Origin: Bradyrhizobium genosp. L
GTDB taxonomy: Bacteria > Pseudomonadota > Alphaproteobacteria > Rhizobiales > Xanthobacteraceae
Assembly: GCF_015624485.1 (NCBI RefSeq)
Contig: NZ_CP061378.1
Span: 496,001 to 560,000, forward strand
Direction: 5' to 3'
Length of the DNA stretch: 64,000 nt
The notes under the pieces were generated by a model. That model was not told the DNA's origin, searched no databases, and saw nothing but the letters and a program-made list of their open reading frames with translations. Made by a program: the position numbers and the translations under genes. Within the stretch, counting starts at the first letter, position 1, and each line of letters begins with the position of its first letter. Shown here piece by piece: positions 1 to 64,000 of this stretch.

Positions 1-1716
1 CGGCACCTCGGCGACGATGCCGGCGAACAACTCACCGTCACGGTTGGCGACCGCGCCCATCAGCATGCCGCCGGCCGAGCCGCCATGGCCGACGATGCGT
101 TTGGCACTGGTGTAGTTCGCTTCGCACAGCGCGCGGCCGGCGGCGGCGAAATCGGCGAAGCTGTTGGTCTTCTTCTCGCGCTTGCCGTCGAGATACCAGC
201 CCCAGCCCTTGTCGGCGCCGCCGCGGATATGCGCGATCGCATAGACGAAGCCGCGGTCGACCAGCGACAGCCGGTTGGCCGCGAACGACGCCGGCATCGC
301 CATGCCGTAGGAGCCGTAGCCGTAGAGCAGCAGCGGCGCCTTGCCGTCGCGGACAAAGTCCTTGCGATGCAGCATCGAGACCGGCACCTGCGCGCCGTCA
401 TGCGAGGTCGCCATGATGCGGGTGGTGACGTAGGCGGCCGGGTTGTGGCCGGAGGGGATCTCCTGGCGCTTGCGCAACACCCGCGTCCGCTTTGCCATGT
501 CGTAGTCGAAAACCTCCGACGGCGTCGTCATGGACGAATAGGCGAAGCGCAGATTGGTGGTGTCGAACTCGTAGCCGCCCATGGTGTCGAGCGAGTAGGC
601 CGCCTCGTCGAAGGCGATGGCGTGCTCCTCGCCGGTCGCGAGGTCGCGGATGATGATGGCAGGCAGCGCATTGGCGCGCTCCAGCCGCACCATGTGGCCG
701 GCATAGAGCTCGACATCGAGCACGTAGACGCCCTCGCGATACGGAATCAGGTCGCGCCAGTTGCCACGATCGGGAGCCGCCAGCGGCGCCGTCACCACCT
801 TGAAGTCGATGGCGTCGTCGGCATTGGTGAGAATGTAGAGTGCATCGCCGCGATCGGCGATCGAATATTGCACGCCTTCCTCGCGTGCCGCGACCAGACG
901 CGGCGGCAGGTCCGGATCGGCGAGATCGATCAGCCGCTGCTCCGAGGTCTCGTGGTCGCCGCCGGCGATGACGCAGAAGCGGCCGCTCGCGCTCTCGTGC
1001 AGATGGGTGAACCAGCCGGGATCCTGCTCCTCATAGATCAGGATGTCGTCGCCTTGCCTGGCGCCGAGCTTGTGCCGCCAGACCTGCATCGGGCGATGAT
1101 TGTCGTCGAGCTTGACGTAGAAGAAGCTCTTGGAATCCGCGGCCCAGACCACGCCGCCATCGGTCTCCTCGACGATATCCTCGAGGTCGCCGCCGGTCGC
1201 CCAGTCGCGCACGCGGATCGAAAAATACTCCGAGCCCTTGGTGTCGGCGCTCCAGGCGTGCAGCCTGTGATCGTTGGAATGCCGGCTGCCGCCGAACTTG
1301 AAATAGTCGTGGTCCGCCGCCAGCGCATCGCCATCGAGCACCACGTGATGGTCGCCGCCGTCGCGCGGCGTGCGGCAGAACAGCTCATGCTGGCCGCCCT
1401 CGCGGAATTTCCTGAAATAGGCGAACGGGCCGTCCGGCGACGGCACGCTGGAATCGTCCTCCTTGATCCGCCCGCGCATCTCCTTGACCAGCCGCTTCTG
1501 CAAGCCGTCGGTGTGGCCGAGCAGGCTCTCGGTGTAGCCGTTCTCGGCTTCCAGATAGGCGCGGATGTCGGGCTCGAGAATCGCGGGATCGCGCAGCACC
1601 TCCTGCCAGTTCGGATCCTTGATCCACGCATAGTCGTCGGTCACCGTGATGCCGTGGGTGGTGAAGGAATGCGGCCGGCGCGGCGCGACAGGGGGCTTGG
1701 TGGCGGGTTTGGTCAC
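1..1716 (-). CDS. ptrB: Oligopeptidase B (S9 family), C-terminus outside window
   Basis: Serine oligopeptidase of the prolyl oligopeptidase family, expected to cut short peptides after basic residues in the cytoplasm or periplasm. The frame reads from a GTG at 1716 (GAGGAT eight bases upstream) through the left edge. The N-terminus has the usual HGxxxxDDYAW signature, residues about 70-400 have propeller character, and the nucleophile motif GHGGSAGG is encoded at 67-90, with Ser about residue 547. About 572 residues are present against a family length near 700, so the catalytic Asp and His lie outside the window. No in-frame ATG precedes the GTG. No signal peptide is seen. The family is sure; S9A versus S9B naming rests on the GGSAGG box and length. 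Confidence 0.9.
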   Translation of the reverse strand, partial: MTKPATKPPVAPRRPHSFTTHGITVTDDYAWIKDPNWQEVLRDPAILEPDIRAYLEAENGYTESLLGHTDGLQKRLVKEMRGRIKEDDSSVPSPDGPFAYFRKFREGGQHELFCRTPRDGGDHHVVLDGDALAADHDYFKFGGSRHSNDHRLHAWSADTKGSEYFSIRVRDWATGGDLEDIVEETDGGVVWAADSKSFFYVKLDDNHRPMQVWRHKLGARQGDDILIYEEQDPGWFTHLHESASGRFCVIAGGDHETSEQRLIDLADPDLPPRLVAAREEGVQYSIADRGDALYILTNADDAIDFKVVTAPLAAPDRGNWRDLIPYREGVYVLDVELYAGHMVRLERANALPAIIIRDLATGEEHAIAFDEAAYSLDTMGGYEFDTTNLRFAYSSMTTPSEVFDYDMAKRTRVLRKRQEIPSGHNPAAYVTTRIMATSHDGAQVPVSMLHRKDFVRDGKAPLLLYGYGSYGMAMPASFAANRLSLVDRGFVYAIAHIRGGADKGWGWYLDGKREKKTNSFADFAAAGRALCEANYTSAKRIVGHGGSAGGMLMGAVANRDGELFAGIVAEVP

Positions 1717-1806
1717 GCGATCCTCATTGTGCGGGGGACACCGCCTTATATCGGGAGGAATGCGGCGATTGCCAGACGGCAGTCCCGTGCTCTGGACGCA
1801 GCGTTC

Positions 1807-1889
1807 CGTAGGGTGGGCAAAGCGCGGCGTGCCCACCATCACGAGCACGTCACTCGAAGGTGGGCACGCTTCGCTTTGCCCACCCTACG
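1807..1889. repeat. Palindromic intergenic repeat, GTAGGGTGGGCAAAGCG class
   Basis: Two 18-base arms (CGTAGGGTGGGCAAAGCG and its complement) enclose a second inner palindrome, GTGCCCACC/GGTGGGCAC. Related copies lie at 9718-9799 and 42615-42703. It sits between the start of ptrB and the end of the ABC permease gene. Confidence 0.85.
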
Positions 1890-1897
1890 AATTACGA

Positions 1898-3613
1898 CTA
1901 CCCGCTCCGCACTTTGGTCGCCGTGCCGCCTGACATCGGGATCTGGTTCACCGCCAGCACGACGGCAAAGGTAATCACCAGCATCGCGATGCCGAGCACG
2001 GCGATCGCGGCTAGGTCGCCGCCTTCGTTGAGGTCGTAGATCAGGACCGACAGCACCTTGGTCTGCGAAGTGAACAGCACGATCGCAGCCGAGAGCTCGC
2101 GCATTACGCCGATGAAGATGAAGCACCAGGTCGCGATCACGCCGGTGCGCAGCAAGGGCGCGGTGATCTGGCGCAGCGCCTGCAATCGTGTCGCGCCGAG
2201 GATGCGGCTGGCCTCCTCGAGCTCGGGATGGATGGTCGTGAACGCCGCCTGCAATTGCTGGTAGGCCGACGGCAGATTGATGGTGAGGAAGGCGAGCAGC
2301 AGGATCCACAGCGTGCCGTAGAGCACGAAGGGCGGCCGCGTATAGCTCAGGAACAGGCCGACGCCGAGCACGATGCCGGGAACGGCGACCGGCGCGGTGG
2401 CGAGGAAACCGAGCACGCGATGGCCCGCGATCACCTTCCGCGTCGTGACATAGGCGATCACGAGCGCGAGGATGGTGCCGATCGTCGCGGTGGCGGTGCC
2501 GAGGATCACGGTATTCTTCAATGCAAGCTGCGTCGACGACAGCTCGGTGAACACGAAGATGATGTTGTGCAGCGTCGCCGTCGACGGCGTCACCAGCGTG
2601 GTGGCGTTCGGCGAGAATGCGGCGTTGAGCAGCGCCAGATAGGGCAGGAACACCGGGTTGAGCAGCACCAAGAGGCAGAAGCCGAGTGCGGCCCAGCGCC
2701 AGCCCTTCAGTTCCACCCGGCGCGGCGCGCCATATTTGCCGCCGATCACGGAATAGCTGCGACGGCCGAGCAGGGCCTTTTGGCCCTGCAGCAGCAGCAT
2801 GGTCAGCAGCAGCAACGGCACGGCGGCGGCTGCGGCGAGCTCGAGCTTCGGCGGATACTGGAACAGGCTCCAGATCTTGGTCGTCATGGTGTGGAAACCG
2901 GCCGGGAGCGCCAGGATCGCCGGCGAGCCGAACAGCGTCATCGCCTGCAAAAAGGCGATCAGCGCGCCCGCCACGAGTGCGGGCAGTGCGAGTGGGATCG
3001 TCACCCGCCGCGCCGTGGTCCAGGCATTGCCGCCGAGAATCGCGGAGGCATCCTCCAGCTCGCCCGGCATGGTGTCGAGCGCATTCGCCACCAGCACGAA
3101 CACGAACGGGAACGTGTAGCAGGAGATCACGAAGATGATCCCGGTCATCGAATAGATGTTGAACAGCGCGTCCGCATCCTCGCCGGCGAACAGACGGTAG
3201 AGTTGGTTCAGCAGCCCGGAATTCGGCGCCGCCAGCAGCTCCCAGGCCACCGCGCCGAGGAACGGCGGCGTCACGAACGATGCCGTCACCAGCGCGCGGA
3301 TGGTCTGCCGTCCCGGCATGTCGGTGCGCGACACCAGCCAGCTGATCGGCGCTGCGACAATGCAGCAGATCATCGCCGATGTGACCGCGATGATCGCGGT
3401 GGTCAGCAGCGGGTCGAGGAAATCGGGGTTGCTGAACAGCGTGACGAAGTTGGCAAGCGTCGGATGGCGGTTCTTGTCGGTGAAGGCGTAGACCGCGAGC
3501 CATGACAGCGGCAGCAGGATGAGGAGCATGAGCACGGCCGCGAACAGCCACAGCACGGGCCGTGTCCAGTCGATGCGGGGGCGAGGGGCAGGGGAGGTGG
3601 TGATTGTCGTCAT
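1898..3613 (-). CDS. ABC transporter permease, two fused membrane domains (FbpB/ThiP type)
   Basis: 571-residue inner-membrane permease of a binding-protein-dependent importer. It contains two tandem BPD_transp_1 domains (roughly residues 70-280 and 350-560), each with about six membrane segments and an EAA-type loop (ELEDASAILGG and ELEEASRILGA). This fused architecture is typical of ferric iron (Fbp/Afu/Sfu), thiamine and 2-aminoethylphosphonate importers. It is the last gene of a three-gene set transcribed leftward after the ATPase and binding protein, but a palindromic repeat lies in the 150-base gap before it. The start ATG at 3613 has GAGGGAAG about 12 bases upstream. The substrate cannot be decided from sequence; Fe3+ is my preferred guess from the binding protein. 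Confidence 0.88.
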   Translation of the reverse strand: MTTITTSPAPRPRIDWTRPVLWLFAAVLMLLILLPLSWLAVYAFTDKNRHPTLANFVTLFSNPDFLDPLLTTAIIAVTSAMICCIVAAPISWLVSRTDMPGRQTIRALVTASFVTPPFLGAVAWELLAAPNSGLLNQLYRLFAGEDADALFNIYSMTGIIFVISCYTFPFVFVLVANALDTMPGELEDASAILGGNAWTTARRVTIPLALPALVAGALIAFLQAMTLFGSPAILALPAGFHTMTTKIWSLFQYPPKLELAAAAAVPLLLLTMLLLQGQKALLGRRSYSVIGGKYGAPRRVELKGWRWAALGFCLLVLLNPVFLPYLALLNAAFSPNATTLVTPSTATLHNIIFVFTELSSTQLALKNTVILGTATATIGTILALVIAYVTTRKVIAGHRVLGFLATAPVAVPGIVLGVGLFLSYTRPPFVLYGTLWILLLAFLTINLPSAYQQLQAAFTTIHPELEEASRILGATRLQALRQITAPLLRTGVIATWCFIFIGVMRELSAAIVLFTSQTKVLSVLIYDLNEGGDLAAIAVLGIAMLVITFAVVLAVNQIPMSGGTATKVRSG

Positions 3614-3629
3614 GCGATTACACTTCCCT

Positions 3630-3734
3630 CGTCATTCCGGGGCATCGCGAAGCGATGAGCCCGGAATCCATCGGGCCACATGTTCCGTGGTGAAATGGAT
3701 TCCGGGCTCGCGCTGCGCGCGCCCCGGAATGACG
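3630..3734. repeat. Palindromic repeat, CGTCATTCCGGGGC class, inside an ABC operon
   Basis: Arms CGTCATTCCGGGGC and GCCCCGGAATGACG bound a long imperfect hairpin with inner arms around GAGCCCGGAATCCAT. It fills most of the gap between the binding-protein and permease genes, so in the operon mRNA it would fold into a long stem. Confidence 0.8.
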
Positions 3735-3763
3735 ACGCTGGGTGTGGGGGCGTGTCGCATCCC

Positions 3764-4828
3764 CTACACCCGAAACAGCCGCGCATAACGCGTCTTGATC
3801 TCTTCCGTCATCGCCTCCACGCCCGCCGGGTCCTCCTTCATCAGCTTGATGTCGGCGAGCTTCCGGCGCCCCACTTTCGGTTGCACCTGCGCATGCAGCG
3901 AATATTGCCCGGTGAAGTCGACGAAGAATTGCTGGGTCTCGCGGGTGTGCAGCCAGGCCTGGAACAACTTTGCCGCATTCGGATGCGGCGCGCCGGCGAA
4001 GATGCCGGTTGGCCCTGAAATCGTCGGCGTGCCCTCGGCTGGATACACCGGCTCGACCGGCTGGCCCGCCTCCTTCAAGAGCACGATGCCGTATTCATTG
4101 CCGTCGGCCATCACCGCGCGCTCGCCTAGCGAGAGCTTCTTCGGCGGATCGGTCGAGGACTGCACCTGCATCACGCGCTGCTTCGACAATTTCTCCAGAT
4201 AGGGCCAGCCGAGCTCGCGCACGAGCTGGAAGGTCGCGGTCATGATGGTGCCGCTGTAGGCCGGGTGGCCCTTCACCAGCTTGCCGGCCCATTTCGGATC
4301 CAGCAGGTCGGCAAAGCTCTTCGGCGCGTCCTCGGCCTTCACCAGATTGGTGTTGTAGGCGATCGACGACAGCCACAGCCGCGTGGTCACGGCCATGCCG
4401 TCCGGATCGCGATAGCTGTCCGGAAAATATTTCGCGACGTCCTCGGGCACGAACGGCATCAGCCAGCCGCTCTTCTTCCAGGGAATGAAATGCGAGGCGT
4501 CGGCGCTGTTGACGACGTCTGCGGCGTGGATGTTGGCATCGAACTCCTGCGCGACGCGCTGGAACAGCCGCTCCGAGCCGGAGCGCTCGATCTGCACGGC
4601 GATGCCGGGATAGGCCGTCTCGAACGCCTTGCCGAGTTTTTCGCCGACCGGCAGATCCATCGACGAATAGAATACGAGCTTGCCTTCCCTGGTCGCGGCG
4701 GCGACGAGGTCGGGCGTGATCGCGGTCGGGGCAGGCGCGGCGGCGCGCGCCGGGGAAGCGAACGCAGCGCCGAGCACAAGCGCTGCCGAGCCTTTCAGGA
4801 CACCGCGTCTGGACATTCGCTTCCGCAT
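3764..4828 (-). CDS. ABC transporter extracellular substrate-binding protein (Fe3+-type)
   Basis: 354 residues. The N-terminus has a twin-arginine-like motif (SRRGVLKG) followed by a hydrophobic stretch and an A-x-A cleavage site near residue 30, so it is exported, probably folded, via Tat. The mature part resembles the SBP_bac_6/AfuA-FbpA group: the opening KLVFYSSMD, the GLP-type hinge region, and SSTDPPKKLSLGERAVMADGNEY. It should deliver substrate to the permease and ATPase encoded on each side. Its start has an excellent ribosome site (CTGGAGGACGCG-ATG) and lies 13 bases after the ATPase stop. Ferric iron is inferred from family resemblance; polyamine, thiamine or phosphonate remain possible. 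Confidence 0.87.
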   Translation of the reverse strand: MRKRMSRRGVLKGSAALVLGAAFASPARAAAPAPTAITPDLVAAATREGKLVFYSSMDLPVGEKLGKAFETAYPGIAVQIERSGSERLFQRVAQEFDANIHAADVVNSADASHFIPWKKSGWLMPFVPEDVAKYFPDSYRDPDGMAVTTRLWLSSIAYNTNLVKAEDAPKSFADLLDPKWAGKLVKGHPAYSGTIMTATFQLVRELGWPYLEKLSKQRVMQVQSSTDPPKKLSLGERAVMADGNEYGIVLLKEAGQPVEPVYPAEGTPTISGPTGIFAGAPHPNAAKLFQAWLHTRETQQFFVDFTGQYSLHAQVQPKVGRRKLADIKLMKEDPAGVEAMTEEIKTRYARLFRV

Positions 4829-4841
4829 CGCGTCCTCCAGA

Positions 4842-5903
4842 TTATCGGCCGAGCGCTCGGCAGCGCGCGGGCGGCAGGGTCAGCCAGACATCGCTGCCCT
4901 TGTCGACGGCGGTTTCCACCGGTGTCGTCACGCGCAGCGACGTGCCGTCGGCCGTCTCGACCATGTAGTCTCTGAACATGCCGAGATAGACCTGCCGGGT
5001 CACCGTCGCCTTGATCGTGTTCTCGCGTGCGGTGGGCGATTGCGTGGAAAGCTCGATCTCGTGCTGACGGATCGCGACCGGCGCGCTCTGGCCGCTGACG
5101 AGCTTTGCGCCGACCACCTGCAACGTCGCGCCGGCGAAGTCGACATGGTTTTCGTCGCGCGCGATGCCCTTGATCACGTTGGCGGCGCCGATGAAGCGCG
5201 CGACGAACTCGGATTCCGGCCGCGCGTAAATGTCTTCGGGCGTGCCAAGCTGGTCGATCTTGCCCGCGTTCATCACCGCGATCAGGTCGGCGGTGGTCAT
5301 CGCCTCGGACTGATCGTGCGTGACATACACGGTCGTGTAGCGATATTCGTCGTGCAGCCGCCGGATCTCGAAGCGCATCTCCTCGCGCAGATTGGCATCG
5401 AGATTGGACAGCGGCTCGTCGAGCAACAGCGTCTCGGGGCCCACGATCAGTGCACGCGCGAGCGCGACGCGCTGCTGCTGGCCGCCGGAGAGCTCGCCGG
5501 GATAGCGCTGCGCCAGCGGTTCCAGCTTGGTCGTCGCCAGGATCGCGGCGAGTTTTTTGGCGATGGTGTCGCGGTCCATTTTGCGCAAGCGCAAGCCGTA
5601 GACGATGTTCTCCGCCACCGTCATGTGCGGCCACAGCGCGTAGCTCTGGAAGATCATCGACATGTTGCGCTGCTCGGGCGGCAGCGTGCGCGCTTTCGAC
5701 GACACCAGCCGGTCACCGACCCTGATCTCGCCGTCCGATGGTTCGAGGAACCCAGCGATCAGCCGCAGCGTGGTGGTCTTGCCGCAGCCGGACGGTCCGA
5801 GCAGGCACACCAGCTGGCCATGATCGATCGTGAGCGAGACGTCATCGACCGCGACAAACGCGCCAAACCGCTTGAGCAGCCCGCGCAACTCCACCGACGC
5901 CAA
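4842..5903 (-). CDS. ABC transporter ATP-binding protein (PotA/FbpC type)
   Basis: 353-residue cytoplasmic ATPase that powers the importer encoded by the two following genes. Visible motifs are Walker A GPSGCGKTTT, Q-loop, signature LSGGQQQR, Walker B TLLLDEPLSNLD, and the H-loop in YVTHDQSEA, followed by a C-terminal TOBE-type regulatory domain (about residues 270-350). I chose a TTG start at 5903 because GGAGGG lies five to six bases upstream and the protein then begins with the expected beta strand (ASVELRGL). The frame stays open further upstream to 6041, but that extension has no family resemblance and runs toward a repeat element. Confidence 0.9.
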   Translation of the reverse strand: MASVELRGLLKRFGAFVAVDDVSLTIDHGQLVCLLGPSGCGKTTTLRLIAGFLEPSDGEIRVGDRLVSSKARTLPPEQRNMSMIFQSYALWPHMTVAENIVYGLRLRKMDRDTIAKKLAAILATTKLEPLAQRYPGELSGGQQQRVALARALIVGPETLLLDEPLSNLDANLREEMRFEIRRLHDEYRYTTVYVTHDQSEAMTTADLIAVMNAGKIDQLGTPEDIYARPESEFVARFIGAANVIKGIARDENHVDFAGATLQVVGAKLVSGQSAPVAIRQHEIELSTQSPTARENTIKATVTRQVYLGMFRDYMVETADGTSLRVTTPVETAVDKGSDVWLTLPPARCRALGR

Positions 5904-6047
5904 GCGATCCCTCCATCTCACATTGTCGCAGGGATCAGTGCCCGGCCGTTGCCGGCAGTAAAGCGGAAAATGATGACGGCGGAAAGTGTTGTTGCCCTCG
6001 CAAAAAGTCGGAGCACCTCTTCGCTCCGTCATGCTGCTCACGTGGTC

Positions 6048-6187
6048 CCGTCATCCTGAGGCGCTCGCGAAGCGAGCCTCGAAGGATCGACGGCCCGGCT
6101 GTTGCAGCGCGTAAGCTCTTTCTTCGCGGCTGCATCGGGGCCGCGCATCCTTCGAGGCTCGCAAGGGCTCGCACCTCAGGATGACGG
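6048..6187. repeat. Palindromic repeat, CCGTCATCCTGAGG class
   Basis: Outer arms CCGTCATCCTGAGG and CCTCAGGATGACGG, inner arms GAGCCTCGAAGGAT and ATCCTTCGAGGCTC, about 140 bases in all. A second full copy is at 19376-19485 and a left half only at 6612-6627. It lies just past the end of the GIY-YIG gene, upstream of the ABC operon. Confidence 0.85.
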
Positions 6188-6196
6188 AGAGGGATG

Positions 6197-6514
6197 TCAA
6201 TTTGTGTCAGTTTTGGTACGCGGGGCGCCAGCGCGGCGACGCGCCAGTTGGCTCACCGTGCTCCAATCCGATTTTATCAGCGCTTCCTTCTTCGCCCGGC
6301 TCCAGCCCTTGATCTGCCGCTCCGCTGCGATCCCATCCGTGATGCGATCGAAGTGTTCCGACCAGACGAGGACAACGGGGCGCCGGTTGTAAGTATAGCC
6401 GGGGAAGGCTCCCGCATTATGCTGATCGATCCGCGGCGCGAGGTCGTCGCCTGTGGCGCTGCCGATATAGAAGGAGTCGTCCGTGCAGCGAAGCATGTAG
6501 ACGAAGATACCCAT
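6197..6514 (-). CDS. GIY-YIG domain protein (UvrC/intron-type nuclease family)
   Basis: About 105 residues forming a single GIY-YIG domain: VYMLRC, then FYIGSA, the conserved Arg (APRIDQHN), a YT-Y-RPVVLVW strand, and the helix with AAERQIKGWSRAKKEALI containing the metal-binding Glu. This is the YhbQ/SLX1-like small group, with a predicted role in DNA nicking or repair. An upstream in-frame start at 6580 is possible, but ATG 6514 has AGGA at a suitable distance and begins at the domain. It stands alone between two repeat elements. Such single-domain proteins are abundant in Bradyrhizobium-like genomes and their cellular role is not settled. Confidence 0.85.
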   Translation of the reverse strand: MGIFVYMLRCTDDSFYIGSATGDDLAPRIDQHNAGAFPGYTYNRRPVVLVWSEHFDRITDGIAAERQIKGWSRAKKEALIKSDWSTVSQLARRRAGAPRTKTDTN

Positions 6515-6611
6515 CAGGATGGTCCTGGCGCGCTTGCTTGAACTGAGGATGAAGCAAACTTTGCCGTGGTCAACGGGCAAATGCCGGATGTCTGTTGCGT
6601 CAACACGTAAT

Positions 6612-6627
6612 CCGTCATCCTGAGGAG
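6612..6627. repeat. Half copy of the CCGTCATCCTGAGG repeat
   Basis: CCGTCATCCTGAGGAG matches the left arm of the 6048-6187 element, but no right arm follows before the aminotransferase stop codon at 6657. It looks like a degraded or truncated repeat. Confidence 0.55.
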
Positions 6628-6656
6628 GCCGGGTCCTTTAACCGCGGCTTCCAGCC

Positions 6657-7841
6657 CTACGCCGTCACATTCTCCCCGAGCCACTGCACGGCGGCGTCGG
6701 TGCCGCCCTTGCCGTGCGGGATCTTCAGCGCGTTGAGCGCGACTTCGACGACGCCGAGGGTACCGAGCACCATCGGGGCGTTGACGTGGCCCATATGGGC
6801 GATGCGGAAGGCCTGGCCTTGCAAATCGCCGATGCCGGTGCCGAGCACCACGCCGCATTTCTCGTTGCAGTAGCGCTGGATCGCGGCGGGGTCGGCGCCC
6901 TTCACGGTGACGGTCGTCACCGTATTGGAACGTTCGGAAGGCTCGGCGATGTTGAAGCCGATCACCTGGCCCTCGGCCCAGACCGCAACCGCGCGGCGCA
7001 CCGCTTCGCCGAGCAGCCGATGACGCTCGAACGCGTTCTCCAAACCCTCGGCTTGCAGCATGTTGATGGCTTCGCGCAGCGCGAACAACAGATGCACCGG
7101 CGCGGTGCCGGCATATTTGCGGTAGTGCTCCGAGCCCTCGCGCTCGGTCCAGTCCCAATAGGGCGTGCGCAGATCGGCCTTCTTGTGCGCTTCCCAGGCG
7201 CGGTCGTTGGCGGCGACGAAGCCTAAGCCGGGCGGCGTCATCAGCCCTTTTTGCGAGCCGCTCATCGCGACGTCGATGTACCATTTGTCCATCTCGAACG
7301 GCGTGCAGCCGAGCGAGGCCACGGTGTCGACCATGAACAGCGCCGGATGGCCGGCGGCCTTGATCGCCTTGCCGATCGCCTCGACGTCGTTATAGACGCC
7401 CGACGCGGTGTCGACCTGCACCGCGAGGATCGCTTTGATGGTGTGATCCTTGTCGCGCTTGAGCCGCTCCTCGACCTCGGCCGGTCGGATGGCGCGGCGC
7501 CAATCGCCCTTCAGGATCTCGACCTCTGCGCCCATCGCAGCCGCGGCCTGGCCCCAACCCATCGCGAAACGGCCGCTCTCCAGCACCAGCACCTTGTCGC
7601 CGCGCGACAGCACGTTGGAGAGCGTCGCCTCCCAGGCGCCGTGACCGTTGGCGATGTAGACGTAGGATTTGCCCTGGGTCGCGAACAGTTTTGAGAGATC
7701 GCGCAGCAGGCTGTCGGTCAGCTCGAGCATCTCGGGCGAGTAGATGTCGAGCGCCGGGCGATGCATCGCCTGCAGCACCCGATCCGGCATCGTGGTGGGC
7801 CCGGGGATGGCCAGAAATTCCCGGCCCGCGCGAACGGTCAT
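6657..7841 (-). CDS. Class V aminotransferase, serine/alanine-glyoxylate type
   Basis: 394-residue pyridoxal-phosphate enzyme that moves an amino group from serine or alanine to glyoxylate, giving glycine. The N-terminal REFLAIPGPTTMPDRVL motif, the VDTVASLG strand (Asp binding the PLP ring nitrogen) and the lysine box SGSQKGLMTPPGLGF are all present. Start chosen at ATG 7841 with AAGGAC upstream; 13 further codons could extend it to 7880. In methylotrophs and C2 users this enzyme (SgaA) serves the serine cycle or photorespiratory-type glyoxylate removal. A lanthanide-type alcohol dehydrogenase sits elsewhere in this window, but no other serine-cycle gene is nearby. Sequence alone does not fix the preferred amino donor. 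Confidence 0.88.
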   Translation of the reverse strand: MTVRAGREFLAIPGPTTMPDRVLQAMHRPALDIYSPEMLELTDSLLRDLSKLFATQGKSYVYIANGHGAWEATLSNVLSRGDKVLVLESGRFAMGWGQAAAAMGAEVEILKGDWRRAIRPAEVEERLKRDKDHTIKAILAVQVDTASGVYNDVEAIGKAIKAAGHPALFMVDTVASLGCTPFEMDKWYIDVAMSGSQKGLMTPPGLGFVAANDRAWEAHKKADLRTPYWDWTEREGSEHYRKYAGTAPVHLLFALREAINMLQAEGLENAFERHRLLGEAVRRAVAVWAEGQVIGFNIAEPSERSNTVTTVTVKGADPAAIQRYCNEKCGVVLGTGIGDLQGQAFRIAHMGHVNAPMVLGTLGVVEVALNALKIPHGKGGTDAAVQWLGENVTA

Positions 7842-7972
7842 CGTCTTGGTCCTTTTGGGTGAAATGTGCAGATCATGCATGTGAGGGGTTGAGCACGGAG
7901 ACTATTCCATTGGACGTCGAATTGCGAGCATTGCGGCGCAATCCAGCGTCTCGAAAACCGCGGGACGCGGCC

Positions 7973-8815
7973 TTATTTGCCGATCGCTTCGACCACCGCG
8001 TGCCACACCTGGTCCTTGAATTCGGTCGCAGCCGGGCTCGGGAGCTGCTCGACCGCGCCATCGTTCTTGCGGCAGGCCTCGACCAGCCGCAGCACCCAGA
8101 TCTCGCCGTCGGTGAAATAGGGATCGCCGCCGCCGTTATGGCCGGCGAGCGTCGCCCCGATCCCGGTGACCTGGTATTTCGCGGTCACCATGCCCGATGA
8201 TTCCAGATCGGTGGCGAGCAGCGCGCGCTCGGCGTCGAGGTCGGGGGCGATGTGGTGGGTCACTGCGCCGGTGTAGCTGGAGATTCCGACGCTGCGGTCG
8301 AGCGTCGCGGCGCCGAGCCACACCGGGCGTTTCTCCTCGCCGGAATCCAGCACCTTCCAGAATCGCACATGGTTGCGGCGATCGGCGCTCGAGCCCACCG
8401 GCTTCTCGAACACCAGATCGGGGCGACGATCGAGATAGAACAGGCTGCTCACCGGCGCATCCCTGTAGGGACGATCGAGCAGCACGCTGCCGACAATCTC
8501 GATGGTGGATTTCAGCGTGATCGGATCGGCCGGATACCAGCCGGCGGCGTGCATCGCGCAGACCACATCCTTCCGGTCGCCGATCAGGCCGACATTCATG
8601 GGATCGCCGGGAATGCCCTGCGCGGTGCGCGTCACCATCGGCAGCGTCGCGAGGCCCTTCTGATGCTCGTAGTGCCGCCACAGCGCCGGCAGCACCAGAT
8701 AGGCCGCAACCAGATAGACCGCCAGCACGAACAGCAGCGCCATCGCCGCGCGCCTTGTGCGGCTGCGCCTGTGCACGGCAGGCGGATCGGCCTCGTTGTC
8801 GGTCAGGGCGTCCAT
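7973..8815 (-). CDS. LssY C-terminal domain membrane-anchored protein
   Basis: 280 residues: a short basic N-terminus, one membrane segment (about residues 24-46), then a periplasmic domain resembling the LssY_C family. Family-like features are GDPMNVGLIGDRKDVVCAMHAAGWYPADPIT near residue 80, PYRDAPVSSLFYLDRRPDLVFEKPVG, and GA-T-HHIAPDLDAERALL. The domain's biochemical activity is unknown. It follows the nuclease gene by 34 bases on the same strand, so the two probably form an operon. No lipid-phosphatase domain is fused here, unlike in full-length LssY. Confidence 0.72.
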   Translation of the reverse strand: MDALTDNEADPPAVHRRSRTRRAAMALLFVLAVYLVAAYLVLPALWRHYEHQKGLATLPMVTRTAQGIPGDPMNVGLIGDRKDVVCAMHAAGWYPADPITLKSTIEIVGSVLLDRPYRDAPVSSLFYLDRRPDLVFEKPVGSSADRRNHVRFWKVLDSGEEKRPVWLGAATLDRSVGISSYTGAVTHHIAPDLDAERALLATDLESSGMVTAKYQVTGIGATLAGHNGGGDPYFTDGEIWVLRLVEACRKNDGAVEQLPSPAATEFKDQVWHAVVEAIGK

Positions 8816-8849
8816 TGCGCGGTCCGACTGCGCTTCATCCGGTCAAGGG

Positions 8850-9575
8850 TCAGCGCCGCGTCTCGCGGCAGCCGGCGGCCTCGGCGTCCTCGACCGAGCA
8901 GAACCAGCGCGTGCCCTTCGAGACCTTCATCTCGATCCGCGCGTACCAGCGGCTGGTCGGCTTGTGATAGATGCATTCGCCGGAGCGGTTGACGTTGCCC
9001 TTGATGGTGCAGTCGGGCGACGGCGCGACCGGTCCGGAGGCGGAGGCGAGCAGGATGGCATGGGCGCCTTCCGGCGGCTTCACGGACCCCAGGATCGGCG
9101 TCTTCTTGTTGCGCACGCGCCAGTCCCACGGCGCGATGAACGCGCCCTGCCACATCCCGGCCTTTGCCTCGCGCGCGGCCTTCTCGTCCGGCTCGTAGTC
9201 CTTCGAGATCCGGGTGAAGGCCAGCGCCCAGCCACTGCTCACCATCCATTTCTGGATGTCTTCGCCGTCGACCTCGCAGCGCGCGATGGTGCGGCCGCGG
9301 CGGTCGACCGAGCGAGCGTGGCAGGTCCAGCTCTTGCCGCCGGCATGCTTGACCAGCTCGTCGCGCGCGGCGATGCCGCAGGTCCAGCGCTCGCCCTTGG
9401 TGTTGAGGCAGAGCTGGTCGGTCGATGGCGCATCGATGCCGCCGAGCCGGATCCTGACCGAGCCGATCTGCAGCTGGTCGCCGTCGCGGATCTTCGGCAC
9501 GCCGGTGATGTCGGCCGCGAATGCCGATGTCGACAGCGAGAGCAACAGGCCAGCGGTGAGCAACGTCTTGAGCAT
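8850..9575 (-). CDS. Secreted thermonuclease-family (SNase-like) protein
   Basis: About 241 residues with a clear signal peptide (LLTAGLLLSLSTSAFA, cleavage near residue 21) and an SNase/TNase domain: KIRDGDQLQIGSVRIRLGGIDAP carries the DGD metal residue, and R-L-G-IDAP plus GRTIARCEVDG-DI form the barrel. The C-terminal third has GECIYHKPTSRWYARI, seen in rhizobial members, likely a small added domain. Several cysteines suggest disulfides outside the cytoplasm. Catalytic Arg/Glu positions look only partly kept, so nuclease activity is plausible, not certain. Start ATG 9575 chosen over a TTG five codons upstream because it begins the signal peptide. Confidence 0.82.
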   Translation of the reverse strand: MLKTLLTAGLLLSLSTSAFAADITGVPKIRDGDQLQIGSVRIRLGGIDAPSTDQLCLNTKGERWTCGIAARDELVKHAGGKSWTCHARSVDRRGRTIARCEVDGEDIQKWMVSSGWALAFTRISKDYEPDEKAAREAKAGMWQGAFIAPWDWRVRNKKTPILGSVKPPEGAHAILLASASGPVAPSPDCTIKGNVNRSGECIYHKPTSRWYARIEMKVSKGTRWFCSVEDAEAAGCRETRR

Positions 9576-9717
9576 CAGCGGTCCCGGCAAAGGGTTTATA
9601 ATCCGATGTCAGTGCCCAAGAATTGTGCGGGCAATTGGGCAGTCGTGCCAGTGGTGTTGTGTTACGGATGGTTTCAACTTCGCGTCATCCCCCGATATCC
9701 GTAGCCCGGATGGAGTC

Positions 9718-9799
9718 CGTAGGGTGGGTGGAGCGCAGCGATACCCATCATTCATCCCCCGTGCTGCGATGGGTATCGCTTCGCTCCACCCATCCTACG
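9718..9799. repeat. Palindromic repeat, GTAGGGTGGGTGGAGCG variant
   Basis: Arms CGTAGGGTGGGTGGAGCG and CGCTCCACCCATCCTACG with inner arms CGATACCCATC/GATGGGTATCG. The right arm overlaps the stop codon of the next gene (TAG at 9795-9797 on the minus strand). Confidence 0.85.
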
Positions 9800-11531
9800 A
9801 GGCATTCATCCGCTTCCGCGCCAGCGCCAGCGCCATCAGCACGAAGGCCGACGTCACCTCGGGCCCGCCAACCAAAATCCGCGTCGGCGTCTTCATCTTG
9901 TTCCACTCATAGGCCTTGTACGGTCCCTTGCGGCCGCCCTCGCCGACGGCCTGCACGATGCAATGCAGCGCCGGCGTGAAGCTCGCGACCTCCGCGCCAA
10001 GATGCGCCAGCGCGATCAGCGCAAGGGCTGCGTCGAACGCGTTCATCTCGTGGGCGATCAGCTCATCCCTGACATAGCCGAGCACGCGGGCGCGGATCAG
10101 CGCGAACACGCCGCCGGGATCGATGATGCGCTGCGTCGCCAAAGGCAGCGCGATGAAGGCGGCGTAGCAGCGGCCGAAATAGGCCGAATAGAGCTCGGGC
10201 AGATAATAGATATGCGAGCGCGGATTCCTGAATGCGCCGCTTTCGACCAGCCGCTGCTGGAACGCGATGATGCGCTGCACCGTCTCCAGCCGCTGCGGCG
10301 TCTCGATGATCTTCCAGCGCGCAAGGTTGCGGAACGAGACTTCGAGGATGTCGAGGTTCAAGGTCGGGTCGAGGTCGTTGCCATAGGGCCGCTCGCCGTC
10401 GAGATTGTCGATCCAGGTGACGACGCCGCCATCATAGTCGATGTGGTCGTTGAGCGGCACGGTGACGCGCGGTTCGTTGGCGCCTGCGCGCACCTGGTAG
10501 CCGCGGTAGAAATCGAGCAGCGGCTGGTCGAGCAAGGGATCGTCGGAACCGGCCTGGGTCGCGGCCGAGAACGCGCAAGCCGTGGTGTCGCAATCCGGCA
10601 CGTAGAGGCCGAAGCCGAGGTCCTGCTTGATCTGAGCAAAGAAGCGCGAGAAGCGCGGATGCTTGCCCGGCGCCAGCGCGGTGATGACATTGACGCGCGT
10701 GCCGTCATGCGAAGGCACCTCCTCGGCGCTGGTCTTGATGCAGAATTCCACCATCTCCGCGATCGCGCGCCGCGCCGCCGCGGTCTCCTCCACTGAGGCG
10801 AGCCCGGTCTCGATGAAGCCCAGCAGCGCCTCGGTGAAGAAGGCGTCGTAATAGGCGGAGCGATGGCGGATCTGCACCGGCTCCCACATCGGCTCGGCGA
10901 TGCCGCGCCACGGTGGATTGACCAGCGCGCGCGCCGGCGAATGCGCGATGAAAACGCGCGCCAGCGAGAACAGCAGCGTCGAGTTCTTGTAGCCGCGCGC
11001 GTTCAGCCCGGTCAGCGCCATCAGCATCTCGCGCCCGCCCATGTCGGGGTCGCCGATCAGGTTGAACGCCGCATAGGTCGGCAGGAAGCCGTTCTTCGCG
11101 AACGAGCGCAGCAGATGCGTGCTGGTGGCGCGGATCACCCGGTCGATCTCGCCGATCTCCGGCGCGCGCGAAGGCGCGCTGCCGGCGGGCGGCGCGGGAT
11201 GGCTGACATCGAGATCGCCCATCAGGTCAGCCACCGGCGCGCCGACCGCGGCCCAGTCCGGCGCCGCCTGGTCGCGCGCGGCCGTGAGTGCCGCGCGCAA
11301 TCGCGCCAGCCGGCCGGCATCGCCGAGCGCCGGCAGGCCAGCGCGGCGGAGGAGCGCGCGCAGCGGCGGATTGCCGAGCGCGGTGCGATAGAATTGTCCG
11401 AGATGGGTGTCGCCGCCCTGGTAGCGCGACAGCACGGGGTCGCAGACATCGTACAGCGACGGGCCGTCCTTTTTGGCCGTCAGCGCCCGGCAGACCGCGC
11501 CCGCCACCCCGTGAAAGCCCGGAAAACCCAT
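9795..11531 (-). CDS. Alpha/alpha-toroid-like protein with DxDTTA motif; function unknown
   Basis: 578 residues, no signal peptide or membrane segment. I do not recognise a named family. Residues about 130-570 are mostly helical and carry DCDTTACAF at 313-318, in a setting (Y-PDCDTTA-AFSA) that recalls the DxDDTA acid motif of class II terpene cyclases and the DxDTT variant of some bacterial cyclases. Downstream GGVVTWIDN and a second helical half fit a beta-gamma toroid. No class I DDxxD motif is evident. It stands alone, divergent from the caspase-like gene, with no prenyl synthase nearby. An alternative is a non-enzymatic toroid or a glycosidase-like alpha/alpha barrel. Its stop codon lies inside a repeat element. 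Confidence 0.6.
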   Translation of the reverse strand: MGFPGFHGVAGAVCRALTAKKDGPSLYDVCDPVLSRYQGGDTHLGQFYRTALGNPPLRALLRRAGLPALGDAGRLARLRAALTAARDQAAPDWAAVGAPVADLMGDLDVSHPAPPAGSAPSRAPEIGEIDRVIRATSTHLLRSFAKNGFLPTYAAFNLIGDPDMGGREMLMALTGLNARGYKNSTLLFSLARVFIAHSPARALVNPPWRGIAEPMWEPVQIRHRSAYYDAFFTEALLGFIETGLASVEETAAARRAIAEMVEFCIKTSAEEVPSHDGTRVNVITALAPGKHPRFSRFFAQIKQDLGFGLYVPDCDTTACAFSAATQAGSDDPLLDQPLLDFYRGYQVRAGANEPRVTVPLNDHIDYDGGVVTWIDNLDGERPYGNDLDPTLNLDILEVSFRNLARWKIIETPQRLETVQRIIAFQQRLVESGAFRNPRSHIYYLPELYSAYFGRCYAAFIALPLATQRIIDPGGVFALIRARVLGYVRDELIAHEMNAFDAALALIALAHLGAEVASFTPALHCIVQAVGEGGRKGPYKAYEWNKMKTPTRILVGGPEVTSAFVLMALALARKRMNAS

Positions 11532-11904
11532 GAAACCCTTTCCCGTGGAACCGGTTAACGCCCCAAGCTACGGCGATCTTTCTCGGGTTTGTTCCCGAAC
11601 CCGCAAGTACTCAGCAAGTCCTTGGAAAGCTACATGAATCCATGGAAAACACAAATGTGATCGCAGTCACGTAACTGGATCTTAACGCAGTCAATCCCAT
11701 GTGCCGGGCGGCCGTATGCGCCAAACCGGGTTGCTCCTGCCGCCCGGCCGGGTTAAGGGAATGTTTGTTGCAGCGCCGCAAATTGAGATCAATCGGACGG
11801 CACAGACCTCGCAACCCCATTAAACCTGACTGTGTTTGAAGCGACTAACAGGCGCGGCCTCGCAAGGTAGCGCCTTCGGGATAACGATTGGGATTACAAA
11901 CGCT
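11532..11904. other. Divergent intergenic region
   Basis: 373 bases between two divergently transcribed genes, so it should hold both promoters. It contains a small inverted repeat (CGGGTT-8-AACCCG, 11584-11603) and a CRP-like palindrome at 11656-11671. I see no coding frame of credible composition. Confidence 0.6.
11656..11671. promoter_or_regulatory. Candidate Crp/Fnr-family binding site
   Basis: TGTGATCGCAGTCACG fits the TGTGA-N6-TCACA consensus at nine of ten core positions. The window encodes a Crp/Fnr regulator and a nucleotide cyclase, but no direct link is shown; the site is about 235 bases upstream of the caspase-like gene and 125 upstream of the toroid gene. Confidence 0.35.
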
Positions 11905-12744
11905 ATGGACCTGAGGCAGCTTCGCATTTCTCGCCGCACCATCGCCGTCGCCGTTGCGATGGCAGGGACGGTGTCATTGGCGATCGGCGCCCATGCCGCG
12001 CTCAACAAGCGTTCGCTCGATGCCGCCAAGGCGATCGCGACCGAAACCACCGGCGCGATCCCGACCGGTGCCTCCCGCGTCGCGCTGATCATCGGCAACG
12101 GCCATTATCCGGATGCCAACGCTCCGCTCGCCCAGCCGATCAACGACGCCCGCACGCTGGCGGCGCGGCTGCGCCATGAGGGTTTCGACGTCGACGTGGT
12201 CGAGGATGCCACCCGCGACGACATGGCCCGCGCGGTCGAGCGCATGAAGGCCAAGATCCGTCCCGACACCACAGCGATGCTGTTCTTCGGCGGCTACGGC
12301 GTGCAGGTCGGCCGCGACAGCTACATGATCCCGGTCGATGCCGCGATCTGGAAGGAAGCCGACGTCAAACGATCCGGCGTCAGCGTCGAATCCGTGCTCG
12401 ACGTGATGAAGGAGCAAGGCGCCAAGGCCAAGCTCGTGGTGCTCGATGCCTCCAGGCGCAATCCGTATGAGCGGCGCTTCCGCTCCTATTCCCACGGCCT
12501 CGCCCCGATCTCCCCGCCGGAGAACACGCTGGTGCTGTCTTCGGCCACGCCCGGCAAGGTCGCCGACGACGGCCAGTCCGCCAACAGCGTGTTGGTGACC
12601 GAGCTGCTCAACAACCTCACCGCCCAGGCCGGCGCCGAGACCGCCTTCAACAAGACCCGCGTCGCGATCTCCCGCGCCAGCGAAGGCGAGCAGGTCCCGA
12701 GCGTGTCGTCGTCGCTGCTGGAAGACGTCAAGCTTGGCGGCTGA
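11905..12744 (+). CDS. Caspase-like (peptidase C14) protein with Tyr/Ser replacing His/Cys
   Basis: 279 residues: an N-terminal hydrophobic segment (about 11-31, signal peptide or anchor), then a caspase fold. The first strand SRVALIIGNGHYPDANAPLAQPINDA is typical of bacterial metacaspase-like proteins. The catalytic His motif (usually xxGHG) reads FFGGYG, with Tyr131 for His, and the catalytic Cys motif (usually DACR) reads DASRR, with Ser183 for Cys. A cysteine protease mechanism is therefore impossible as written; it may be a pseudoenzyme. The start is ATG 11905; an upstream TTG at 11836 has no better support. The second caspase-like protein at 31085-32641 has the same two changes. Confidence 0.87.
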   Translation: MDLRQLRISRRTIAVAVAMAGTVSLAIGAHAALNKRSLDAAKAIATETTGAIPTGASRVALIIGNGHYPDANAPLAQPINDARTLAARLRHEGFDVDVVEDATRDDMARAVERMKAKIRPDTTAMLFFGGYGVQVGRDSYMIPVDAAIWKEADVKRSGVSVESVLDVMKEQGAKAKLVVLDASRRNPYERRFRSYSHGLAPISPPENTLVLSSATPGKVADDGQSANSVLVTELLNNLTAQAGAETAFNKTRVAISRASEGEQVPSVSSSLLEDVKLGG

Positions 12745-12828
12745 GTGCCGCCCGCATGGCGAGTGGCCAATAGGGCCTTCGCTGCGGCGCCTTCTTCCCT
12801 ATTCGCTATTCCCTATTCGCCGGCTCGC

Positions 12829-15800
12829 TCATTGCGCGGCGAACGGCACCGATGCGCGGGCGCGGTAGGTCCACAGTGCGAATTGGCCGCCGATGCCGCC
12901 GCGTTCCGCCCCGACCGCGATCTGCCCGCCGCCAACAAATCGTGCTGCGAGGCCCGCGGTCGCACGCGCCGACCAGCCGTCGAGCACGAACTGCGTAGGC
13001 ACCGCAGGCGCGGCGATCGCCGCAGTGGCAGTGTCGGAGTTGAAATAGTAGTCGCCATAAAGCCCGGCATAGGGCGCGAGTTCCATGGTCGATGACCAAG
13101 CGACGGGATAGGCGACCTTGACGCCGCCGCTGGCGCGGCCGGTGGCGAAATCACGCGCCGCCTGCAGCGTGCCGAGGCTGTCGGTGTAGGCGTTCTCGTG
13201 CTCCCACAGTGCGTAGACCCGCGCCGACGGCTCGATCATGAAGCCTGACGCGCGGTAGTTGCCGGTCAGCCCGCCCGATACCAGCCAGCGTTCGCCACCG
13301 AAATTGCCGGAGGCGGTGCCGGCAAGGCCGTCATAGCCGATCCCGGAATAGGTCACGGCGGTGTCGAACCGGATGTTTTGCGAGATCATCCAGCCGAGAT
13401 AGCCGCCGACGGTCCAGCCGTCGCCCTTCAGCCGGCCCTGCAGCGCATCGGAGCGGAAGTCGAAATTCTCGTAGCCGCCGAGCACGCCGAGCAGGAAATT
13501 CGGCGTGAACTTTCTGGAGATGCCGGCGAGCAGATTGACCTGGTTGCCCCAGAGCAGCGTCTGGCCCGGCACGACGCCCACGCCGCCGACACCGCTGGTG
13601 CCCCAGTGATCCAGCGTTGCACCCTTCACCTCGGCCCAGGCATACCAGTCGCGCGGTTCGACTGCGCGCGGCGGCGCCTTCGCCGCCTTGGTCGTCAGCG
13701 CGGCAAAGGCATCGTCGATCCGCTGCGTGCCGCCCTTGGCATAGGCCTGCGCGCCAATGCCAATGCCAATGCCAGTGCCGCTGCTCTGCGCCGTGCTTGG
13801 ATCCGTCGGCGGCGTCGACGCGGCTTCGGGATCGGCGGCGAAGTTGAAGCGGATGCCCGATGCGTTCGGCTGGGCGAAGCTGCCGCCGTCGGAGAATGCC
13901 TCTGATATCGCCGAATCGACCGCACCCGAGATCGCCTGCCCCGAATTCTGCGCCACCACCGGTGCGGCCAGCACCTGCATCTGGCGCAGCTTGAGGCTGT
14001 CCGACGGCGTGTTGACGGCCTGGATCACCGCCGGCGCGGTGCTCGCCGCGAAGATGGCGCTGCCGCCATATCGTGCAGTGATGGTGTGGCTGCCGAGCGT
14101 GAGCGCTGCGGTGGCGAAGGCTGCTACCCCGGTGCCCGACAGCGCGACCGTGCCGATCACGACGCCGCCGTCGCTGAACGTCACGGTGCCGACAGGCGTG
14201 CCGCCCGGGCTGGTCGCGGTCGCCGTGAAGGTCACGGCCTGGCCGACTTGGCTCGGGTTCAGCGACGAGGCGAGCGCCAGCGTGGTGGGATTGATGCTGA
14301 TGGTTTGCGCAAGCGTCGTCGAGCTCGCGTCGAACGTCGCGTCGCCGCCATAGGAGGCCGTCACCGTGAAGCTGCCGCCGCTCGCGAAGCTGTGGCTGAG
14401 CGTGGCGCTGCCGGCGGCCAGCGTGGCGGTCGCGGTGATGCCGTCGCCGAAGGTGAAGGTCATCGTCCCGGTCGGCGTGCCGCCGCTGCCGCTGACATGG
14501 GCGGTGAAGCTGATCGCCTGTCCGGCGCTGCCCGGATTGGCCGAGGACGTCAGCGTGGCGGTCGTCGCCGTGGTGCCGATCTGTTCGGTGAGGGTGGCCG
14601 TGCTTGCCGTGAACGTCGGGTCGCCGCCATAGGTGGCCGTCACGGTGAAGCTGGCGGCGGTTGCGAAGCTGTGGCTGAGCGTGGCGCTGCCGCCGGCCAG
14701 CGCCGCCGTCGCGGTGGTACCGTCGCCGAAGTTGATGGTCACGGTGCCGGTCGGCGTGCCGGCACTGCCGGTGACATGGGCGGTGAAGTTGATCGCCTGC
14801 CCGACGGCGCCCGGATTGGCCGAGGGTGTCAGCGTCGTGGTCGATGCACCCTGGTTCACCTGCTGGGTGAAGATGCCCGTGCTCGCCTGGAAGGCGCCGG
14901 TGCCGGCGTAACTGGCGGTGACGGTGAAGGCGCCGGCCGCCGCGTAGGTGTGGGTGGTCGTAGCGACGCCGCTTGCGTTCAGCGAGACGATGGCCGTGGT
15001 GCCGTCGCCGAAAAACAGCGTCACCGCGCCGGTCGGCGTCGGGCCGCCGGCCGTGTTGGTCACCGTGGCCGTGACATTGACCTGCTGTCCGATCGTGCTC
15101 GGATTGGGACCGGCACTCGCGGATGTCGAGGTTGGTGCGGTGTTGATGGTCTCGTTCGCAGTGGCGGTGCTGATCAGGAAGGCCGCGGTGCCGCCATAGC
15201 TCGCGGTGACGCTGAAGCCGCCGGATGCGCTATAGGCGTGGGTGGTGATGGCCTGGCCGCTCGCGTTGACGGTTGCCGTTGCCGTGCCGCCGTCGCCGAA
15301 GTTGAAGGTCACCGCGCCGGCGTTCACCGGGTTGCCCAAGCTGGTGACCGTGGCGATGAAGGTGACGGACTGACCGGCGAAGGCGGGATTGGGCGACGGC
15401 GTCAGGGTCGTGGTCGTCGCCGCCTGCACCGTTTGGGTGGCCGTCGCGCTGGAGGGGGTGTAATTGCTGTCGCCATTATAGGTGGCGGTGATCGTGAAGC
15501 TGCCTCCGGCCGTGTAGATGTGGTTGGCGAACACGCCGAGCCCCACGGTCTGGCTGGATCCGTCGCCGAAATTGAGGGTGACGGTGCCGGTCGGTTGCAC
15601 CTGGGGTGGAGGGACGGCCACGCTGGCGGAGACGTTGACGGTTTGCCCCGCGGTGCTGGGATTGGAGTGCTGGATGATGGTGGGGGGACCCGGGTCGCCC
15701 TTGTTGACGGTCACCGTGGCGGTGCCGCTGCTCGGATCGGGGTCGATATCGCCGACGTAGGAGACGGTGACCGTGTAGGTGCCGGCAGCGGCGTATGCGT

Positions 15801-16131
15801 GGCTCGCGATCGCGGCGCCGCCGCTCGCCACCGGCTGGGAGCTGGTGGCGGTGCCGTCGCCGAAATCGAATGTCGCCGTCCCGGTCGCCGTGTTGTTGCT
15901 GTCCTGGATCAGTGCGGTGACGGCTACTGGCTCGCCGAGGGCGGCGGTCTGGGCGGTCGGCGTCACCGTGGTCGTGCTGAAGCCGGCAAGGCTTGGGGAG
16001 ACAAGGCCGAACAGCACCAGCGCGGCGAGCAGCACGGACGCCATCGCCCCGCGCAACGACCGGCTCCGCCATTGCCGCCAACCGGGCGTCGACGACACTC
16101 CGGCCTCAACTCCGCAGGCGTCCTTCCCCAT
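12829..16131 (-). CDS. Autotransporter with seven Ig/PKD-like repeats
   Basis: 1100-residue type V secreted surface protein. Residues 1-50 form an extended signal peptide (basic region, then VLLAALVLFGLVSPSLAG); ATG 16044 at residue 30 is an alternative start. Residues 51-715 hold seven tandem beta-sandwich repeats of 89-102 residues. Six carry an FGDG turn and a FTVTATY/SYGGD end strand as in PKD/Big_3-type domains; the seventh has TFSDGG. A Gly/Ala/Pro-rich linker (716-825) leads to a C-terminal autotransporter beta-barrel (about 830-1100; WYAWAEVKG, GVLGGYENF, GGYLGWM, WSARATAGLAARF). The chain ends in PFAAQ, not the usual terminal Phe. No passenger protease is visible, so adhesion or surface structure is the likely role. 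Confidence 0.9.
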   Translation of the reverse strand: MGKDACGVEAGVSSTPGWRQWRSRSLRGAMASVLLAALVLFGLVSPSLAGFSTTTVTPTAQTAALGEPVAVTALIQDSNNTATGTATFDFGDGTATSSQPVASGGAAIASHAYAAAGTYTVTVSYVGDIDPDPSSGTATVTVNKGDPGPPTIIQHSNPSTAGQTVNVSASVAVPPPQVQPTGTVTLNFGDGSSQTVGLGVFANHIYTAGGSFTITATYNGDSNYTPSSATATQTVQAATTTTLTPSPNPAFAGQSVTFIATVTSLGNPVNAGAVTFNFGDGGTATATVNASGQAITTHAYSASGGFSVTASYGGTAAFLISTATANETINTAPTSTSASAGPNPSTIGQQVNVTATVTNTAGGPTPTGAVTLFFGDGTTAIVSLNASGVATTTHTYAAAGAFTVTASYAGTGAFQASTGIFTQQVNQGASTTTLTPSANPGAVGQAINFTAHVTGSAGTPTGTVTINFGDGTTATAALAGGSATLSHSFATAASFTVTATYGGDPTFTASTATLTEQIGTTATTATLTSSANPGSAGQAISFTAHVSGSGGTPTGTMTFTFGDGITATATLAAGSATLSHSFASGGSFTVTASYGGDATFDASSTTLAQTISINPTTLALASSLNPSQVGQAVTFTATATSPGGTPVGTVTFSDGGVVIGTVALSGTGVAAFATAALTLGSHTITARYGGSAIFAASTAPAVIQAVNTPSDSLKLRQMQVLAAPVVAQNSGQAISGAVDSAISEAFSDGGSFAQPNASGIRFNFAADPEAASTPPTDPSTAQSSGTGIGIGIGAQAYAKGGTQRIDDAFAALTTKAAKAPPRAVEPRDWYAWAEVKGATLDHWGTSGVGGVGVVPGQTLLWGNQVNLLAGISRKFTPNFLLGVLGGYENFDFRSDALQGRLKGDGWTVGGYLGWMISQNIRFDTAVTYSGIGYDGLAGTASGNFGGERWLVSGGLTGNYRASGFMIEPSARVYALWEHENAYTDSLGTLQAARDFATGRASGGVKVAYPVAWSSTMELAPYAGLYGDYYFNSDTATAAIAAPAVPTQFVLDGWSARATAGLAARFVGGGQIAVGAERGGIGGQFALWTYRARASVPFAAQ
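13987..15981 (-). repeat. Seven tandem Ig/PKD-like repeat units within the autotransporter gene
   Basis: Units of about 270-306 bases encode residues 51-152, 153-241, 242-336, 337-432, 433-525, 526-618 and 619-715. Units five (14557-14835) and six (14278-14556) are both 279 bases and nearly identical over long stretches, pointing to a recent duplication; the others have diverged. Confidence 0.85.
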
Positions 16132-16498
16132 CAGGGCACCATGTCATCGCTTGCAAAATGCTTGAAAATACAGAGCGATAGGAAAGCGTGACGCAGTCAT
16201 CGCGCCCCGCTCTCGCCATGCGACAGGCAAATCCTGCGGCAGGTTGTCGCAACCTAGGGATTGCTGCCCGGCCACACAAACGCTTTCGCACACAAACGTG
16301 CATTTGGCAGCAACATGTGGTGCGCTTGCCACAACAGGACGAAAGGAGGGGGCGAATAGTTCGTAGCCTGGATCTTTCCTCACGGTTGTCCTGGCGAAAG
16401 CCAGGACCCATTACCACCGCATTGGGTAGCTGAAGGAAGCCGACGCCGCTCGCGCCCATTTCACGGGCAGCGGCGTATGGGTCCTGGCTTTTCGCCAG
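16132..16498. other. Intergenic region upstream of the autotransporter, with a repeat
   Basis: The left part (16132-16370) should contain the autotransporter promoter. It has small inverted repeats such as GTTGTCGCAAC near 16238, and no coding frame I would defend. The right part is the palindromic repeat described separately. Confidence 0.55.
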
Positions 16499-16499
16499 C
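16388..16499. repeat. Palindromic repeat, GTCCTGGCGAAAGCCAGGACCCA class
   Basis: Left arm GTCCTGGCGAAAGCCAGGAC is itself a hairpin; its right partner TGGGTCCTGGCTTTTCGCCAG ends at the stop codon of the membrane-fusion gene. Layout (hairpin, ATTACCACCGC, spacer, returning arm) matches the GTCGTCCCGG class at 18459, 33855 and 59376. Confidence 0.8.
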
Positions 16500-17365
16500 T
16501 ACTTCGCTGCCGCATTCCCGCCCACCGGCCGCACCGGATCGCCCTCGCGCAGCAGCGCGCCGGCGCGGGCGACCACGATGTCGCCTTCCTGGATGCCGTC
16601 GCGGATCTCGACCTGGCCGGCCGACATCAGCCCGGTCTCGACCCGCCGCGTCTCGACCCGGCCGCCGCGCACCACCTGCACCACGGTGCCGGCGGTGGAA
16701 TAGAGGATCGCGGTCAGCGGCACCGCGACGCCGCAGCTCTGCCCGGTCTTGATCTGCGCGCGGCCCGACGAATTCACCAGGAGCCGCCGGTCGCTCGCGA
16801 TGCCGATGAACACCTGGCCGAGCTGGCTGTTCGGCTCGACCGTCGGCGCCACCCGCCGCACCTTGCCGTCGAGCTCGCCGGCGCCCGAGATCTTGATTCG
16901 CGCCGTCTGGTTGGCGGCGAGCCGCGCGATGTCGCGGGTCGGCACCATGCCGACCAGGTCGTATTCGCTCTTGGCGATGATCGAGAACAGCGCCTCGCCC
17001 TTGGCCGAGGCCGACGCGCCGACGATCGCCGTCGACGCGGCGATCGTGCCGGCCACCGGCGCCGTGACGTTGACCGAATTGGCCCCGTCCGTCAGCCGCG
17101 CCAGCGCCTGCCCCGCCGCGACCGTGTCGCCGGCATCCGCCATCACCTCGGCGACCTTCAGCCCAAACCTGTCAGGCCGAACCTGTTGCTCGTCGCGCGG
17201 CTGCACGATGCCGGAGATCTCGACGATATTACCGAAGCAGTATTTCGAGGCCTTCAGCACGGTGACGGCCGCGCCTTTGGGGGCGGCGTCGGTTTCGCCG
17301 GCGGCGAGGGTGGGCTGGGCTGCGATGACGAATGCGGTGGCAGCGAAAGCGAGACGCAAATTCAT
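16499..17365 (-). CDS. Periplasmic adaptor (HlyD/RND membrane-fusion type), orphan
   Basis: 288 residues with a signal peptide (cleavage after TLAA, about residue 22). It has the lipoyl-like hairpin (VAEVMADAGDTVAAGQALARL and VTAPVAGTIAASTAIVGA) and beta-barrel segments of efflux adaptors (IKTGQSCGVAVPLTAIL, RVETGLMSAGQVEIRDGIQEGDIVVARAG). It is a paralog of the adaptor at 29125-30042, sharing an early Cys-Phe pair and SCGVAVP. No RND or ABC permease is adjacent; it follows an alpha/beta hydrolase by six bases and is probably cotranscribed with it. It may serve a pump encoded elsewhere. Confidence 0.8.
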   Translation of the reverse strand: MNLRLAFAATAFVIAAQPTLAAGETDAAPKGAAVTVLKASKYCFGNIVEISGIVQPRDEQQVRPDRFGLKVAEVMADAGDTVAAGQALARLTDGANSVNVTAPVAGTIAASTAIVGASASAKGEALFSIIAKSEYDLVGMVPTRDIARLAANQTARIKISGAGELDGKVRRVAPTVEPNSQLGQVFIGIASDRRLLVNSSGRAQIKTGQSCGVAVPLTAILYSTAGTVVQVVRGGRVETRRVETGLMSAGQVEIRDGIQEGDIVVARAGALLREGDPVRPVGGNAAAK

Positions 17366-17371
17366 TGTGCG

Positions 17372-18265
17372 CTATTCCCAGAACGAGGGCCTCCTGAGTA
17401 TCAGATGCGGCCCGGGCGAGCCAGCCGGCTGCGCCCGCACCGTGTCGGTCCCAGTTGCCAGATGCAGCGCCGCCAGCTCGTCGGCCCGCCTGACATGGCG
17501 CACGATCTTCGGATTGACCCGGTCCGCATGCGTCACCGGCAGCATGTGGCCGGCGGCCGGCCAATGCCGCATCTCGGCGCCATCAACCAGCGCGGCGAGC
17601 TTTGCGACAATGCGCTGGGTCACATAGGGCGACAACCCGCCCGACATCAGCAGCGTCGGTACGCGCAAGCGCGTCGCCGCAGCCGCGACGCCGTCTTCCG
17701 CGAGCACGGCGGCGAAATCGTACGGCAGCTTGTCGGCTTGCTCGATCATCCGCAGCCGCCCGCTCGGCGAGAACTGCTCGCGCGGCCCGGAGCCGGCCCA
17801 GAACGAAGTGAAATCCGCCACCGCCTCCATCACCGCACCCTTGAAGATATCCTGCGACAACCGCTCGGCCGCGTCCGCAAACCGCTCGAACAGTCGCGCG
17901 TCCTGTGCACTGTCGCGCAGTAACGTCGGCAGCACAGGTTCGATCAGGGTCAGGCTGCGAACCCGGTTCGCATAATGTGAGACCGTCGCCATCCGGAACG
18001 CGATCGCCGCGCCATAGGAATGCCCGATCAGATGCAGCGGTCCGGTCACTTCGGCAAGCCGGCACTCAAGCCGAGCGATCTCGCCATCCAACGTCCGCGG
18101 CCAGTCGCGCCCGACCGTGCAGACGCCATAGCCGGAGATATCAGGCGCAATGAACCGAGCGCCGCCAAACGCAGCCGCAAGCTTCGTCCACTGCCGCCCC
18201 GACCCCAGCGAGCAATGCAACGCCACCACCGACGCCGCGGCGTGCGTCCCGTCCAGACCCGTCAT
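17372..18265 (-). CDS. Alpha/beta hydrolase
   Basis: About 297 residues, no signal peptide. Core features are the oxyanion strand VVALHCSLGSG, the nucleophile elbow LIGHSYGAA, an acid after strand six (LLMSGGLSP region) and the catalytic His in AAGHMLPVTHAD. It resembles carboxylester/epoxide-hydrolase-like proteins; the substrate is unknown. Start ATG 18265 has AGGA nine bases upstream; ATG 18274 is a near alternative but sits almost on that site. It lies six bases before the membrane-fusion gene, so the two are likely one transcript, a pairing I cannot explain. Confidence 0.82.
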   Translation of the reverse strand: MTGLDGTHAAASVVALHCSLGSGRQWTKLAAAFGGARFIAPDISGYGVCTVGRDWPRTLDGEIARLECRLAEVTGPLHLIGHSYGAAIAFRMATVSHYANRVRSLTLIEPVLPTLLRDSAQDARLFERFADAAERLSQDIFKGAVMEAVADFTSFWAGSGPREQFSPSGRLRMIEQADKLPYDFAAVLAEDGVAAAATRLRVPTLLMSGGLSPYVTQRIVAKLAALVDGAEMRHWPAAGHMLPVTHADRVNPKIVRHVRRADELAALHLATGTDTVRAQPAGSPGPHLILRRPSFWE

Positions 18266-18603
18266 CCGACCCATCCTGCTTGTTGTTTGCCCGCGCCCAA
18301 GAGGATGCGAGCGGGGCGGGGGATGGGTTATTCCTGGAAGAGGTGAGGGCGGTCGTGATCGTGATCACGCTGGGGGTGGGGGTCACTGGATGGTGATTTT
18401 GCCATCGCTGTGACGCACCCCTTGATCGTTGAATCAGGAATGGTGCCACTTGTTCGGTGTCGTCCCGGCGCAAGCCCGGACCCCTAACCACCGCGCTTGC
18501 GGTGACGAGAGGCTGGGGCCGCCGCTCGCTTCAACAACACAATCCTGTGGCTATGGGTCCCGGATCGCGCTTCGCTTGTCCGGGACGACGTGGGGAGGGA
18601 GTC
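18266..18603. other. Intergenic region with a palindromic repeat
   Basis: 338 bases between the hydrolase and a small gene. 18459-18590 is a repeat element; 18350-18370 contains the short palindrome GTGATCGTGATCAC. No coding sequence is evident. Confidence 0.5.
18459..18590. repeat. Palindromic repeat, GTCGTCCCGG class (copy 1)
   Basis: Starts GTCGTCCCGGCGCAAGCCCGGACCC and ends with the complementary CCGGGACGAC. The interior has AACAACACAATCCTGTGGCTATGG, shared almost exactly with the copy at 33855-33975. Confidence 0.85.
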
Positions 18604-18846
18604 TTAGCGCACGATGCGCTTGGCTCGCTTCGCCTTGGTGGCCGCGGGCTGTGGCACAGGCGTCGCATCGGCCGCCTCGGCGTCGCGGGCTTCGCGCAGC
18701 GCACGCAGGCGCGCCATGTTCTTGCGCACGGCGATGCCGTCGCGCTCGACCTCGGCGATCGCGCGCGCGCCTTCCTCGGCCGCGATCCGCTGGCGGTGCG
18801 CCCGGGCAAGGCTCGAAGGCGAAGGTTCTGGCCGCTTCGCGGTCAT
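18604..18846 (-). CDS. Small basic protein of unknown function
   Basis: 80 residues, highly charged and helical: AHRQRIAAEEGARAIAEVERDGI followed by VRKNMARLRALREARDAE, then an Ala/Lys-rich tail (KAKRAKRIVR). This looks like a short coiled coil or nucleic-acid-binding peptide. Start ATG 18846 (MTAKRPEPSPSS) chosen; a longer frame reaches 18873. I do not recognise a family with certainty, though the sequence has the look of a conserved small alphaproteobacterial gene. It lies 101 bases downstream of cspA on the same strand. Confidence 0.6.
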   Translation of the reverse strand: MTAKRPEPSPSSLARAHRQRIAAEEGARAIAEVERDGIAVRKNMARLRALREARDAEAADATPVPQPAATKAKRAKRIVR

Positions 18847-18947
18847 CGGCGATCCCGTCTCCAAACACGTCAAAGCCCGCCCAACCCCTGCGGGATCGAG
18901 CGGGCCGCGTCGTCATCCCAGTACATCCGTGGAATGACGGCTCGGGC

Positions 18948-19157
18948 TTACATCAGCTCGAGATTCTCGGCGCTGGTCTTGCCACGCATCTTGTCGGTCT
19001 TCAGCTCGAACGAGAGCTTCTGGCCTTCAGCCAGGCCGGTCAGACCGGCGCGCTCGACGGCGCTGATGTGCACGAACACATCCTTGCTGCCGTCGCTCGG
19101 CTGAATGAAACCAAAGCCCTTCTGGCCGTTGAACCACTTCACTGTACCTGTCGCCAT
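18948..19157 (-). CDS. cspA: Cold shock protein
   Basis: 69-residue single cold-shock (OB-fold) domain. Both RNA-binding motifs are intact: [13 protein letters not shown] (RNP1) and DVFVHISAV (RNP2). It acts as an RNA chaperone. The start ATG 19157 is preceded by GGAGAAGAGA. A long untranslated leader of about 125 bases, with a small hairpin (19171-19186) just upstream of the ribosome site, is predicted from the promoter-like sequence at 19291-19318; long structured leaders are typical of regulated csp genes. Bradyrhizobium-type genomes carry several paralogs, so which csp this is cannot be said. Confidence 0.95.
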
Positions 19158-19290
19158 TCTCTTCTCCAAAGTGCGTGCACACGCACGCGTTCTTGCGCAA
19201 ACCTGCGCATCATCATTCAACTTGCGATGTTCTTTGGAGGAGGGCCGCTTTGACCATTCAACAAGGCACAACGGCTAATCGAACGGTACC

Positions 19291-19318
19291 AATATACACA
19301 TCTTTGCCGGGAATACAA
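19291..19318 (-). promoter_or_regulatory. Candidate sigma-70-type promoter of cspA
   Basis: On the minus strand TTGTAT, 16 bases, TATATT. This is the most AT-rich spot in the region. The transcript would start near 19283, giving a leader of about 125 bases. Confidence 0.4.
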
Positions 19319-19375
19319 GGTGAGAGCCGGGGGGTGAGTTCCCGCGAGGGGTGACCGCGCGCCCTCATTCTCAAT

Positions 19376-19485
19376 CCGTCACCCTGAGGTGGCAGCTTCT
19401 TCAGCGGCCCTCGAAGGGTCGACGGCCCCGCTGGTGGCCGATTCATCCTTCGAGGCTCGCAAGAGCTCGCACCTCAGGATGACGG
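19376..19485. repeat. Palindromic repeat, CCGTCATCCTGAGG class (copy 2)
   Basis: Begins CCGTCACCCTGAGGTGGC and ends CACCTCAGGATGACGG, with the inner GAAGGGTCGACGGCC and ATCCTTCGAGGCTCGCAAG also seen in 6048-6187. Confidence 0.85.
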
Positions 19486-19528
19486 TTTGGTAGCGAGACG
19501 ATTAGGGGAGAGAGCGTGCAACGCTCGC

Positions 19529-21961
19529 TCACTCCGCCGCGGCCTCCGCGCTTGGCTCGCCCTTCCAGCTCAGGATCTCCGCGGCCAGGATCGGGTGGTT
19601 GAATCCCTTCACCACGAGATCGTCGATCGGGCGGCCCTCGACGCAGGCCTCGACCATGCCGTAGACGCGGCGGCTCACCACGATCTGGTTGGGTTTGGCC
19701 TCGCCGCAGAGGCGGGAGGCGAGGTTGGTGACGCTGCCGATCGCGGCGTATTCCAGCCGCTGCTCGAAGCCGACCTGGCCGAGCGTGGCGTAGCCGAGCG
19801 CGATACCGATGCCGAAGCCCAAGCTGTGCCCGCGGTTGCGCCAACGCTCGGTGAGAGGGCCGACGGTGTCGCGCATCTCCACCGCCATCTTCACCGCGCG
19901 CTCGACATGGTCCTCGAACTGGATCGGCGCGTTGAACAGGATCATCACGCCGTCGCCGGCATATTTGTCGAGCGTGCCCTCGTATTTGAAGATCAGCTTG
20001 CCGAGCGCGGCGTGATATTCGCGCAGCACGTTCATCGCCTCTTCCGGCTCGGTCGCCTCGGTGAACGCGGTGAAGCCGCGCAGGTCGCAGAACACCACGG
20101 TGACTTCGCGGCGGTGGCTCGCCAGCAGGCCCTGCTCGCTGTCGGAGGAGGCGATCAGCTGCGCCACCTGCGGCGCCAGGAAGCGCTCGAGGCGGCGGAT
20201 GCGCTCGATCTCGGCGAGCTGGGTCTCGACCCGGGCTTCCAGCGACTTGTTGAAGTCGGTGAGCTCTTCGGTCTGGGCGCGAAGCTTGTCGGCCTGCTCG
20301 CGCACGATACCGTTGGCCTGCTCCAGAGCGTGGCTCTTGTGGTCGACCTCGCTGAACAGCCGCGCATTGCGCATCGCCAGCACCGCCTGGTGCGCGAAGG
20401 TCTTCATCAGGCCGATCAGGCTTGCAGGGAAGTCGCCCGCCATCTTGCGCAGCACCACCAGCGCGCCGAGCACGCCCTGCTGGTCGACCAGCGGCACCAC
20501 AAGCACGGAGTGGAAGCCGGCGCCGACCACGACATTGCGCAAGGGATGATCGGGACTGTCGGTGAGATCGGGAAACGCCAGCGGCTCGCCGTTGGCGGCG
20601 GCCTCGCCGAGCGGGCTGCCGCTGGCCTCGATGGCGCGATGGCTGCCTTCGGCCTGGTCGTCGATGCCGATCGATTGGGTCAGGGTGAAACTGCGATGGA
20701 TGGCGTCGTAGCCATAGATCAGCACGGCATCGGCATGGGTGATCTCGAGCGCGCGCGCGGCAACCGTCGGCAGCACGGCGTTGAGATCGAGCGAGGAGGC
20801 CACCGCGCGGCCGACCTCCTCCAGCACCTTCAGTTCGTTGATCGACTGCGCGAGGTCGCGGGTGCGCTCCTTCACCTTGGCCTCGAGGCCGGAATAGGTC
20901 TCGGCAAGCTGGCCGGCCATGCTGTTGAACTGGCCGGCGAGCTCCTCCAGCTCATCGGAGGTCTTGACCTCGATGCGATGGCCGAAATCGCCGGCCCCTA
21001 GCCGCCGCGCGCCGGTGCGGAGCGCGGTGATCGGCACCAGCATGCGCCGCGCCAGAATGGTGCCGGCGATGGTCGCGACCACGAGGCCGAGCGCGATCAG
21101 GAGCGCGACGCGCACCAGCTGGTCACGGATCGGAGCCAGCGCCTGCGCGGTCGGCTGCTCGACAAACACGTGCCAGCCGAGCTTCGGCACGCTGCGCGCG
21201 GTGGTCAGCATCGCATTGCCGTCGCTGTCGGTGCCGGCGACCACGCTGGCGCCGCCGGGCATCAAGAGCGAGGCGACTTGCGGCAGTCCGGAGAGATCCT
21301 TGCCGACATCCGGGCCCTTCGACGAACTCGCCAGCACGCGGCCCTTGGCGTCGACGACATAGGCGAGCGCCAGCCTTCCGACCTGGGAGTCGCTCAGGAA
21401 GTCGTTCAGGAAGCGCAAATCGATCTCGGCCATGGTGACGCCGGCGTTGAAGCCGGAATGCTGCTCGCCGATCGACATATACGGCCGCTGGTCGCGGAAA
21501 TAGGCCGGCGCGAAAGCCGTTCCGCGGTTCACCGTCTCGGTGTAGCGGAGATCGCGGGAGAAGTCGGCGTTGGAGTTGACGGTATAGGTCTGGCGCGACA
21601 GCCGCAGCGCCTCGTGGCCGCCGCCGTCGATCAAGGTGAGCTGGTTGACCTGCGGGACCTGGCCAAGCAGCTGGGCATAGTCGGCGCGACGCAACTCGAG
21701 CGTGTTGGAGGAGGCGCGGGTGACCCAGGAGATCTGGCGCTCGAGGTCGGAAATCGCCTGCTCGATGCGCTTGGCGGTGGCGTCGGCCTTCTCGCCCATC
21801 GCATCGGTGAGCGTGCTCTTGATGCCGCGGTAGCTGATCCAGGTCTCCAGCGCGCCGTTGACGGCGAGCACGAACACCACAAGGCCGACCAGCGCGAGGA
21901 CGTATTTGGCGAACAAGCCTCCGCGCAGGAACCAGACCTTGTCCTTGACGACCTCGTTCAT
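19529..21961 (-). CDS. Membrane class III adenylate/guanylate cyclase with Cache, HAMP and GAF
   Basis: 810-residue sensor cyclase. Order: membrane segment (about 18-38); a periplasmic double-Cache-like sensor (40-290; YMSIGEQHSGFNAGVTMAEIDLRFL); a second membrane segment (about 292-314); HAMP (315-370); a short coiled coil; GAF (about 385-535); coiled coil (540-600); class III cyclase (about 620-800). The cyclase keeps VVFCDLRGFTAFTE (first metal Asp), KYAGDGVMILFN (second metal Asp) and N-ASRL. The start has GAGG upstream. It should turn an extracytoplasmic signal into cyclic nucleotide. A Crp/Fnr-type regulator with an intact cNMP pocket is encoded 2.4 kb away, a plausible but unproven partner. 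Confidence 0.92.
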   Translation of the reverse strand: MNEVVKDKVWFLRGGLFAKYVLALVGLVVFVLAVNGALETWISYRGIKSTLTDAMGEKADATAKRIEQAISDLERQISWVTRASSNTLELRRADYAQLLGQVPQVNQLTLIDGGGHEALRLSRQTYTVNSNADFSRDLRYTETVNRGTAFAPAYFRDQRPYMSIGEQHSGFNAGVTMAEIDLRFLNDFLSDSQVGRLALAYVVDAKGRVLASSSKGPDVGKDLSGLPQVASLLMPGGASVVAGTDSDGNAMLTTARSVPKLGWHVFVEQPTAQALAPIRDQLVRVALLIALGLVVATIAGTILARRMLVPITALRTGARRLGAGDFGHRIEVKTSDELEELAGQFNSMAGQLAETYSGLEAKVKERTRDLAQSINELKVLEEVGRAVASSLDLNAVLPTVAARALEITHADAVLIYGYDAIHRSFTLTQSIGIDDQAEGSHRAIEASGSPLGEAAANGEPLAFPDLTDSPDHPLRNVVVGAGFHSVLVVPLVDQQGVLGALVVLRKMAGDFPASLIGLMKTFAHQAVLAMRNARLFSEVDHKSHALEQANGIVREQADKLRAQTEELTDFNKSLEARVETQLAEIERIRRLERFLAPQVAQLIASSDSEQGLLASHRREVTVVFCDLRGFTAFTEATEPEEAMNVLREYHAALGKLIFKYEGTLDKYAGDGVMILFNAPIQFEDHVERAVKMAVEMRDTVGPLTERWRNRGHSLGFGIGIALGYATLGQVGFEQRLEYAAIGSVTNLASRLCGEAKPNQIVVSRRVYGMVEACVEGRPIDDLVVKGFNHPILAAEILSWKGEPSAEAAAE

Positions 21962-22076
21962 CCAGCCTCGTGCGCCCCTTCAGACCTACCGGGCGTGCCA
22001 GACTTGTTTAGCACGGATCGGGAGGCGGCGCCGGTTCCGGCCGGCCGCATGGTTAGCTCTTAAGGGAGCGGCCCGA

Positions 22077-24149
22077 TCAGCGGTTGAACAGCTGCCGCAG
22101 CACGTCGTTCATGGCGGGATTGTCCGGCTGGGCGGCAGCATCGGCGGCCGGCGGGGTTGGCGCGGGCTGCTCGGCCGTCGGGGGCGCCGGCTGGGGCTGG
22201 GCCAGGCTGCGGTTTTGGCCGGGGCGGGGCGAATTGCCCTGGTTCATGGTGGAGAGGCCCTGCTGCAGCAGATTGCCGAGGGTCTCGCCGAGCTGCCCGC
22301 CGAGCGGGTTCTGGCCATTGGCACCGGCGGGCGGCTGGGCGTTCCCGGGCTGCGCGCCGGTTCCGCCGGCTTGTCCGGTCCCCTGGGCACCATTGAGGAG
22401 GTTGGTCAGGCCGTTGAGCCCCTGGCCCAGGCCCTGGCCGTTCGGCCCGAACAGGCCCTTGCCCATCTCCTTGAGCTTGGCATAGGCGGCCTCCGGATTG
22501 TCGAGCATGCCCTGCATCTCCGGATAGATCCGCGGGGCGACCCAGGGCCCTTCGACGCGCACGGGGATGCCGAAGCCGACCGGGTTGCCGGCGCGGCCCT
22601 GGCCTTCGGTGGTCATCACGAGCTGCGGCTCGACCCGGAATCCGATCTGGCGGGTGTTGAGGTCGACCGTGCCCACCCCGGTCATCTTGACCAGCGGGCC
22701 GACCAGATTGAGGTCGGTGGTGACGGCCTGGCCCTTGTCGATCTTGAACGAGGCCGAGAGCTGGCTGAGATCGGTCGCCTGCGCCTCACTCTGCTGCCAG
22801 CCGGACAACGTGCTCGTGGTGAGGTTGCGGATCATCTGCGCGACATTGAGGCCGATGATCTTGCCGTCCTGGAGCACGACAAAGGCCGTGCCGCCGAGAC
22901 TGCCGACGACGGCGCGCTCGCTGCCGCCTTGCGCACGCAGGCTGATCTTGGCCTGCATCCGCCCGTCGAGCTTGTCGAAGGCGGCGAGGCTGCTCAGCAC
23001 CGGCAGCGCGCGGACGCCGTTGACGTCGAGCGACAGCGTGTAGGCCGGCTCAGTGCCCCTGGCGTCGATCGCAAGATCGCCATTGGCGGTGCCGTCATAG
23101 GCGCCGAGATTGGCGAGACGGGCCTTCAGCATGCCGGAGTCGAGCGTGGCGTCGATCGCCACAGGTGCGAAGCGGCCGTCGCCGATCACAAGTTCCGCCG
23201 CCGAGATGCGCGCCTGGGCGTCAACATAGTTCAGCCCGGTGAGGTCGATCGAGGCATTGCTCCAGCTGTTGGTGCCGAGCGGCTGCGCTGCGTCGGAGGG
23301 ACCGGGCGCTGCGATCGCGATGCGCTGGAAGTCGAGATCGAGCTTCACCAGCGGCTTGTTGCTGGCGAAATCGACCGAGGCCCAGCCGGTGAAGCCGCCG
23401 TCGCCGAGCGTGCCGGAAACGCCGTTGAACATCGCGACCGTGCCGTTCAGCCGCACCTCGGCATTGGCCTTGATCGCCGCAGGCAGCAGGCCGGGCGCAT
23501 CGATGAGAAATTCCGCCGGCACGTTCTGCCGCTCCAGCGGAGGTGGCGGCGCCGTGGCCTTGATCTCGAATTTCAGCGGCTTGTCGCCGGCCTGCGCATT
23601 CCCCGTGATGACGATCTTGCGGTCGTCGCCGACGGTCGCATCGGCGTTGACCGTCTCGATCCGGTTCTCGATGCGGTCGCGGACATTGGAGAACACGATG
23701 GTGCCGCCGGAGACGCTGACGTGCCGGATCGTGATGCCGTCGTTGCCGGACGAGGCGGACTTCGTCTGCGGATTGTGATCGCGGGTGCGCTCGCGCTGCA
23801 GCGGCAAGGTGACCACGGGCTTGATGATCGTGAGCGCGGTGACGTCGGGGTGGCCCGACCACAGGCTCGCCAGCGTCATCTCGGCCGCGACGCGATCGGC
23901 CGCGAAGCGGTTGTTGACCTCGCGCTCGGTCGGATCCTGCAGCACGACGTCGTTCAGGGTCACGGTGACGCTCGGCCAGAAGCCGATCCTGGCGCCGCCA
24001 TTGACCGTGAGCTGGTAGCCGGTCTCGCGCTCGACCCGTTCGGTGATCGCCGAAGTCAGGAAGGCGGAGGGAACTCCGATCGCCGTGAGCAGGGCGATGA
24101 TCACGGCCACGGCGGCTATCGCGGCCACGGCAAATTTCAGTGCTCTCAT
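22077..24149 (-). CDS. AsmA family protein
   Basis: 690 residues with an N-terminal membrane anchor (about 5-25) and a long beta-rich periplasmic body of the AsmA/TamB-like superfamily (GGARIGFWPSVTVTLNDVVLQDP near the N-terminus; AELVIGDGRFAPVAIDATLDSG; the C-terminal GLGGTAFVVLQDGKIIGLN-type AsmA_2 region about 430-540). Residues about 575-680 are Gly/Pro/Gln-rich and probably disordered. The family helps outer-membrane assembly or phospholipid transport. It stands alone between the cyclase and Crp-like genes, transcribed away from the latter. Confidence 0.88.
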   Translation of the reverse strand: MRALKFAVAAIAAVAVIIALLTAIGVPSAFLTSAITERVERETGYQLTVNGGARIGFWPSVTVTLNDVVLQDPTEREVNNRFAADRVAAEMTLASLWSGHPDVTALTIIKPVVTLPLQRERTRDHNPQTKSASSGNDGITIRHVSVSGGTIVFSNVRDRIENRIETVNADATVGDDRKIVITGNAQAGDKPLKFEIKATAPPPPLERQNVPAEFLIDAPGLLPAAIKANAEVRLNGTVAMFNGVSGTLGDGGFTGWASVDFASNKPLVKLDLDFQRIAIAAPGPSDAAQPLGTNSWSNASIDLTGLNYVDAQARISAAELVIGDGRFAPVAIDATLDSGMLKARLANLGAYDGTANGDLAIDARGTEPAYTLSLDVNGVRALPVLSSLAAFDKLDGRMQAKISLRAQGGSERAVVGSLGGTAFVVLQDGKIIGLNVAQMIRNLTTSTLSGWQQSEAQATDLSQLSASFKIDKGQAVTTDLNLVGPLVKMTGVGTVDLNTRQIGFRVEPQLVMTTEGQGRAGNPVGFGIPVRVEGPWVAPRIYPEMQGMLDNPEAAYAKLKEMGKGLFGPNGQGLGQGLNGLTNLLNGAQGTGQAGGTGAQPGNAQPPAGANGQNPLGGQLGETLGNLLQQGLSTMNQGNSPRPGQNRSLAQPQPAPPTAEQPAPTPPAADAAAQPDNPAMNDVLRQLFNR

Positions 24150-24373
24150 GTCGTCGTTCCCGACCGGGCAGGCGGCATCGGATCGACTGACCCGCGGGCG
24201 GGCAGGTCCGATCGCGCGAGATTATCCCGCAAATGGGACCTCGCTCCAATGCAGGTAAAAATAATCCGCTAATCGCATGAACTTATGTGATCTCTGACAC
24301 ACTTCATTGAGGGTGATTTTTGCTAACCGGCGTGAGCGGGGACTGCGCTGGATCGATTTGGGAAGGCAGTACA

Positions 24374-25048
24374 ATGAGCAAACAGGCCGAATTTGCGGTC
24401 ATTTTGAAGATGAACCCGATGTTCGCCGATCTCGGCGCGGACGAATTGCAGCGGCTTTCAACCCTGTGCCACACCCAGCAGCTCGCCTCCGGCGAGCTCC
24501 TGTTCCAGAAAGGCGATCCCGGCGACGCCCTGTTCGGGGTCCGCCGCGGCCAGGTCCGGATCGAGACCGGTGCCTCCGACGGCAGCCGGCTGACGCTCAA
24601 CTTCATGGGGCCCGGCGATCTCTTCGGCGAGGTCGCGGTGCTCGACGGCCAGGACCGCACCGCGGATGCGACCGCGGGCGAGGCCTGCGAATTGTTCGTG
24701 CTGCGGCGGGACGACTTCCTCACCTTCCTCGAGCGCGAACCCAAGGTCGCGGTCCGGTTGATCGAATTGCTGTGCCAGCGCATCCGCTGGCAGAGCGAGC
24801 GGATGGAAGAGTCGGTGCTGCAACCGTTGCCGGTGCGGCTGGCGCGGCGGCTCTGTGCGCTGGCAGAGGATTTCGGTTCCGAGGTGCATATCTCACAGGA
24901 ACAGCTCGGCGTCTTCGTCGGCGCCGCGCGCGAAAGCGTCAACCGGCAGCTGCAGAGCTGGCGCCGGGACGGCATCGTCGACCTGCAACGCGGACGCATC
25001 ATGCTGCACAACATGACCAAGCTGACCGCGGTCGCGCGCAACGACTAA
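24374..25048 (+). CDS. Crp/Fnr-family transcriptional regulator
   Basis: 224 residues. Residues about 15-135 form a cNMP-binding barrel with FGEVAVLDGQDRTADATA, which keeps the Gly-Glu and Arg-Thr residues of the phosphate pocket; the C-terminal winged helix (about 150-220) has EQLGVFVGAARESVNRQLQSWRRDGIV as recognition helix. There is no cysteine cluster for an iron-sulfur centre, so it is not FNR. Start ATG 24374 has GGAAGG upstream; upstream codons to 24320 lack a ribosome site. Likely cAMP- or cGMP-responsive, given the intact pocket and a nearby cyclase gene. Confidence 0.9.
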   Translation: MSKQAEFAVILKMNPMFADLGADELQRLSTLCHTQQLASGELLFQKGDPGDALFGVRRGQVRIETGASDGSRLTLNFMGPGDLFGEVAVLDGQDRTADATAGEACELFVLRRDDFLTFLEREPKVAVRLIELLCQRIRWQSERMEESVLQPLPVRLARRLCALAEDFGSEVHISQEQLGVFVGAARESVNRQLQSWRRDGIVDLQRGRIMLHNMTKLTAVARND

Positions 25049-25077
25049 GCCGAATCCGCTTCTGCACTCATCGCTTG

Positions 25078-25240
25078 CACACGCGCGAGATGACAGCACC
25101 TCGCGCGTGTGCGCATGCATTGTGCGTTCGGCTGCACAAAAGACTTGCTTGCCGGAACCGGCAGGCGTCGCTTTCAATGGGCGCGCGGGTCCTTGGGGTG
25201 ACACCCAGCCTTGCTGGCCTCACGCCATCCACCCTGCAAA
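25078..25240 (+). ncRNA. Structured non-coding candidate between crp-like gene and terminator
   Basis: Starts with a perfect 12-base stem (CACACGCGCGAG/CTCGCGCGTGTG, 25078-25111, loop of ten), followed by small inverted repeats TTGCCGG-AACCGGCA (about 25148), GGGTGACACCC (25196) and CCAGCCTTGCTGG (25205), and then the terminator at 25241. No open frame of credible composition. It may simply be the structured tail of the crp-like mRNA or an independent small RNA. Confidence 0.35.
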
Positions 25241-25274
25241 CCCCTGCGGTCATCCCGTTGACCGCAGGGGTTTT
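25241..25274 (+). terminator. Rho-independent terminator
   Basis: Perfect 12-base stem CCCCTGCGGTCA / TGACCGCAGGGG with a six-base loop (TCCCGT) followed by TTTT. It is the strongest intrinsic terminator seen in the window and points rightward, about 190 bases after the crp-like stop codon. Confidence 0.85.
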
Positions 25275-25306
25275 GATTCCAGGCGCGTGAGGTGGGATCG
25301 TCTCGG

Positions 25307-25675
25307 TCAAGGCCCGATGGGCAAGCGCCTTCTGCGAAGGTGGTCGCGGTCGACGACAATGATGCTTTCAACAATATCGTCATCGCTGAGCTGCGCAAGG
25401 ATATCGCCCAATCGCTTGCAGACCTCGGCGAGAGTCCAGTCGCCGCGTCGGAACAGGATGAGGCTTGGCTCGGTGGCGCGCGCGGTTGCGAGCAATTGAG
25501 GATAGTCGAGGTCGGCCGTGATGATAGTCCTCGCCTCACGTTTGGCGCGATCCATGATGTCGCTGTCAGGCGCGCGTTGCAGTCCCAGATCGATGGCGTG
25601 AACGGCGTCGTGACCGCGTTTGGCCAGCCAGGTCGCGGTAGCTGGCGGCAGCGGCATATCGATGAGGAATTTCAC
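25307..25675 (-). CDS. DUF5615 PIN-like protein, probable toxin of a TA pair
   Basis: 122 residues of the DUF5615/Mut7-C-like PIN fold: KFLIDMPLPPATATWLAKRGHDAVHAIDLGL at the start (first acidic residue Asp6), DIMDRAKREARTIITADLDYPQL in the middle (second acidic cluster) and LILFRRGDWT. This fits a small nuclease. It overlaps the DUF433 gene by four bases (25672-25675), so the two are translationally coupled, antitoxin first. DUF433/DUF5615 pairs are widely listed as putative type II toxin-antitoxin modules, with little biochemical proof. Confidence 0.85.
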   Translation of the reverse strand: MKFLIDMPLPPATATWLAKRGHDAVHAIDLGLQRAPDSDIMDRAKREARTIITADLDYPQLLATARATEPSLILFRRGDWTLAEVCKRLGDILAQLSDDDIVESIIVVDRDHLRRRRLPIGP

Positions 25676-25911
25676 TTCGCGGGGACTGCAGGAAGCAGTT
25701 CGACCGTCTCGTCGTCAACGAGGAATGCTGCGTATCGCAGCGCCTCGTCGATATCCTCGGCTTCCAAATAGGGATAGCCCGCCAGGATCGTTTCGCGGGT
25801 TTCACCGGCGGCGAGCAGTCCGAGCAGACGCGCCACCGGGAATCGCAGTCCGCGGATGCAGGGCTTGCCGGTGCAAATTGCCGGGTCGATGGTGATGCGC
25901 GCAAAGGTCAT
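25672..25911 (-). CDS. DUF433 protein, probable antitoxin
   Basis: 79 residues: ARITIDPAICTGKPCIRGLRFPVARLLGLLAAGETRETILAGYPYLEAEDIDEAL is the standard DUF433 helix-turn-helix domain, including the near-invariant GKPCIRG. It is expected to bind DNA and its partner PIN-like protein. Start placed at ATG 25911, where family alignment begins; an in-frame ATG at 25941 would add ten residues. The C-terminal DDETVELLPAVPAK overlaps the toxin start. Confidence 0.87.
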   Translation of the reverse strand: MTFARITIDPAICTGKPCIRGLRFPVARLLGLLAAGETRETILAGYPYLEAEDIDEALRYAAFLVDDETVELLPAVPAK

Positions 25912-25956
25912 GCAATCAAAATAAGCCTCATTGGGTCGCATTTCCAGCGCCGCGTA

Positions 25957-28900
25957 TCACTCCGCCGCGGGCGACATCGTGCCTGGCGGCGGTCCGGGTG
26001 GTCGCTTGGACGACGGCGCCTCGTCGTTCGGGGCCAGCTCGTGATCGGCATGCGAGACCACGAGCCGCTTGCCGACGCGCCAGATCAGGCTGCCGATGTC
26101 GTCCATCACCATGAACATCGCCGGCACGAACACCAGCGACAGCACGGTCGAGAAGATCAGGCCGCCGATCACCGCCAGCGCCATCGGCGAGCGGAATTCG
26201 CCGCCGGCGCCGAAGGCGAGCGCGGACGGCATCATGCCGGCGACCATCGCGATCGTGGTCATCACGATCGGCCGCGCGCGCTTCATGCCGGCGTCGATCA
26301 TCGCGTCCTCGCGGGTCTTGCCGTCGCGGATCGCCTCGATGGCGAATTCCACCAGCATGATGGCGTTCTTGGTGACGATGCCCATTAGCATCAGGATGCC
26401 GATCCACACCGGCGTGGTGAGCTGCTTGCCGGTCAACAGCAGCGCGCCGATCGCACCGCCGATCGAGAGCGGCAGCGAGAACAGGATGGTGATCGGCTGC
26501 AGGAAGGTGCCGAACAGCAGCACCAGCACCGCGTAGACCATCATCAGGCCGGCGGTGATCGCGGTGGCGAAGCCGTCGGACAGTTCGGCAAGGCTCTCGG
26601 CATCGCCGGACGGTGACACCTTCACGCCCTTTGGCAGGCTCTTCATGACCGGCAAATCGTAGATCTGCTTGGTGGCGTCGCCGAGCGCGGCGGTGCCGAC
26701 CAGGTCGGCGGCGACGGTGGCCTGCCGCTCGCGGTCGTAACGGTTGATGCTGGTCGGGCCCTGGTCGAGCTGGATGTCGGCAACGACCGACAGCGGCACG
26801 CCGCCGCGTTCGCCGCGCTGGCCGAGCGGCACGCGCAATTGCTCCAGCATCTGCAGGTCGCTGCGGGCAGAGTCCTCGAGCTGGACGCGGATCGGCACCT
26901 GGCGCTCGCCGGCGTCGAATTTCGCCAGCGCCGGGCCGACGTCGCCGATGGTGGCGACGCGGATGGTCTGCGACAGGCTTTCGGTGGAGACGCCGAGCCG
27001 CGCGGCAAGCTCGGCCCGCGGCCGGATGCGCAGCTCGGGCCGGTCGAGCGAGGTCTCCGAGATCACGTTGGCGATGATCGGGACACGCTGCTTCATCTGC
27101 GTCGCGAGCTCGCTGGCGACGTTGTTGACGATGTTGCTGTCGACGCCGGTGACCACGAGCGAGATCGCGCGCAGGCCGTTCTCGTCGAGGAACCAGTAGC
27201 GGATGTCGGGGACGTTCTCGAGTTCCTTGCTGATCGAGAGCTCGAGCTCGCGCTGGGTGATCTTGCGATCGGCCTTCGGCGTGTAATTGACGATCAGCGC
27301 GGCGCGGCGCACCTCCACGATGCCCGGCGGCACGCGGCCGCCGTCGACGAACACGCTGCGCACCTCGGGCCGCTTGCGCAGGCGTGCCACGATCTCCTCG
27401 GTGACCTTCTCGGTGTAGGCGAGCTGCGAGCCGGGCGGCAGCTCCATCGCCAGCAGCGAGCGTGCGGTGTCCTGCGCCGGCAGGAAGCCCTGCGGCAGCA
27501 GTGTGATGCTCCAGATCGAGGCCGCAAAGATCGCAAAGCCGATCAGCACGGTGATGTAATGATGCTTCACCGACCAGGTGACGAGGCTGTGGTAGCCGCG
27601 CAGGATGCGCCCGGGTGGCGGCTCCGCATGCGAATGATGCTTGAGGAAATAGGCCGCCAGCATCGGCGTGACGAAGCGCGCCGCAAGCAGCGAGAAGAAC
27701 ACCTGCACCGACACCGTGATGCCGAATTGCTTGAAGAACTGGCCTGCGATCCCGGACATGAAGCTCGCCGGCGCGAAGATCGCGATGATCGTGAGCGAGA
27801 TCGCGATCACGGCGAGGCCGATCTCGTCGGCCGCTTCGAGCGCCGCACGATAGGGCGTCTTGCCCATGTTCATGTGGCGCACGATGTTCTCGATCTCGAC
27901 GATGGCATCGTCGACCAGGATGCCGGTCGACAGCGTGATGGCGAGGAAGGACACCAGGTTGAGCGAGAAGCCGAGGATGTCCATCGCCCAGAACGCCGGG
28001 AAGATCGACAGCGGCAGCGAGACCGCGGCAATGATCGTGGCGCGGATGTCGCGCAGGAACAGCAGCACGATGATGACGGCGAGGATCGCGCCCTCGAACA
28101 AGGTCGAGATCGCCGCCTCGTAATTGCCCTTGGTGAATTCGACCGAGGTGTCGATCAGCTTGAGGTCGACGTCGGGATAGGCGGCCTTCAGCGCCTCGAT
28201 GCGCTTCTGCACGGCGGCCGCGACCACCACGTCACTGGCGCCCTTGGAACGCTTGATGCCCAGCGCCACCACCGGCTCGCCGTTGAAACGGGCGAAGGTG
28301 CGGCGGTCGGCGATGGTGTCGGTGACGGTGCCGAGATCGTCGAGCCGCACCTCGCCGCCGCCGAACAGCGGGATCATGGTGCCGGCGAGCTCGTTCAGCG
28401 TCTTGGCGCCGGCCAAGGTGCGGATCGCCTGGTCGTTCTTGCCGATCTCGGCGCGGCCGCCGGCGACGTCGACATTGGTGCCGCGCAGGATCTGGCTGAC
28501 ATTGACCGCGGTCAGCCCCATCGCCGACAGCTTGTCGGGATCGAGCGAGACCAGGATCTCGCGCTCGACACCGCCGATGCGCTCGACCTGGGCGACGCCG
28601 CGCACGCCCTGCAACGCGCGCTTGACCACGTCGTCGACGAAATAGGACAGCTGCTCCGGCGTCTTGCCGGGCGAGATCGCGGCATAGGTGACGATCGGCA
28701 GGCCGATCACGTCGACGCGCTGGATCAGCGGCTCGGTGACGTTCTGCGGCAGATTGGCGCGCACGCGCGTCACCGCGTCCTTGACGTCGTTGAGCGCGCG
28801 GTCGGTGTTGGTCTCCAGCGCGAACTGGATGGTGGTGACCGATACGCCGTCGGTGATCGAGGAGGAGATGTGGCGCACGCCCTCGACGCCCGACACGCCG

Positions 28901-29112
28901 TCCTCGATCGTCTTGGTGACCTGCGATTCAAGCTCGGACGGGGCCGCGCCGAACTGCGAGACCGCGACCGAGATCACCGGGATGTCGGCGCTCGGCAGCC
29001 GCGTCACCGCGAGCTTGGTGAAGGAGATCCAGCCGAGCGCGAGCAGGATGATCGAGAAAACGATCGAGGGAAGCGGGTTCCGGATCGACCATGCCGAGAT
29101 GTTCAATGCCAT
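25957..29112 (-). CDS. RND efflux pump inner-membrane permease (AcrB/MexF-like)
   Basis: 1051-residue proton-driven drug or metabolite exporter with twelve membrane segments and two large periplasmic loops. Proton-relay residues are present: LVDDAIVEIENI in segment 4 (the Asp-Asp pair) and GIVTKNAIMLVEFA in segment 10 (the Lys). The opening ISAWSIRNPLPSIVFSIILLALGWISF is a typical HAE1/HAE2 N-terminus. The adaptor gene precedes it by 12 bases. No outer-membrane channel gene lies nearby, so it must borrow a TolC-like protein. Substrate unknown. Confidence 0.95.
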   Translation of the reverse strand: MALNISAWSIRNPLPSIVFSIILLALGWISFTKLAVTRLPSADIPVISVAVSQFGAAPSELESQVTKTIEDGVSGVEGVRHISSSITDGVSVTTIQFALETNTDRALNDVKDAVTRVRANLPQNVTEPLIQRVDVIGLPIVTYAAISPGKTPEQLSYFVDDVVKRALQGVRGVAQVERIGGVEREILVSLDPDKLSAMGLTAVNVSQILRGTNVDVAGGRAEIGKNDQAIRTLAGAKTLNELAGTMIPLFGGGEVRLDDLGTVTDTIADRRTFARFNGEPVVALGIKRSKGASDVVVAAAVQKRIEALKAAYPDVDLKLIDTSVEFTKGNYEAAISTLFEGAILAVIIVLLFLRDIRATIIAAVSLPLSIFPAFWAMDILGFSLNLVSFLAITLSTGILVDDAIVEIENIVRHMNMGKTPYRAALEAADEIGLAVIAISLTIIAIFAPASFMSGIAGQFFKQFGITVSVQVFFSLLAARFVTPMLAAYFLKHHSHAEPPPGRILRGYHSLVTWSVKHHYITVLIGFAIFAASIWSITLLPQGFLPAQDTARSLLAMELPPGSQLAYTEKVTEEIVARLRKRPEVRSVFVDGGRVPPGIVEVRRAALIVNYTPKADRKITQRELELSISKELENVPDIRYWFLDENGLRAISLVVTGVDSNIVNNVASELATQMKQRVPIIANVISETSLDRPELRIRPRAELAARLGVSTESLSQTIRVATIGDVGPALAKFDAGERQVPIRVQLEDSARSDLQMLEQLRVPLGQRGERGGVPLSVVADIQLDQGPTSINRYDRERQATVAADLVGTAALGDATKQIYDLPVMKSLPKGVKVSPSGDAESLAELSDGFATAITAGLMMVYAVLVLLFGTFLQPITILFSLPLSIGGAIGALLLTGKQLTTPVWIGILMLMGIVTKNAIMLVEFAIEAIRDGKTREDAMIDAGMKRARPIVMTTIAMVAGMMPSALAFGAGGEFRSPMALAVIGGLIFSTVLSLVFVPAMFMVMDDIGSLIWRVGKRLVVSHADHELAPNDEAPSSKRPPGPPPGTMSPAAE

Positions 29113-29124
29113 GCGCGTGCCCGA

Positions 29125-30042
29125 TTACCGTGACCGAGTGCGGTCGAGTTCGTCGGCGAACATGGTCTTGATCTGGTCGCCGTCATGCAGCGAGGTGCCA
29201 GCATCGGCCACGACGATTTCGCCGACATCGAGGCCTTCAAGGATTTCAGTCGAGGTGTCCGAGGTCAGCCCGACGCGCACCCGGCGGGTCTCGACCGTGT
29301 TGCCCTTCACGACCTGCAAGGTCAGGCGGTCGATCGCGGTGCGCGGCACGGCGACGCCGCAGGAGCGCTTGGCATCGATATTGGCGCGCGCGAACATGCC
29401 GACCTTGAGCGTCGGATTGTTGTTGAGCGTGATGCGGACATGACCGAGCTGGGTGGCGCGATCGATCTGCGGCGAGATCAGGCGAACCTTGCCGACCATG
29501 TCGGGCGCATCGTCGCGGCTGATCCGCACTGTGGCGCCGGGATTGAGCTTGAGGAGCTGGAACCCCGGCACCTCGGCGTCGAGCTCGATCTCGTTGCCGA
29601 TCGAGATCTTGAACATCGGCGGCGCCTGCGGCGAGGCCGGTGCGCCGGCGGCGGTGCGCACCTCGGTGACGAGGCCGGCAGCCGGCGCGCGCAGCGAAAC
29701 CGGCTTGGCATTGGCTTGGGCTGCCTGCTGCGGCGGCGGGGTCAGCCGCGCCAGCTCCTGGTTCTCGGTGACGGTGTCGCCCTCGTGGACCAGGACCTCG
29801 GTGACCTTGGAGCCCTCCTGGTCGACATTCACCTGCGCCTCGCGGCGCGGCACGATGAAGCCGGTGACACGGACCATGTCGGAGAAGCAGGCATTGGTGG
29901 ATTTCGTCACCACCACCAGCGCTTCGCCCGGCGTCTCCTTTTCCTCGGGATGGGAACGGTGCTCGAAGGCGTAATAGGCGACGCCGAGGACGACCAGGCC
30001 GACTGCTCCGAGCGCGGGCTTGAGGTACTGGGACACATTCAT
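29125..30042 (-). CDS. RND efflux periplasmic adaptor
   Basis: 305 residues with an N-terminal membrane anchor (about 9-27). Lipoyl-domain halves are TEVLVHEGDTVTENQELARL and VSLRAPAAGLVTEVRTAAGAPA; barrel and membrane-proximal parts are LKVGMFARANIDAKRSCGVAVPRTAI and RRVRVGLTSDTSTEILEGLDVGEIVVADAG. It should link the inner-membrane pump encoded next to an outer-membrane channel. The central helical hairpin is very short, as in other compact rhizobial adaptors. A paralog at 16499-17365 lacks a pump partner. Confidence 0.92.
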   Translation of the reverse strand: MNVSQYLKPALGAVGLVVLGVAYYAFEHRSHPEEKETPGEALVVVTKSTNACFSDMVRVTGFIVPRREAQVNVDQEGSKVTEVLVHEGDTVTENQELARLTPPPQQAAQANAKPVSLRAPAAGLVTEVRTAAGAPASPQAPPMFKISIGNEIELDAEVPGFQLLKLNPGATVRISRDDAPDMVGKVRLISPQIDRATQLGHVRITLNNNPTLKVGMFARANIDAKRSCGVAVPRTAIDRLTLQVVKGNTVETRRVRVGLTSDTSTEILEGLDVGEIVVADAGTSLHDGDQIKTMFADELDRTRSR

Positions 30043-30281
30043 CGCCGGATCGATCCAGAGCTTGGCACGTCATCAGCCTTCATCGAAATCTCATTCCGCC
30101 ATCTTGCTGCTTTGAGCATGTGAGGGCCGTCATTGTTCCGGATCATGCTCTGACGTCATGTGCGGCGGGTCACTCTGGCGCTGCTTTTGGGGTTCGGCCG
30201 GCAAGCAAATGCGTCCCGCCGGGGCGCGGAACGCATTGTAACCTCAAACAAACCCGGCGCGCCACGGCCTTCGCTCGCGCA

Positions 30282-30941
30282 TCATTTGGCGGCCGTGGTG
30301 GCCTTGTCTTCCATGTTCACGACCTGGACGCGGCGGTTCACTTCCGACAGCGGCTGGCTCGGGTCCTTCAGCTTGCTCTTGCCGTAGCCGACGGTGACGA
30401 GATCGGTGCCGTTGATGCCGTAATTGTTCACGAGGTAGCGCTTGATGGCGTCGGCACGGCGTTCCGACAGGCCCTGATTGTAGTCCTCGCCGCCGGCCGC
30501 ATCGGTGTGGCCGGCCACCACGAAGGTCGAGCCCTTCAGATCCGGGTTGGTCAGGGCGCGGCCGAGCGCCTGCACCGAGGGCATGGATTCGTCGCGGATA
30601 TCGGCGGAGTTGTAGTTGAAGTTGATTTCGAGATCGATCTTCGGCTTGTCCTGCACGATGGTCGCGATCTCCTCGCGCTCGTTGGACGAGAGCGAGCGGG
30701 TGGCGCGGCCGCGGACGCTTTGCACGAACTTGGCCTGATCGGCGTTCAGCCCGGGCGCCGGGGTCTGCGGGCCGACCGACAGGCCGCGGGTCACCGGTTT
30801 CTTGTCGGGCGTCAGGGCCCTGAGGATCTGCTGCTCGCTGACGTTATCGCCGGCGCGCGCGGCCGAGATGCCGAGCGAAAATGCGGCGCCGATGGTTGCG
30901 ATCGACAGGATGACGGCCTGACGGGCTGACGGCTTGATCAT
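30282..30941 (-). CDS. OmpA-family protein
   Basis: 219 residues. Signal peptide about 1-30 (AVILSIATIGAAFSLGISAARA), then a linker and an OmpA C-terminal domain (about 105-215): LEINFNYNSADI, VVAGHTDAAGG with the peptidoglycan-binding Asp, and LSERRADAIKRYLV with the Arg. It should bind peptidoglycan in the periplasm. No beta-barrel is present. Start ATG 30941 has GGAGGGACCGAT directly upstream. It is 143 bases downstream of the caspase/TPR gene on the same strand and may be cotranscribed. Confidence 0.9.
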   Translation of the reverse strand: MIKPSARQAVILSIATIGAAFSLGISAARAGDNVSEQQILRALTPDKKPVTRGLSVGPQTPAPGLNADQAKFVQSVRGRATRSLSSNEREEIATIVQDKPKIDLEINFNYNSADIRDESMPSVQALGRALTNPDLKGSTFVVAGHTDAAGGEDYNQGLSERRADAIKRYLVNNYGINGTDLVTVGYGKSKLKDPSQPLSEVNRRVQVVNMEDKATTAAK

Positions 30942-31084
30942 ATCGGTCCCTCCTGCGCGTGTCCTTGCGCGCTTCAATCACTGCTCAAATCGATGGCCGG
31001 CAACCGAGGCCGGCGCACACCCTGCTGATTAGTCTCGCAATACGGCCCAGGGTTCGAGTTCCACCGCGGACCGGCGACAGTTGA

Positions 31085-32641
31085 TCACTGCACGCCGTAG
31101 TCCGTGAACTCCTTCACGATGTTGGGGTCCATCGCCTTGGCATTGGCGATGTCGAGATCGCCTTCCGCGGCCGCGCCGTTGCGCTTCTTGGCGAGACCCC
31201 GTCCGTACAACGACGACGTCAATCGCGGGTTGATCTTCAGCGCGGCGTCGAAATCGGCGATGGCGTTCTTGTTCTGGCCGCTCTTCAGGTTCATCAGCCC
31301 GCGGCTGTCGAGCGCGTCGACGAAATTCGGGCGCAGCCGCAGCGCCTCGTTGCAGTCTTTCAGCGCCCCCTGCAGGTCGCCGAGCACGGTACGGACCCAG
31401 CAGCGGTTGTTATAGGCCTCGACATCCTTCGGGTTCACCCGCAGCGAGTTGGTGAAGTCCTTCACCGCGAGGTCGTAGAAGCCCTTGCTGGCATAGACCT
31501 GGCCGCGGCGGTACAGCGCTGCCGCATCGTCCGGATTTTTTTCCAGCTTGTCATTCAGTCCCTTGATGGTCTGGTCGTCGGCCAGCGCGGGCGGATTGCC
31601 CGGAGCGGGCGCAGGCTGGATCACCACCGGCGGCACGGGTGACGGCGGCGGCAGAGTGATCTCGGGACCCTTTGGCGGCGGTGCGGGCGGGGCCGGCGGT
31701 GGGGTCGGGGCCGTCGCGACCGGGCCGGGCGGCGTCGGCTTCGGGGCTGGCGGGGGCGGGGCCGGCGTGGGTTTGGCCGGCGTCGCCTGGGTTGGCGGAG
31801 CCGGCGGAGGCGGGACCGGCGGGGAAGGCGCGGGCGAGGCGGGCGGCGCCACCGCAACATCGCCGGGCGCGTTGGTCGGCCGCGGTGCGCCGCCCGGGAT
31901 GAAGGAAAAGTCCTCAGCCAGCGACGACGAAATCCACGGCACCTGTTCCTGGCGCGAGGCGCGGGTGACACCGACGCGGGTGCGGTTCAGCGTCTCCTCC
32001 GCCATCAGGTCGGGGGTGCGGATCTCCTTCAGAAGCTCGCGCACGAACAGGCTGTGGTCGCTGCCATTGTCTGACACCACCGACGACAGCGCGGCCGAGT
32101 ACATCACCAGCGTTCCGTTCGGCGCGATCACCGGGGCAAGCCCCGCCGAGAAGCTGCGGAAGCGGCGCTCGAACGGGTTGCGCCTGGAAGCGTCGATCAG
32201 GGCGATCTTGACGCCGGCGCCGCGGCTGTTGATCTCGCCGAGCACGGTTTCCAGGCTGAAGCCGTCACGGCGGACATCCGCCTCGGCCCAGATCTGCGCG
32301 TCGACCGGGATCATGTAGCTCTGCCGGTTCGACTGGATGCCGTAGCCCGAGTAGAAGATCAGCGCGACCGCGCCCGGCTTGATCTTGCCATAGAGCTTGT
32401 CGAAGGCGCGCCGCATGCCGTCGCCGGTCAGGTTCTCGCCGACCTCGACGGTGAAGCCGTCGCGCTTGAGCTCGTCGGCGACGTCGCGGGCGTCGTTGAT
32501 CGGCTCCTTCAGTGGCGCGTCGGCGTCGGGATATTTGGCGTTGCCGATGACCAGCGCGAAGCGCTCACCGGCCGCGTAGGAGGAGACCGGCGACGCGATC
32601 GAAAAAATCAGCGTGGCAAGCAAGGCAAGGCGGATTTTCAT
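31085..32641 (-). CDS. Caspase-like domain (Tyr/Ser) fused to proline-rich linker and TPRs
   Basis: 518 residues. Signal peptide 1-23; caspase-like domain about 25-245; a Pro/Ala-rich linker about 251-352; TPR repeats about 355-505 (DDAAALYRRGQVYASKGFYDLAVKDF and two following units). The catalytic His motif reads IFYSGYG (Tyr100) and the Cys motif IDASRRNPFERR (Ser152), so a thiol protease is not possible. The same two changes occur in the paralog at 11905-12744, which shares ASRRNP-ERRFRS-S-GLAP. It is predicted periplasmic, with TPRs for protein binding. Downstream lies an OmpA-like protein that could anchor a complex to the wall. Confidence 0.9.
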   Translation of the reverse strand: MKIRLALLATLIFSIASPVSSYAAGERFALVIGNAKYPDADAPLKEPINDARDVADELKRDGFTVEVGENLTGDGMRRAFDKLYGKIKPGAVALIFYSGYGIQSNRQSYMIPVDAQIWAEADVRRDGFSLETVLGEINSRGAGVKIALIDASRRNPFERRFRSFSAGLAPVIAPNGTLVMYSAALSSVVSDNGSDHSLFVRELLKEIRTPDLMAEETLNRTRVGVTRASRQEQVPWISSSLAEDFSFIPGGAPRPTNAPGDVAVAPPASPAPSPPVPPPPAPPTQATPAKPTPAPPPPAPKPTPPGPVATAPTPPPAPPAPPPKGPEITLPPPSPVPPVVIQPAPAPGNPPALADDQTIKGLNDKLEKNPDDAAALYRRGQVYASKGFYDLAVKDFTNSLRVNPKDVEAYNNRCWVRTVLGDLQGALKDCNEALRLRPNFVDALDSRGLMNLKSGQNKNAIADFDAALKINPRLTSSLYGRGLAKKRNGAAAEGDLDIANAKAMDPNIVKEFTDYGVQ

Positions 32642-33012
32642 AAGCGCGGCAATCCAGATCGCGGCATTGCAAAAGAAATGGCGCCGATTCCAGCCCGCGC
32701 CTCGGCGACCTTACTCTAGGGAAAACCCATTATCAAACCACCGCCAAACCTCCGTCAACCGCCTGCGCCGGCATCGCAAATTGCGACAGACTATTTTGCG
32801 GCCGTGCGGTGCAACCGGACAATTCCGGCCCGCCGCGGCCGACCTCGTCCATGGTTACGGGTTCCGGGCGGCGGCTAATGTGACCCGCCTCTCACAGCAG
32901 ATGTCGCGGCCCTGACGTGTGTTTGTCATTGGGCCGCGCGGTTTGACCTTTGCGCGTCGCGATGGCTTGCTGTGTGGGGACGGCAATCCACCCAAACAAA
33001 AGAGCGAAACCG
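32642..33012. other. Divergent intergenic region, no element recognised
   Basis: 371 bases upstream of both the caspase/TPR gene and the lactonase-like gene. It should contain their promoters. I see only short fragments such as ATTGCGACAGACTATTTTGCGG near 32780 and no strong inverted repeat, repeat element or coding frame. Confidence 0.5.
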
Positions 33013-33819
33013 ATGGGAAACGCCTACGAGATCTATGCGCTGCGCTATGCGACGATGTCGCCCCGCACCCCTCATCTGAACTTCCTGGTGCCCGATCCGC
33101 ACGATACCACCGCGCAGGACCTCGATTATTTCGTCTGGCTGGTTCGCGGCCATGGCCGCGACATCCTGGTCGACACCGGCTTCAACGCCGAGGAAGCGAA
33201 GGCGCGCGCCCGCAAGCTGACGCTCAACCCGGTCGATGCGCTTGAAGGCTTCGGCGTCAGTGCCGATGCGATCCGCGACGTCATCGTCACCCATCTGCAT
33301 TATGACCACGCCGGCAATCTCGATCGCTTCCCGAATGCCCGCTTCCATCTGCAGGAACGCGAGATGAGCTACGCGACCGGCCGCTGCATGTGCAACGGCA
33401 TGCTGCGCCATCCGTTCTCCATCGAGCATGTCACGCAGATGGTGCGCCATGTCTATGGCGAGCGCGTCACCTTCCATTCCGGCGACGGTGAGATCGCGCC
33501 CGGCGTCACCGTGCATCGGGTCGGCGGTCATTCCGACGGCCTGCAGGTGGTACGGGTCGAGACCGCGCGCGGCCCCGTCGTTCTTGCCTCCGACGCCGCG
33601 CATTACTACGCCAACCTGCACAAGCGCAGCCCGTTTCCGATCGTCTACAATGTCGGCGACATGGCGCATGGCTGGGAAACCGTCGAGCGGCTCGCCGGCC
33701 ATCCGGATCGCTTCATCCCCGGCCACGATCCGATCGTGAGCGAGATCTATCCCCGCGCCAGCGACAAGGTCGACGCGTTCGCACTGCATCTGGCGCCGTC
33801 GCGGTCGTTCGCGAAGTAG
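33013..33819 (+). CDS. Metallo-beta-lactamase-fold hydrolase, AHL-lactonase-like
   Basis: 268 residues, no signal peptide. The dinuclear zinc site is complete: THLHYDHAGN (HxHxDH), GGHSDG, SDAAHYY and the final GHDP. Overall layout matches the N-acyl homoserine lactonase group (AttM/AiiB-like), which opens lactone rings; other lactones or esters are possible. Start ATG 33013 begins right after AAAGAGCGAAACCG; upstream codons to 32950 lack similarity. It sits beside the aromatic cluster and could also act on a lactone intermediate, which I cannot decide. Confidence 0.87.
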   Translation: MGNAYEIYALRYATMSPRTPHLNFLVPDPHDTTAQDLDYFVWLVRGHGRDILVDTGFNAEEAKARARKLTLNPVDALEGFGVSADAIRDVIVTHLHYDHAGNLDRFPNARFHLQEREMSYATGRCMCNGMLRHPFSIEHVTQMVRHVYGERVTFHSGDGEIAPGVTVHRVGGHSDGLQVVRVETARGPVVLASDAAHYYANLHKRSPFPIVYNVGDMAHGWETVERLAGHPDRFIPGHDPIVSEIYPRASDKVDAFALHLAPSRSFAK

Positions 33820-33854
33820 CCGCTATTGCGCGGGTAGCGCGCCACAAACTCTCT

Positions 33855-33975
33855 GTCGTCCCGGGCTTGACCCGGGACCCATAACCACGAATGTGAATTG
33901 TTGTCCGACGCTGGGCCCCTGCTTGCGTCAACAACGCAATCCTGTGGCTATGGTCCCGGCTTTCGCCGGGACGAC
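33855..33975. repeat. Palindromic repeat, GTCGTCCCGG class (copy 2)
   Basis: GTCGTCCCGGGCTTGACCCGGGACCC at the left, CCGGGACGAC at the right, with ACCCATAACCAC and CAACAACGCAATCCTGTGGCTATGG inside, as in 18459-18590. It ends nine bases before the MarR stop codon. Confidence 0.85.
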
Positions 33976-33983
33976 GGTTGGAC

Positions 33984-34541
33984 CTAATACGCGTCCTTCG
34001 CGTCGGCTTCTTCGCTGGTCTGCACCAGCTCGAGGCTCTTCTCGACCTTGCCGAGCAGGCGGCCGAGATCGCGGCGCTCCTGGGCGGAGAGGCAGGACAG
34101 GATTTCCTGCTCCTTGCGCAGCAGGCGCGGGATCAGCTCTTCGTAGAGCGTGCGGCCCTGCTTCGTCAGTTGCAGGCGGAATTCGCGGCGGTCGTCCGCG
34201 TTCTCGACGCGCTCGACGATGTCGCGTTCCATCAGCGCCGAGACCGCGCGGCTGATGGTGGACTTATGGGTGCGGGTGCAGTGCGCGATATATTGCGCGC
34301 TGCAGGGATCGGCGCGAAAACCCAGCGTCGCGAGCACGCGCCATTCCGGAATGTCGAGGCCGTAGCGCGCCTGATATTCGCTCGACAGCGCCGACGAGAC
34401 CTCGGCCGCCAGCCGATTGAGGCGGAACGGCACGAAGTGAAAGAGATCGAGGCGCTTCTTCCGTGCAGCGACATCGTCGCGCAGGTCGGCGTCCACCGGG
34501 CGCGGCCGGATCGGAGGCTGGCTAGCTGAGGTCCTTGCCAA
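33984..34541 (-). CDS. MarR-family transcriptional regulator
   Basis: 185-residue winged-helix repressor. Core: LFHFVPFRLNRLAAEVSSALSSEYQARYGLDIPEWRVLATL, recognition region CTRTHKSTISRAVSALMERDIVERVENADDRREFRLQLT, then a dimerisation helix. A TTG at 34541 has GGAGAG five bases upstream; another TTG four codons earlier has none. It is divergent from the monooxygenase that begins the aromatic operon, with 170 bases between, including an AT-richer stretch (34581-34612) where an operator would be expected. By position it probably controls the hmg operon, in response to an aromatic ligand. Confidence 0.9.
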   Translation of the reverse strand: MARTSASQPPIRPRPVDADLRDDVAARKKRLDLFHFVPFRLNRLAAEVSSALSSEYQARYGLDIPEWRVLATLGFRADPCSAQYIAHCTRTHKSTISRAVSALMERDIVERVENADDRREFRLQLTKQGRTLYEELIPRLLRKEQEILSCLSAQERRDLGRLLGKVEKSLELVQTSEEADAKDAY

Positions 34542-34711
34542 GAATCTCTCCAATTTGAGTTGACGGCGAGCCCGCGGGGGAGTTTAGATAGTTGCAAGTG
34601 AGACTAATTTAGCAAGGTCGCCGTCCGGCCGCAAGCTTGTCATGCGGGACCGGAGCCAAAAGGGCCGGCGCCTCGAGGGAACATCCAGGGTCACGCAATC
34701 AGGGTCGCATC

Positions 34712-36340
34712 ATGGCAGACGCCGGCACGGCACAGGCCAAAACCCAGTTCGGCTATCGCCGCCATCCCGACCAGGACCGGAGCGGCGGCAACGTCGCGGA
34801 GCATCCGGTCGTGGTGGTCGGCGCAGGTCCCGTGGGGCTGTCGCTTGCGATCGATCTGGCGCAGCGCGGCCAGCGCGTCGTTCTGCTCGACGATGCCGAC
34901 CGCATCGGTGAGGGCTCGCGCGCGATCTGTTTCTCGAAACGTTCGCTGGAATTCTGGGACCGTCTCGGCGTCGGCGACCGCATGGTCGACAAGGGCGTGG
35001 TGTGGAGCGTCGGCAAAATATTTCACGGCGCCTCGCAACTCTACCAGTTCAATCTGCTGCCCGAGGAGGGTCACAAGCGGCCCGCTTTCATCAATTTGCA
35101 GCAGTTCTACGCGGAAGCCTATCTGGTTGATCGCATCGGGCAATTGCCTGACATCGATCTGCGCTGGCGTAACAAGGTGATCGCGCTGGACAGCCGCAAT
35201 GATGGCGTGGCGCTGACCATCGCAACGCCCGAGGGCTCCTACCAGTTGCATGCGAGCTTCGTGGTCGCCTGCGACGGCGCCCGCTCGTCGCTGCGGCAGA
35301 TGGTTGGCGCGGAGTTTTCAGGCCAGGTGTTCGAGGACCAGTTCCTGATCGCCGACGTCAAGATGACCGCGGCGTTCCCGACCGAGCGCTGGTTCTGGTT
35401 CGATCCGCCGTTCCATGCCGGGCGCTCGGCGCTGCTGCACAAGCAGCCGGACGACGTCTGGCGCATCGACTTGCAGCTCAACCCGGATGCCGATCCCGTG
35501 GCGGAGCGGCAGCCGGAAAACGTGCGGCCGCGGATCGCCCGCATGCTCGGCCATGACAAGTTCGAATTCGAATGGATCTCGCTGTACAAGTTCCAGTGCC
35601 GGCGGATGGCCAAATTCATCCACGGCCGCGTGGTGTTTGCCGGCGATTCCGCTCACCAGGTGTCGCCATTCGGCGCGCGGGGCGCCAATTCCGGGCTCGA
35701 GGATGCCGAAAACCTGGCTTGGAAGCTCGATCGCGTGCTGCGCCGGGTATCTCCCGAAGGCTTGCTGGAGAGCTATCACGTCGAGCGCAGCGCTGCGGCG
35801 GATGAGAACATCCGCGAATCGACCCGCTCGACCAATTTCATGGCGCCGGTGACGCGGCAGGAGGCGCGGCTACGCGAGGCGGTGCTCTCGCTTGCCAAGG
35901 AGACCGAGTTCGGCAAGCGCATGGTCAATGGCGGTCGGTTGTCGGTGCCTTCGGTGTATGAGACGCCGCTGTCGAGCGGGGATCGCGACCAATGGCGCGG
36001 CGGCCCGCGGCCGGGCGCCTCGATGCTGGATGCACCGGTGACGGAACGGGATGGCTGCCCGACATATCTGACCGAGGCTTTCATCAAGCAGGGAACGCGC
36101 TTCACGCTGCTGGAGTTTTGTAATGGCGCGGCGGCCGATGTTCCCGACGGTGTCGGGAGCATCCGCGTCGGCGGCAACGATGGCCTGGTCGACGCACAGG
36201 GTCTTGCCGGCAAGCGATACGACGCCGAGCCCGGCACCGCCTATCTGCTGCGGCCGGACGGCTATGTCGCGGCGCGCTTTCGTAAAGCGCAGCGGCCGGC
36301 GATCGATGCGGCGCTGGCGCGCGCATCAGGCGTGAGCTGA
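34712..36340 (+). CDS. FAD-dependent aromatic monooxygenase (PheA/TfdB/MhpA type)
   Basis: 542 residues. N-terminal dinucleotide fold VVVVGAGPVGLSLAIDLAQRG (GxGxxG), the middle motif FVVACDGARSSLR, and the FAD ribityl motif VVFAGDSAHQVSPFGARGANSGLEDAENLAWKL are intact; a thioredoxin-like C-terminal domain (about 410-540) follows. It should hydroxylate a phenolic or phenylacetate-type ring using NAD(P)H and oxygen. It opens the set FAD monooxygenase, DUF2783, MBL protein, hmgA. Its probable role is to feed the homogentisate pathway, for example from 3-hydroxyphenylacetate-like or 4-hydroxyphenylacetate-like compounds. Start ATG 34712 has AGGGT upstream. Confidence 0.88.
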   Translation: MADAGTAQAKTQFGYRRHPDQDRSGGNVAEHPVVVVGAGPVGLSLAIDLAQRGQRVVLLDDADRIGEGSRAICFSKRSLEFWDRLGVGDRMVDKGVVWSVGKIFHGASQLYQFNLLPEEGHKRPAFINLQQFYAEAYLVDRIGQLPDIDLRWRNKVIALDSRNDGVALTIATPEGSYQLHASFVVACDGARSSLRQMVGAEFSGQVFEDQFLIADVKMTAAFPTERWFWFDPPFHAGRSALLHKQPDDVWRIDLQLNPDADPVAERQPENVRPRIARMLGHDKFEFEWISLYKFQCRRMAKFIHGRVVFAGDSAHQVSPFGARGANSGLEDAENLAWKLDRVLRRVSPEGLLESYHVERSAAADENIRESTRSTNFMAPVTRQEARLREAVLSLAKETEFGKRMVNGGRLSVPSVYETPLSSGDRDQWRGGPRPGASMLDAPVTERDGCPTYLTEAFIKQGTRFTLLEFCNGAAADVPDGVGSIRVGGNDGLVDAQGLAGKRYDAEPGTAYLLRPDGYVAARFRKAQRPAIDAALARASGVS

Positions 36341-36350
36341 GGTATCGATC

Positions 36351-36578
36351 ATGACGCTCTCGACCAGCTCAAATTTTGCCAAACCCGATGACGCCTTCCG
36401 CGCCATCGTCGAGGCGCATCGCGGCCTCACCGAAGCGCAGAGCGCCGACCTCGATGCCGCGCTCGTGCTCGTGCTTGCCAATCATATCGGCGACATCGCG
36501 GTGCTGCATGAAGCGATCGCGCTGGCGAAGCGGCGGATGCTGGATGCGAGCCAGCAGCAACAACAGCAACAACAATAG
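36351..36578 (+). CDS. DUF2783 protein with polyglutamine tail
   Basis: 75 residues. The body FAKPDDAFRAIVEAHRGLTEAQSADLDAALVLVLANHIGDIAVLHEAIALAKRRML is the DUF2783 helical domain. The last eight residues are all Gln, encoded by mixed CAG/CAA codons (36553-36575). It sits ten bases after the monooxygenase stop and 20 before the MBL gene, with AGGT seven bases before its ATG. Function unknown; its fixed place beside the monooxygenase suggests a small partner or stabiliser. Confidence 0.82.
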   Translation: MTLSTSSNFAKPDDAFRAIVEAHRGLTEAQSADLDAALVLVLANHIGDIAVLHEAIALAKRRMLDASQQQQQQQQ

Positions 36579-36598
36579 CGACAGACAGGATTGAACTG

Positions 36599-37555
36599 AT
36601 GGCCAAAGGTTTCGCCTCGACCACCGATCTCTCGGAAAAGAAGGTCACCTTCTCCGAGATCGGCACCGATCTCTACGCCTTCACCGCCGAGGGCGATCCC
36701 AACACCGCCGTGATCGTCGGCGAGGACGGCTGCCTGGTGTTCGACGCGCAGGCGACGCCGGCGATGGCGAATAAGGTGATCGAGCGGGTGCAGACCGTCA
36801 CCGACAAGCCGATCAAATATGTCGTGCTATCGCATTATCACGCGGTCCGCGTGCTCGGCGCCTCGGCCTATCATGCGCAGGGCATCGTCGCCTCGCAGGA
36901 AACCTACCGCCTGATCGAGGAGCGGGGCCAGCAGGATTGGGATTCCGAGTACGGCCGCTTCCCGCGCCTGTTCCAGGACGCCGCCAGCATTCCCGGCCTG
37001 ACCTGGCCGACGCTGACCTTCGAGGGCGAGATGTCGATCTACCTCGGCAAGCGCGAGGTGCGGCTGATGCAGCTCGGCGCCGGCCACACCTCCGGCGACA
37101 TCGTCGCCTGGGTGCCGGATGCCGAGGTGATGTTCTCGGGTGATCTGATCGAATACCATTCGGCCTGCTATTGCGGCGATGCGCATTTGCGCGAATGGCC
37201 GATGACGCTGAATGAAATCCGCGCCTTCAATCCGAAGGCGATCGCGCCGGGCCGCGGCGACGCGCTGACCGGCCTCGCCACCACGCGCGATGCGATCGCG
37301 ATGACCCGGGATTTCGTCACCTCGCTCTATGGCGCGGCGGAGACCTCGGTCGCCAAGGGCCGCAGCCTGAAGGAATCGATGGCTGCGACACGCGAGGTGA
37401 TGGATCCGAAATTTGCGAGCTTTGCGATCTACGAGCACTGCCTGCCGTTCAACGTCTCGCGCGCCTATGACGAGGCGTCCGGCATCGACGACCCCGTGAT
37501 CTGGACCGACAAGCGCGACCAGGAGATGTGGGCCGCGCTGCAAGGAGGAGGATAG
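36599..37555 (+). CDS. Metallo-beta-lactamase-fold protein with incomplete metal motif
   Basis: 318 residues. The fold is clear ([60 protein letters not shown]), but the usual HxHxDH reads HYHAVRV at residues 79-85: both site-1 His are present while the site-2 Asp and His are replaced by Val and Arg. GHTSGD and SGDLIE keep the other ligands. It may therefore bind a single metal. Located 20 bases after DUF2783 and two bases before hmgA, so it is clearly part of this operon. Role unknown; thioester or lactone hydrolysis linked to ring cleavage is a guess. Confidence 0.82.
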
Positions 37556-37557
37556 TC

Positions 37558-38904
37558 GTGAACATCAACACCTCGCCTGACCAACTGGTTCGCAGCACCG
37601 GACAGGTGACGCCGGGCTACATGTCCGGCTTCGGCAACAGCTTTGAGACCGAGGCGCTGCCCGGCGCGCTGCCGATGGGCCGCAACTCGCCGCAGCGCTG
37701 TGCCTATGGGCTCTATGCCGAGCAGCTCTCCGGCTCGCCGTTCACGGCGCCGCGCGGCACCAATGAGCGTTCCTGGCTGTACCGCATCCGTCCCTCGGTA
37801 CGGCACTCAGGCCGTTTCACCAAGGCCGACGCCGGGCTGTGGCGCACCGCGCCCTGCCACGAATACGATATGCCGATCGCGCAACTGCGCTGGGACCCTG
37901 CGCCGATCCCGAAAGAGGACATGACCTTCCTGCAGGGCGTGCAGACCATGACCACGGCCGGCGATGCCAACACGCAGGCCGGCATGGCAGCGCATGTCTA
38001 TCTCATCACCAAATCGATGGTGGACCAGCATTTCTACAATGCCGACGGCGAGATGATGTTCGTGCCGCAGCAGGGCAATCTGCGCTTCGTCACCGAGTTC
38101 GGCCGCATCGACGCCGAGCCCGGCGAGATCGTGGTGATCCCGCGCGGCGTCAAATTCCGGGTCGAGATTCCCGCCGGTCCTGCCCGCGGCTATATCTGCG
38201 AAAACTATGGCGGCGCCTTCACGCTGCCGGAGCGCGGCCCGATCGGCGCCAATTGCCTGGCCAATTCGCGCGACTTCCTGACGCCGGTGGCTGCTTACGA
38301 GGACAAGGACACGCCGACCGAGCTCTACGTCAAATGGGGCGGCGCGCTGTTCAAGACTGAGCTCGCCCATTCGCCGATCGACGTGGTGGCCTGGCATGGC
38401 AATTATGCGCCCTACAAATACGATCTGCGGACCTTCTCGCCGGTCGGCGCGATCGCCTTCGATCATCCCGATCCCTCGATCTTCACGGTGCTGACCTCGC
38501 CGTCGGAGACTGCGGGCACCGCGAATATCGACTTCGTGATCTTTCCGGAGCGCTGGCTGGTGGCCGACAACACCTTCCGTCCGCCGTGGTATCACATGAA
38601 CATCATGAGTGAGTTCATGGGCCTGATCTACGGTGTCTACGACGCCAAGCCGCAGGGTTTTGTGCCCGGCGGCATCTCGCTCCACAATTGCATGCTGCCG
38701 CACGGCCCCGACCGCGAAGCCTTCGAGCACGCCAGCAACAGCGAGCTGAAGCCGGTGAAGCTGACAGGAACGATGGCCTTCATGTTCGAGACGCGCTTCC
38801 CGCAACGGGTGACGCAGCACGCAGCGACGTCGTCGACCTTGCAGGACGATTACTCGGATTGCTGGAAGGGCCTCGAGAAGAAGTTCGATCCGAAAAAGCC
38901 GTAA
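37558..38904 (+). CDS. hmgA: Homogentisate 1,2-dioxygenase
   Basis: 448 residues, the family length. Opens the homogentisate ring to maleylacetoacetate using Fe(II) and oxygen. Signatures: [20 protein letters not shown] at the N-terminus, the conserved [10 protein letters not shown], and the Fe-binding region [18 protein letters not shown] (His and Glu), with a further His in [11 protein letters not shown]. The start is GTG 37558, just after AAGGAGGAGGATAGTC and two bases from the MBL stop codon. Upstream in-frame codons overlap the MBL gene and have no family match. Downstream a repeat element separates it from fahA. Confidence 0.97.
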
Positions 38905-38910
38905 CACTTG

Positions 38911-39067
38911 CCCTCCCCTGGAGGGGGAGGGTCGCTTCACAGTGAGCGAAGCGAATGTGAAGCGGGGTGGGGTGATCTCTCCCCTCGGGCACTGCTTCAG
39001 CGGAGAGACTTTCACCCCACCCCGCCGCTCATTTCATTCGCGTCGACCCTCCCCCTCCAGGGGAGGG
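38911..39067. repeat. Palindromic repeat, CCCTCCCCTGGAGGGGGAGGG class
   Basis: Left arm CCCTCCCCTGGAGGGGGAGGGT and right arm ACCCTCCCCCTCCAGGGGAGGG, with inner arms GGGGTGGGGTGA and TTCACCCCACCCC. It fills the 208-base gap between hmgA and fahA; the pair may still be cotranscribed. Confidence 0.85.
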
Positions 39068-39112
39068 TGAAGAACATCAGCCGTTGCACCTGATTGCACA
39101 CCGGGAAATCCT

Positions 39113-40384
39113 ATGCCCCACCCCAACGACCCCTCCCTCCGCTCCTTCATCGACGTCGCGCCGACCTCAGACTTCCCGATCCAGAACCTGCCCTACGGCG
39201 TGTTCTCGTCGAAGGACGGGCTGGCGCCGCGGGTCGGCGTCGCGATCGGCGACTACGTGCTCGACCTGTGGGAGCTCGAGCAGGACTCGCGGCTCGATGT
39301 CGGGCCGCTCGGCGTGTTCTCGCAGCCCTCGCTCAATGCCTTCATGGCGCTGGGGCCGAAGGTGTGGTCGGCGACGCGGGCGCGGATCAGCGAGCTGCTG
39401 CGCTCCGATCACGCGGAGCTGCGCGACAACAGGGAGTTGCGGGCGCGGGCGCTGGTGCCGATGGCCGACGTGAAGCTGCACATGCCGTTCACGGTCGCGG
39501 GCTACACCGATTTCTATTCGTCGAAGGAGCACGCCACCAATGTCGGCGTCATGTTCCGCGGCAAGGACAATGCGTTGCAGCCGAACTGGCTGCACATGCC
39601 GATCGGCTATAACGGCCGCGCGTCGACGGTGGTTGTGAGCGGCACCAACGTGCGGCGCCCCCGCGGCCAGCTCAAGCCGCCGACGGCGGAGGTGCCTTCG
39701 TTCGGTCCGTGCAAGCGGCTCGATTTCGAGCTTGAGATGGGCGTCGTGGTCGGGCAATCGTCGCCGATGGGCGAGATGCTGACCGTGCAGCAGGCTGAGC
39801 AGATGATCTTCGGCTTCGTCATCCTCAACGACTGGAGCGCGCGCGACATTCAGGCATGGGAGTACGTCCCGCTCGGGCCGTTCCAGGCCAAGGCGTTCGC
39901 GACCTCGATCAGCCCGTGGGTGGTGACGCGCGAGGCGCTGGAGCCGTTCCGGCTGCAGGGCCCGGCACAGCAGCCGGAACCGCTCGCCTACCTGAAGCAG
40001 GCAGGGGTGAACAATTACGATATGCAGCTCGATGTTGCGCTACGCGCCGGCGCGATGAACGAAGCGAAGACTATCACCAGCACCAATTTCAAATACATGT
40101 ACTGGTCGTCGGTGCAGCAACTCGTGCATCACGCCTCCAGCGGCTGCGCGATGAATGTCGGCGATCTCTTGGGGTCCGGCACGATCTCCGGCCCGGAGAA
40201 GCAGCAGCGCGGCAGCCTGTTGGAGATTTCCTGGAACGGCACCGAGCCGGTCGAGCTTGCTGATGGCGTCAAGCGCACCTTCCTGGAAGACGGCGACACC
40301 CTCGTGATGCGCGGCTGGTGCCAGGGCGATGGCTATCGGGTCGGCTTTGGCGAGGTGGAAGGGACGATCATCGCGGCGGAGTGA
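39113..40384 (+). CDS. fahA: Fumarylacetoacetase
   Basis: 423 residues. Last step of tyrosine catabolism: cleaves fumarylacetoacetate to fumarate and acetoacetate. N-terminal FAA domain (FPIQNLPYGVFS), catalytic/metal region YTDFYSSKEHATNVGVMFRG, RLDFELEMGVVVG (metal Glu), NDWSARDIQAWEYVPLGPFQAKAFATSISPWVV, and the C-terminal GDTLVMRGWCQGDGYRVGFGE. All expected residues are present and length matches the family. It lies 208 bases after hmgA with a repeat in between. ATG 39113 has GGGAAA upstream. Confidence 0.97.
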   Translation: MPHPNDPSLRSFIDVAPTSDFPIQNLPYGVFSSKDGLAPRVGVAIGDYVLDLWELEQDSRLDVGPLGVFSQPSLNAFMALGPKVWSATRARISELLRSDHAELRDNRELRARALVPMADVKLHMPFTVAGYTDFYSSKEHATNVGVMFRGKDNALQPNWLHMPIGYNGRASTVVVSGTNVRRPRGQLKPPTAEVPSFGPCKRLDFELEMGVVVGQSSPMGEMLTVQQAEQMIFGFVILNDWSARDIQAWEYVPLGPFQAKAFATSISPWVVTREALEPFRLQGPAQQPEPLAYLKQAGVNNYDMQLDVALRAGAMNEAKTITSTNFKYMYWSSVQQLVHHASSGCAMNVGDLLGSGTISGPEKQQRGSLLEISWNGTEPVELADGVKRTFLEDGDTLVMRGWCQGDGYRVGFGEVEGTIIAAE

Positions 40385-40392
40385 TCTCCGCA

Positions 40393-40480
40393 CCGTCATT
40401 GCGAGGAGCGGAGCGACGAAGCAATCCATCCATCGGCGTACGCGGAGCGATGGATTGCTTCGCTCCGCTCGCAATGACGG
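40393..40480. repeat. Palindromic repeat, CCGTCATTGCGAGGAGCGGAG class
   Basis: Arms CCGTCATTGCGAGGAGCGGAG and CTCCGCTCGCAATGACGG, inner arms GCAATCCATC/GATGGATTGC. It fills the space between two converging genes (fahA ends 40384, DUF1272 ends 40485). Confidence 0.88.
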
Positions 40481-40484
40481 GGGC

Positions 40485-40796
40485 CTACCGCTCCTCCGGT
40501 CTGATATCCCGCAACCGCGCCGAATGCGCCGCGCAATCCTCCGTGCTGTATTTCAGATGCACCCGCTTGTCCGACGGCGGCTGCTTCGCCGTGCAGACGC
40601 CCGGCCGCCATTCCGTCGCGGGCCGGATCGGGCGCGGCGCGAAGCCGCCGCCGCAATTCGGGCAGACATTGCCGAGCTTCTGCTCGGCGCAGTCCGCACA
40701 GAACGTGCATTCATAGGAACAGATGCGCGCCTCGAGCGCGCTCGGCGGCAGGTCCTTGTCGCAATATTCGCAGTTCGGTCGCAGCTGGAGTGCCAT
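40485..40796 (-). CDS. DUF1272 zinc-ribbon protein
   Basis: 103 residues. MALQLRPNCEYCDKDLPPSALEARICSYECTFCADCAEQKLGNVCPNCGGGFAPRPIRP is a full DUF1272 domain with eight cysteines in four Cys pairs or near-pairs, expected to bind two zinc ions. The C-terminal extension (about 65-103) is polar. ATG 40796 has AAGGGAAG upstream. It is not obviously linked to tyrosine breakdown, sits convergent to fahA, and its role is unknown. Confidence 0.88.
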   Translation of the reverse strand: MALQLRPNCEYCDKDLPPSALEARICSYECTFCADCAEQKLGNVCPNCGGGFAPRPIRPATEWRPGVCTAKQPPSDKRVHLKYSTEDCAAHSARLRDIRPEER

Positions 40797-40880
40797 GATC
40801 GCTTCCCTTGCCGGATGTTGCAGCGATGATCGCAAGCCACGCCGCCAAAGCGAATGGCGGAATTCCCTCGATTTGCGCCA

Positions 40881-41357
40881 TCAGGCCTGCAGCGACTTCA
40901 GCGGCAGCTTGGTGCTTTCCTTGAGCCGGTCGAGCACGATCGAGGAGCGCACGTGGGCCACGCTCTGGTGCGGCATCAGCACGTTGTTGATGATGTCCGA
41001 CAGGCTCTTGAGGTCGCGCAGCATCACCTTGAGCAAATAGTCGGCGTCGCCGGTCAGCGCGTAAGCGTCCTGGATGTCGTCGACGCGGTTCACCAGCTCG
41101 CGGAACCGTTTGGCATTGTCGGGTGAATGGGTCGCCAAGGTGATGTGGATGAAGGCGATCAGGCCGAAGCCGAGCGCCTCGCCGGCGAGGTCGGCGTGGT
41201 AGCCGGATATCACCTTCTCCTCCTCCAGCCGCATCCGGCGCCGCGAGCATTGCGAGGCGGAGAGGCCGACCAGGTCGGCGAGCTGCTGGTTGGTGAGCCG
41301 GCCGTCATCCTGCAACGCGGCGAGCATTTTGAGGTCGAAGGCGTCAACGTCAGTCAT
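40881..41357 (-). CDS. Lrp/AsnC-family regulator
   Basis: 158 residues: helix-turn-helix (LKMLAALQDDGRLTNQQLADLVGLSASQCSRRRMRLEEEKVISGY) followed by the RAM ligand-binding domain (VDDIQDAYALTGDADYLLKVMLRDL). Divergent from hppD, with a perfect 14-base palindrome (41372-41385) and a second interrupted one (41400-41420) between them. It is almost certainly the local regulator of 4-hydroxyphenylpyruvate dioxygenase, probably sensing tyrosine, phenylalanine or a related amino acid. ATG 41357 begins the domain; an in-frame GTG (41381) lies inside the palindrome. Confidence 0.92.
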   Translation of the reverse strand: MTDVDAFDLKMLAALQDDGRLTNQQLADLVGLSASQCSRRRMRLEEEKVISGYHADLAGEALGFGLIAFIHITLATHSPDNAKRFRELVNRVDDIQDAYALTGDADYLLKVMLRDLKSLSDIINNVLMPHQSVAHVRSSIVLDRLKESTKLPLKSLQA

Positions 41358-41371
41358 GCTCTGATCGTCCA

Positions 41372-41420
41372 ATTTGTGCACAAATCGTGCATGATTCTAG
41401 CAAAAAGAGGGTTATTTTGC
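41372..41420. promoter_or_regulatory. Probable Lrp/AsnC operators between the regulator and hppD
   Basis: 41372-41385 is ATTTGTGCACAAAT, a perfect palindrome. 41400-41420 is GCAAAA-9-TTTTGC, an inverted repeat with nine bases between. Both are much more AT-rich than the surrounding DNA and lie in the only gap between two divergent genes, 61 to 109 bases before the hppD start. Confidence 0.65.
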
Positions 41421-41480
41421 ACGCACATTGCGCAGCAAGTGACGGAAACTGATCTCCAGCCAAATCAGGGAGTTATCGCC

Positions 41481-42599
41481 ATGGGTCCATTTCCGCACGA
41501 CGCTCCGCTGGCCACGATCAGCGCCGACAACCCGATGGGCACCGATGGCTTCGAGTTCGTCGAATATGCCCACCCCAATCCCGAAGAGCTGCACGCTTTG
41601 TTCAAGTTGATGGGTTTTGTCCCGGTCGCCCGCCACAAGACCAAGGCGATCACGGTCTATCGCCAGGGCGACATCAATTATCTCGTCAACGAGCAGACTG
41701 GCACCCACGGCTTCGACTTCGTCGCCGCTCACGGCCCATGCGCACCGTCGATGGCGTTCCGCGTGGTCGATGCGAAGCAGGCCTATGCGCGTGCGATCTC
41801 GCTCGGCGCGGAGCCGGCCGATGTCTCGTCTGCACAGAAGACCCTCGATGTCCCCGCGATCAGGGGCATCGGCGGCAGCCTGCTGTATTTCGTCGACCGT
41901 TACGGCGCCAAGGGCTCGGCCTACGACACCGAGTTCGAATGGCAGGGCGTGCCGAACCCGCGACCTGCGGGCTCCGGCCTTTATTACGTCGACCACCTCA
42001 CCCACAACGTCCATCGCGGCCGCATGGATGTCTGGACCGGCTTCTATTCGAAGCTGTTCAACTTCCGCCAGATCCGCTTCTTCGACATCGAGGGCCGCGC
42101 GTCGGGCCTGTTCTCGCGCGCGCTGACCAGTCCGGACGGCAAGATCAGGATTCCGATCAACGAGGACGCCGGCGATTCCGGGCAGATCGAGGAATATCTC
42201 AACATCTATCGCGGCGAGGGCATCCAGCATATCGCCTGCGGTGCGCGCGATATCTATTCGACGGTCGAGACGCTACGCGCGGACGGCTTGCCGTTCATGC
42301 CGTCGCCGCCGGAGACCTATTTCGAGCGGATCGATGCGCGCCTGCCCAAGCATGGCGAGGACCTGACAAGGCTCCAAAGCAACGGCATCCTGATCGATGG
42401 CGAGGGTGTGGTCGACGGCGACCAGACCAAGGTGCTGCTGCAGATATTCTCGGCGAACGCGATCGGACCGATCTTCTTCGAGTTCATCCAGCGCAAGGGC
42501 GACGACGGATTCGGCGAAGGCAATTTCAAGGCGCTGTTCGAATCGATCGAGGAAGACCAAATCCGCCGCGGCGTACTGAAAGTCGACGACGCGGCGTAA
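41481..42599 (+). CDS. hppD: 4-hydroxyphenylpyruvate dioxygenase
   Basis: 372 residues. Converts 4-hydroxyphenylpyruvate to homogentisate using Fe(II) and oxygen. Two vicinal-oxygen-chelate domains; iron ligands are the His in YYVDHLTHNV (about residue 173), the His in EGIQHIACG (about 252) and the Glu in GPIFFEFIQRKGDDGFGEGNFKALFES (about 331). ATG 41481 has AGGGAG ten bases upstream and gives the family length; a long upstream extension overlaps the Lrp operators and is rejected. It is the first enzyme of the homogentisate branch whose later steps are encoded 3-7 kb to the left. Confidence 0.97.
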   Translation: MGPFPHDAPLATISADNPMGTDGFEFVEYAHPNPEELHALFKLMGFVPVARHKTKAITVYRQGDINYLVNEQTGTHGFDFVAAHGPCAPSMAFRVVDAKQAYARAISLGAEPADVSSAQKTLDVPAIRGIGGSLLYFVDRYGAKGSAYDTEFEWQGVPNPRPAGSGLYYVDHLTHNVHRGRMDVWTGFYSKLFNFRQIRFFDIEGRASGLFSRALTSPDGKIRIPINEDAGDSGQIEEYLNIYRGEGIQHIACGARDIYSTVETLRADGLPFMPSPPETYFERIDARLPKHGEDLTRLQSNGILIDGEGVVDGDQTKVLLQIFSANAIGPIFFEFIQRKGDDGFGEGNFKALFESIEEDQIRRGVLKVDDAA

Positions 42600-42614
42600 C
42601 GCTGCGCAGACAGC

Positions 42615-42703
42615 GTGGGGTGGGCAAAGCGCAAGCGTGCCCACCATCACGAGCACGGAGTGGAGGGTGGGCACGGCGCAAGAGCGCCTTTGCCCACCCT
42701 ACG
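42615..42703. repeat. Palindromic repeat, GTAGGGTGGGCAAAG class (copy 3)
   Basis: GTGGGGTGGGCAAAGCGC at the left, GCGCCTTTGCCCACCCTACG at the right, with CGTGCCCACCATCACGAGCACG inside, as in 1807-1889. It lies between two converging genes. Confidence 0.85.
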
Positions 42704-42733
42704 TTCTACGATTCCCGTGCCGCTCAGCAGCAG

Positions 42734-44071
42734 CTAGCGCGAGGCGCCGGCCAGTGCTTCCGCTGGCCTCGCATCCTCCGGCTCGCTCCGTCGCAGCTCC
42801 GGCACGCGCATCGCCAACGTCGCGACCACGCTGATCACGCTCATGATGATCACGTACCAGACCCATGACAGCTTGTCGCCGGTGCTTGCGATGATCCAGG
42901 TGAAGATGATCTGCGCGGTGCCGCCGAAGATGGTCACGCCCAGCGCGTAGGCGATCGAGAGCCCGGCGGTGCGCACCACGGAGGGAAAGATCACCGGAAT
43001 GAGGACGATGCCGGCCCCGGACGACATCGCGTGGAACGCCATCAGGAAGACGGTCGTGATCACGAGAACCTGCGGCGAGCCGGATGAAATCACCAGGTGC
43101 AGCGCGGGGTAAAGCAGCAGCGTGAAGACCAGCCGCGGGAGAATGGCCGCCGCCTTCAGCCCGTATTTATCCGCAAGGAAGCCGCCGACCAGCGAGAAGA
43201 TCGTTCCGCTGATCGCGATGGCGAAGTTCGCGGCCATCGACCAGCCCTGGCTGTAATGCAGCGTGTTGATGGCGTAGGTCGCCGTGTACAGGAAGAAATA
43301 CTGGCTGATGGTGCCGCCCGATATCAAGAGGATGCAGAGCAGGATCTTCTGCCAATGGTTCGCCAGCAAATCGGACAGCACGCGCCCCATGCTGTCATGG
43401 GCGTGCTCGGCGTCCATCGTCTCGTCGAGATTGCGCCTGATATAATAGCCCACCGGTGCGATCAGGATGCCGAGCAGGAACGGCACCCGCCAGCCCCAGC
43501 TGTCGGTGGCGCCGGGCGTGATCAGCAACGCCAGCAGCAGACCGATCAGGCCCGAGATCGCGCTTCCCATGTTCTGGCTGGCGAGCTGCCAGCTGCCGAA
43601 GAAGCCTTTGCGATGCGCGGGCGCGCTTTCCAGTAGATAGGTGGTGGCCGGCCCCATCTCGCCGCCGGCCGAGAAGCCCTGCAGCAATCGCGCGAACACC
43701 AGCAGGATCGGCGCGAGCACACCGATCTGCCCATAGGTCGGCAACAGCCCGATCATGCCGCTGCCAACCGCCATCAGCCAGATCGTCAGCGTCATCGCAG
43801 GGCGCCGGCCGAAGCGGTCGGCATAGGCGCCGATCAGGATGCCGCCGAGCGGCCGCGCCACGAAGCCGACGCCGAATGTCGCCACCGAGAGCAATAGGCC
43901 GGTGCTCGGATTTTCCGTCGGAAAGAACGCCTTGGCGAGCCAGGTGGCGAACGCCGCATAAACCGTGAAGTCATAGAACTCCAGCGCATTGCCCAGGATC
44001 GCCGCGCCGACGCGCATGGTCTGCGACGGTGGCGGACGGTCTGGCATACGATTCACTGGCATACGGTTCAT
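42734..44071 (-). CDS. MFS transporter, metabolite:H+ symporter (MHS) type
   Basis: 445-residue inner-membrane carrier with twelve predicted membrane segments. GNALEFYDFTVYA in segment 1 and GGILIGAYADRFGRRPAMTLTIWLM between segments 2 and 3 are MHS signatures (citrate, alpha-ketoglutarate, proline/betaine and shikimate carriers); RLLQGFSAGGEMGPATTYLLE in segment 4 also fits. It likely imports a carboxylate. It is convergent with hppD across a repeat element; an aromatic acid or dicarboxylate substrate linked to the island is plausible, not shown. ATG 44071 has GGGGGACG upstream. Confidence 0.9.
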   Translation of the reverse strand: MNRMPVNRMPDRPPPSQTMRVGAAILGNALEFYDFTVYAAFATWLAKAFFPTENPSTGLLLSVATFGVGFVARPLGGILIGAYADRFGRRPAMTLTIWLMAVGSGMIGLLPTYGQIGVLAPILLVFARLLQGFSAGGEMGPATTYLLESAPAHRKGFFGSWQLASQNMGSAISGLIGLLLALLITPGATDSWGWRVPFLLGILIAPVGYYIRRNLDETMDAEHAHDSMGRVLSDLLANHWQKILLCILLISGGTISQYFFLYTATYAINTLHYSQGWSMAANFAIAISGTIFSLVGGFLADKYGLKAAAILPRLVFTLLLYPALHLVISSGSPQVLVITTVFLMAFHAMSSGAGIVLIPVIFPSVVRTAGLSIAYALGVTIFGGTAQIIFTWIIASTGDKLSWVWYVIIMSVISVVATLAMRVPELRRSEPEDARPAEALAGASR

Positions 44072-44392
44072 GTGGCGTCCCCCTTGTCATCTCACCGACA
44101 ACAAGCAAGAGGTGCGCCGTAATGCAACGGGCTTTCTCGCGAGAGCTTGAGATTGATTGCATTCGTCACGGTGCCTGTTCCGACAGGCTGCATGCAAATC
44201 ACGTATTGGTTGTGGATACTAAAGCGCGCTGAGATCAGGTTGAACCGTCGTCACGCTTCAAACCGCTTCACACGTTTCCGGATCGTGCTCTAAGAGCGTT
44301 TTCGAGCGAAGTGGATTCCGGTTCGCGTGAAGAAAACACGTCAAAACCAGAATCTAGAGCTCCGTTCCGATTCCATCGGAACGGAAAAAGCT
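44072..44392. other. Intergenic region with two dispersed repeat fragments
   Basis: 321 bases, the promoter region of the MFS gene at the left. 44235-44340 carries a chain of short phrases (GATCGTGCTCTAAGAGCG, GTGGATTCCGGTTCGCG) that look like a dispersed repeat. At the right, 44362-44384 is a perfect stem CCGTTCCGAT-TCC-ATCGGAACGG next to the CoA-transferase stop codon. No coding frame is supported. Confidence 0.5.
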
Positions 44393-45505
44393 CTAGTCGC
44401 GGGTCTTCCAGGCGCTCGTCACGTCGCCGATGCGCGCGAGCTCAGGCTCGCGGATCGCGGACGGTGTGCGCGAGAAGCGCGGCGCGGGCGCGGGCTGGGT
44501 CACGCCGTGGCGCTCGACGAACACGTTTCGCGCGGCCATGTGCGGATGATCAGGCGCCTCCGCCATGGTCAGGATCGGCGCGAAGCAGATGTCGGTGCCT
44601 TCCATGATCTCGCACCAATCCGCGCGCGATTTGCTTTTGAAGACCTTGGTGAGCTTCTCCTTCAGCGCCGGCCATGCCTTGCGATCCATCTGCGCGTCGA
44701 AGTCGGCGTCGGTGAGGTCGGCATGCTTGCGCAGCAGCGCGTAGAACTGCGGCTCGATCGAGCCGATCGAGATGAAGTGCCCGCAGGAGCATTCATAGAC
44801 GCCGTAGAAATGCGCGCCGCCGTCGAGGAAATTCTCGTCGCGCGCGCCGCTCCAGCGGCCCTGCGCGCGCATGTCGTAGAACATCGCCATCAGCGAGGCC
44901 GCGCCGTCGCACATCGCGGTGTCGACCACCTGGCCCTTGCCGGACTTCTGCGCTTCCAGCAGCGCGGCGAGCACGCCGACCACGAGATAGAGCGCGCCGC
45001 CGCCGAAATCGCCGACCAGATTGAGCGGCGGCACCGGCTTCTCCTTGGTCCCGATCGCGGCCAGCGCGCCGGTGATCGAGATGTAATTGATGTCATGGCC
45101 GGCGGCGTTGGCCAGCGGGCCTTCCTGGCCCCAGCCGGTCATCCGGCCATAGACCAGTTTGGGGTTGCGCGCGAGCACGATGTCCGGGCCGAGCCCGAGC
45201 CGTTCCATCACGCCGGGACGAAAACCTTCGATCAGCGCATCGGCGTGGCCGAGCAGGTCGAGCACCTCCGCGATTGCGTCCTTGTTCTTCAGGTCGAGCT
45301 CGATCACCTTGCGGCCCCGTGTCGCCACCGCCTTCAAGTTCTTGCCCGCGCCGACCCGGTCGAGCGTGATCACCTCGGCGCCCATGTCGGCGAGCAGCAT
45401 GCAGGCGAACGGGCCGGGACCGATGCCGGCGAATTCGACGATGCGGAAGCCTGCGAGCGGACCGGACGCGCGGACGGCGGCGTGGGAGGCGGGTTTGTCG
45501 AGCAC
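44393..45505 (-). CDS. CaiB/BaiF CoA transferase, alpha-methylacyl-CoA racemase type
   Basis: 370 residues, two interlocked Rossmann-like domains. The racemase catalytic pair is visible: the His in [15 protein letters not shown] and the Asp in [23 protein letters not shown]. CoA-site motifs GADVI-type [18 protein letters not shown] and [12 protein letters not shown] are also present. It probably epimerises (2R)- and (2S)-methyl-branched acyl-CoAs in fatty acid or sterol side-chain breakdown. GTG start at 45505; the ribosome site is weak. It is separated from the cox-like operon by a terminator, so it is its own unit. Confidence 0.88.
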
Positions 45506-45638
45506 GTTGTTATTCCGTTGGTTTGCTGAGGGGGCGTTTCCGAACCGTCCGTGAGACGGAATTCTTAATTAGCTGATTAGCTAAATTGTCTCGCCGAATG
45601 CGCGGTGTGGCAAGCAGCTTTTGCCCCAAGTGCCCGGT

Positions 45639-45673
45639 AAAAACGCGAACGGCGCGCCTCGCTGCGCGCCGTT
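45639..45673 (-). terminator. Probable rho-independent terminator after the cox-like operon
   Basis: On the minus strand AACGGCGCGC-AGCGAG-GCGCGCCGTT (ten-base stem, loop of six), then CGCG and TTTTT. It begins 22 bases after the CoxM-like stop codon. The four bases between stem and U-run make it less than ideal. Confidence 0.65.
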
Positions 45674-45694
45674 CCATGTTGTGTTGAGGCGCTA

Positions 45695-46495
45695 TCAGCC
45701 CGCCGCGGTGACCGCGCGCTGGCCCATCACCTTGACGAGGTTGGCGCGATAGTCCGCCGAGCCGTGGATATCGGCGAGCAGGCCGCTTGCCGGGATCGTC
45801 ACGCTGTCGAGTGCCGAGGCCGACCAGTTCGCCTTGAGTGCCTGCTCGATCACGCCGACCCGCATCACGCCGCTTTGCGACGCGCCGGTCGCCGCCACCT
45901 GCACATCGCCGGACCTAGTCCTGGCGACGAACACGCCGGTCAGCGCAAAGCGCGAGGCCGGGTGACGCATCTTGGCGTAGCCCGCCTTTGCCGGAACCGG
46001 GAACGACACGGCGGTGATGATCTCGCCGTCTTCGAGCGCCGTCGAGAACAGGCCCTTGAAGAAGTCGTGCGCTGCGATCGACCGCTTGTTGGTCTTCACC
46101 GTCGCGCCGAGCGCCAGCACCGCCGCCGGATAATCCGCCGCCGGGTCGTTGTTGGCGAGCGAGCCGCCGATCGTGCCGCGATGGCGCACGGCGGGATCGC
46201 CGATCATCGAGGCCAGATGGGCGAGCGCCGGGATCGCCTTCTGCACGGCCTCGCTTTGCGCGACGTCGTAATGCGTGGTCGCGGCCTTGATGGTGACGGT
46301 ATCGCCTGACACGTCGATGCCGATCATGTCCTTGATCTTGGCGACGTCGATCACGTCGGATGGCGCGGCAAGGCGCTGCTTCATCACGGGCAGCAACGTC
46401 TGTCCACCGGCCAGGAATTTCGCCTCGCTGCCTTTGCCGAACAGCGACACGGCATCGTCGACCGAGGATGCGCGGTGATAAGTGGTCTCGTACAT
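45695..46495 (-). CDS. Molybdenum hydroxylase FAD-binding subunit (CoxM-like)
   Basis: 266 residues of the FAD_binding_5 plus CO_deh_flav_C type. The FAD loops AKFLAGGQTLLPVMKQRL (about residues 25-42) and TIGGSLANNDPAADYPAAVLAL (about 105-126, with GGSLAxxDP) are intact. It passes electrons from the iron-sulfur subunit to an acceptor such as quinone. ATG 46495 follows GGGAGGATACG; it begins 11 bases after the CoxL-like stop. Last gene of the operon CoxS-L-M order, followed by a terminator. Confidence 0.92.
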   Translation of the reverse strand: MYETTYHRASSVDDAVSLFGKGSEAKFLAGGQTLLPVMKQRLAAPSDVIDVAKIKDMIGIDVSGDTVTIKAATTHYDVAQSEAVQKAIPALAHLASMIGDPAVRHRGTIGGSLANNDPAADYPAAVLALGATVKTNKRSIAAHDFFKGLFSTALEDGEIITAVSFPVPAKAGYAKMRHPASRFALTGVFVARTRSGDVQVAATGASQSGVMRVGVIEQALKANWSASALDSVTIPASGLLADIHGSADYRANLVKVMGQRAVTAAG

Positions 46496-46506
46496 CGTAT
46501 CCTCCC

Positions 46507-48846
<2,340 letters not shown>

Positions 48847-48936
48847 TGTCAGATCCTCCCGACCGGAGATTTCGATTTGCCGCCGTTTCCATCGAGCCGG
48901 CGGTGATGAGCTTGATCGTTTCGTGTCCGTAGGCGG

Positions 48937-49422
<486 letters not shown>

Positions 49423-49829
49423 GCGTCTCTCCCGAATTGCTTCGTTATCGGCCCAGTAGACCATGCTTCATTTGGGACGTAACCGCGATCAAAGTCGTAG
49501 TGGCGACCTCGTCATGAAGGCGGCCGGGCCTGTGCCGCGATCCTAGCAGGCCGTTGTTGCGTCGGCAATTTGCAAGGTCGCAACCCGACGATTTGAGGCG
49601 ACGAGACCGGCCTCGTCCGGCCGCCTTTGCCGCGCATTGGCAGCGTCCGCGTTGCCCGGAATCGGTCTCCGTCGCTGCTACTACCTTCCGCCTATAACGA
49701 CCCAAAAGCGTTGCTGTCATCTTCCTTGCCGAAGCAGCGACGAAGATCGCGCATTCATGAATTGGGTAAGAATTCGCGCCCGCGATGCATGCATCGCGGC
49801 AACGAAACCATATTGTCTGGAGGAAGCAG
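49423..49829. other. Divergent promoter region between cox-like operon and xoxF-like gene
   Basis: 407 bases. It holds a TACTACCTT sequence at 49679-49687 (a copy occurs before the FIST-kinase operon) and a 20-base perfect palindrome at 49780-49799. An AT-richer tract (CCTATAACGACCCAAAAG) follows the first. No coding frame here is credible. Confidence 0.6.
49780..49799. promoter_or_regulatory. Perfect 20-base palindrome in the xoxF-like leader
   Basis: CCGCGATGCATGCATCGCGG, 31 bases upstream of the start codon. It could be an operator or a leader hairpin close to the ribosome site (TGGAGGA at 49818-49824). Confidence 0.5.
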
Positions 49830-51545
49830 ATGAAGCCGAGGAGCGGGATTTTCTTTGCCGGCGTGTCGCTGGTCGCGATGGTGATGGCGAGTGTTGGCGC
49901 GTCGAGAGCCAACGATTCGGTCGTGAAGGCGGTCTCGGACCCCAACGAATGGGCGATCGCCGGGCATGATTACGGCAATACGCGTTTCAGTCCCTTGAAG
50001 CAGATCAATTCCGAGAATGCCGGCAAGCTGCAGCTGGTCTACTCGATGTCGCTGGCCTCGTTGCGCTCCAACGAGTCTTCGCCGGTCGTGATCGGCAAGA
50101 CGCTCTACGTCTCGACCTCCTGGGGACCGAAATACGTCTACGCGATCGACGCCGCCACCGGCGCGCGCAAATGGACCTGGCAGCCGGACATTCCGGATGA
50201 CGTGCTTCAGTATGCCTGCTGCGACGTCAACAGCCGCGGCGTGTCCTATGCCGACGGCAAGATCTTCGTCGGCCGGCTCGACGGCAAGCTGACCGCGCTC
50301 GATGCCGAAACCGGCAAGGAGCTGTGGACCTCGACCGTGGTCGACTACAAGCAGGGCTCGGTGATCACCTCGCCGCCGCTGATCGTCCGCGACAAGGTCA
50401 TCACCGGCTTCGGCGGCGGCGAGTACGGCGTCCGCGGCTCGTTGCAGGCGTTCAGCCTGAAGGACGGCAAGCTGCTCTGGCAGACCTACACCGTGCCGGC
50501 GCCTGGCGACCCCGGCAGCGATACCTGGAAGGGCGATACCGGCCTGCATGGCGGCGGCGCCGCCTGGCTGGTCGGCTCCTATGATGCGAAGACCGACACG
50601 GTCTATTGGGGCACCAGCAATCCGGGGCCGTGGAACACCGCGGTGCGCTCCACCGGCGACGGCAATTTCGGCAAGCTGACCAATCTCTACACCGCCTCGA
50701 CGCTCGCGATCGATCCCAACGACGGCAAGATCAAGTGGCACATCCAGGGTACGCCGGCCGACGCCTGGGATTTCGATGGCGTCAACGAGTTGCTGCTGGC
50801 CGATCTCAAGATCAAGGGCGCCGAGACCCCGGTGTTGATGAAGGCCGATCGCAACGGCTTCTTCTTCGTCGCCAACCGCGAGACCGGCAAGGTGATCTCG
50901 GCCGAGAAATATGTCTTCGCGAATTGGGCCAAGAAGTGGGACATCAACACGATGCGGGCCGAAGAGGATCCGGACAAGCGCCCCGGTCCCGGCCATCCCG
51001 CTAAGGACATCTGTCCGAACCTGATCGGCGGCAAGAACTGGCAGCCGATGTCGTTCAACCCGGGGACCGGCCTCGTCTACATCCCGACCAACAACGTCTG
51101 CATGGACTGGTCGGTCGGCGACGTCAACTACAAGCGCGGCGTGTTCTATCTCGGTGCCGAATTCCCGACCAAGGAAGGTCCGGGCGGCTTCCTCGGCGAA
51201 CTCGTGGCCTGGGATCCGATCGCCAACAAGAAGGTCTGGGGCATCAAGGAAGACCTTCCCTTCAACGGCGGCACGCTGACCACCGGGGGCAATCTGGTGT
51301 TCTCCGGCAATCTGCACGGCGACTTCCGCGCCATCGACGCCAAGAACGGCAAGGTGCTGTGGAGCAAGAACCTCGGCAGCGGCATCGGTGCGGGCCCGGT
51401 CACCTATTCGGTCGACGGCAAGCAGTATGTCGCGATCGTGGTCGGACGCACCGCGGCACTCCCGGCCTTCCTCGGCGACATCGGCAAGAAGATGGTCGCC
51501 GCGGCGCCCGAGGGCGGCTCGCTGTTCGTGTTCGCCCTGCAATAA
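49830..51545 (+). CDS. xoxF: PQQ-dependent alcohol dehydrogenase, lanthanide (XoxF) type
   Basis: 571-residue periplasmic quinoprotein with a signal peptide (cleavage after ASRA, about residue 27). Eight-bladed propeller; vicinal disulfide YACCDV (Cys130-Cys131); metal/PQQ ligands GGGEYG (Glu198), GTSNPGPWN (Asn264) and DAWDFDG (Asp314, the catalytic base). Asp316, two residues after the catalytic Asp, is the additional acidic ligand that marks lanthanide-dependent enzymes; calcium enzymes have Ala there. It should oxidise methanol or another short alcohol, passing electrons to cytochrome c. ATG 49830 has TGGAGGAAGCAG upstream. The next gene supplies a probable XoxJ/cytochrome partner. Exact subgroup (XoxF5 or related) not determined. 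Confidence 0.93.
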   Translation: MKPRSGIFFAGVSLVAMVMASVGASRANDSVVKAVSDPNEWAIAGHDYGNTRFSPLKQINSENAGKLQLVYSMSLASLRSNESSPVVIGKTLYVSTSWGPKYVYAIDAATGARKWTWQPDIPDDVLQYACCDVNSRGVSYADGKIFVGRLDGKLTALDAETGKELWTSTVVDYKQGSVITSPPLIVRDKVITGFGGGEYGVRGSLQAFSLKDGKLLWQTYTVPAPGDPGSDTWKGDTGLHGGGAAWLVGSYDAKTDTVYWGTSNPGPWNTAVRSTGDGNFGKLTNLYTASTLAIDPNDGKIKWHIQGTPADAWDFDGVNELLLADLKIKGAETPVLMKADRNGFFFVANRETGKVISAEKYVFANWAKKWDINTMRAEEDPDKRPGPGHPAKDICPNLIGGKNWQPMSFNPGTGLVYIPTNNVCMDWSVGDVNYKRGVFYLGAEFPTKEGPGGFLGELVAWDPIANKKVWGIKEDLPFNGGTLTTGGNLVFSGNLHGDFRAIDAKNGKVLWSKNLGSGIGAGPVTYSVDGKQYVAIVVGRTAALPAFLGDIGKKMVAAAPEGGSLFVFALQ

Positions 51546-51564
51546 CGATCGAACGGAGGCAATC

Positions 51565-52753
51565 GTGTTCCTGATGTGCATGGCCCGAAACGAACTGCGC
51601 AGTCGTTCGCGCAACGCCCGGTTGGGACGCGATCCGGTCCGTCCTGCTCTCCACACTGCTGCTGGCGCCGGCCCTGTCGGCCGGCGCCGAAGCGACCAAG
51701 CCGCTGCGGCTTTGCGCCGATCCGACCAATTTGCCGTTCTCGAGCGACGAGCCCGGCAACCCGGGCCTCTATCTCGAGATCGGCCAGGCGGTGGCCCAAC
51801 GGCTCGGCCGCGCGGTGAGCTACACCTGGTACAAATCGTACTTCGGCAAGCGCACGGTGCGCGAGACGCTGCTCTCGCGGCAATGCGACGCCATGGTCGG
51901 CCTGCCGCTGGTCGACGACTTCATGGGCCCGGCGGTGATCTTCTCGAAGCCGATTGCCCACGAAGGCTACGCGCTGGTCGCGGCAAAGGATCGCAAGCTC
52001 GGTGGTGTCGACGATCTCAAGGGATTGCGGGTCGCGGTGCAATACCAGTCGACGCCGCAAAACCTGCTGGCGTCGCGTGACGAGATCCAGAAGGTGACGG
52101 TGCTCAGTCCCGATGAGGGCATGGTGGCGCTGGAGCAGGGCAAGGTCGACGTCGCCTTCATCTGGGCGCCGGTGGCGGGCTGGCTCAACAAGACCGTCTA
52201 TGGCGACAAATATCGGCTCGTCTCGACCGAAGGCGACGGCCTGCTCTGGCAGACCGCGATCGGCTTCGCCAAGGGATCGGGCGCGCTGCGCGATGAGGTC
52301 GACACGGTGCTGCCGTCGCTGCAGGCCGATATCGACGCGCTGTTCGTCAAATATGGCGTGCCGAACGCCACACCGGTGAAGTTCGGCGAGGTCGATCGGG
52401 CGACGTCGTCGGTCGGCGCCAACGAGCCGGTCACGGTCGGACAGGCCGCCCCGGCCGACAAGCCGGTGCAGACCGCGGCAGTCAGCGGAGACCCCAAGGC
52501 AGGCCGGGAAACCTTCAACGGCACCTGCGCGCACTGCCATGGCCCGGACGCGGTTCAGGCCGAACGCAAGATCGATCTCAGGCTGCTGAGGAAGCGCTAT
52601 GCCGACGAGATGGAAGCGACCTTCTGGAAAACGGTCCATGATGGCCGGCCGGCCAAGGGCATGCCGGCGTGGAAGGATGTTTTTAGCGACGACGAGCTGA
52701 AAAACGTCTATGCCTATCTGCAGACGGTGCAGGACTCCGGCACGTCGAACTGA
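51565..52753 (+). pseudogene. XoxJ-like binding protein fused to cytochrome c, frameshift in leader
   Basis: From 51640 on, one frame encodes a signal-peptide core (SVLLSTLLLAPALSAGAEA), an SBP_bac_3-like domain (about LRLCADPTNLPFSSDEPGNPGLYLEIGQAVA to the YGVPNATP region; the MxaJ/XoxJ type) and a C-terminal class I cytochrome with CAHCH heme motif (about 52525) and PAKGMPAWKDV (Met ligand). This frame has no ATG, GTG or TTG before 51731. A good start (GTG 51565 after GGAGG, 19 bases past the xoxF stop) lies in another frame. One extra G in GGG (51624-51626) would explain it: removing it gives a continuous leader NARLDAIRSVLL. It may be an assembly error, or the gene may be truly damaged. 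The fused XoxJ-cytochrome would accept electrons from XoxF. Confidence 0.75.
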
Positions 52754-52790
52754 GGGGCAGGGCGATTGTAACATCCATGCGAGGGTCCTC

Positions 52791-53471
52791 ATGATGGGGT
52801 TCCTGATCATCGACGATCACCCATTGTTTGGCGAAGCGCTTGGCAATGCCATCCGGATCTCGCATCCGGATGCCCGGATCTACGAGGCCACCTCGATCAA
52901 AGGCGCGCTCGGCATCCTCGCCGCCGAGCCGAACATCGACCTCGCGCTGCTCGATCTACTGCTGCCCGACGTGGTCGGCTTCTCCGGCTTCCAGAAGATC
53001 CGCGACCGCTATCCGCGGCTGCCGATCGCCATCGTGTCGAGCGAGGAGGACAAGCACACGATCCGCGAGGCGCTGGAGATGGGCGCGGTCGGCTATTTGC
53101 CGAAATCGACCTCGCTGGGCGAGCTCTCGGAAGCGATCGCGCGGGTGCTGAGCGGATCGGTTTCGGCGCCGCGGGACTTCGTCGCGGTCGGCGCGCTCGA
53201 GCAATCCGAGACCGCGCGGACGCTGCGCGAGCGGATCCAGAAGCTGACCCCGCAGCAGATCCGCGTGCTGCATCTGATCACCCGCGGCCTGCAGAACCGC
53301 GAGATCGCCGCCGAGCTCAAGCTCGCGGAGTCCACGGTGAAGGCGCATGTTACGGAGATCCTGCGCAAGCTGAAGCTGTTCAGCCGCAACAAGGCGATCA
53401 TCGAGCTCGGCAAGATTCCGCTGCCCGCTCCCGAAACCTGCGCGGCGAACAAGCCGGAACAGGCGTCCTGA
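52791..53471 (+). CDS. LuxR-type response regulator (NarL family), first of two
   Basis: 226 residues. Receiver (about 1-120): FLIIDDHPLF with acidic pocket Asp, phospho-acceptor Asp in ALLDLLLPDVVG, Ser in IVSSEED, Lys in GYLPKST. LuxR HTH (about 150-215): LTPQQIRVLHLITRGLQNREIAAELKLAESTVKAHVTEILRKLKL. ATG 52791 follows GAGGG; it starts 37 bases after the cytochrome-fusion gene, so it belongs to the xoxF operon. It resembles AgmR/EraR-type activators of quinoprotein dehydrogenase genes in Pseudomonas, an analogy by architecture and position. Confidence 0.9.
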   Translation: MMGFLIIDDHPLFGEALGNAIRISHPDARIYEATSIKGALGILAAEPNIDLALLDLLLPDVVGFSGFQKIRDRYPRLPIAIVSSEEDKHTIREALEMGAVGYLPKSTSLGELSEAIARVLSGSVSAPRDFVAVGALEQSETARTLRERIQKLTPQQIRVLHLITRGLQNREIAAELKLAESTVKAHVTEILRKLKLFSRNKAIIELGKIPLPAPETCAANKPEQAS

Positions 53472-53584
53472 TCAGCCGCACCGCAAGGCGCGCGGTGCGC
53501 TCGCCTATAGGCCGCATGGCATCTTTGAGGTAACGTCGTGGCCAAAATGGCCGCCCAAGAGCGGCCTGGGAGGACCGCGCAGCT

Positions 53585-54337
53585 TTGACCATGACCACAA
53601 CCGCGCCCCCGGCGGAGCCGCCGCCGGTCAGCAAGGCGGATGCGCCTCGGCTGCTCATCGTCGAGGATCATCCGCTGTTCCGCGCCGCGCTGATCGGCGT
53701 GATCGGCGCCGAATTTCCCGATGCCGAGGTGCTGCAGGCGACGTCGATCGACGGCGCGCTCGACATCGTCGCCGCGCGCGAGGATTTCGATCTGATCCTG
53801 CTCGACCTCTCGATGCCCGGCACGTCGGGGCTGCTCGGCGCCTATCGCGTCCGTGCCGCCGCGCCGCGCAGCGCGCTCGTTATCGTCTCCGCGCATGACG
53901 ATTCCCGGATTGTCGGCAGCGCGATTGCGCTCGGCATTTTCGGCTACATCCCGAAGTCGACGCCGAAGGCCGAGCTGGCGCGGCTGTTGCGCGGCATACT
54001 CGACGGCGACGTCAGCCTGCCGAAGCGCTTCCGCGATGCAGCCGCCGCCAGGCGAGGCCAGGCCGACACGAGCGGCCTGCTGCAGCACCTCGGCCAGATG
54101 ACGGCGCAGCAGCTGCGCGTGCTCGACATGATCTGCCACGGCCTGCAGAACAAGCATATCGCCTACGAGCTCGACATCTCCGTCACCACCGTGAAGGTGC
54201 ATGTCTCGGAGATCCTGCGCAAGCTCGGCGTCCGCAGCCGGACCGAGGCGATCATCGCCCTGTCGAAGCTGGACTTCGGCAAGCACGACCATGCTCCGGT
54301 GACGGCCGCGTCGGCATCGGAAGGCGAGGATTCATAA
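53585..54337 (+). CDS. LuxR-type response regulator (NarL family), second of two
   Basis: About 250 residues. Pro/Ala-rich start, then the receiver (about 20-140) with LLIVEDHPLFRAALIGVI, LILLDLSMPGTSG (phospho-Asp), SAHDD and YIPKSTPKAEL, and a LuxR HTH (about 170-235; MTAQQLRVLDMICHGLQNKHIAYELDISVTTVKVHVSEILRKLGV). It is a paralog of the preceding regulator, sharing the unusual HTH spacing. Start may be TTG 53585 or ATG 53591; GGGAGGA is 11 or 17 bases away. Its stop overlaps the stop of the convergent kinase gene by six bases (54332-54337). Confidence 0.9.
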   Translation: MTMTTTAPPAEPPPVSKADAPRLLIVEDHPLFRAALIGVIGAEFPDAEVLQATSIDGALDIVAAREDFDLILLDLSMPGTSGLLGAYRVRAAAPRSALVIVSAHDDSRIVGSAIALGIFGYIPKSTPKAELARLLRGILDGDVSLPKRFRDAAAARRGQADTSGLLQHLGQMTAQQLRVLDMICHGLQNKHIAYELDISVTTVKVHVSEILRKLGVRSRTEAIIALSKLDFGKHDHAPVTAASASEGEDS

Positions 54338-55705
54338 CCGAACCGCCTGTGGCTCCGAGGCCAGCAGGAACGACAGCAGTGAGCGCATCTCGGCGGGCTT
54401 GATCGGCTTCTTCAGCAACTCATGTCCGAACGCGGAGACGCTCGAGGCGGCGGTCGCGGAGTAATCGGCGGTGACGATGATCGCCGGAACCGCGCTCTTG
54501 ATCTCGCTGCGGATCACGTCGACCGCGTCGATGCCGGTTTCACCGTTGTCGAGATGGAGATCGGCGATGATGGCGTCCGGAATGCCGTCCAATGCCCGGA
54601 TGCGCTCCAGCGCCTCGGTCTTGGAGATCGTCACCGCGACGTCGCAGCCCCATTTCTCCAGCAGGCTGGCGAGGCCCTCCGCGCTCGAGAGATCGTTCTC
54701 GATCAGCAGGATCTTGGCACCCTCCATGCCGCCATAGCGGTAGTCGACGCTGACCTGCTCGCGAACCGCCGTAGCGACGGGATCGGCACTGCGCGGGACG
54801 GTGACCGAGAACACCGAGCCCTTGCCCGGTCGCGAAGTCAGGCGGATGTCGTGGCCGAGCACGCTGCCGAACCTGCGCACGATCGAAAGGCCGAGGCCGA
54901 TGCCCGCCTTGTCGGCGGCGCCAGCCTCGCCGCGCTGGAATTCGACAAAGATCGCCTCGCGCTGGGCTTCGGGGATGCCGGGTCCGGTATCGTGCACCTC
55001 GATCCAGATGTCGTCGCCGCGGCGGCGGCATCCCATTACGACGCTGCCGCGCTGGGTGTAGCGCAGCGCATTGGCGAGCAGATTCTGCAGCACCCGCCGC
55101 AGCATCAGTGGATCGGACCGCACCACGGCGGAGGACGGGACGATCTGCAGCGCGAGATTGCGCTTGGCGGCGGTCGGGCTGAATTCTTCGCGCAGCGGCT
55201 CGAACAGCGCCGCGATCGCGACCGGACCGAATTCCGGCTTGAGCACGCCGGCATCGAGCTTGGAGATGTCGAGCAGGGTGCGCAGCATATCCTCGAGCGT
55301 CGCCAGCGAGCGTTCGATCTGGTCGGTCAGCGCGATGCCCTTGGCCTCGTCGATCATCTCCGTCAACGCCGACAGCGTCAACCGCGCCGCGTTCAAGGGC
55401 TGCAGCAGGTCGTGGGTGACCGACACCAGCACCGACGATTTCAGCGAACTCGCCGCCTCGGCCTGCTGCTTGGCCTGCAGCAGGCGGCCGTTGGTCTTCT
55501 CCAGCGACTGCAGCACCTGCTTGAGCTGCTGGGTGCGGTCGCGCACCTGCTGGTCGAGCGCGATCGCGGTCTCGAACAGCGAAAACGCGTTGAGCTGCTG
55601 GTCGGTCGAGCGCTCGACGCGCGACATCAGCGCCGCGTTGATCTTGCGCAGCTTCTCGGCCTCGCGCTCGAGCGCCGCAATGCGGCTTTTGCTGCTGTCG
55701 GTCAT
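54332..55705 (-). CDS. Hybrid histidine kinase, ErcS'/NahK-like
   Basis: 457 residues, no membrane segment. A coiled coil (about 5-100: ALEREAEKLRKINAALMSRVE, VRDRTQQLKQVLQSLEKTN) precedes HisKA with the H-box SVTHDLLQPLNAARL (phospho-His about 135), then ATPase boxes LQNLLANALRYT, DTGPGIP and GIGLGLSIVRRF, then a receiver (about 335-455; LLIENDLSSAEG, IIADLHLDNG, TADYS, LKKPIKP). ATG 55705 overlaps the FIST gene stop (55702) by four bases, so the two are translationally coupled. It should phosphorylate the LuxR regulators opposite. Soluble FIST-kinase pairs regulate ethanol oxidation and NO response in Pseudomonas. Confidence 0.9.
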   Translation of the reverse strand: MTDSSKSRIAALEREAEKLRKINAALMSRVERSTDQQLNAFSLFETAIALDQQVRDRTQQLKQVLQSLEKTNGRLLQAKQQAEAASSLKSSVLVSVTHDLLQPLNAARLTLSALTEMIDEAKGIALTDQIERSLATLEDMLRTLLDISKLDAGVLKPEFGPVAIAALFEPLREEFSPTAAKRNLALQIVPSSAVVRSDPLMLRRVLQNLLANALRYTQRGSVVMGCRRRGDDIWIEVHDTGPGIPEAQREAIFVEFQRGEAGAADKAGIGLGLSIVRRFGSVLGHDIRLTSRPGKGSVFSVTVPRSADPVATAVREQVSVDYRYGGMEGAKILLIENDLSSAEGLASLLEKWGCDVAVTISKTEALERIRALDGIPDAIIADLHLDNGETGIDAVDVIRSEIKSAVPAIIVTADYSATAASSVSAFGHELLKKPIKPAEMRSLLSFLLASEPQAVRL

Positions 55706-56871
55706 CGTGGTGTGGCGGTCCGCTTGCCGATGGCGACCCCGGTCAGCGTCTGGTTGACATGCATGGAGCGATATTGCTCGCCATAGGTCTGAAAACCAAC
55801 CACCTTGTTGCGGCGATAGAGCTCCGACATTTCCCGCGACAATTGGTGCTGCTCGACGTCGAGCCGGCGCAGCACGCATTCGAAGCCGATGAACACCGAG
55901 ATATCGCCGAGCTCTTCGCTGATCTCCTCGAGCAGGTCGCTGGTCGCCTCGACCGGATCGCGCTCGCGCGCCACCGTCAGCACCATCCCCTCGTCGATCG
56001 CACAGAAGAATTGCAGCGAGCCGTCCGGGTTGGTGCGCTGGATCGAGCGTGCGTAATAGGAACCGCCGACGCGGACCAGCAAGGGATGGGCGGCAAAGGA
56101 GAACAGTTCGAGCTTGCTGTCGCTCAGGCCCACCGCGCGCGAATATTCCAGCGCCGCCGGCTCGGCATTGATCTCCTTGACGATGCGTCGCTCGATATCG
56201 GCCTCGGTGACCACCATCTTGGTCGAGGTCGGCTCGAAATGATCGCATTTGAACAGGCGGAACGGCAGCCGGGTCCGGACCAGGATCAGGACGGCGGCAT
56301 CGGTGTAGGCCTTGCCGCGGTGAAAGACCCACGACTTCTCGAAGCGCAGGCCGTCGCCGGCCGAGCCGCCGACGATCGGAATATCGCCGAGCGATGCGTA
56401 AATCGCCGACATCAGGGTCTCTTCGCGCTGGCACATCCCGTCGATGAACATCAGGCCGAACGACTCGTGGCCAAGGTCGCAATCCTCGGTGTGCTGCGCG
56501 AACTCCTGCTGCAGCTCGGTGCAGACTGATCGCCCCCGATCGACCCGGAATGTCGACAGCTCGAACAGCGGGCGGGCCGCGATCATGAAGTCCGCCGCGT
56601 TGAAGCCCATCGCGACCACGCTATCCTCGTCCCAGCCGCCCGGCGTCAGCTCGCCGGCGGTCGTGCAGCCGAAGATCGGCGTGTCCGGCAGTCGCTGCGA
56701 CAGCTCCGCGATGAAGATCTCGGGATCGTAGAACGGCGACACGAACACGGTGACCATCGCAAGCTCGGTCGTCGCCAATTGGCGCGCGATCTCGTCCGCG
56801 GCTTGCCGCGGTCCGGTGGTCTTCGCCTGCGCCACGACGATGCTGTCGGCAGCGCTGCCGTGTGCCTCCAA
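55702..56871 (-). CDS. FIST-domain sensor protein (NosP-like)
   Basis: 389 residues. N-terminal FIST domain (about 15-225: VTVFVSPFYDPEIFIAELSQRLPDTPIFGCTTAGELTPGG, LMFIDGMCQREETLMSAIYASLGDIPIVGGSAGDGL) and FIST_C (about 230-370: RIVKEINAEPAALEYSRAVGL, HPLLVRVGGSYYARSIQRTNPDGSLQFFCAIDEGMVL, FIGFECVLRRLDVE). FIST proteins sense small ligands; NosP binds heme and NO. TTG 56871 follows AGGGAGGAGGCC, a better start than the upstream TTG 56889. It is coupled by a four-base overlap to the kinase gene. Ligand here is unknown; His-rich heme sites are not obvious to me. Confidence 0.9.
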   Translation of the reverse strand: MEAHGSAADSIVVAQAKTTGPRQAADEIARQLATTELAMVTVFVSPFYDPEIFIAELSQRLPDTPIFGCTTAGELTPGGWDEDSVVAMGFNAADFMIAARPLFELSTFRVDRGRSVCTELQQEFAQHTEDCDLGHESFGLMFIDGMCQREETLMSAIYASLGDIPIVGGSAGDGLRFEKSWVFHRGKAYTDAAVLILVRTRLPFRLFKCDHFEPTSTKMVVTEADIERRIVKEINAEPAALEYSRAVGLSDSKLELFSFAAHPLLVRVGGSYYARSIQRTNPDGSLQFFCAIDEGMVLTVARERDPVEATSDLLEEISEELGDISVFIGFECVLRRLDVEQHQLSREMSELYRRNKVVGFQTYGEQYRSMHVNQTLTGVAIGKRTATPR

Positions 56872-57316
56872 GGCCTCCTCCCTGACCAACCTCGTCGTTA
56901 TCGGCGCAAGCGAACCCGCGCGCGTCGCCGCCTCGTACAGATTGTACGGCGTTGGCGCGCTGTCGGGTTCGCCGGAATCTCACTTGTGGCAATGGGACGT
57001 GTCCGCGGGCGGGCGCTGCCGCCGGCAGGTCCGTTCGTCGCAAGCACCCGTGGCGCCGTTCGACGCGATGACATGGGACTCCTCCGATGTAGTCGCTTGG
57101 CCCGCGCAGGGCCGAGTTTGATTGGTTCTAACCTATCGGGCCCACCGGGCGCGTCAATCGCCGGACCCTTCGTCCTGGGCCGACCAAGGTAGTATCGGCC
57201 GAATCGGCCGTACATTTACCCAGCCTTATCCATTGTCCCTTAGCTTTGCGCGCCGGGGACTGGGGCGGGCTGCTGCCGGACCCCGTGTGGTTTTCAGAAT
57301 GAAGACGAGGGGCGGC
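56872..57316. other. Divergent promoter region between FIST operon and chemoreceptor
   Basis: 445 bases. 57186-57194 is AAGGTAGTA, on the minus strand TACTACCTT, the same nine bases as before xoxF. Next to it is the inverted repeat TCGGCCGAATCGGCCG near 57195-57210. Nothing coding is evident; an in-frame upstream extension of the chemoreceptor to 57122 is not convincing. Confidence 0.5.
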
Positions 57317-59350
57317 ATGACGGGGCTGAAGCGATCGCGTTCGATCAAATTCCCAACCCTTCGGTTCCGCGCCAAGATCATGCTCGGCTTTGCCGTGACG
57401 CTGGCGCTGTCGGCGGCCACCATGGGCTTCGCCTATATGGGCTTCGAGCGGGTCTCCGCCGGGGTCGGCTCCTACCGCCAGAGCGTCGCAGAGGCGGATC
57501 TCGCCCGCAACATCGACCGCGAGCTGATTTCCTATCAATCGCTGACGCGCTATTTCGTGCTGACCGGCAAGGAAGACGATGCCAAGGCCGCGCTCGAGGC
57601 CGAGACCAATCTGAAGGACGCCATCCAGGCCGCCAAGAAGGGCACCACCAGCCCGGCCCGGCTCGAGCAGCTCGCCAACCTCGAGCGTGAGTTCCAGGCC
57701 TTCACCAAGATTTTCGCCGAGATCGTTAGGCTCAAGGACGAGAGCGCGCTGACCGCGCAGAACAAGCTCACCCGCAGCGCGACCTCGATGCGCTACAAGC
57801 TCGACGACCTGCCGAGCAACGCCGATGATTCCGAGCTGCAGGCGATTCAGTTCGGCGCCAAGAAGGTGTCCGACCAGATCGCGTCGATCACCGGGGCGGC
57901 CAACACCTTCATCGTCAACGGCGACAAGTCGGTCGCCGCCAGCGCGCTCGCCCGGCTGAAATTCGCCGATAATCTGGTCAAGGCGATCACCTCGAAGGAC
58001 CAGCGGATCATCCAGGGCGTGAAGGAAATCACCGGGCTGCTGGACGAGTACCGCGAGGCGCTCGCCAAGCTGATCGAGAACTCCAAGGCGATCGATGCGC
58101 TGACCGGCCAGATGACGGCGTCCGCGTCCGGCATCGGCGACGTCTCGGCTGCGATGACCTCCGACCTGCTCGCCGACCAGAAGCGGCTCGATACCGAATC
58201 GCACGCCACGATCGGCGAAACCGAGCGCTTGATCTTGATGCTGGCCATCGGCGGCCTCGTGCTCGGAATTGTCTGGGCGTTCCTGCTCGGCAAGGGCATC
58301 TCGAAGCCGATCGCGGCGATGTGTGCCGCGATGCGCGAGCTCGCGGCGGGCAATTTCGAGGTCGTGCTGCCCGGCCTCGGCCGCAGCGATGAGCTCGGCG
58401 AGATGGCCGGCGCGGTGGAGGAGTTCAAGCTCCAGGCGGTCGCCAAGGCCGAGCGCGACGCTGCGAGCCAGGAATCGCAAAATAAAGCCAGCGCCGCCGC
58501 CCGGCGTGCCGAGCTTATTCGTTTCGCCGACGAGTTCGAATCCGCCGTCGGCTCGATCGTCTCCAACGTGTCGGCCTCCGCCGTGCAGCTCGAGTCGGCG
58601 GCCGGCACGCTGACCCGGACTGCGGAGACCACGCAGAATCTATCCAGCCAGGTCGCCGGCGCCTCGGAGGAGGCCTCCAGCAACATGCAGTCGGTGGCGT
58701 CCGCGACCGAGGAGCTCTCCGCTTCCGTCGACGAGATCGGCCGCCGCGCCAAGGAATCCAGCCAGATCGCCGACGCCGCGGTGCGTCAGGCCGAGCAGAC
58801 CGATGCGCGGATCGGCAAGCTGTCGCGCGCCGCGCAGGAGATCGGCGACGTGGTCAAGCTGATCACCGCGATCGCCGAGCAGACCAACCTGTTGGCGCTG
58901 AACGCCACCATCGAGGCGGCGCGGGCCGGCGATGCCGGCCGCGGCTTCGCGGTGGTCGCCTCCGAGGTGAAGTCGCTGGCGAGCCAGACCGCCAAGGCCA
59001 CCGACGAGATCTCCAACCACATCGCGGGCATGCAGTCGGCGACACAGGAATCAGTCGCCGCGATCAAGGAAATCGGCGGCACCATCGGCCAGATCTCGGG
59101 CATTGCCACCAACATCGCAGGCTCGGTCGAGCAGCAGAGCGCCGCGACGCAGGAGATCGCCCGCAGCGTGCAGAATGTCGCGATCGGCACCCAGGAAGCC
59201 GCGACCAACGTCACCCTGGTCAACCGCGGCGCGACCGAGACGGGCGCAGCCTCCGAGGAGGTGCTGCATTCGGCACGCACGCTCTCGGTCGAGAGCACGC
59301 GGCTGCGCGAGGAGCTCGACCGCTTCATGGCGAACATCCGCGCGGCGTAA
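57317..59350 (+). CDS. Methyl-accepting chemotaxis protein with HBM-like sensor
   Basis: 677 residues. Short cytoplasmic N-terminus ([11 protein letters not shown]), first membrane segment about 22-42, a helical periplasmic sensor (45-305) resembling the HBM four-helix type ([32 protein letters not shown]), second membrane segment about 307-330, HAMP (about 330-385: [47 protein letters not shown]), then the signalling domain with the hairpin tip [47 protein letters not shown]. It should report an external chemical to CheA-CheW. ATG 57317 follows GAGGGGCGGC. It is divergent from the FIST-kinase genes, which may be chance. Confidence 0.93.
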
Positions 59351-59375
59351 GGCGCGCGCTGGCCCATCCATTATT

Positions 59376-59491
59376 GTCGTCCCGGCGCAGGCCGGGACCC
59401 ATAACCACCGCTGTTTGCTGTTGTAGACACAACCGGCCGCGTGCTTTTTGCAACGGCCGCGGCGTGTAGGTCCCGGCCTTCGCCGGGACGA
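59376..59491. repeat. Palindromic repeat, GTCGTCCCGG class (copy 3)
   Basis: Starts GTCGTCCCGGCGCAGGCCGGGACCC and ends CCGGGACGAC, with the shared ACCCATAACCACCGCT inside. Confidence 0.85.
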
Positions 59492-59514
59492 CGCTGTGAA
59501 ATGGCTTGAGCGAA

Positions 59515-59883
59515 CTAATCCCGGCCGAACTGGTGCTTCAATTCGACCTTGGCGCGTTCCAGCCGCGCGCGCTGCGCTTTCGGCAACGTCGTTCCCGCGC
59601 GGTTGATGTAGAAGGTCAGCATCGACAGCGCGGAACGGTAGGCGCCGCTCTTGCGGCGCGTGCTGTGCTCGGCCGATTGTTTCAGCGATGCCGCGATCTT
59701 CTTCGCGCTGGTCAGCTTGAACACGCCGCCCTTGAGATCGAGCGCGTCACTCTCCTTTGTGACGCGCTGCGACCAGCGCCTCGATGGCGCCTTGCGTGTC
59801 GTGCGCTTGCGGCGCGCCGTGCCGGTCGGTCGTGCTGCGGATTTTCGTGCCGTCTTGCGCGTGGCCTTTTTTCGTGCCGCCAT
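59515..59883 (-). CDS. DUF3175 protein with Lys/Arg-rich N-terminus
   Basis: 122 residues. Residues 1-40 are a histone H1-like run of Lys, Arg, Ala and Thr (AARKKATRKTARKSAARPTG), and residues about 37-122 match the DUF3175 domain (RWSQRVTKESDALDLKGGVFKL, ASLKQSAEHSTRRKSGAYRSALSMLTFYINRAG). This suggests a small DNA-binding protein; family function is not established. ATG 59883 has GGAGGCG upstream, five bases away; two further ATG codons lie just before. It stands alone between a repeat and the MFS gene, transcribed leftward. Confidence 0.85.
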   Translation of the reverse strand: MAARKKATRKTARKSAARPTGTARRKRTTRKAPSRRWSQRVTKESDALDLKGGVFKLTSAKKIAASLKQSAEHSTRRKSGAYRSALSMLTFYINRAGTTLPKAQRARLERAKVELKHQFGRD

Positions 59884-60076
59884 CATCGCCTCCATGACTT
59901 CTGTGCCGAAAACAGCGTGCCGCGGGCTCTGTTCCTATTCGGTCTGGTTCGGTCTGGCGGAACCCAGGCGCCGCGCCGACGTTAACTCGCCGTGGCGGGC
60001 AATCGGTTTGCCGCAATTTTGGGAGCGAGAACCTTGGAGCACGTCGTTCCAAGGTTTTTCTCATTGGTCCGGCGCA

Positions 60077-61567
60077 ATGGCTTTGCAGCGAACACATTCG
60101 AATCCTGCGACGACGAACGAAATGTCTGTGCCGGTCGCGCAGGACAACGACCGTATCATCGAGACCTCGATCCCGGTTCGGCTCGACAGCCTGCACTGGA
60201 GCGGCTTTCACACCCGCGTCGTGCTGGCGCTCGGCATCACCTGGATCCTCGACGGGCTCGAAGTGACGCTCGCCGGCGCCTTGTCGGGCGCGCTGAAGGA
60301 CAGCCCGACGATGAGCTTCTCCAATGCCGATGTCGGGTTCGCCAGCAGTGCCTATCTTGCCGGCGCCGTGCTCGGCGCGCTCGGCTTCGGCTGGCTCACC
60401 GACCGGATCGGGCGCAAGAAGCTGTTCTTCATCACGCTCGCGCTGTACCTCTCGGCGACCGCCGCGACTGCGCTGTCGTGGAATGTCGCAAGCTACGTGC
60501 TGTTTCGTTTTCTCACCGGCGCCGGCATCGGCGGCGAATACACCGCGATCAACTCGACCATACAGGAGCTGGTGCCGGCGCGCTACCGCGGCTGGACCGA
60601 TCTCGTCATCAACGGCAGCTTCTGGATCGGTGCCGCGATCGGTGCATCGAGCGCCATCGTGCTGCTCGATCCCGCGGTGCTGGCGCCGGACCATGGCTGG
60701 CGCATCGCCTATTTCACCGGCGCAGTGCTCGGCCTCGTCGTGCTGTTGATGCGGATGTGGATTCCGGAAAGCCCGCGCTGGCTGATGATCCACGGCTATC
60801 CCGACGAGGCGCACAGGATCGTCGGCGATATCGAGCGGAGTGTGCTCGGCCACGAGCAATCCGGCGAAGGCTTCGACAAGATCAAGCTTCGGATGCGCGA
60901 TCACACGCCGTTGCGCGAGGTCGCGGTGACGCTGTTCTCGACCTATCGGGAGCGCGCGCTGGTCGGGCTGACGCTGATGGCCGCGCAGGCGTTCTTCTAC
61001 AATGCGATCTTCTTCACATTCGCGCTGGTGTTGACCGATTTCTTCGGTATCCCCTCTGATAAGGTCGGCTGGTACATCCTGCCGTTCGCCGCGGGCAACT
61101 TCCTCGGGCCGCTGCTGCTCGGCCATTTCTTCGATACGCTGGGACGCCGCACCATGATCGCGGCTACCTATGGTGTCTCGGGTGTGCTGCTGGCGGTGTC
61201 CGGCTATCTGTTCTCGATCGGCGCGCTCAGCGCGCAAGGGCAGACCATCGCCTGGATGGTGATCTTCTTCTTTGCCTCGCCGGCGGCGAGCGCCGCCTAC
61301 CTCACCGTCAGCGAGACCTTTCCGCTCGAGGTGCGCGCGCTTGCGATCGCCGTCTTTTACGCGATCGGCACCGGAATCGGCGGCGTGATCGGCCCGGCGC
61401 TGTTCGGCGTGCTGATCGACACCGGGTCGCGCAACAGCGTGTTCGCCGGCTATCTGCTGGGGGCGGTCCTCATGGTGGTCGCGGCTGCGGTCGGGTGGCG
61501 CTACGCCATCGCGGCGGAACGAAAATCGCTCGAATCGGTCGCCAAACCGCTGGCATCTGTGGAGTAG
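60077..61567 (+). CDS. MFS transporter, sugar-porter type
   Basis: 496 residues with twelve membrane segments. Signatures: GWLTDRIGRKKLFFI between segments 2 and 3, GGEYTAINSTIQELVPARYRGW around segments 4 and 5, PESPRWLMIHGYPDEAHRIV in the central loop, and FFDTLGRRTMIAATYG between segments 8 and 9. It resembles the sugar/organic-acid group (SP or AAHS-like). The three bases between its stop and otsB suggest cotranscription with trehalose synthesis genes. ATG 60122 (MSVPVAQ) is an alternative start; both lack a strong ribosome site. Confidence 0.88.
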   Translation: MALQRTHSNPATTNEMSVPVAQDNDRIIETSIPVRLDSLHWSGFHTRVVLALGITWILDGLEVTLAGALSGALKDSPTMSFSNADVGFASSAYLAGAVLGALGFGWLTDRIGRKKLFFITLALYLSATAATALSWNVASYVLFRFLTGAGIGGEYTAINSTIQELVPARYRGWTDLVINGSFWIGAAIGASSAIVLLDPAVLAPDHGWRIAYFTGAVLGLVVLLMRMWIPESPRWLMIHGYPDEAHRIVGDIERSVLGHEQSGEGFDKIKLRMRDHTPLREVAVTLFSTYRERALVGLTLMAAQAFFYNAIFFTFALVLTDFFGIPSDKVGWYILPFAAGNFLGPLLLGHFFDTLGRRTMIAATYGVSGVLLAVSGYLFSIGALSAQGQTIAWMVIFFFASPAASAAYLTVSETFPLEVRALAIAVFYAIGTGIGGVIGPALFGVLIDTGSRNSVFAGYLLGAVLMVVAAAVGWRYAIAAERKSLESVAKPLASVE

Positions 61568-61570
61568 ACT

Positions 61571-62413
61571 ATGACGAAACATGACGTGGCCGAGATGCAA
61601 ATGCCCAAGGATCCCAAGGATGACGACACCGTTCCCGATGCCCCGCGCAACGATGCGTCGGCATCGCTGATCCCGCCGCTGGAGCAGACCGCGGTGCTGC
61701 TCGACATCGACGGCACGTTGCTCGACTTCGCGCCGACGCCGCGCGAGGTCTGGGTGCCGCCGGAGCTCGCGGTGACCCTGAAGCAATTGCATGCGCGCAC
61801 CGGCGGGGCGCTGGCGATGGTCAGCGGCCGCTCGCTCAACGATATCGATCTGATCTTCGCGCCAGATGTGTTTCCCGCCATCGGCGGTCACGGTGCCGAG
61901 ATGCGGCTGCAGCCGGACAGCGAGGCGGTCGCCACGCATTCGCCGCCGCTCGACAAGGAATTGAAGCGCCGCCTGGCGGCGATCGCCAAGCTCAGCCCCG
62001 GCATCCTGCTCGAGGACAAGGGCTACTCGCTGGCGCTGCACTATCGGCTGGCGCCGCAGGCGGAGAAGGCGATCTATGAAGCGGTGTCGCTGATCCGCGC
62101 CGAGCTGCCGAATGCGCCGATCGAGGTGCTGCCGGGCAAGAGCGTCTGCGAGATCAAGCATTCCGGCTTCACCAAGGCGAGCGGCGTGCGCGAATTGATG
62201 CGACACGCGCCGTTCAAGGGCCGCCGTCCGTTCTTCATCGGCGATGACGTCACCGACGAGACCGTGTTTGCGATCATGCCCGACTATGACGGTCTCGCAT
62301 TTTCCGTTGGCCGCCGCGCTGCCGGGGTCGCCGGTGAATTCGCAGCGCCCGGCAACGTGCGCGAATTCCTCGCGCGACTGCTCGACGTCGACAGGGACGT
62401 GAGCCTGTCCTGA
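61571..62413 (+). CDS. otsB: Trehalose-6-phosphate phosphatase
   Basis: 280-residue HAD-family enzyme that removes phosphate from trehalose 6-phosphate. Motif I is LLDIDGTLLDFAPTP (nucleophile and second Asp at about 45-47), motif II MVSGRSLNDID, motif III HSGFTKASGV (Lys) and motif IV FFIGDDVTDETVF. The first 35 residues are polar and probably disordered. It lies three bases after the MFS stop and 210 before otsA on the same strand. Together OtsA and OtsB make trehalose, an osmoprotectant. Confidence 0.96.
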   Translation: MTKHDVAEMQMPKDPKDDDTVPDAPRNDASASLIPPLEQTAVLLDIDGTLLDFAPTPREVWVPPELAVTLKQLHARTGGALAMVSGRSLNDIDLIFAPDVFPAIGGHGAEMRLQPDSEAVATHSPPLDKELKRRLAAIAKLSPGILLEDKGYSLALHYRLAPQAEKAIYEAVSLIRAELPNAPIEVLPGKSVCEIKHSGFTKASGVRELMRHAPFKGRRPFFIGDDVTDETVFAIMPDYDGLAFSVGRRAAGVAGEFAAPGNVREFLARLLDVDRDVSLS

Positions 62414-62623
62414 TCGAGTCAATTTTGCTCGCAACAGATCGGAGCGCGATGCTTTTGCATCGTCGCATCCGCGTCGCCCGCAACTTTAACTTTTCTTTTC
62501 GCGGGTTCCTTCAGGTTCCTTCGCGATTCGTCAGAATCTGGCTTCATTTGGGAGATTCCTTGCGTCGGAACCATCTTGATGAATGGTTGTTAATACGCGA
62601 GTTGACCCACAGGAGGGGACCTG

Positions 62624-64000
62624 GTGAACCTCGTCGTCGTTTCCAACCGCGTTTCGCGCGGAAAACCCAATGAACCCATGACGGGGGGCCTGGCAGCAGC
62701 GTTGCTGCCTGTCGTCGAAAAGACAGGGGCAATATGGGTTGGTTCCAGCGGACGTGTCCGCGATGGCCAGCAGAAGGAACCGTTTGCGGAAGTCGAAGCG
62801 CTCGGCGCCGGCGCGCTGGCGATGCTCGACCTGCCGGCCGCGCATTATGGCGGCTACTATGAAGGCTTCGCCAATTCGGCGCTGTGGCCGGCGCTGCATT
62901 CGCGCGCCGATCTGATTCGCGCCTCTCACGGCGACTATGCGAGCTATCGCGAGGTGAACGCGTTCATGGCGCGGGCCCTGCTCCGGTTCCGCAAGCCGGA
63001 TTCGATGTTCTGGATCCAGGACTATCATTTCCTCGCGCTCGGCGCCGAGCTGCGCGAACTCGATGTCACGCAGCCGATCGGCTTCTTCCTGCACACGCCG
63101 TGGCCGGCGCGCGCGGTGATCTCGGGCGTGCCCAATCATCGCGAGCTGATCGAGGCGATGCTGGCCTATGACCTGATCGGCTTCCAGACCGACGAGGATC
63201 GCGAGAACTTCCTGAGCTATGTGAGCTGCGATCTCGGGCTTGCGGTCGAAGACGGCGCGATCGTCTCGTCGTACGGCCGCACCCGCGCCGCGGTGTTTCC
63301 GATCTCGATCGATCCGCAAAAATTCGCGCAGCAGGCCACCAGGGCGATGACGCATCCCGACGTGTCGCGGTTGCGGCGCAGCCTCAATGGCGAGAAGCTT
63401 GCGATCGGCGTCGACCGGCTCGACTATTCGAAGGGGCTGGTCAACCGCATCAAGGCGTTCGACCGGATGTGGGCGCAACATCCGAATCTGCGGCGCTCGG
63501 TGTCGCTGCTGCAGATCGCGACGCCGTCGCGCGGCGCGATCGAGGCCTATGGCAATTTGCAGAGCGAAATCGCCAAGCTCGTCAGCGACGTCAACGGCGC
63601 GCATGGCGAGGTCGACTGGACGCCGATCCGCTATCTCAACAAGGGTTTCGGCCAGGGCGTGCTTGCCGGCCTCTATCGCACCGCGCAGGTCGGCGTGGTG
63701 ACGCCGCTCAAGGACGGCATGAACCTGGTCGCCAAGGAATATGTCGCCGCGCAAAATCCGGCCGATCCCGGGGTGCTGGTGCTATCGAAATTCGCCGGCG
63801 CCGCCAACGAGCTCGACGCCGCGCTCCTGGTCAACCCGCATGACATCGACGGCATGGCGCGTGCGATCGCGACCGCGCTCGCGATGCCGCTGACCGAACG
63901 GCGGGTGCGCTGGGAAGCGATGATGGCTAAGATCAACGCCAACACCATCCAGCAATGGTTCGCCGACTTCATCGAGGCGCTGCAGGACACGAATGGCGTG
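62624..64000 (+). CDS. otsA: Trehalose-6-phosphate synthase, 3' end at window edge
   Basis: 459 codons are present; the family runs to about 460-475, so only the last few residues may be missing. It joins UDP-glucose and glucose 6-phosphate (GT20). Features: LVVVSNRVSRGK with the sugar-phosphate-binding Arg, the GGLA loop, MFWIQDYHFLALG, FFLHTPWPA, GVDRLDYSKGL (Arg and Lys binding UDP-glucose), DGMNLVAKEYVAAQ (Asp/Gly/Met-Asn-Leu and Glu). GTG 62624 has AGGAGGGGACCTG upstream. It follows otsB by 210 bases; that gap has GGTTCCTTC twice and no coding frame. Confidence 0.95.
   Translation, partial: MNLVVVSNRVSRGKPNEPMTGGLAAALLPVVEKTGAIWVGSSGRVRDGQQKEPFAEVEALGAGALAMLDLPAAHYGGYYEGFANSALWPALHSRADLIRASHGDYASYREVNAFMARALLRFRKPDSMFWIQDYHFLALGAELRELDVTQPIGFFLHTPWPARAVISGVPNHRELIEAMLAYDLIGFQTDEDRENFLSYVSCDLGLAVEDGAIVSSYGRTRAAVFPISIDPQKFAQQATRAMTHPDVSRLRRSLNGEKLAIGVDRLDYSKGLVNRIKAFDRMWAQHPNLRRSVSLLQIATPSRGAIEAYGNLQSEIAKLVSDVNGAHGEVDWTPIRYLNKGFGQGVLAGLYRTAQVGVVTPLKDGMNLVAKEYVAAQNPADPGVLVLSKFAGAANELDAALLVNPHDIDGMARAIATALAMPLTERRVRWEAMMAKINANTIQQWFADFIEALQDTNGV

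Follow-up and report, generated by a model that had tools for sequence, protein, structure and literature searches.

A six-gene cassette of Bradyrhizobium joins a lanthanide-type PQQ dehydrogenase to a FIST protein, a hybrid kinase and two LuxR-type regulators

FIST sensor proteins are little understood so far. In Bradyrhizobium genosp. L one is encoded a few genes away from a PQQ-dependent dehydrogenase, which raises the question of whether the genes form a unit and, if so, what signal the FIST protein reports. The window we analysed is a stretch of 64,000 nt (GCF_015624485.1, NZ_CP061378.1, 496,001-560,000, forward strand), whose numbering is used throughout. An earlier, sequence-only reading had placed a self-contained module at 49830..56871.

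A six-gene cassette at one chromosomal site

Six genes occur in fixed order: PQQ dehydrogenase, XoxJ-like/cytochrome fusion, two LuxR-type regulators, hybrid kinase and FIST protein (Table 1). Across 117 Bradyrhizobium genomes, the FIST protein and a close dehydrogenase (identity of at least 81%) are found in the identical 51; regulator, FIST protein and kinase stand together next to alcohol or formaldehyde oxidation genes in the window and at another 45 loci. A dehydrogenase 57-58% identical to ours is present without a FIST match in two genomes (G037 and G043). The six genes are a real cassette, present or absent together and conserved far beyond chance; the self-contained module of the earlier reading is borne out, as is the link that it drew between the FIST-kinase pair and the dehydrogenase.

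Table 1. Features of the cassette and its upstream region
Feature	Position	Strand	Basis
Conserved 15-bp cis element CTACTACCTTCCGCC, then (T/C)ATA in most; candidate response-regulator site	49678..49692	+	47 upstream regions
PQQ-dependent alcohol dehydrogenase, lanthanide-type active site (WDFDG); ATG 49830, stop 51545	49830..51545	+	TIGR03075, tree, PDB scores
XoxJ-like binding protein fused to mono-heme c-type cytochrome	51565..52753	+	TIGR03871, Cytochrome_CBB3, alignment with relatives
Response regulator 1 (RR1), REC + LuxR-type HTH, ErdR-like	52791..53471	+	Pfam, NCBIfam, regulator tree
Response regulator 2 (RR2), REC + LuxR-type HTH, RR1 paralogue	53585..54337	+	Pfam, NCBIfam, regulator tree
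Hybrid histidine kinase, NahK/ErcS family	54332..55705	-	NF041832, Pfam
FIST-FIST_C protein, NosP/GfdT-like; start TTG 56889 or TTG 56871	55702..56889	-	PF08495, PF10442, NF041558

The genes might instead travel together by linkage, the pair controlling something else, such as biofilm, chemotaxis or cyclic di-GMP through an Hpt protein. The NosP-NahK pair of Pseudomonas feeds HptB and biofilm control (PMC12997753) and, among 20 FIST loci fetched from the wider class, a PQQ dehydrogenase lies in the stretch in only 6, the kinase adjoining FIST in 19. Linkage is nevertheless an improbable explanation, given that co-occurrence is exact (51/51) with several all-or-none changes, is kept in five genomes where dehydrogenase and FIST lie 7-19 kb apart, and is not shared by the close neighbour coxL. 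The sequence-only reading had looked to a pair standing without xoxF in most relatives as the outcome against it; within the genus this is not seen, and in the wider class it is half realized.

The cassette lies between coxS and an MCP (chemoreceptor) gene in 37 of 47 loci with both flanks complete. In 14 module-less loci, chosen by hand, the chemoreceptor gene directly follows coxS, so the cassette sits exactly between these two genes. Since it stands beside coxS even where the cassette is missing, the MCP gene was rejected as a member. CoxLMS was likewise dropped because coxL is core (present in 111 of 117 genomes); its presence in genomes that lack the cassette also leaves a common alcohol-to-acid route unsupported. 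The cassette is accessory and all-or-none, carried by some soil Bradyrhizobium and usually found at one chromosomal spot.

The oxidation enzymes

The dehydrogenase scores 657.9 bits against TIGR03075 (PQQ methanol/ethanol dehydrogenase), above the curated cut-off of 480.05, and its N terminus resembles a signal peptide by eye. As first read from the sequence, a second Asp lies two residues past the catalytic Asp (D-F-D in PADAWDFDGVNE), as in PDB XoxF and PedH chains. The enzyme is probably lanthanide-dependent. The identity "XoxF" proved too strong. In a tree of 22 rows, which carries a long-branch warning, the dehydrogenase is sister to a clade that we take to comprise XoxF1, XoxF2 and XoxF5 (joint branch 98/95, each side 100/100); because of this position we dropped the name, and by sequence the enzyme is XoxF-like, outside the XoxF1/2/5 clade. 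It scores 443 bits to 4mae, 362 to 6oc5, and 380-390 to 6zcv/6zcw and 1kv9. The genome's own XoxF5, encoded elsewhere, scores 1052 bits to 6oc5.

The adjoining gene had been described as a fusion of a XoxJ-like protein to a c-type cytochrome, and this domain make-up stands. The piece from 51731 onward scores 84.2 bits against the XoxJ/MxaJ profile TIGR03871, below the cut-off of 212.15, with positions 11-231 of 232 matched, and the XoxJ-like part aligns with PDB XoxJ 6onp (E 2.4e-14). The cytochrome part exceeds the PF13442 (Cytochrome_CBB3) cut-off (47.6 bits against 27) and has one CAHCH, kept in all seven aligned rows listed. A separate xoxJ match was not found at the site. What does not stand is an intact frame in this assembly: the gene is 2 bases short between 51628 and 51629, in the signal-peptide region, so that the mature frame, which stays open to 52753, is out of register with the GTG start at 51565. 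Seven aligned relatives have both bases, and in all 25 parsed of 26 relatives the frame is open and start codons lie in it. The Methylacidiphilum XoxG:J fusion (cytochrome cGJ) likewise combines a XoxJ-like domain with a c-type cytochrome, next to a PQQ dehydrogenase (PMC8498564, PMC6688271); in Bradyrhizobium the XoxJ-like part precedes the cytochrome, unlike in cGJ if its name reflects the order there.

The control genes and a conserved upstream element

The two regulators are paralogous, as had been noted, being 43% identical and both of REC + LuxR architecture; the regulator tree places their duplication within this lineage. Each scores 164 against the ErdR profile NF041830 (cut-off 390), which makes them ErdR-like only and not ErdR by profile. 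The kinase contains HisKA, HATPase_c and a C-terminal REC domain, its N terminus being without a PAS match. Scored on a stretch starting 81 bases before its ATG, it falls just above the cut-off of the NahK/ErcS profile NF041832 (401.8 bits against 400; match at residues 110-474) and below that of the full-length NahK/ErcS' model NF041831 (379.8 against 1500). Both overlaps reported earlier are present: the kinase ATG overlaps the FIST stop by 4 bases (55702-55705), and the stop ends of the kinase and RR2 frames share 6 bases (54332-54337). The description of kinase and FIST as convergent was mistaken, since both lie on the minus strand; it is the co-directional pair that converges with the regulators.

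No membrane segment was seen by eye in the N-terminal 100 residues of the kinase, so no periplasmic sensor is apparent, and the kinase is probably soluble. This bears on whether the circuit senses a lanthanide or another metal in the manner of PedS2/PedR2, with FIST as a helper. The active site of the dehydrogenase is of lanthanide type, and PedE/PedH of P. putida are under the control of a two-component system that responds to lanthanides (PMC6115532, PMC12997753). The missing membrane segment argues against metal sensing, as does the finding that in Paracoccus the same trio lies beside a dehydrogenase in which Ser replaces the second Asp (WDFSG; L062, L066), and we regard it as highly improbable.

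The conserved element lies 152 bp upstream of the dehydrogenase ATG. All 47 loci carry it ahead of the dehydrogenase, 45 exactly and two with one mismatch, and none of the 14 empty sites has it; the exact element occurs once in the 7.4-Mb genome. Genome-wide it is not enriched (9 sites with at most two mismatches against 67 for a reversed control), and the sole one-mismatch site (L088) has no module gene among the reading frames listed around it. A genome-wide regulon is unsupported by these results. Among non-Bradyrhizobium FIST loci only 1 of 33 has the element within three mismatches, in a cox cluster of Ruegeria where it lies upstream of the regulator (L063); a four-mismatch match at L042 is within the yield of shuffled sequence (3). 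The available text of the CrbR literature (PMC8402216, PMC9927353, PMC5436829) gives no site letters.

The arrangement is less novel than had been implied. In the ped/exa region of Pseudomonas putida, a NosP/FIST-type protein (PP_2663, GfdT/NosP), a NahK/ErcS-type hybrid kinase (PedS1, ErcS'/NahK) and a LuxR-type regulator (AgmR) cluster with the quinoprotein alcohol dehydrogenase genes pedE and pedH, PedH being lanthanide-dependent (PMC12997753). Bradyrhizobium differs in its short kinase without a PAS match, duplicated regulators, fused XoxJ-cytochrome and other dehydrogenase lineage. Paracoccus FlhRS and Rhodobacter AfdRTS/RfdRTS, which control methanol/formaldehyde oxidation, are also alike in that a third gene, for the T protein, lies between regulator and kinase (PMC4776306, PMC8879981). 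Glutathione-linked genes were not seen at the Bradyrhizobium site, and the likeness of T/orf2 to FIST is one of gene position. Among the titles and abstract openings listed we found no description of a FIST protein adjoining XoxF in Bradyrhizobium; 'histidine kinase', 'regulator' and 'xoxJ' are absent from the main text of a Bradyrhizobium XoxF paper (PMC12628762).

The signal reported by the FIST protein

Both domains of the FIST protein score above their cut-offs (PF08495, 170 bits; FIST_C PF10442, 76.8 bits). NosP (NF041558) is its sole NCBIfam match up to E 0.001, at 435.7 bits just below the equivalog cut-off of 450, which 1 of 6 relatives reaches (trimmed stretches). The protein could thus be a heme-based NO sensor, NosP proper, through which NO would adjust the kinase and so couple alcohol oxidation to denitrification or to NO in nodules. 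NosP-NahK combines FIST-FIST_C with a NahK-like kinase, as here; its NO signalling is published, NosP relatives respond to NO (PMC8846402), our kinase passes the NahK/ErcS domain cut-off and His377 is invariant, the structure model being poor around this residue. We consider an NO sensor rather unlikely, however. Besides the shortfall against the NosP profile, the genes next to the pair encode LuxR-type regulators and a dehydrogenase. Annotated neighbours in 5 of 6 hand-picked plasmid stretches are PQQ, aldehyde or cox-type oxidation genes (NO genes were outside this search), and on a Dongia contig regulator, FIST-type protein and kinase stand together with the formaldehyde oxidation genes fghA and frmA. 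No heme protein was noticed among the fold matches listed, to which we give no weight as proof.

The best of these fold matches by Z was human FBXO22 (PDB 8s7d; Z 18.5, r.m.s.d. 3.4, 249 residues, 14% identity), a ubiquitin ligase subunit that shares the fold and a conserved C-terminal Cys (PMC11208438). FBXO22 surfaced by fold only; PDB sequence searches with the protein or its profile gave nothing relevant. Cys338 in FIST_C is invariant in 34 of 34 bacterial sequences. Pfam FIST_C joins both proteins (FBXO22 fragment 6-57 on profile 80-130, window protein 245-374 on 1-131), and end-point arithmetic puts Cys326 of FBXO22 and Cys338 within about two profile positions. MAFFT, given cut-out C-terminal parts, pairs the two cysteines; a direct profile search scored no better than shuffles, and hhalign chose a different register. 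Cys338 appears to match Cys326, which reacts with aldehyde ligands (PMC11208438). The FIST sensor may detect aldehydes and, of NO, aldehyde and metal, the evidence leans to aldehyde.

From gene content, comparison and models we infer regulation, binding and phosphotransfer as follows. Our best explanation, which we hold to be reasonably probable, is that the cassette couples an alcohol-oxidation enzyme set to its own control circuit, FIST reporting the oxidation product to the kinase and the kinase to the duplicated regulators. The dehydrogenase would oxidize alcohol in the periplasm and hand electrons on to the cytochrome of the fusion protein, whose XoxJ-like part would assist activation. 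FIST, probably translationally coupled to the overlapping kinase, would report the product, most likely an aldehyde, in the cytoplasm and so set kinase activity. Either directly or by way of an Hpt protein, the kinase would signal to one of the ErdR-like regulators or to both, and these would bind the conserved element and so govern the dehydrogenase operon and perhaps also the coxS promoter, which is divergent. By analogy with AfdR and RfdR of Rhodobacter, where the two systems are of opposite sign (PMC4776306, PMC8879981), RR1 and RR2 may act in opposite directions. Cys338 may capture the aldehyde as a reversible hemithioacetal, as FBXO22 Cys326 does with aldehyde ligands.

More tentatively, and with considerable doubt, we propose that FIST is an ancient aldehyde-sensing domain, whose invariant FIST_C Cys would take the neighbouring dehydrogenase's aldehyde in this way, here and in FlhRS/AfdT/ErcS'-type systems, and so switch the kinase by the same chemistry as in FBXO22. 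How FlhRS/AfdRS-type systems sense formaldehyde is an unsolved question in the field; the available text reports no conserved cysteines in AfdRS and RfdRS (PMC4776306). An rfdT mutant of Rhodobacter with unaffected adhI expression under formaldehyde (PMC4776306) counts against our explanation.

Enzyme, electron carrier, sensor, kinase, regulators and candidate operator come together in this cassette as one compact natural unit, and the clean empty site in sister species makes plus/minus tests possible. By its sequence the cassette marks a probably lanthanide-dependent alcohol dehydrogenase lineage, present in 51 of the 117 Bradyrhizobium genomes. Should the FIST cysteine prove to be the receptor for aldehyde, alcohol oxidation in bacteria would be connected through a single chemistry with a human ubiquitin ligase that degrader design now exploits.

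A conserved cassette and its empty site

The window comes from a genome in a single contig (7.40 Mb) that is placed in Bradyrhizobium by its closest loci. A dehydrogenase gene, a XoxJ-like/cytochrome fusion gene and two response regulators (RR1 and RR2) lie on the plus strand; on the minus strand, kinase and FIST genes that overlap each other by four bases converge on RR2, the kinase and RR2 frames overlapping by six. A FIST protein scan of GTDB species contigs gave 33 loci, and the six genes keep one order in 26 of 26 Bradyrhizobium loci, a few with split gene matches (RR2 in L009, the kinase in L024 and L025, for example). The comparison set of 47 regions, the window and 20 additional Bradyrhizobium loci among them, contains the dehydrogenase, fusion and both regulators throughout and kinase and FIST in 46, the stretch for the remaining region (L082) ending short of both.

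Across 117 Bradyrhizobium genomes, FIST (E ≤1e-20) and a close dehydrogenase (at least 81% identity) occur in an identical set of 51. They share a contig in 50 of these, on opposite strands every time, with spacings of 4.1–5.9 kb in 45 and 7.4–18.9 kb in five, and lie on separate contigs in one. With co-occurrence in 51 of 51 genomes and a fixed gene order in all 46 regions that reach kinase and FIST, the self-contained module proposed in the sequence-only reading is a real conserved unit, more firmly so than expected. Loci L077, L081, L082, L083 and L084 retain both genes across a dehydrogenase–FIST gap of 7–19 kb. A second FIST copy (51–55% identity) occurs in four module genomes and a weak second match in four others. 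Genomes G037 and G043 carry a dehydrogenase 57–58% identical to that of the window and no FIST match, a relative living without the FIST–kinase control pair.

The divergent neighbour coxL, the large subunit of a molybdenum hydroxylase, is present at ≥87% identity in 111 of the 117 genomes (50/51 with the module, 61/66 without). Linkage alone does not explain the exact FIST–dehydrogenase match, for coxL, equally close, does not track the dehydrogenase. Fourteen hand-picked module-less loci all read CoA-transferase, coxM, coxL, coxS, MCP, transporter, trehalose-phosphatase, and none of them yields a match of more than 60 bits to any module gene; the module therefore occupies the precise junction of coxS and the MCP gene. 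Both flanks are complete in 37 of 47 module loci. Since four loci (L022, L024, L067 and L068) show no cox or MCP match within the stretch, and coxL is on a different contig from the module in three genomes (G065, G023 and G024), the module may occupy other sites too. Mapped onto a 52-row coxL tree, presence or absence of the module changes eight times, at least three of the changes forced by well-supported branches. The module is an accessory cassette with a clean empty site.

Seven of the 14 empty sites show two MCP matches; a chemotaxis gene thus accompanies coxLMS whether the cassette is present or absent. The window coxL carries AYRGAGR, which we take to be the form II motif, so that its coxLMS is probably not a true CO dehydrogenase.

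Locations of the cassette and other features
Feature	Location	Remark
FAD-binding, metallo-beta-lactamase-type, fumarylacetoacetase and hydroxyphenylpyruvate-dioxygenase-type genes	window 34637-42599	perhaps tyrosine/homogentisate degradation
coxM-coxL-coxS	window 45695-49464	molybdenum hydroxylase
15-bp block	window 49678-49692 (+)	candidate cis element
Dehydrogenase	window 49830-51545 (+)	
XoxJ-like/cytochrome fusion	window 51565-52753 (+)	
RR1	window 52791-53471 (+)	
RR2	window 53585-54337 (+)	
Hybrid kinase	window 54332-55705 (-)	
FIST	window 55702-56889 or 55702-56871 (-)	
MCP chemoreceptor gene	window 57122-59350	adjoins cassette
PQQ-dehydrogenase-like matches, own genome	G000:C1 466642-467730, 1536187-1537785, 4677331-4679004, 5404290-5405918	
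XoxF5-like match, own genome	G000:C1 5382011-5383654	
Dehydrogenase relatives	G037:C69:857-2470, G043:C118:12291-13904	
Three-mismatch match to block	L063 9100-9117	Ruegeria
FIST, plasmid p1METDI	L064 10001-11176	M. extorquens DM4

The dehydrogenase and the fusion gene

The dehydrogenase bears the second Asp of lanthanide-type enzymes (PADAWDFDGVNE). It was compared with own-genome paralogues, dehydrogenases near FIST genes elsewhere and PDB entries 4MAE, 7O6Z, 6OC5, 6ZCW and 1KV9, which we take to be XoxF2, XoxF1, XoxF5, PedH and ADH IIB. On this tree, which covers XoxF clades 1, 2 and 5 and was flagged by the program for long branches, the enzyme and its orthologues form a separate lineage; its sister group is the XoxF chains, and PedH branches elsewhere. 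The label XoxF is thus too narrow despite the Asp; judged on sequence, the enzyme should be named XoxF-like, with no substrate assigned. The genome has five other PQQ-dehydrogenase-like matches, one of them its own XoxF5 (1052 bits to PDB 6oc5). In a Bradyrhizobium growing on methanol, the PQQ dehydrogenase reported to be upregulated most strongly was a homologue of this XoxF5 type (PMC12628762). With pqqE elsewhere in the genome (602 bits; cut-off 381), the host can probably make PQQ.

The idea of the fusion is not new, XoxG:J fusions being known from Methylacidiphilum (excerpts of PMC8498564 and PMC6688271), although the domain order seems reversed in Bradyrhizobium. In this assembly the fusion gene has two bases fewer between 51628 and 51629, in the signal-peptide region, than seven aligned relatives. 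The frame from GTG 51565 stops at 52080, and the mature frame offers no ATG, GTG or TTG from its last stop (51572) until TTG 51731, already inside the mature domain. Otherwise the frame is uninterrupted, consistent with either a recent mutation or an error in the assembly.

Regulators and a candidate target

In a quick tree of 37 rows, with seven Bradyrhizobium rows for each regulator, the RR1 clade and the RR2 clade are each other's closest relatives (97% SH-aLRT) and single regulators from other FIST loci branch outside the pair, which therefore stems from a duplication within this lineage.

Aligning the coxS–dehydrogenase intergenic region uncovered a near-invariant block, CTACTACCTTCCGCC, 123–155 bp upstream of the dehydrogenase ATG, exact in 45 of 47 regions and with one mismatch in two. 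It occurs exactly once in the window's own genome and is absent from all 14 empty loci. Its TACTACC is the start of the Pseudomonas ACTU site, with agreement at 12 of 17 positions by eye and no significance estimate, and ErdR is the top NCBIfam match for RR1 and RR2, though far under cut-off. Available passages of PMC5715377 describe the ACTU site as needed for acs activation by CrbR/ErdR. These two likenesses make CTACTACCTTCCGCC a candidate target of the cassette regulators. A wide regulon is disfavoured by the lack of any genome-wide excess of near matches and by a match within three mismatches in only 1 of 33 non-Bradyrhizobium FIST loci. That match, with three mismatches, lies just upstream of the regulator in a Ruegeria FIST–kinase unit beside coxSLM (L063).

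FIST units elsewhere and a possible ligand

FIST matches (E ≤1e-30) occur in 20 of 385 Alphaproteobacteria genomes, the window's own counted. Of the 21 other matches, 20 loci from 19 genomes were compared, several on stretches short at contig ends. A kinase match adjoins FIST in 19 (L045 shows a receiver-domain piece only), a LuxR-type regulator match is found in 15 (fragments in L045), a PQQ dehydrogenase in six (L042, L046, L052, L055, L057 and L058) and coxSLM in one (L044). Among six hand-picked plasmids, regulator–FIST–kinase adjoins a PQQ dehydrogenase in Paracoccus (two plasmids) and Shinella and cox genes in Ruegeria, and FIST–kinase adjoins an aldehyde dehydrogenase in Azospirillum; FIST of Methylorubrum extorquens DM4 p1METDI has no kinase match within 10 kb. 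The stretch around that gene holds several insertion sequences.

A Dongia contig (L034, identical in sequence to L057) runs from XoxF5, cytochrome, XoxJ, a CXXCW protein and a pentapeptide-like protein through ABC transporter genes, S-formylglutathione hydrolase and S-(hydroxymethyl)glutathione dehydrogenase to FIST, kinase and regulator. Paracoccus FlhRS and Rhodobacter AfdRS/RfdRS stand in the same setting; in the parts available of PMC4776306 and PMC8879981, they regulate formaldehyde and methanol oxidation and have a third gene (orf2, afdT or rfdT) between regulator and kinase. We infer that these third genes are FIST genes. In P. putida, PP_2663–PedS1–AgmR lies within the pedE/pedH cluster (PMC12997753, in part). 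The sequence-only reading knew of no description of this arrangement for XoxF; the comparable units correct the implied novelty, making the Bradyrhizobium cassette a variant within a kind of system already described.

Cys75, Cys338 and His377 are invariant in two FIST alignments (38/38 and 34/34 sequences), the larger leaving out distant-locus rows with stops or ≤330 residues. The AlphaFold model has a mean pLDDT of 83, with residues 371–379, His377 included, below 50. Among the matches listed, FBXO22 has the top Z (18.5; r.m.s.d. 3.4 over 249 residues), with chorismatase and cyanuric acid hydrolase folds next; a cyclic amide hydrolase leads the listed Foldseek matches by E-value, and FBXO22 comes second. 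FBXO22 takes aldehydes at Cys326, supposedly as a reversible hemithioacetal (PMC11208438, in extract). Its C terminus matches Pfam FIST_C (34.7; cut-off 28.5), end-point arithmetic puts Cys326 and the bacterial Cys both near profile positions 93–95, and MAFFT aligns them in one column in 31/31 rows (30 bacterial plus FBXO22). However, a direct profile search gave no FBXO22–bacterial FIST match and hhalign a different register, leaving it plausible, on alignment and model, that FIST may detect aldehydes through its FIST_C Cys much as FBXO22 does through Cys326. Counting against this, an rfdT mutant is reported to retain the adhI response to formaldehyde (PMC4776306, in part), and NosP relatives to respond to NO (PMC8846402, likewise). 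What should last is the cassette itself, with its clean empty site and candidate operator, together with a specific idea of the FIST ligand that can be refuted.
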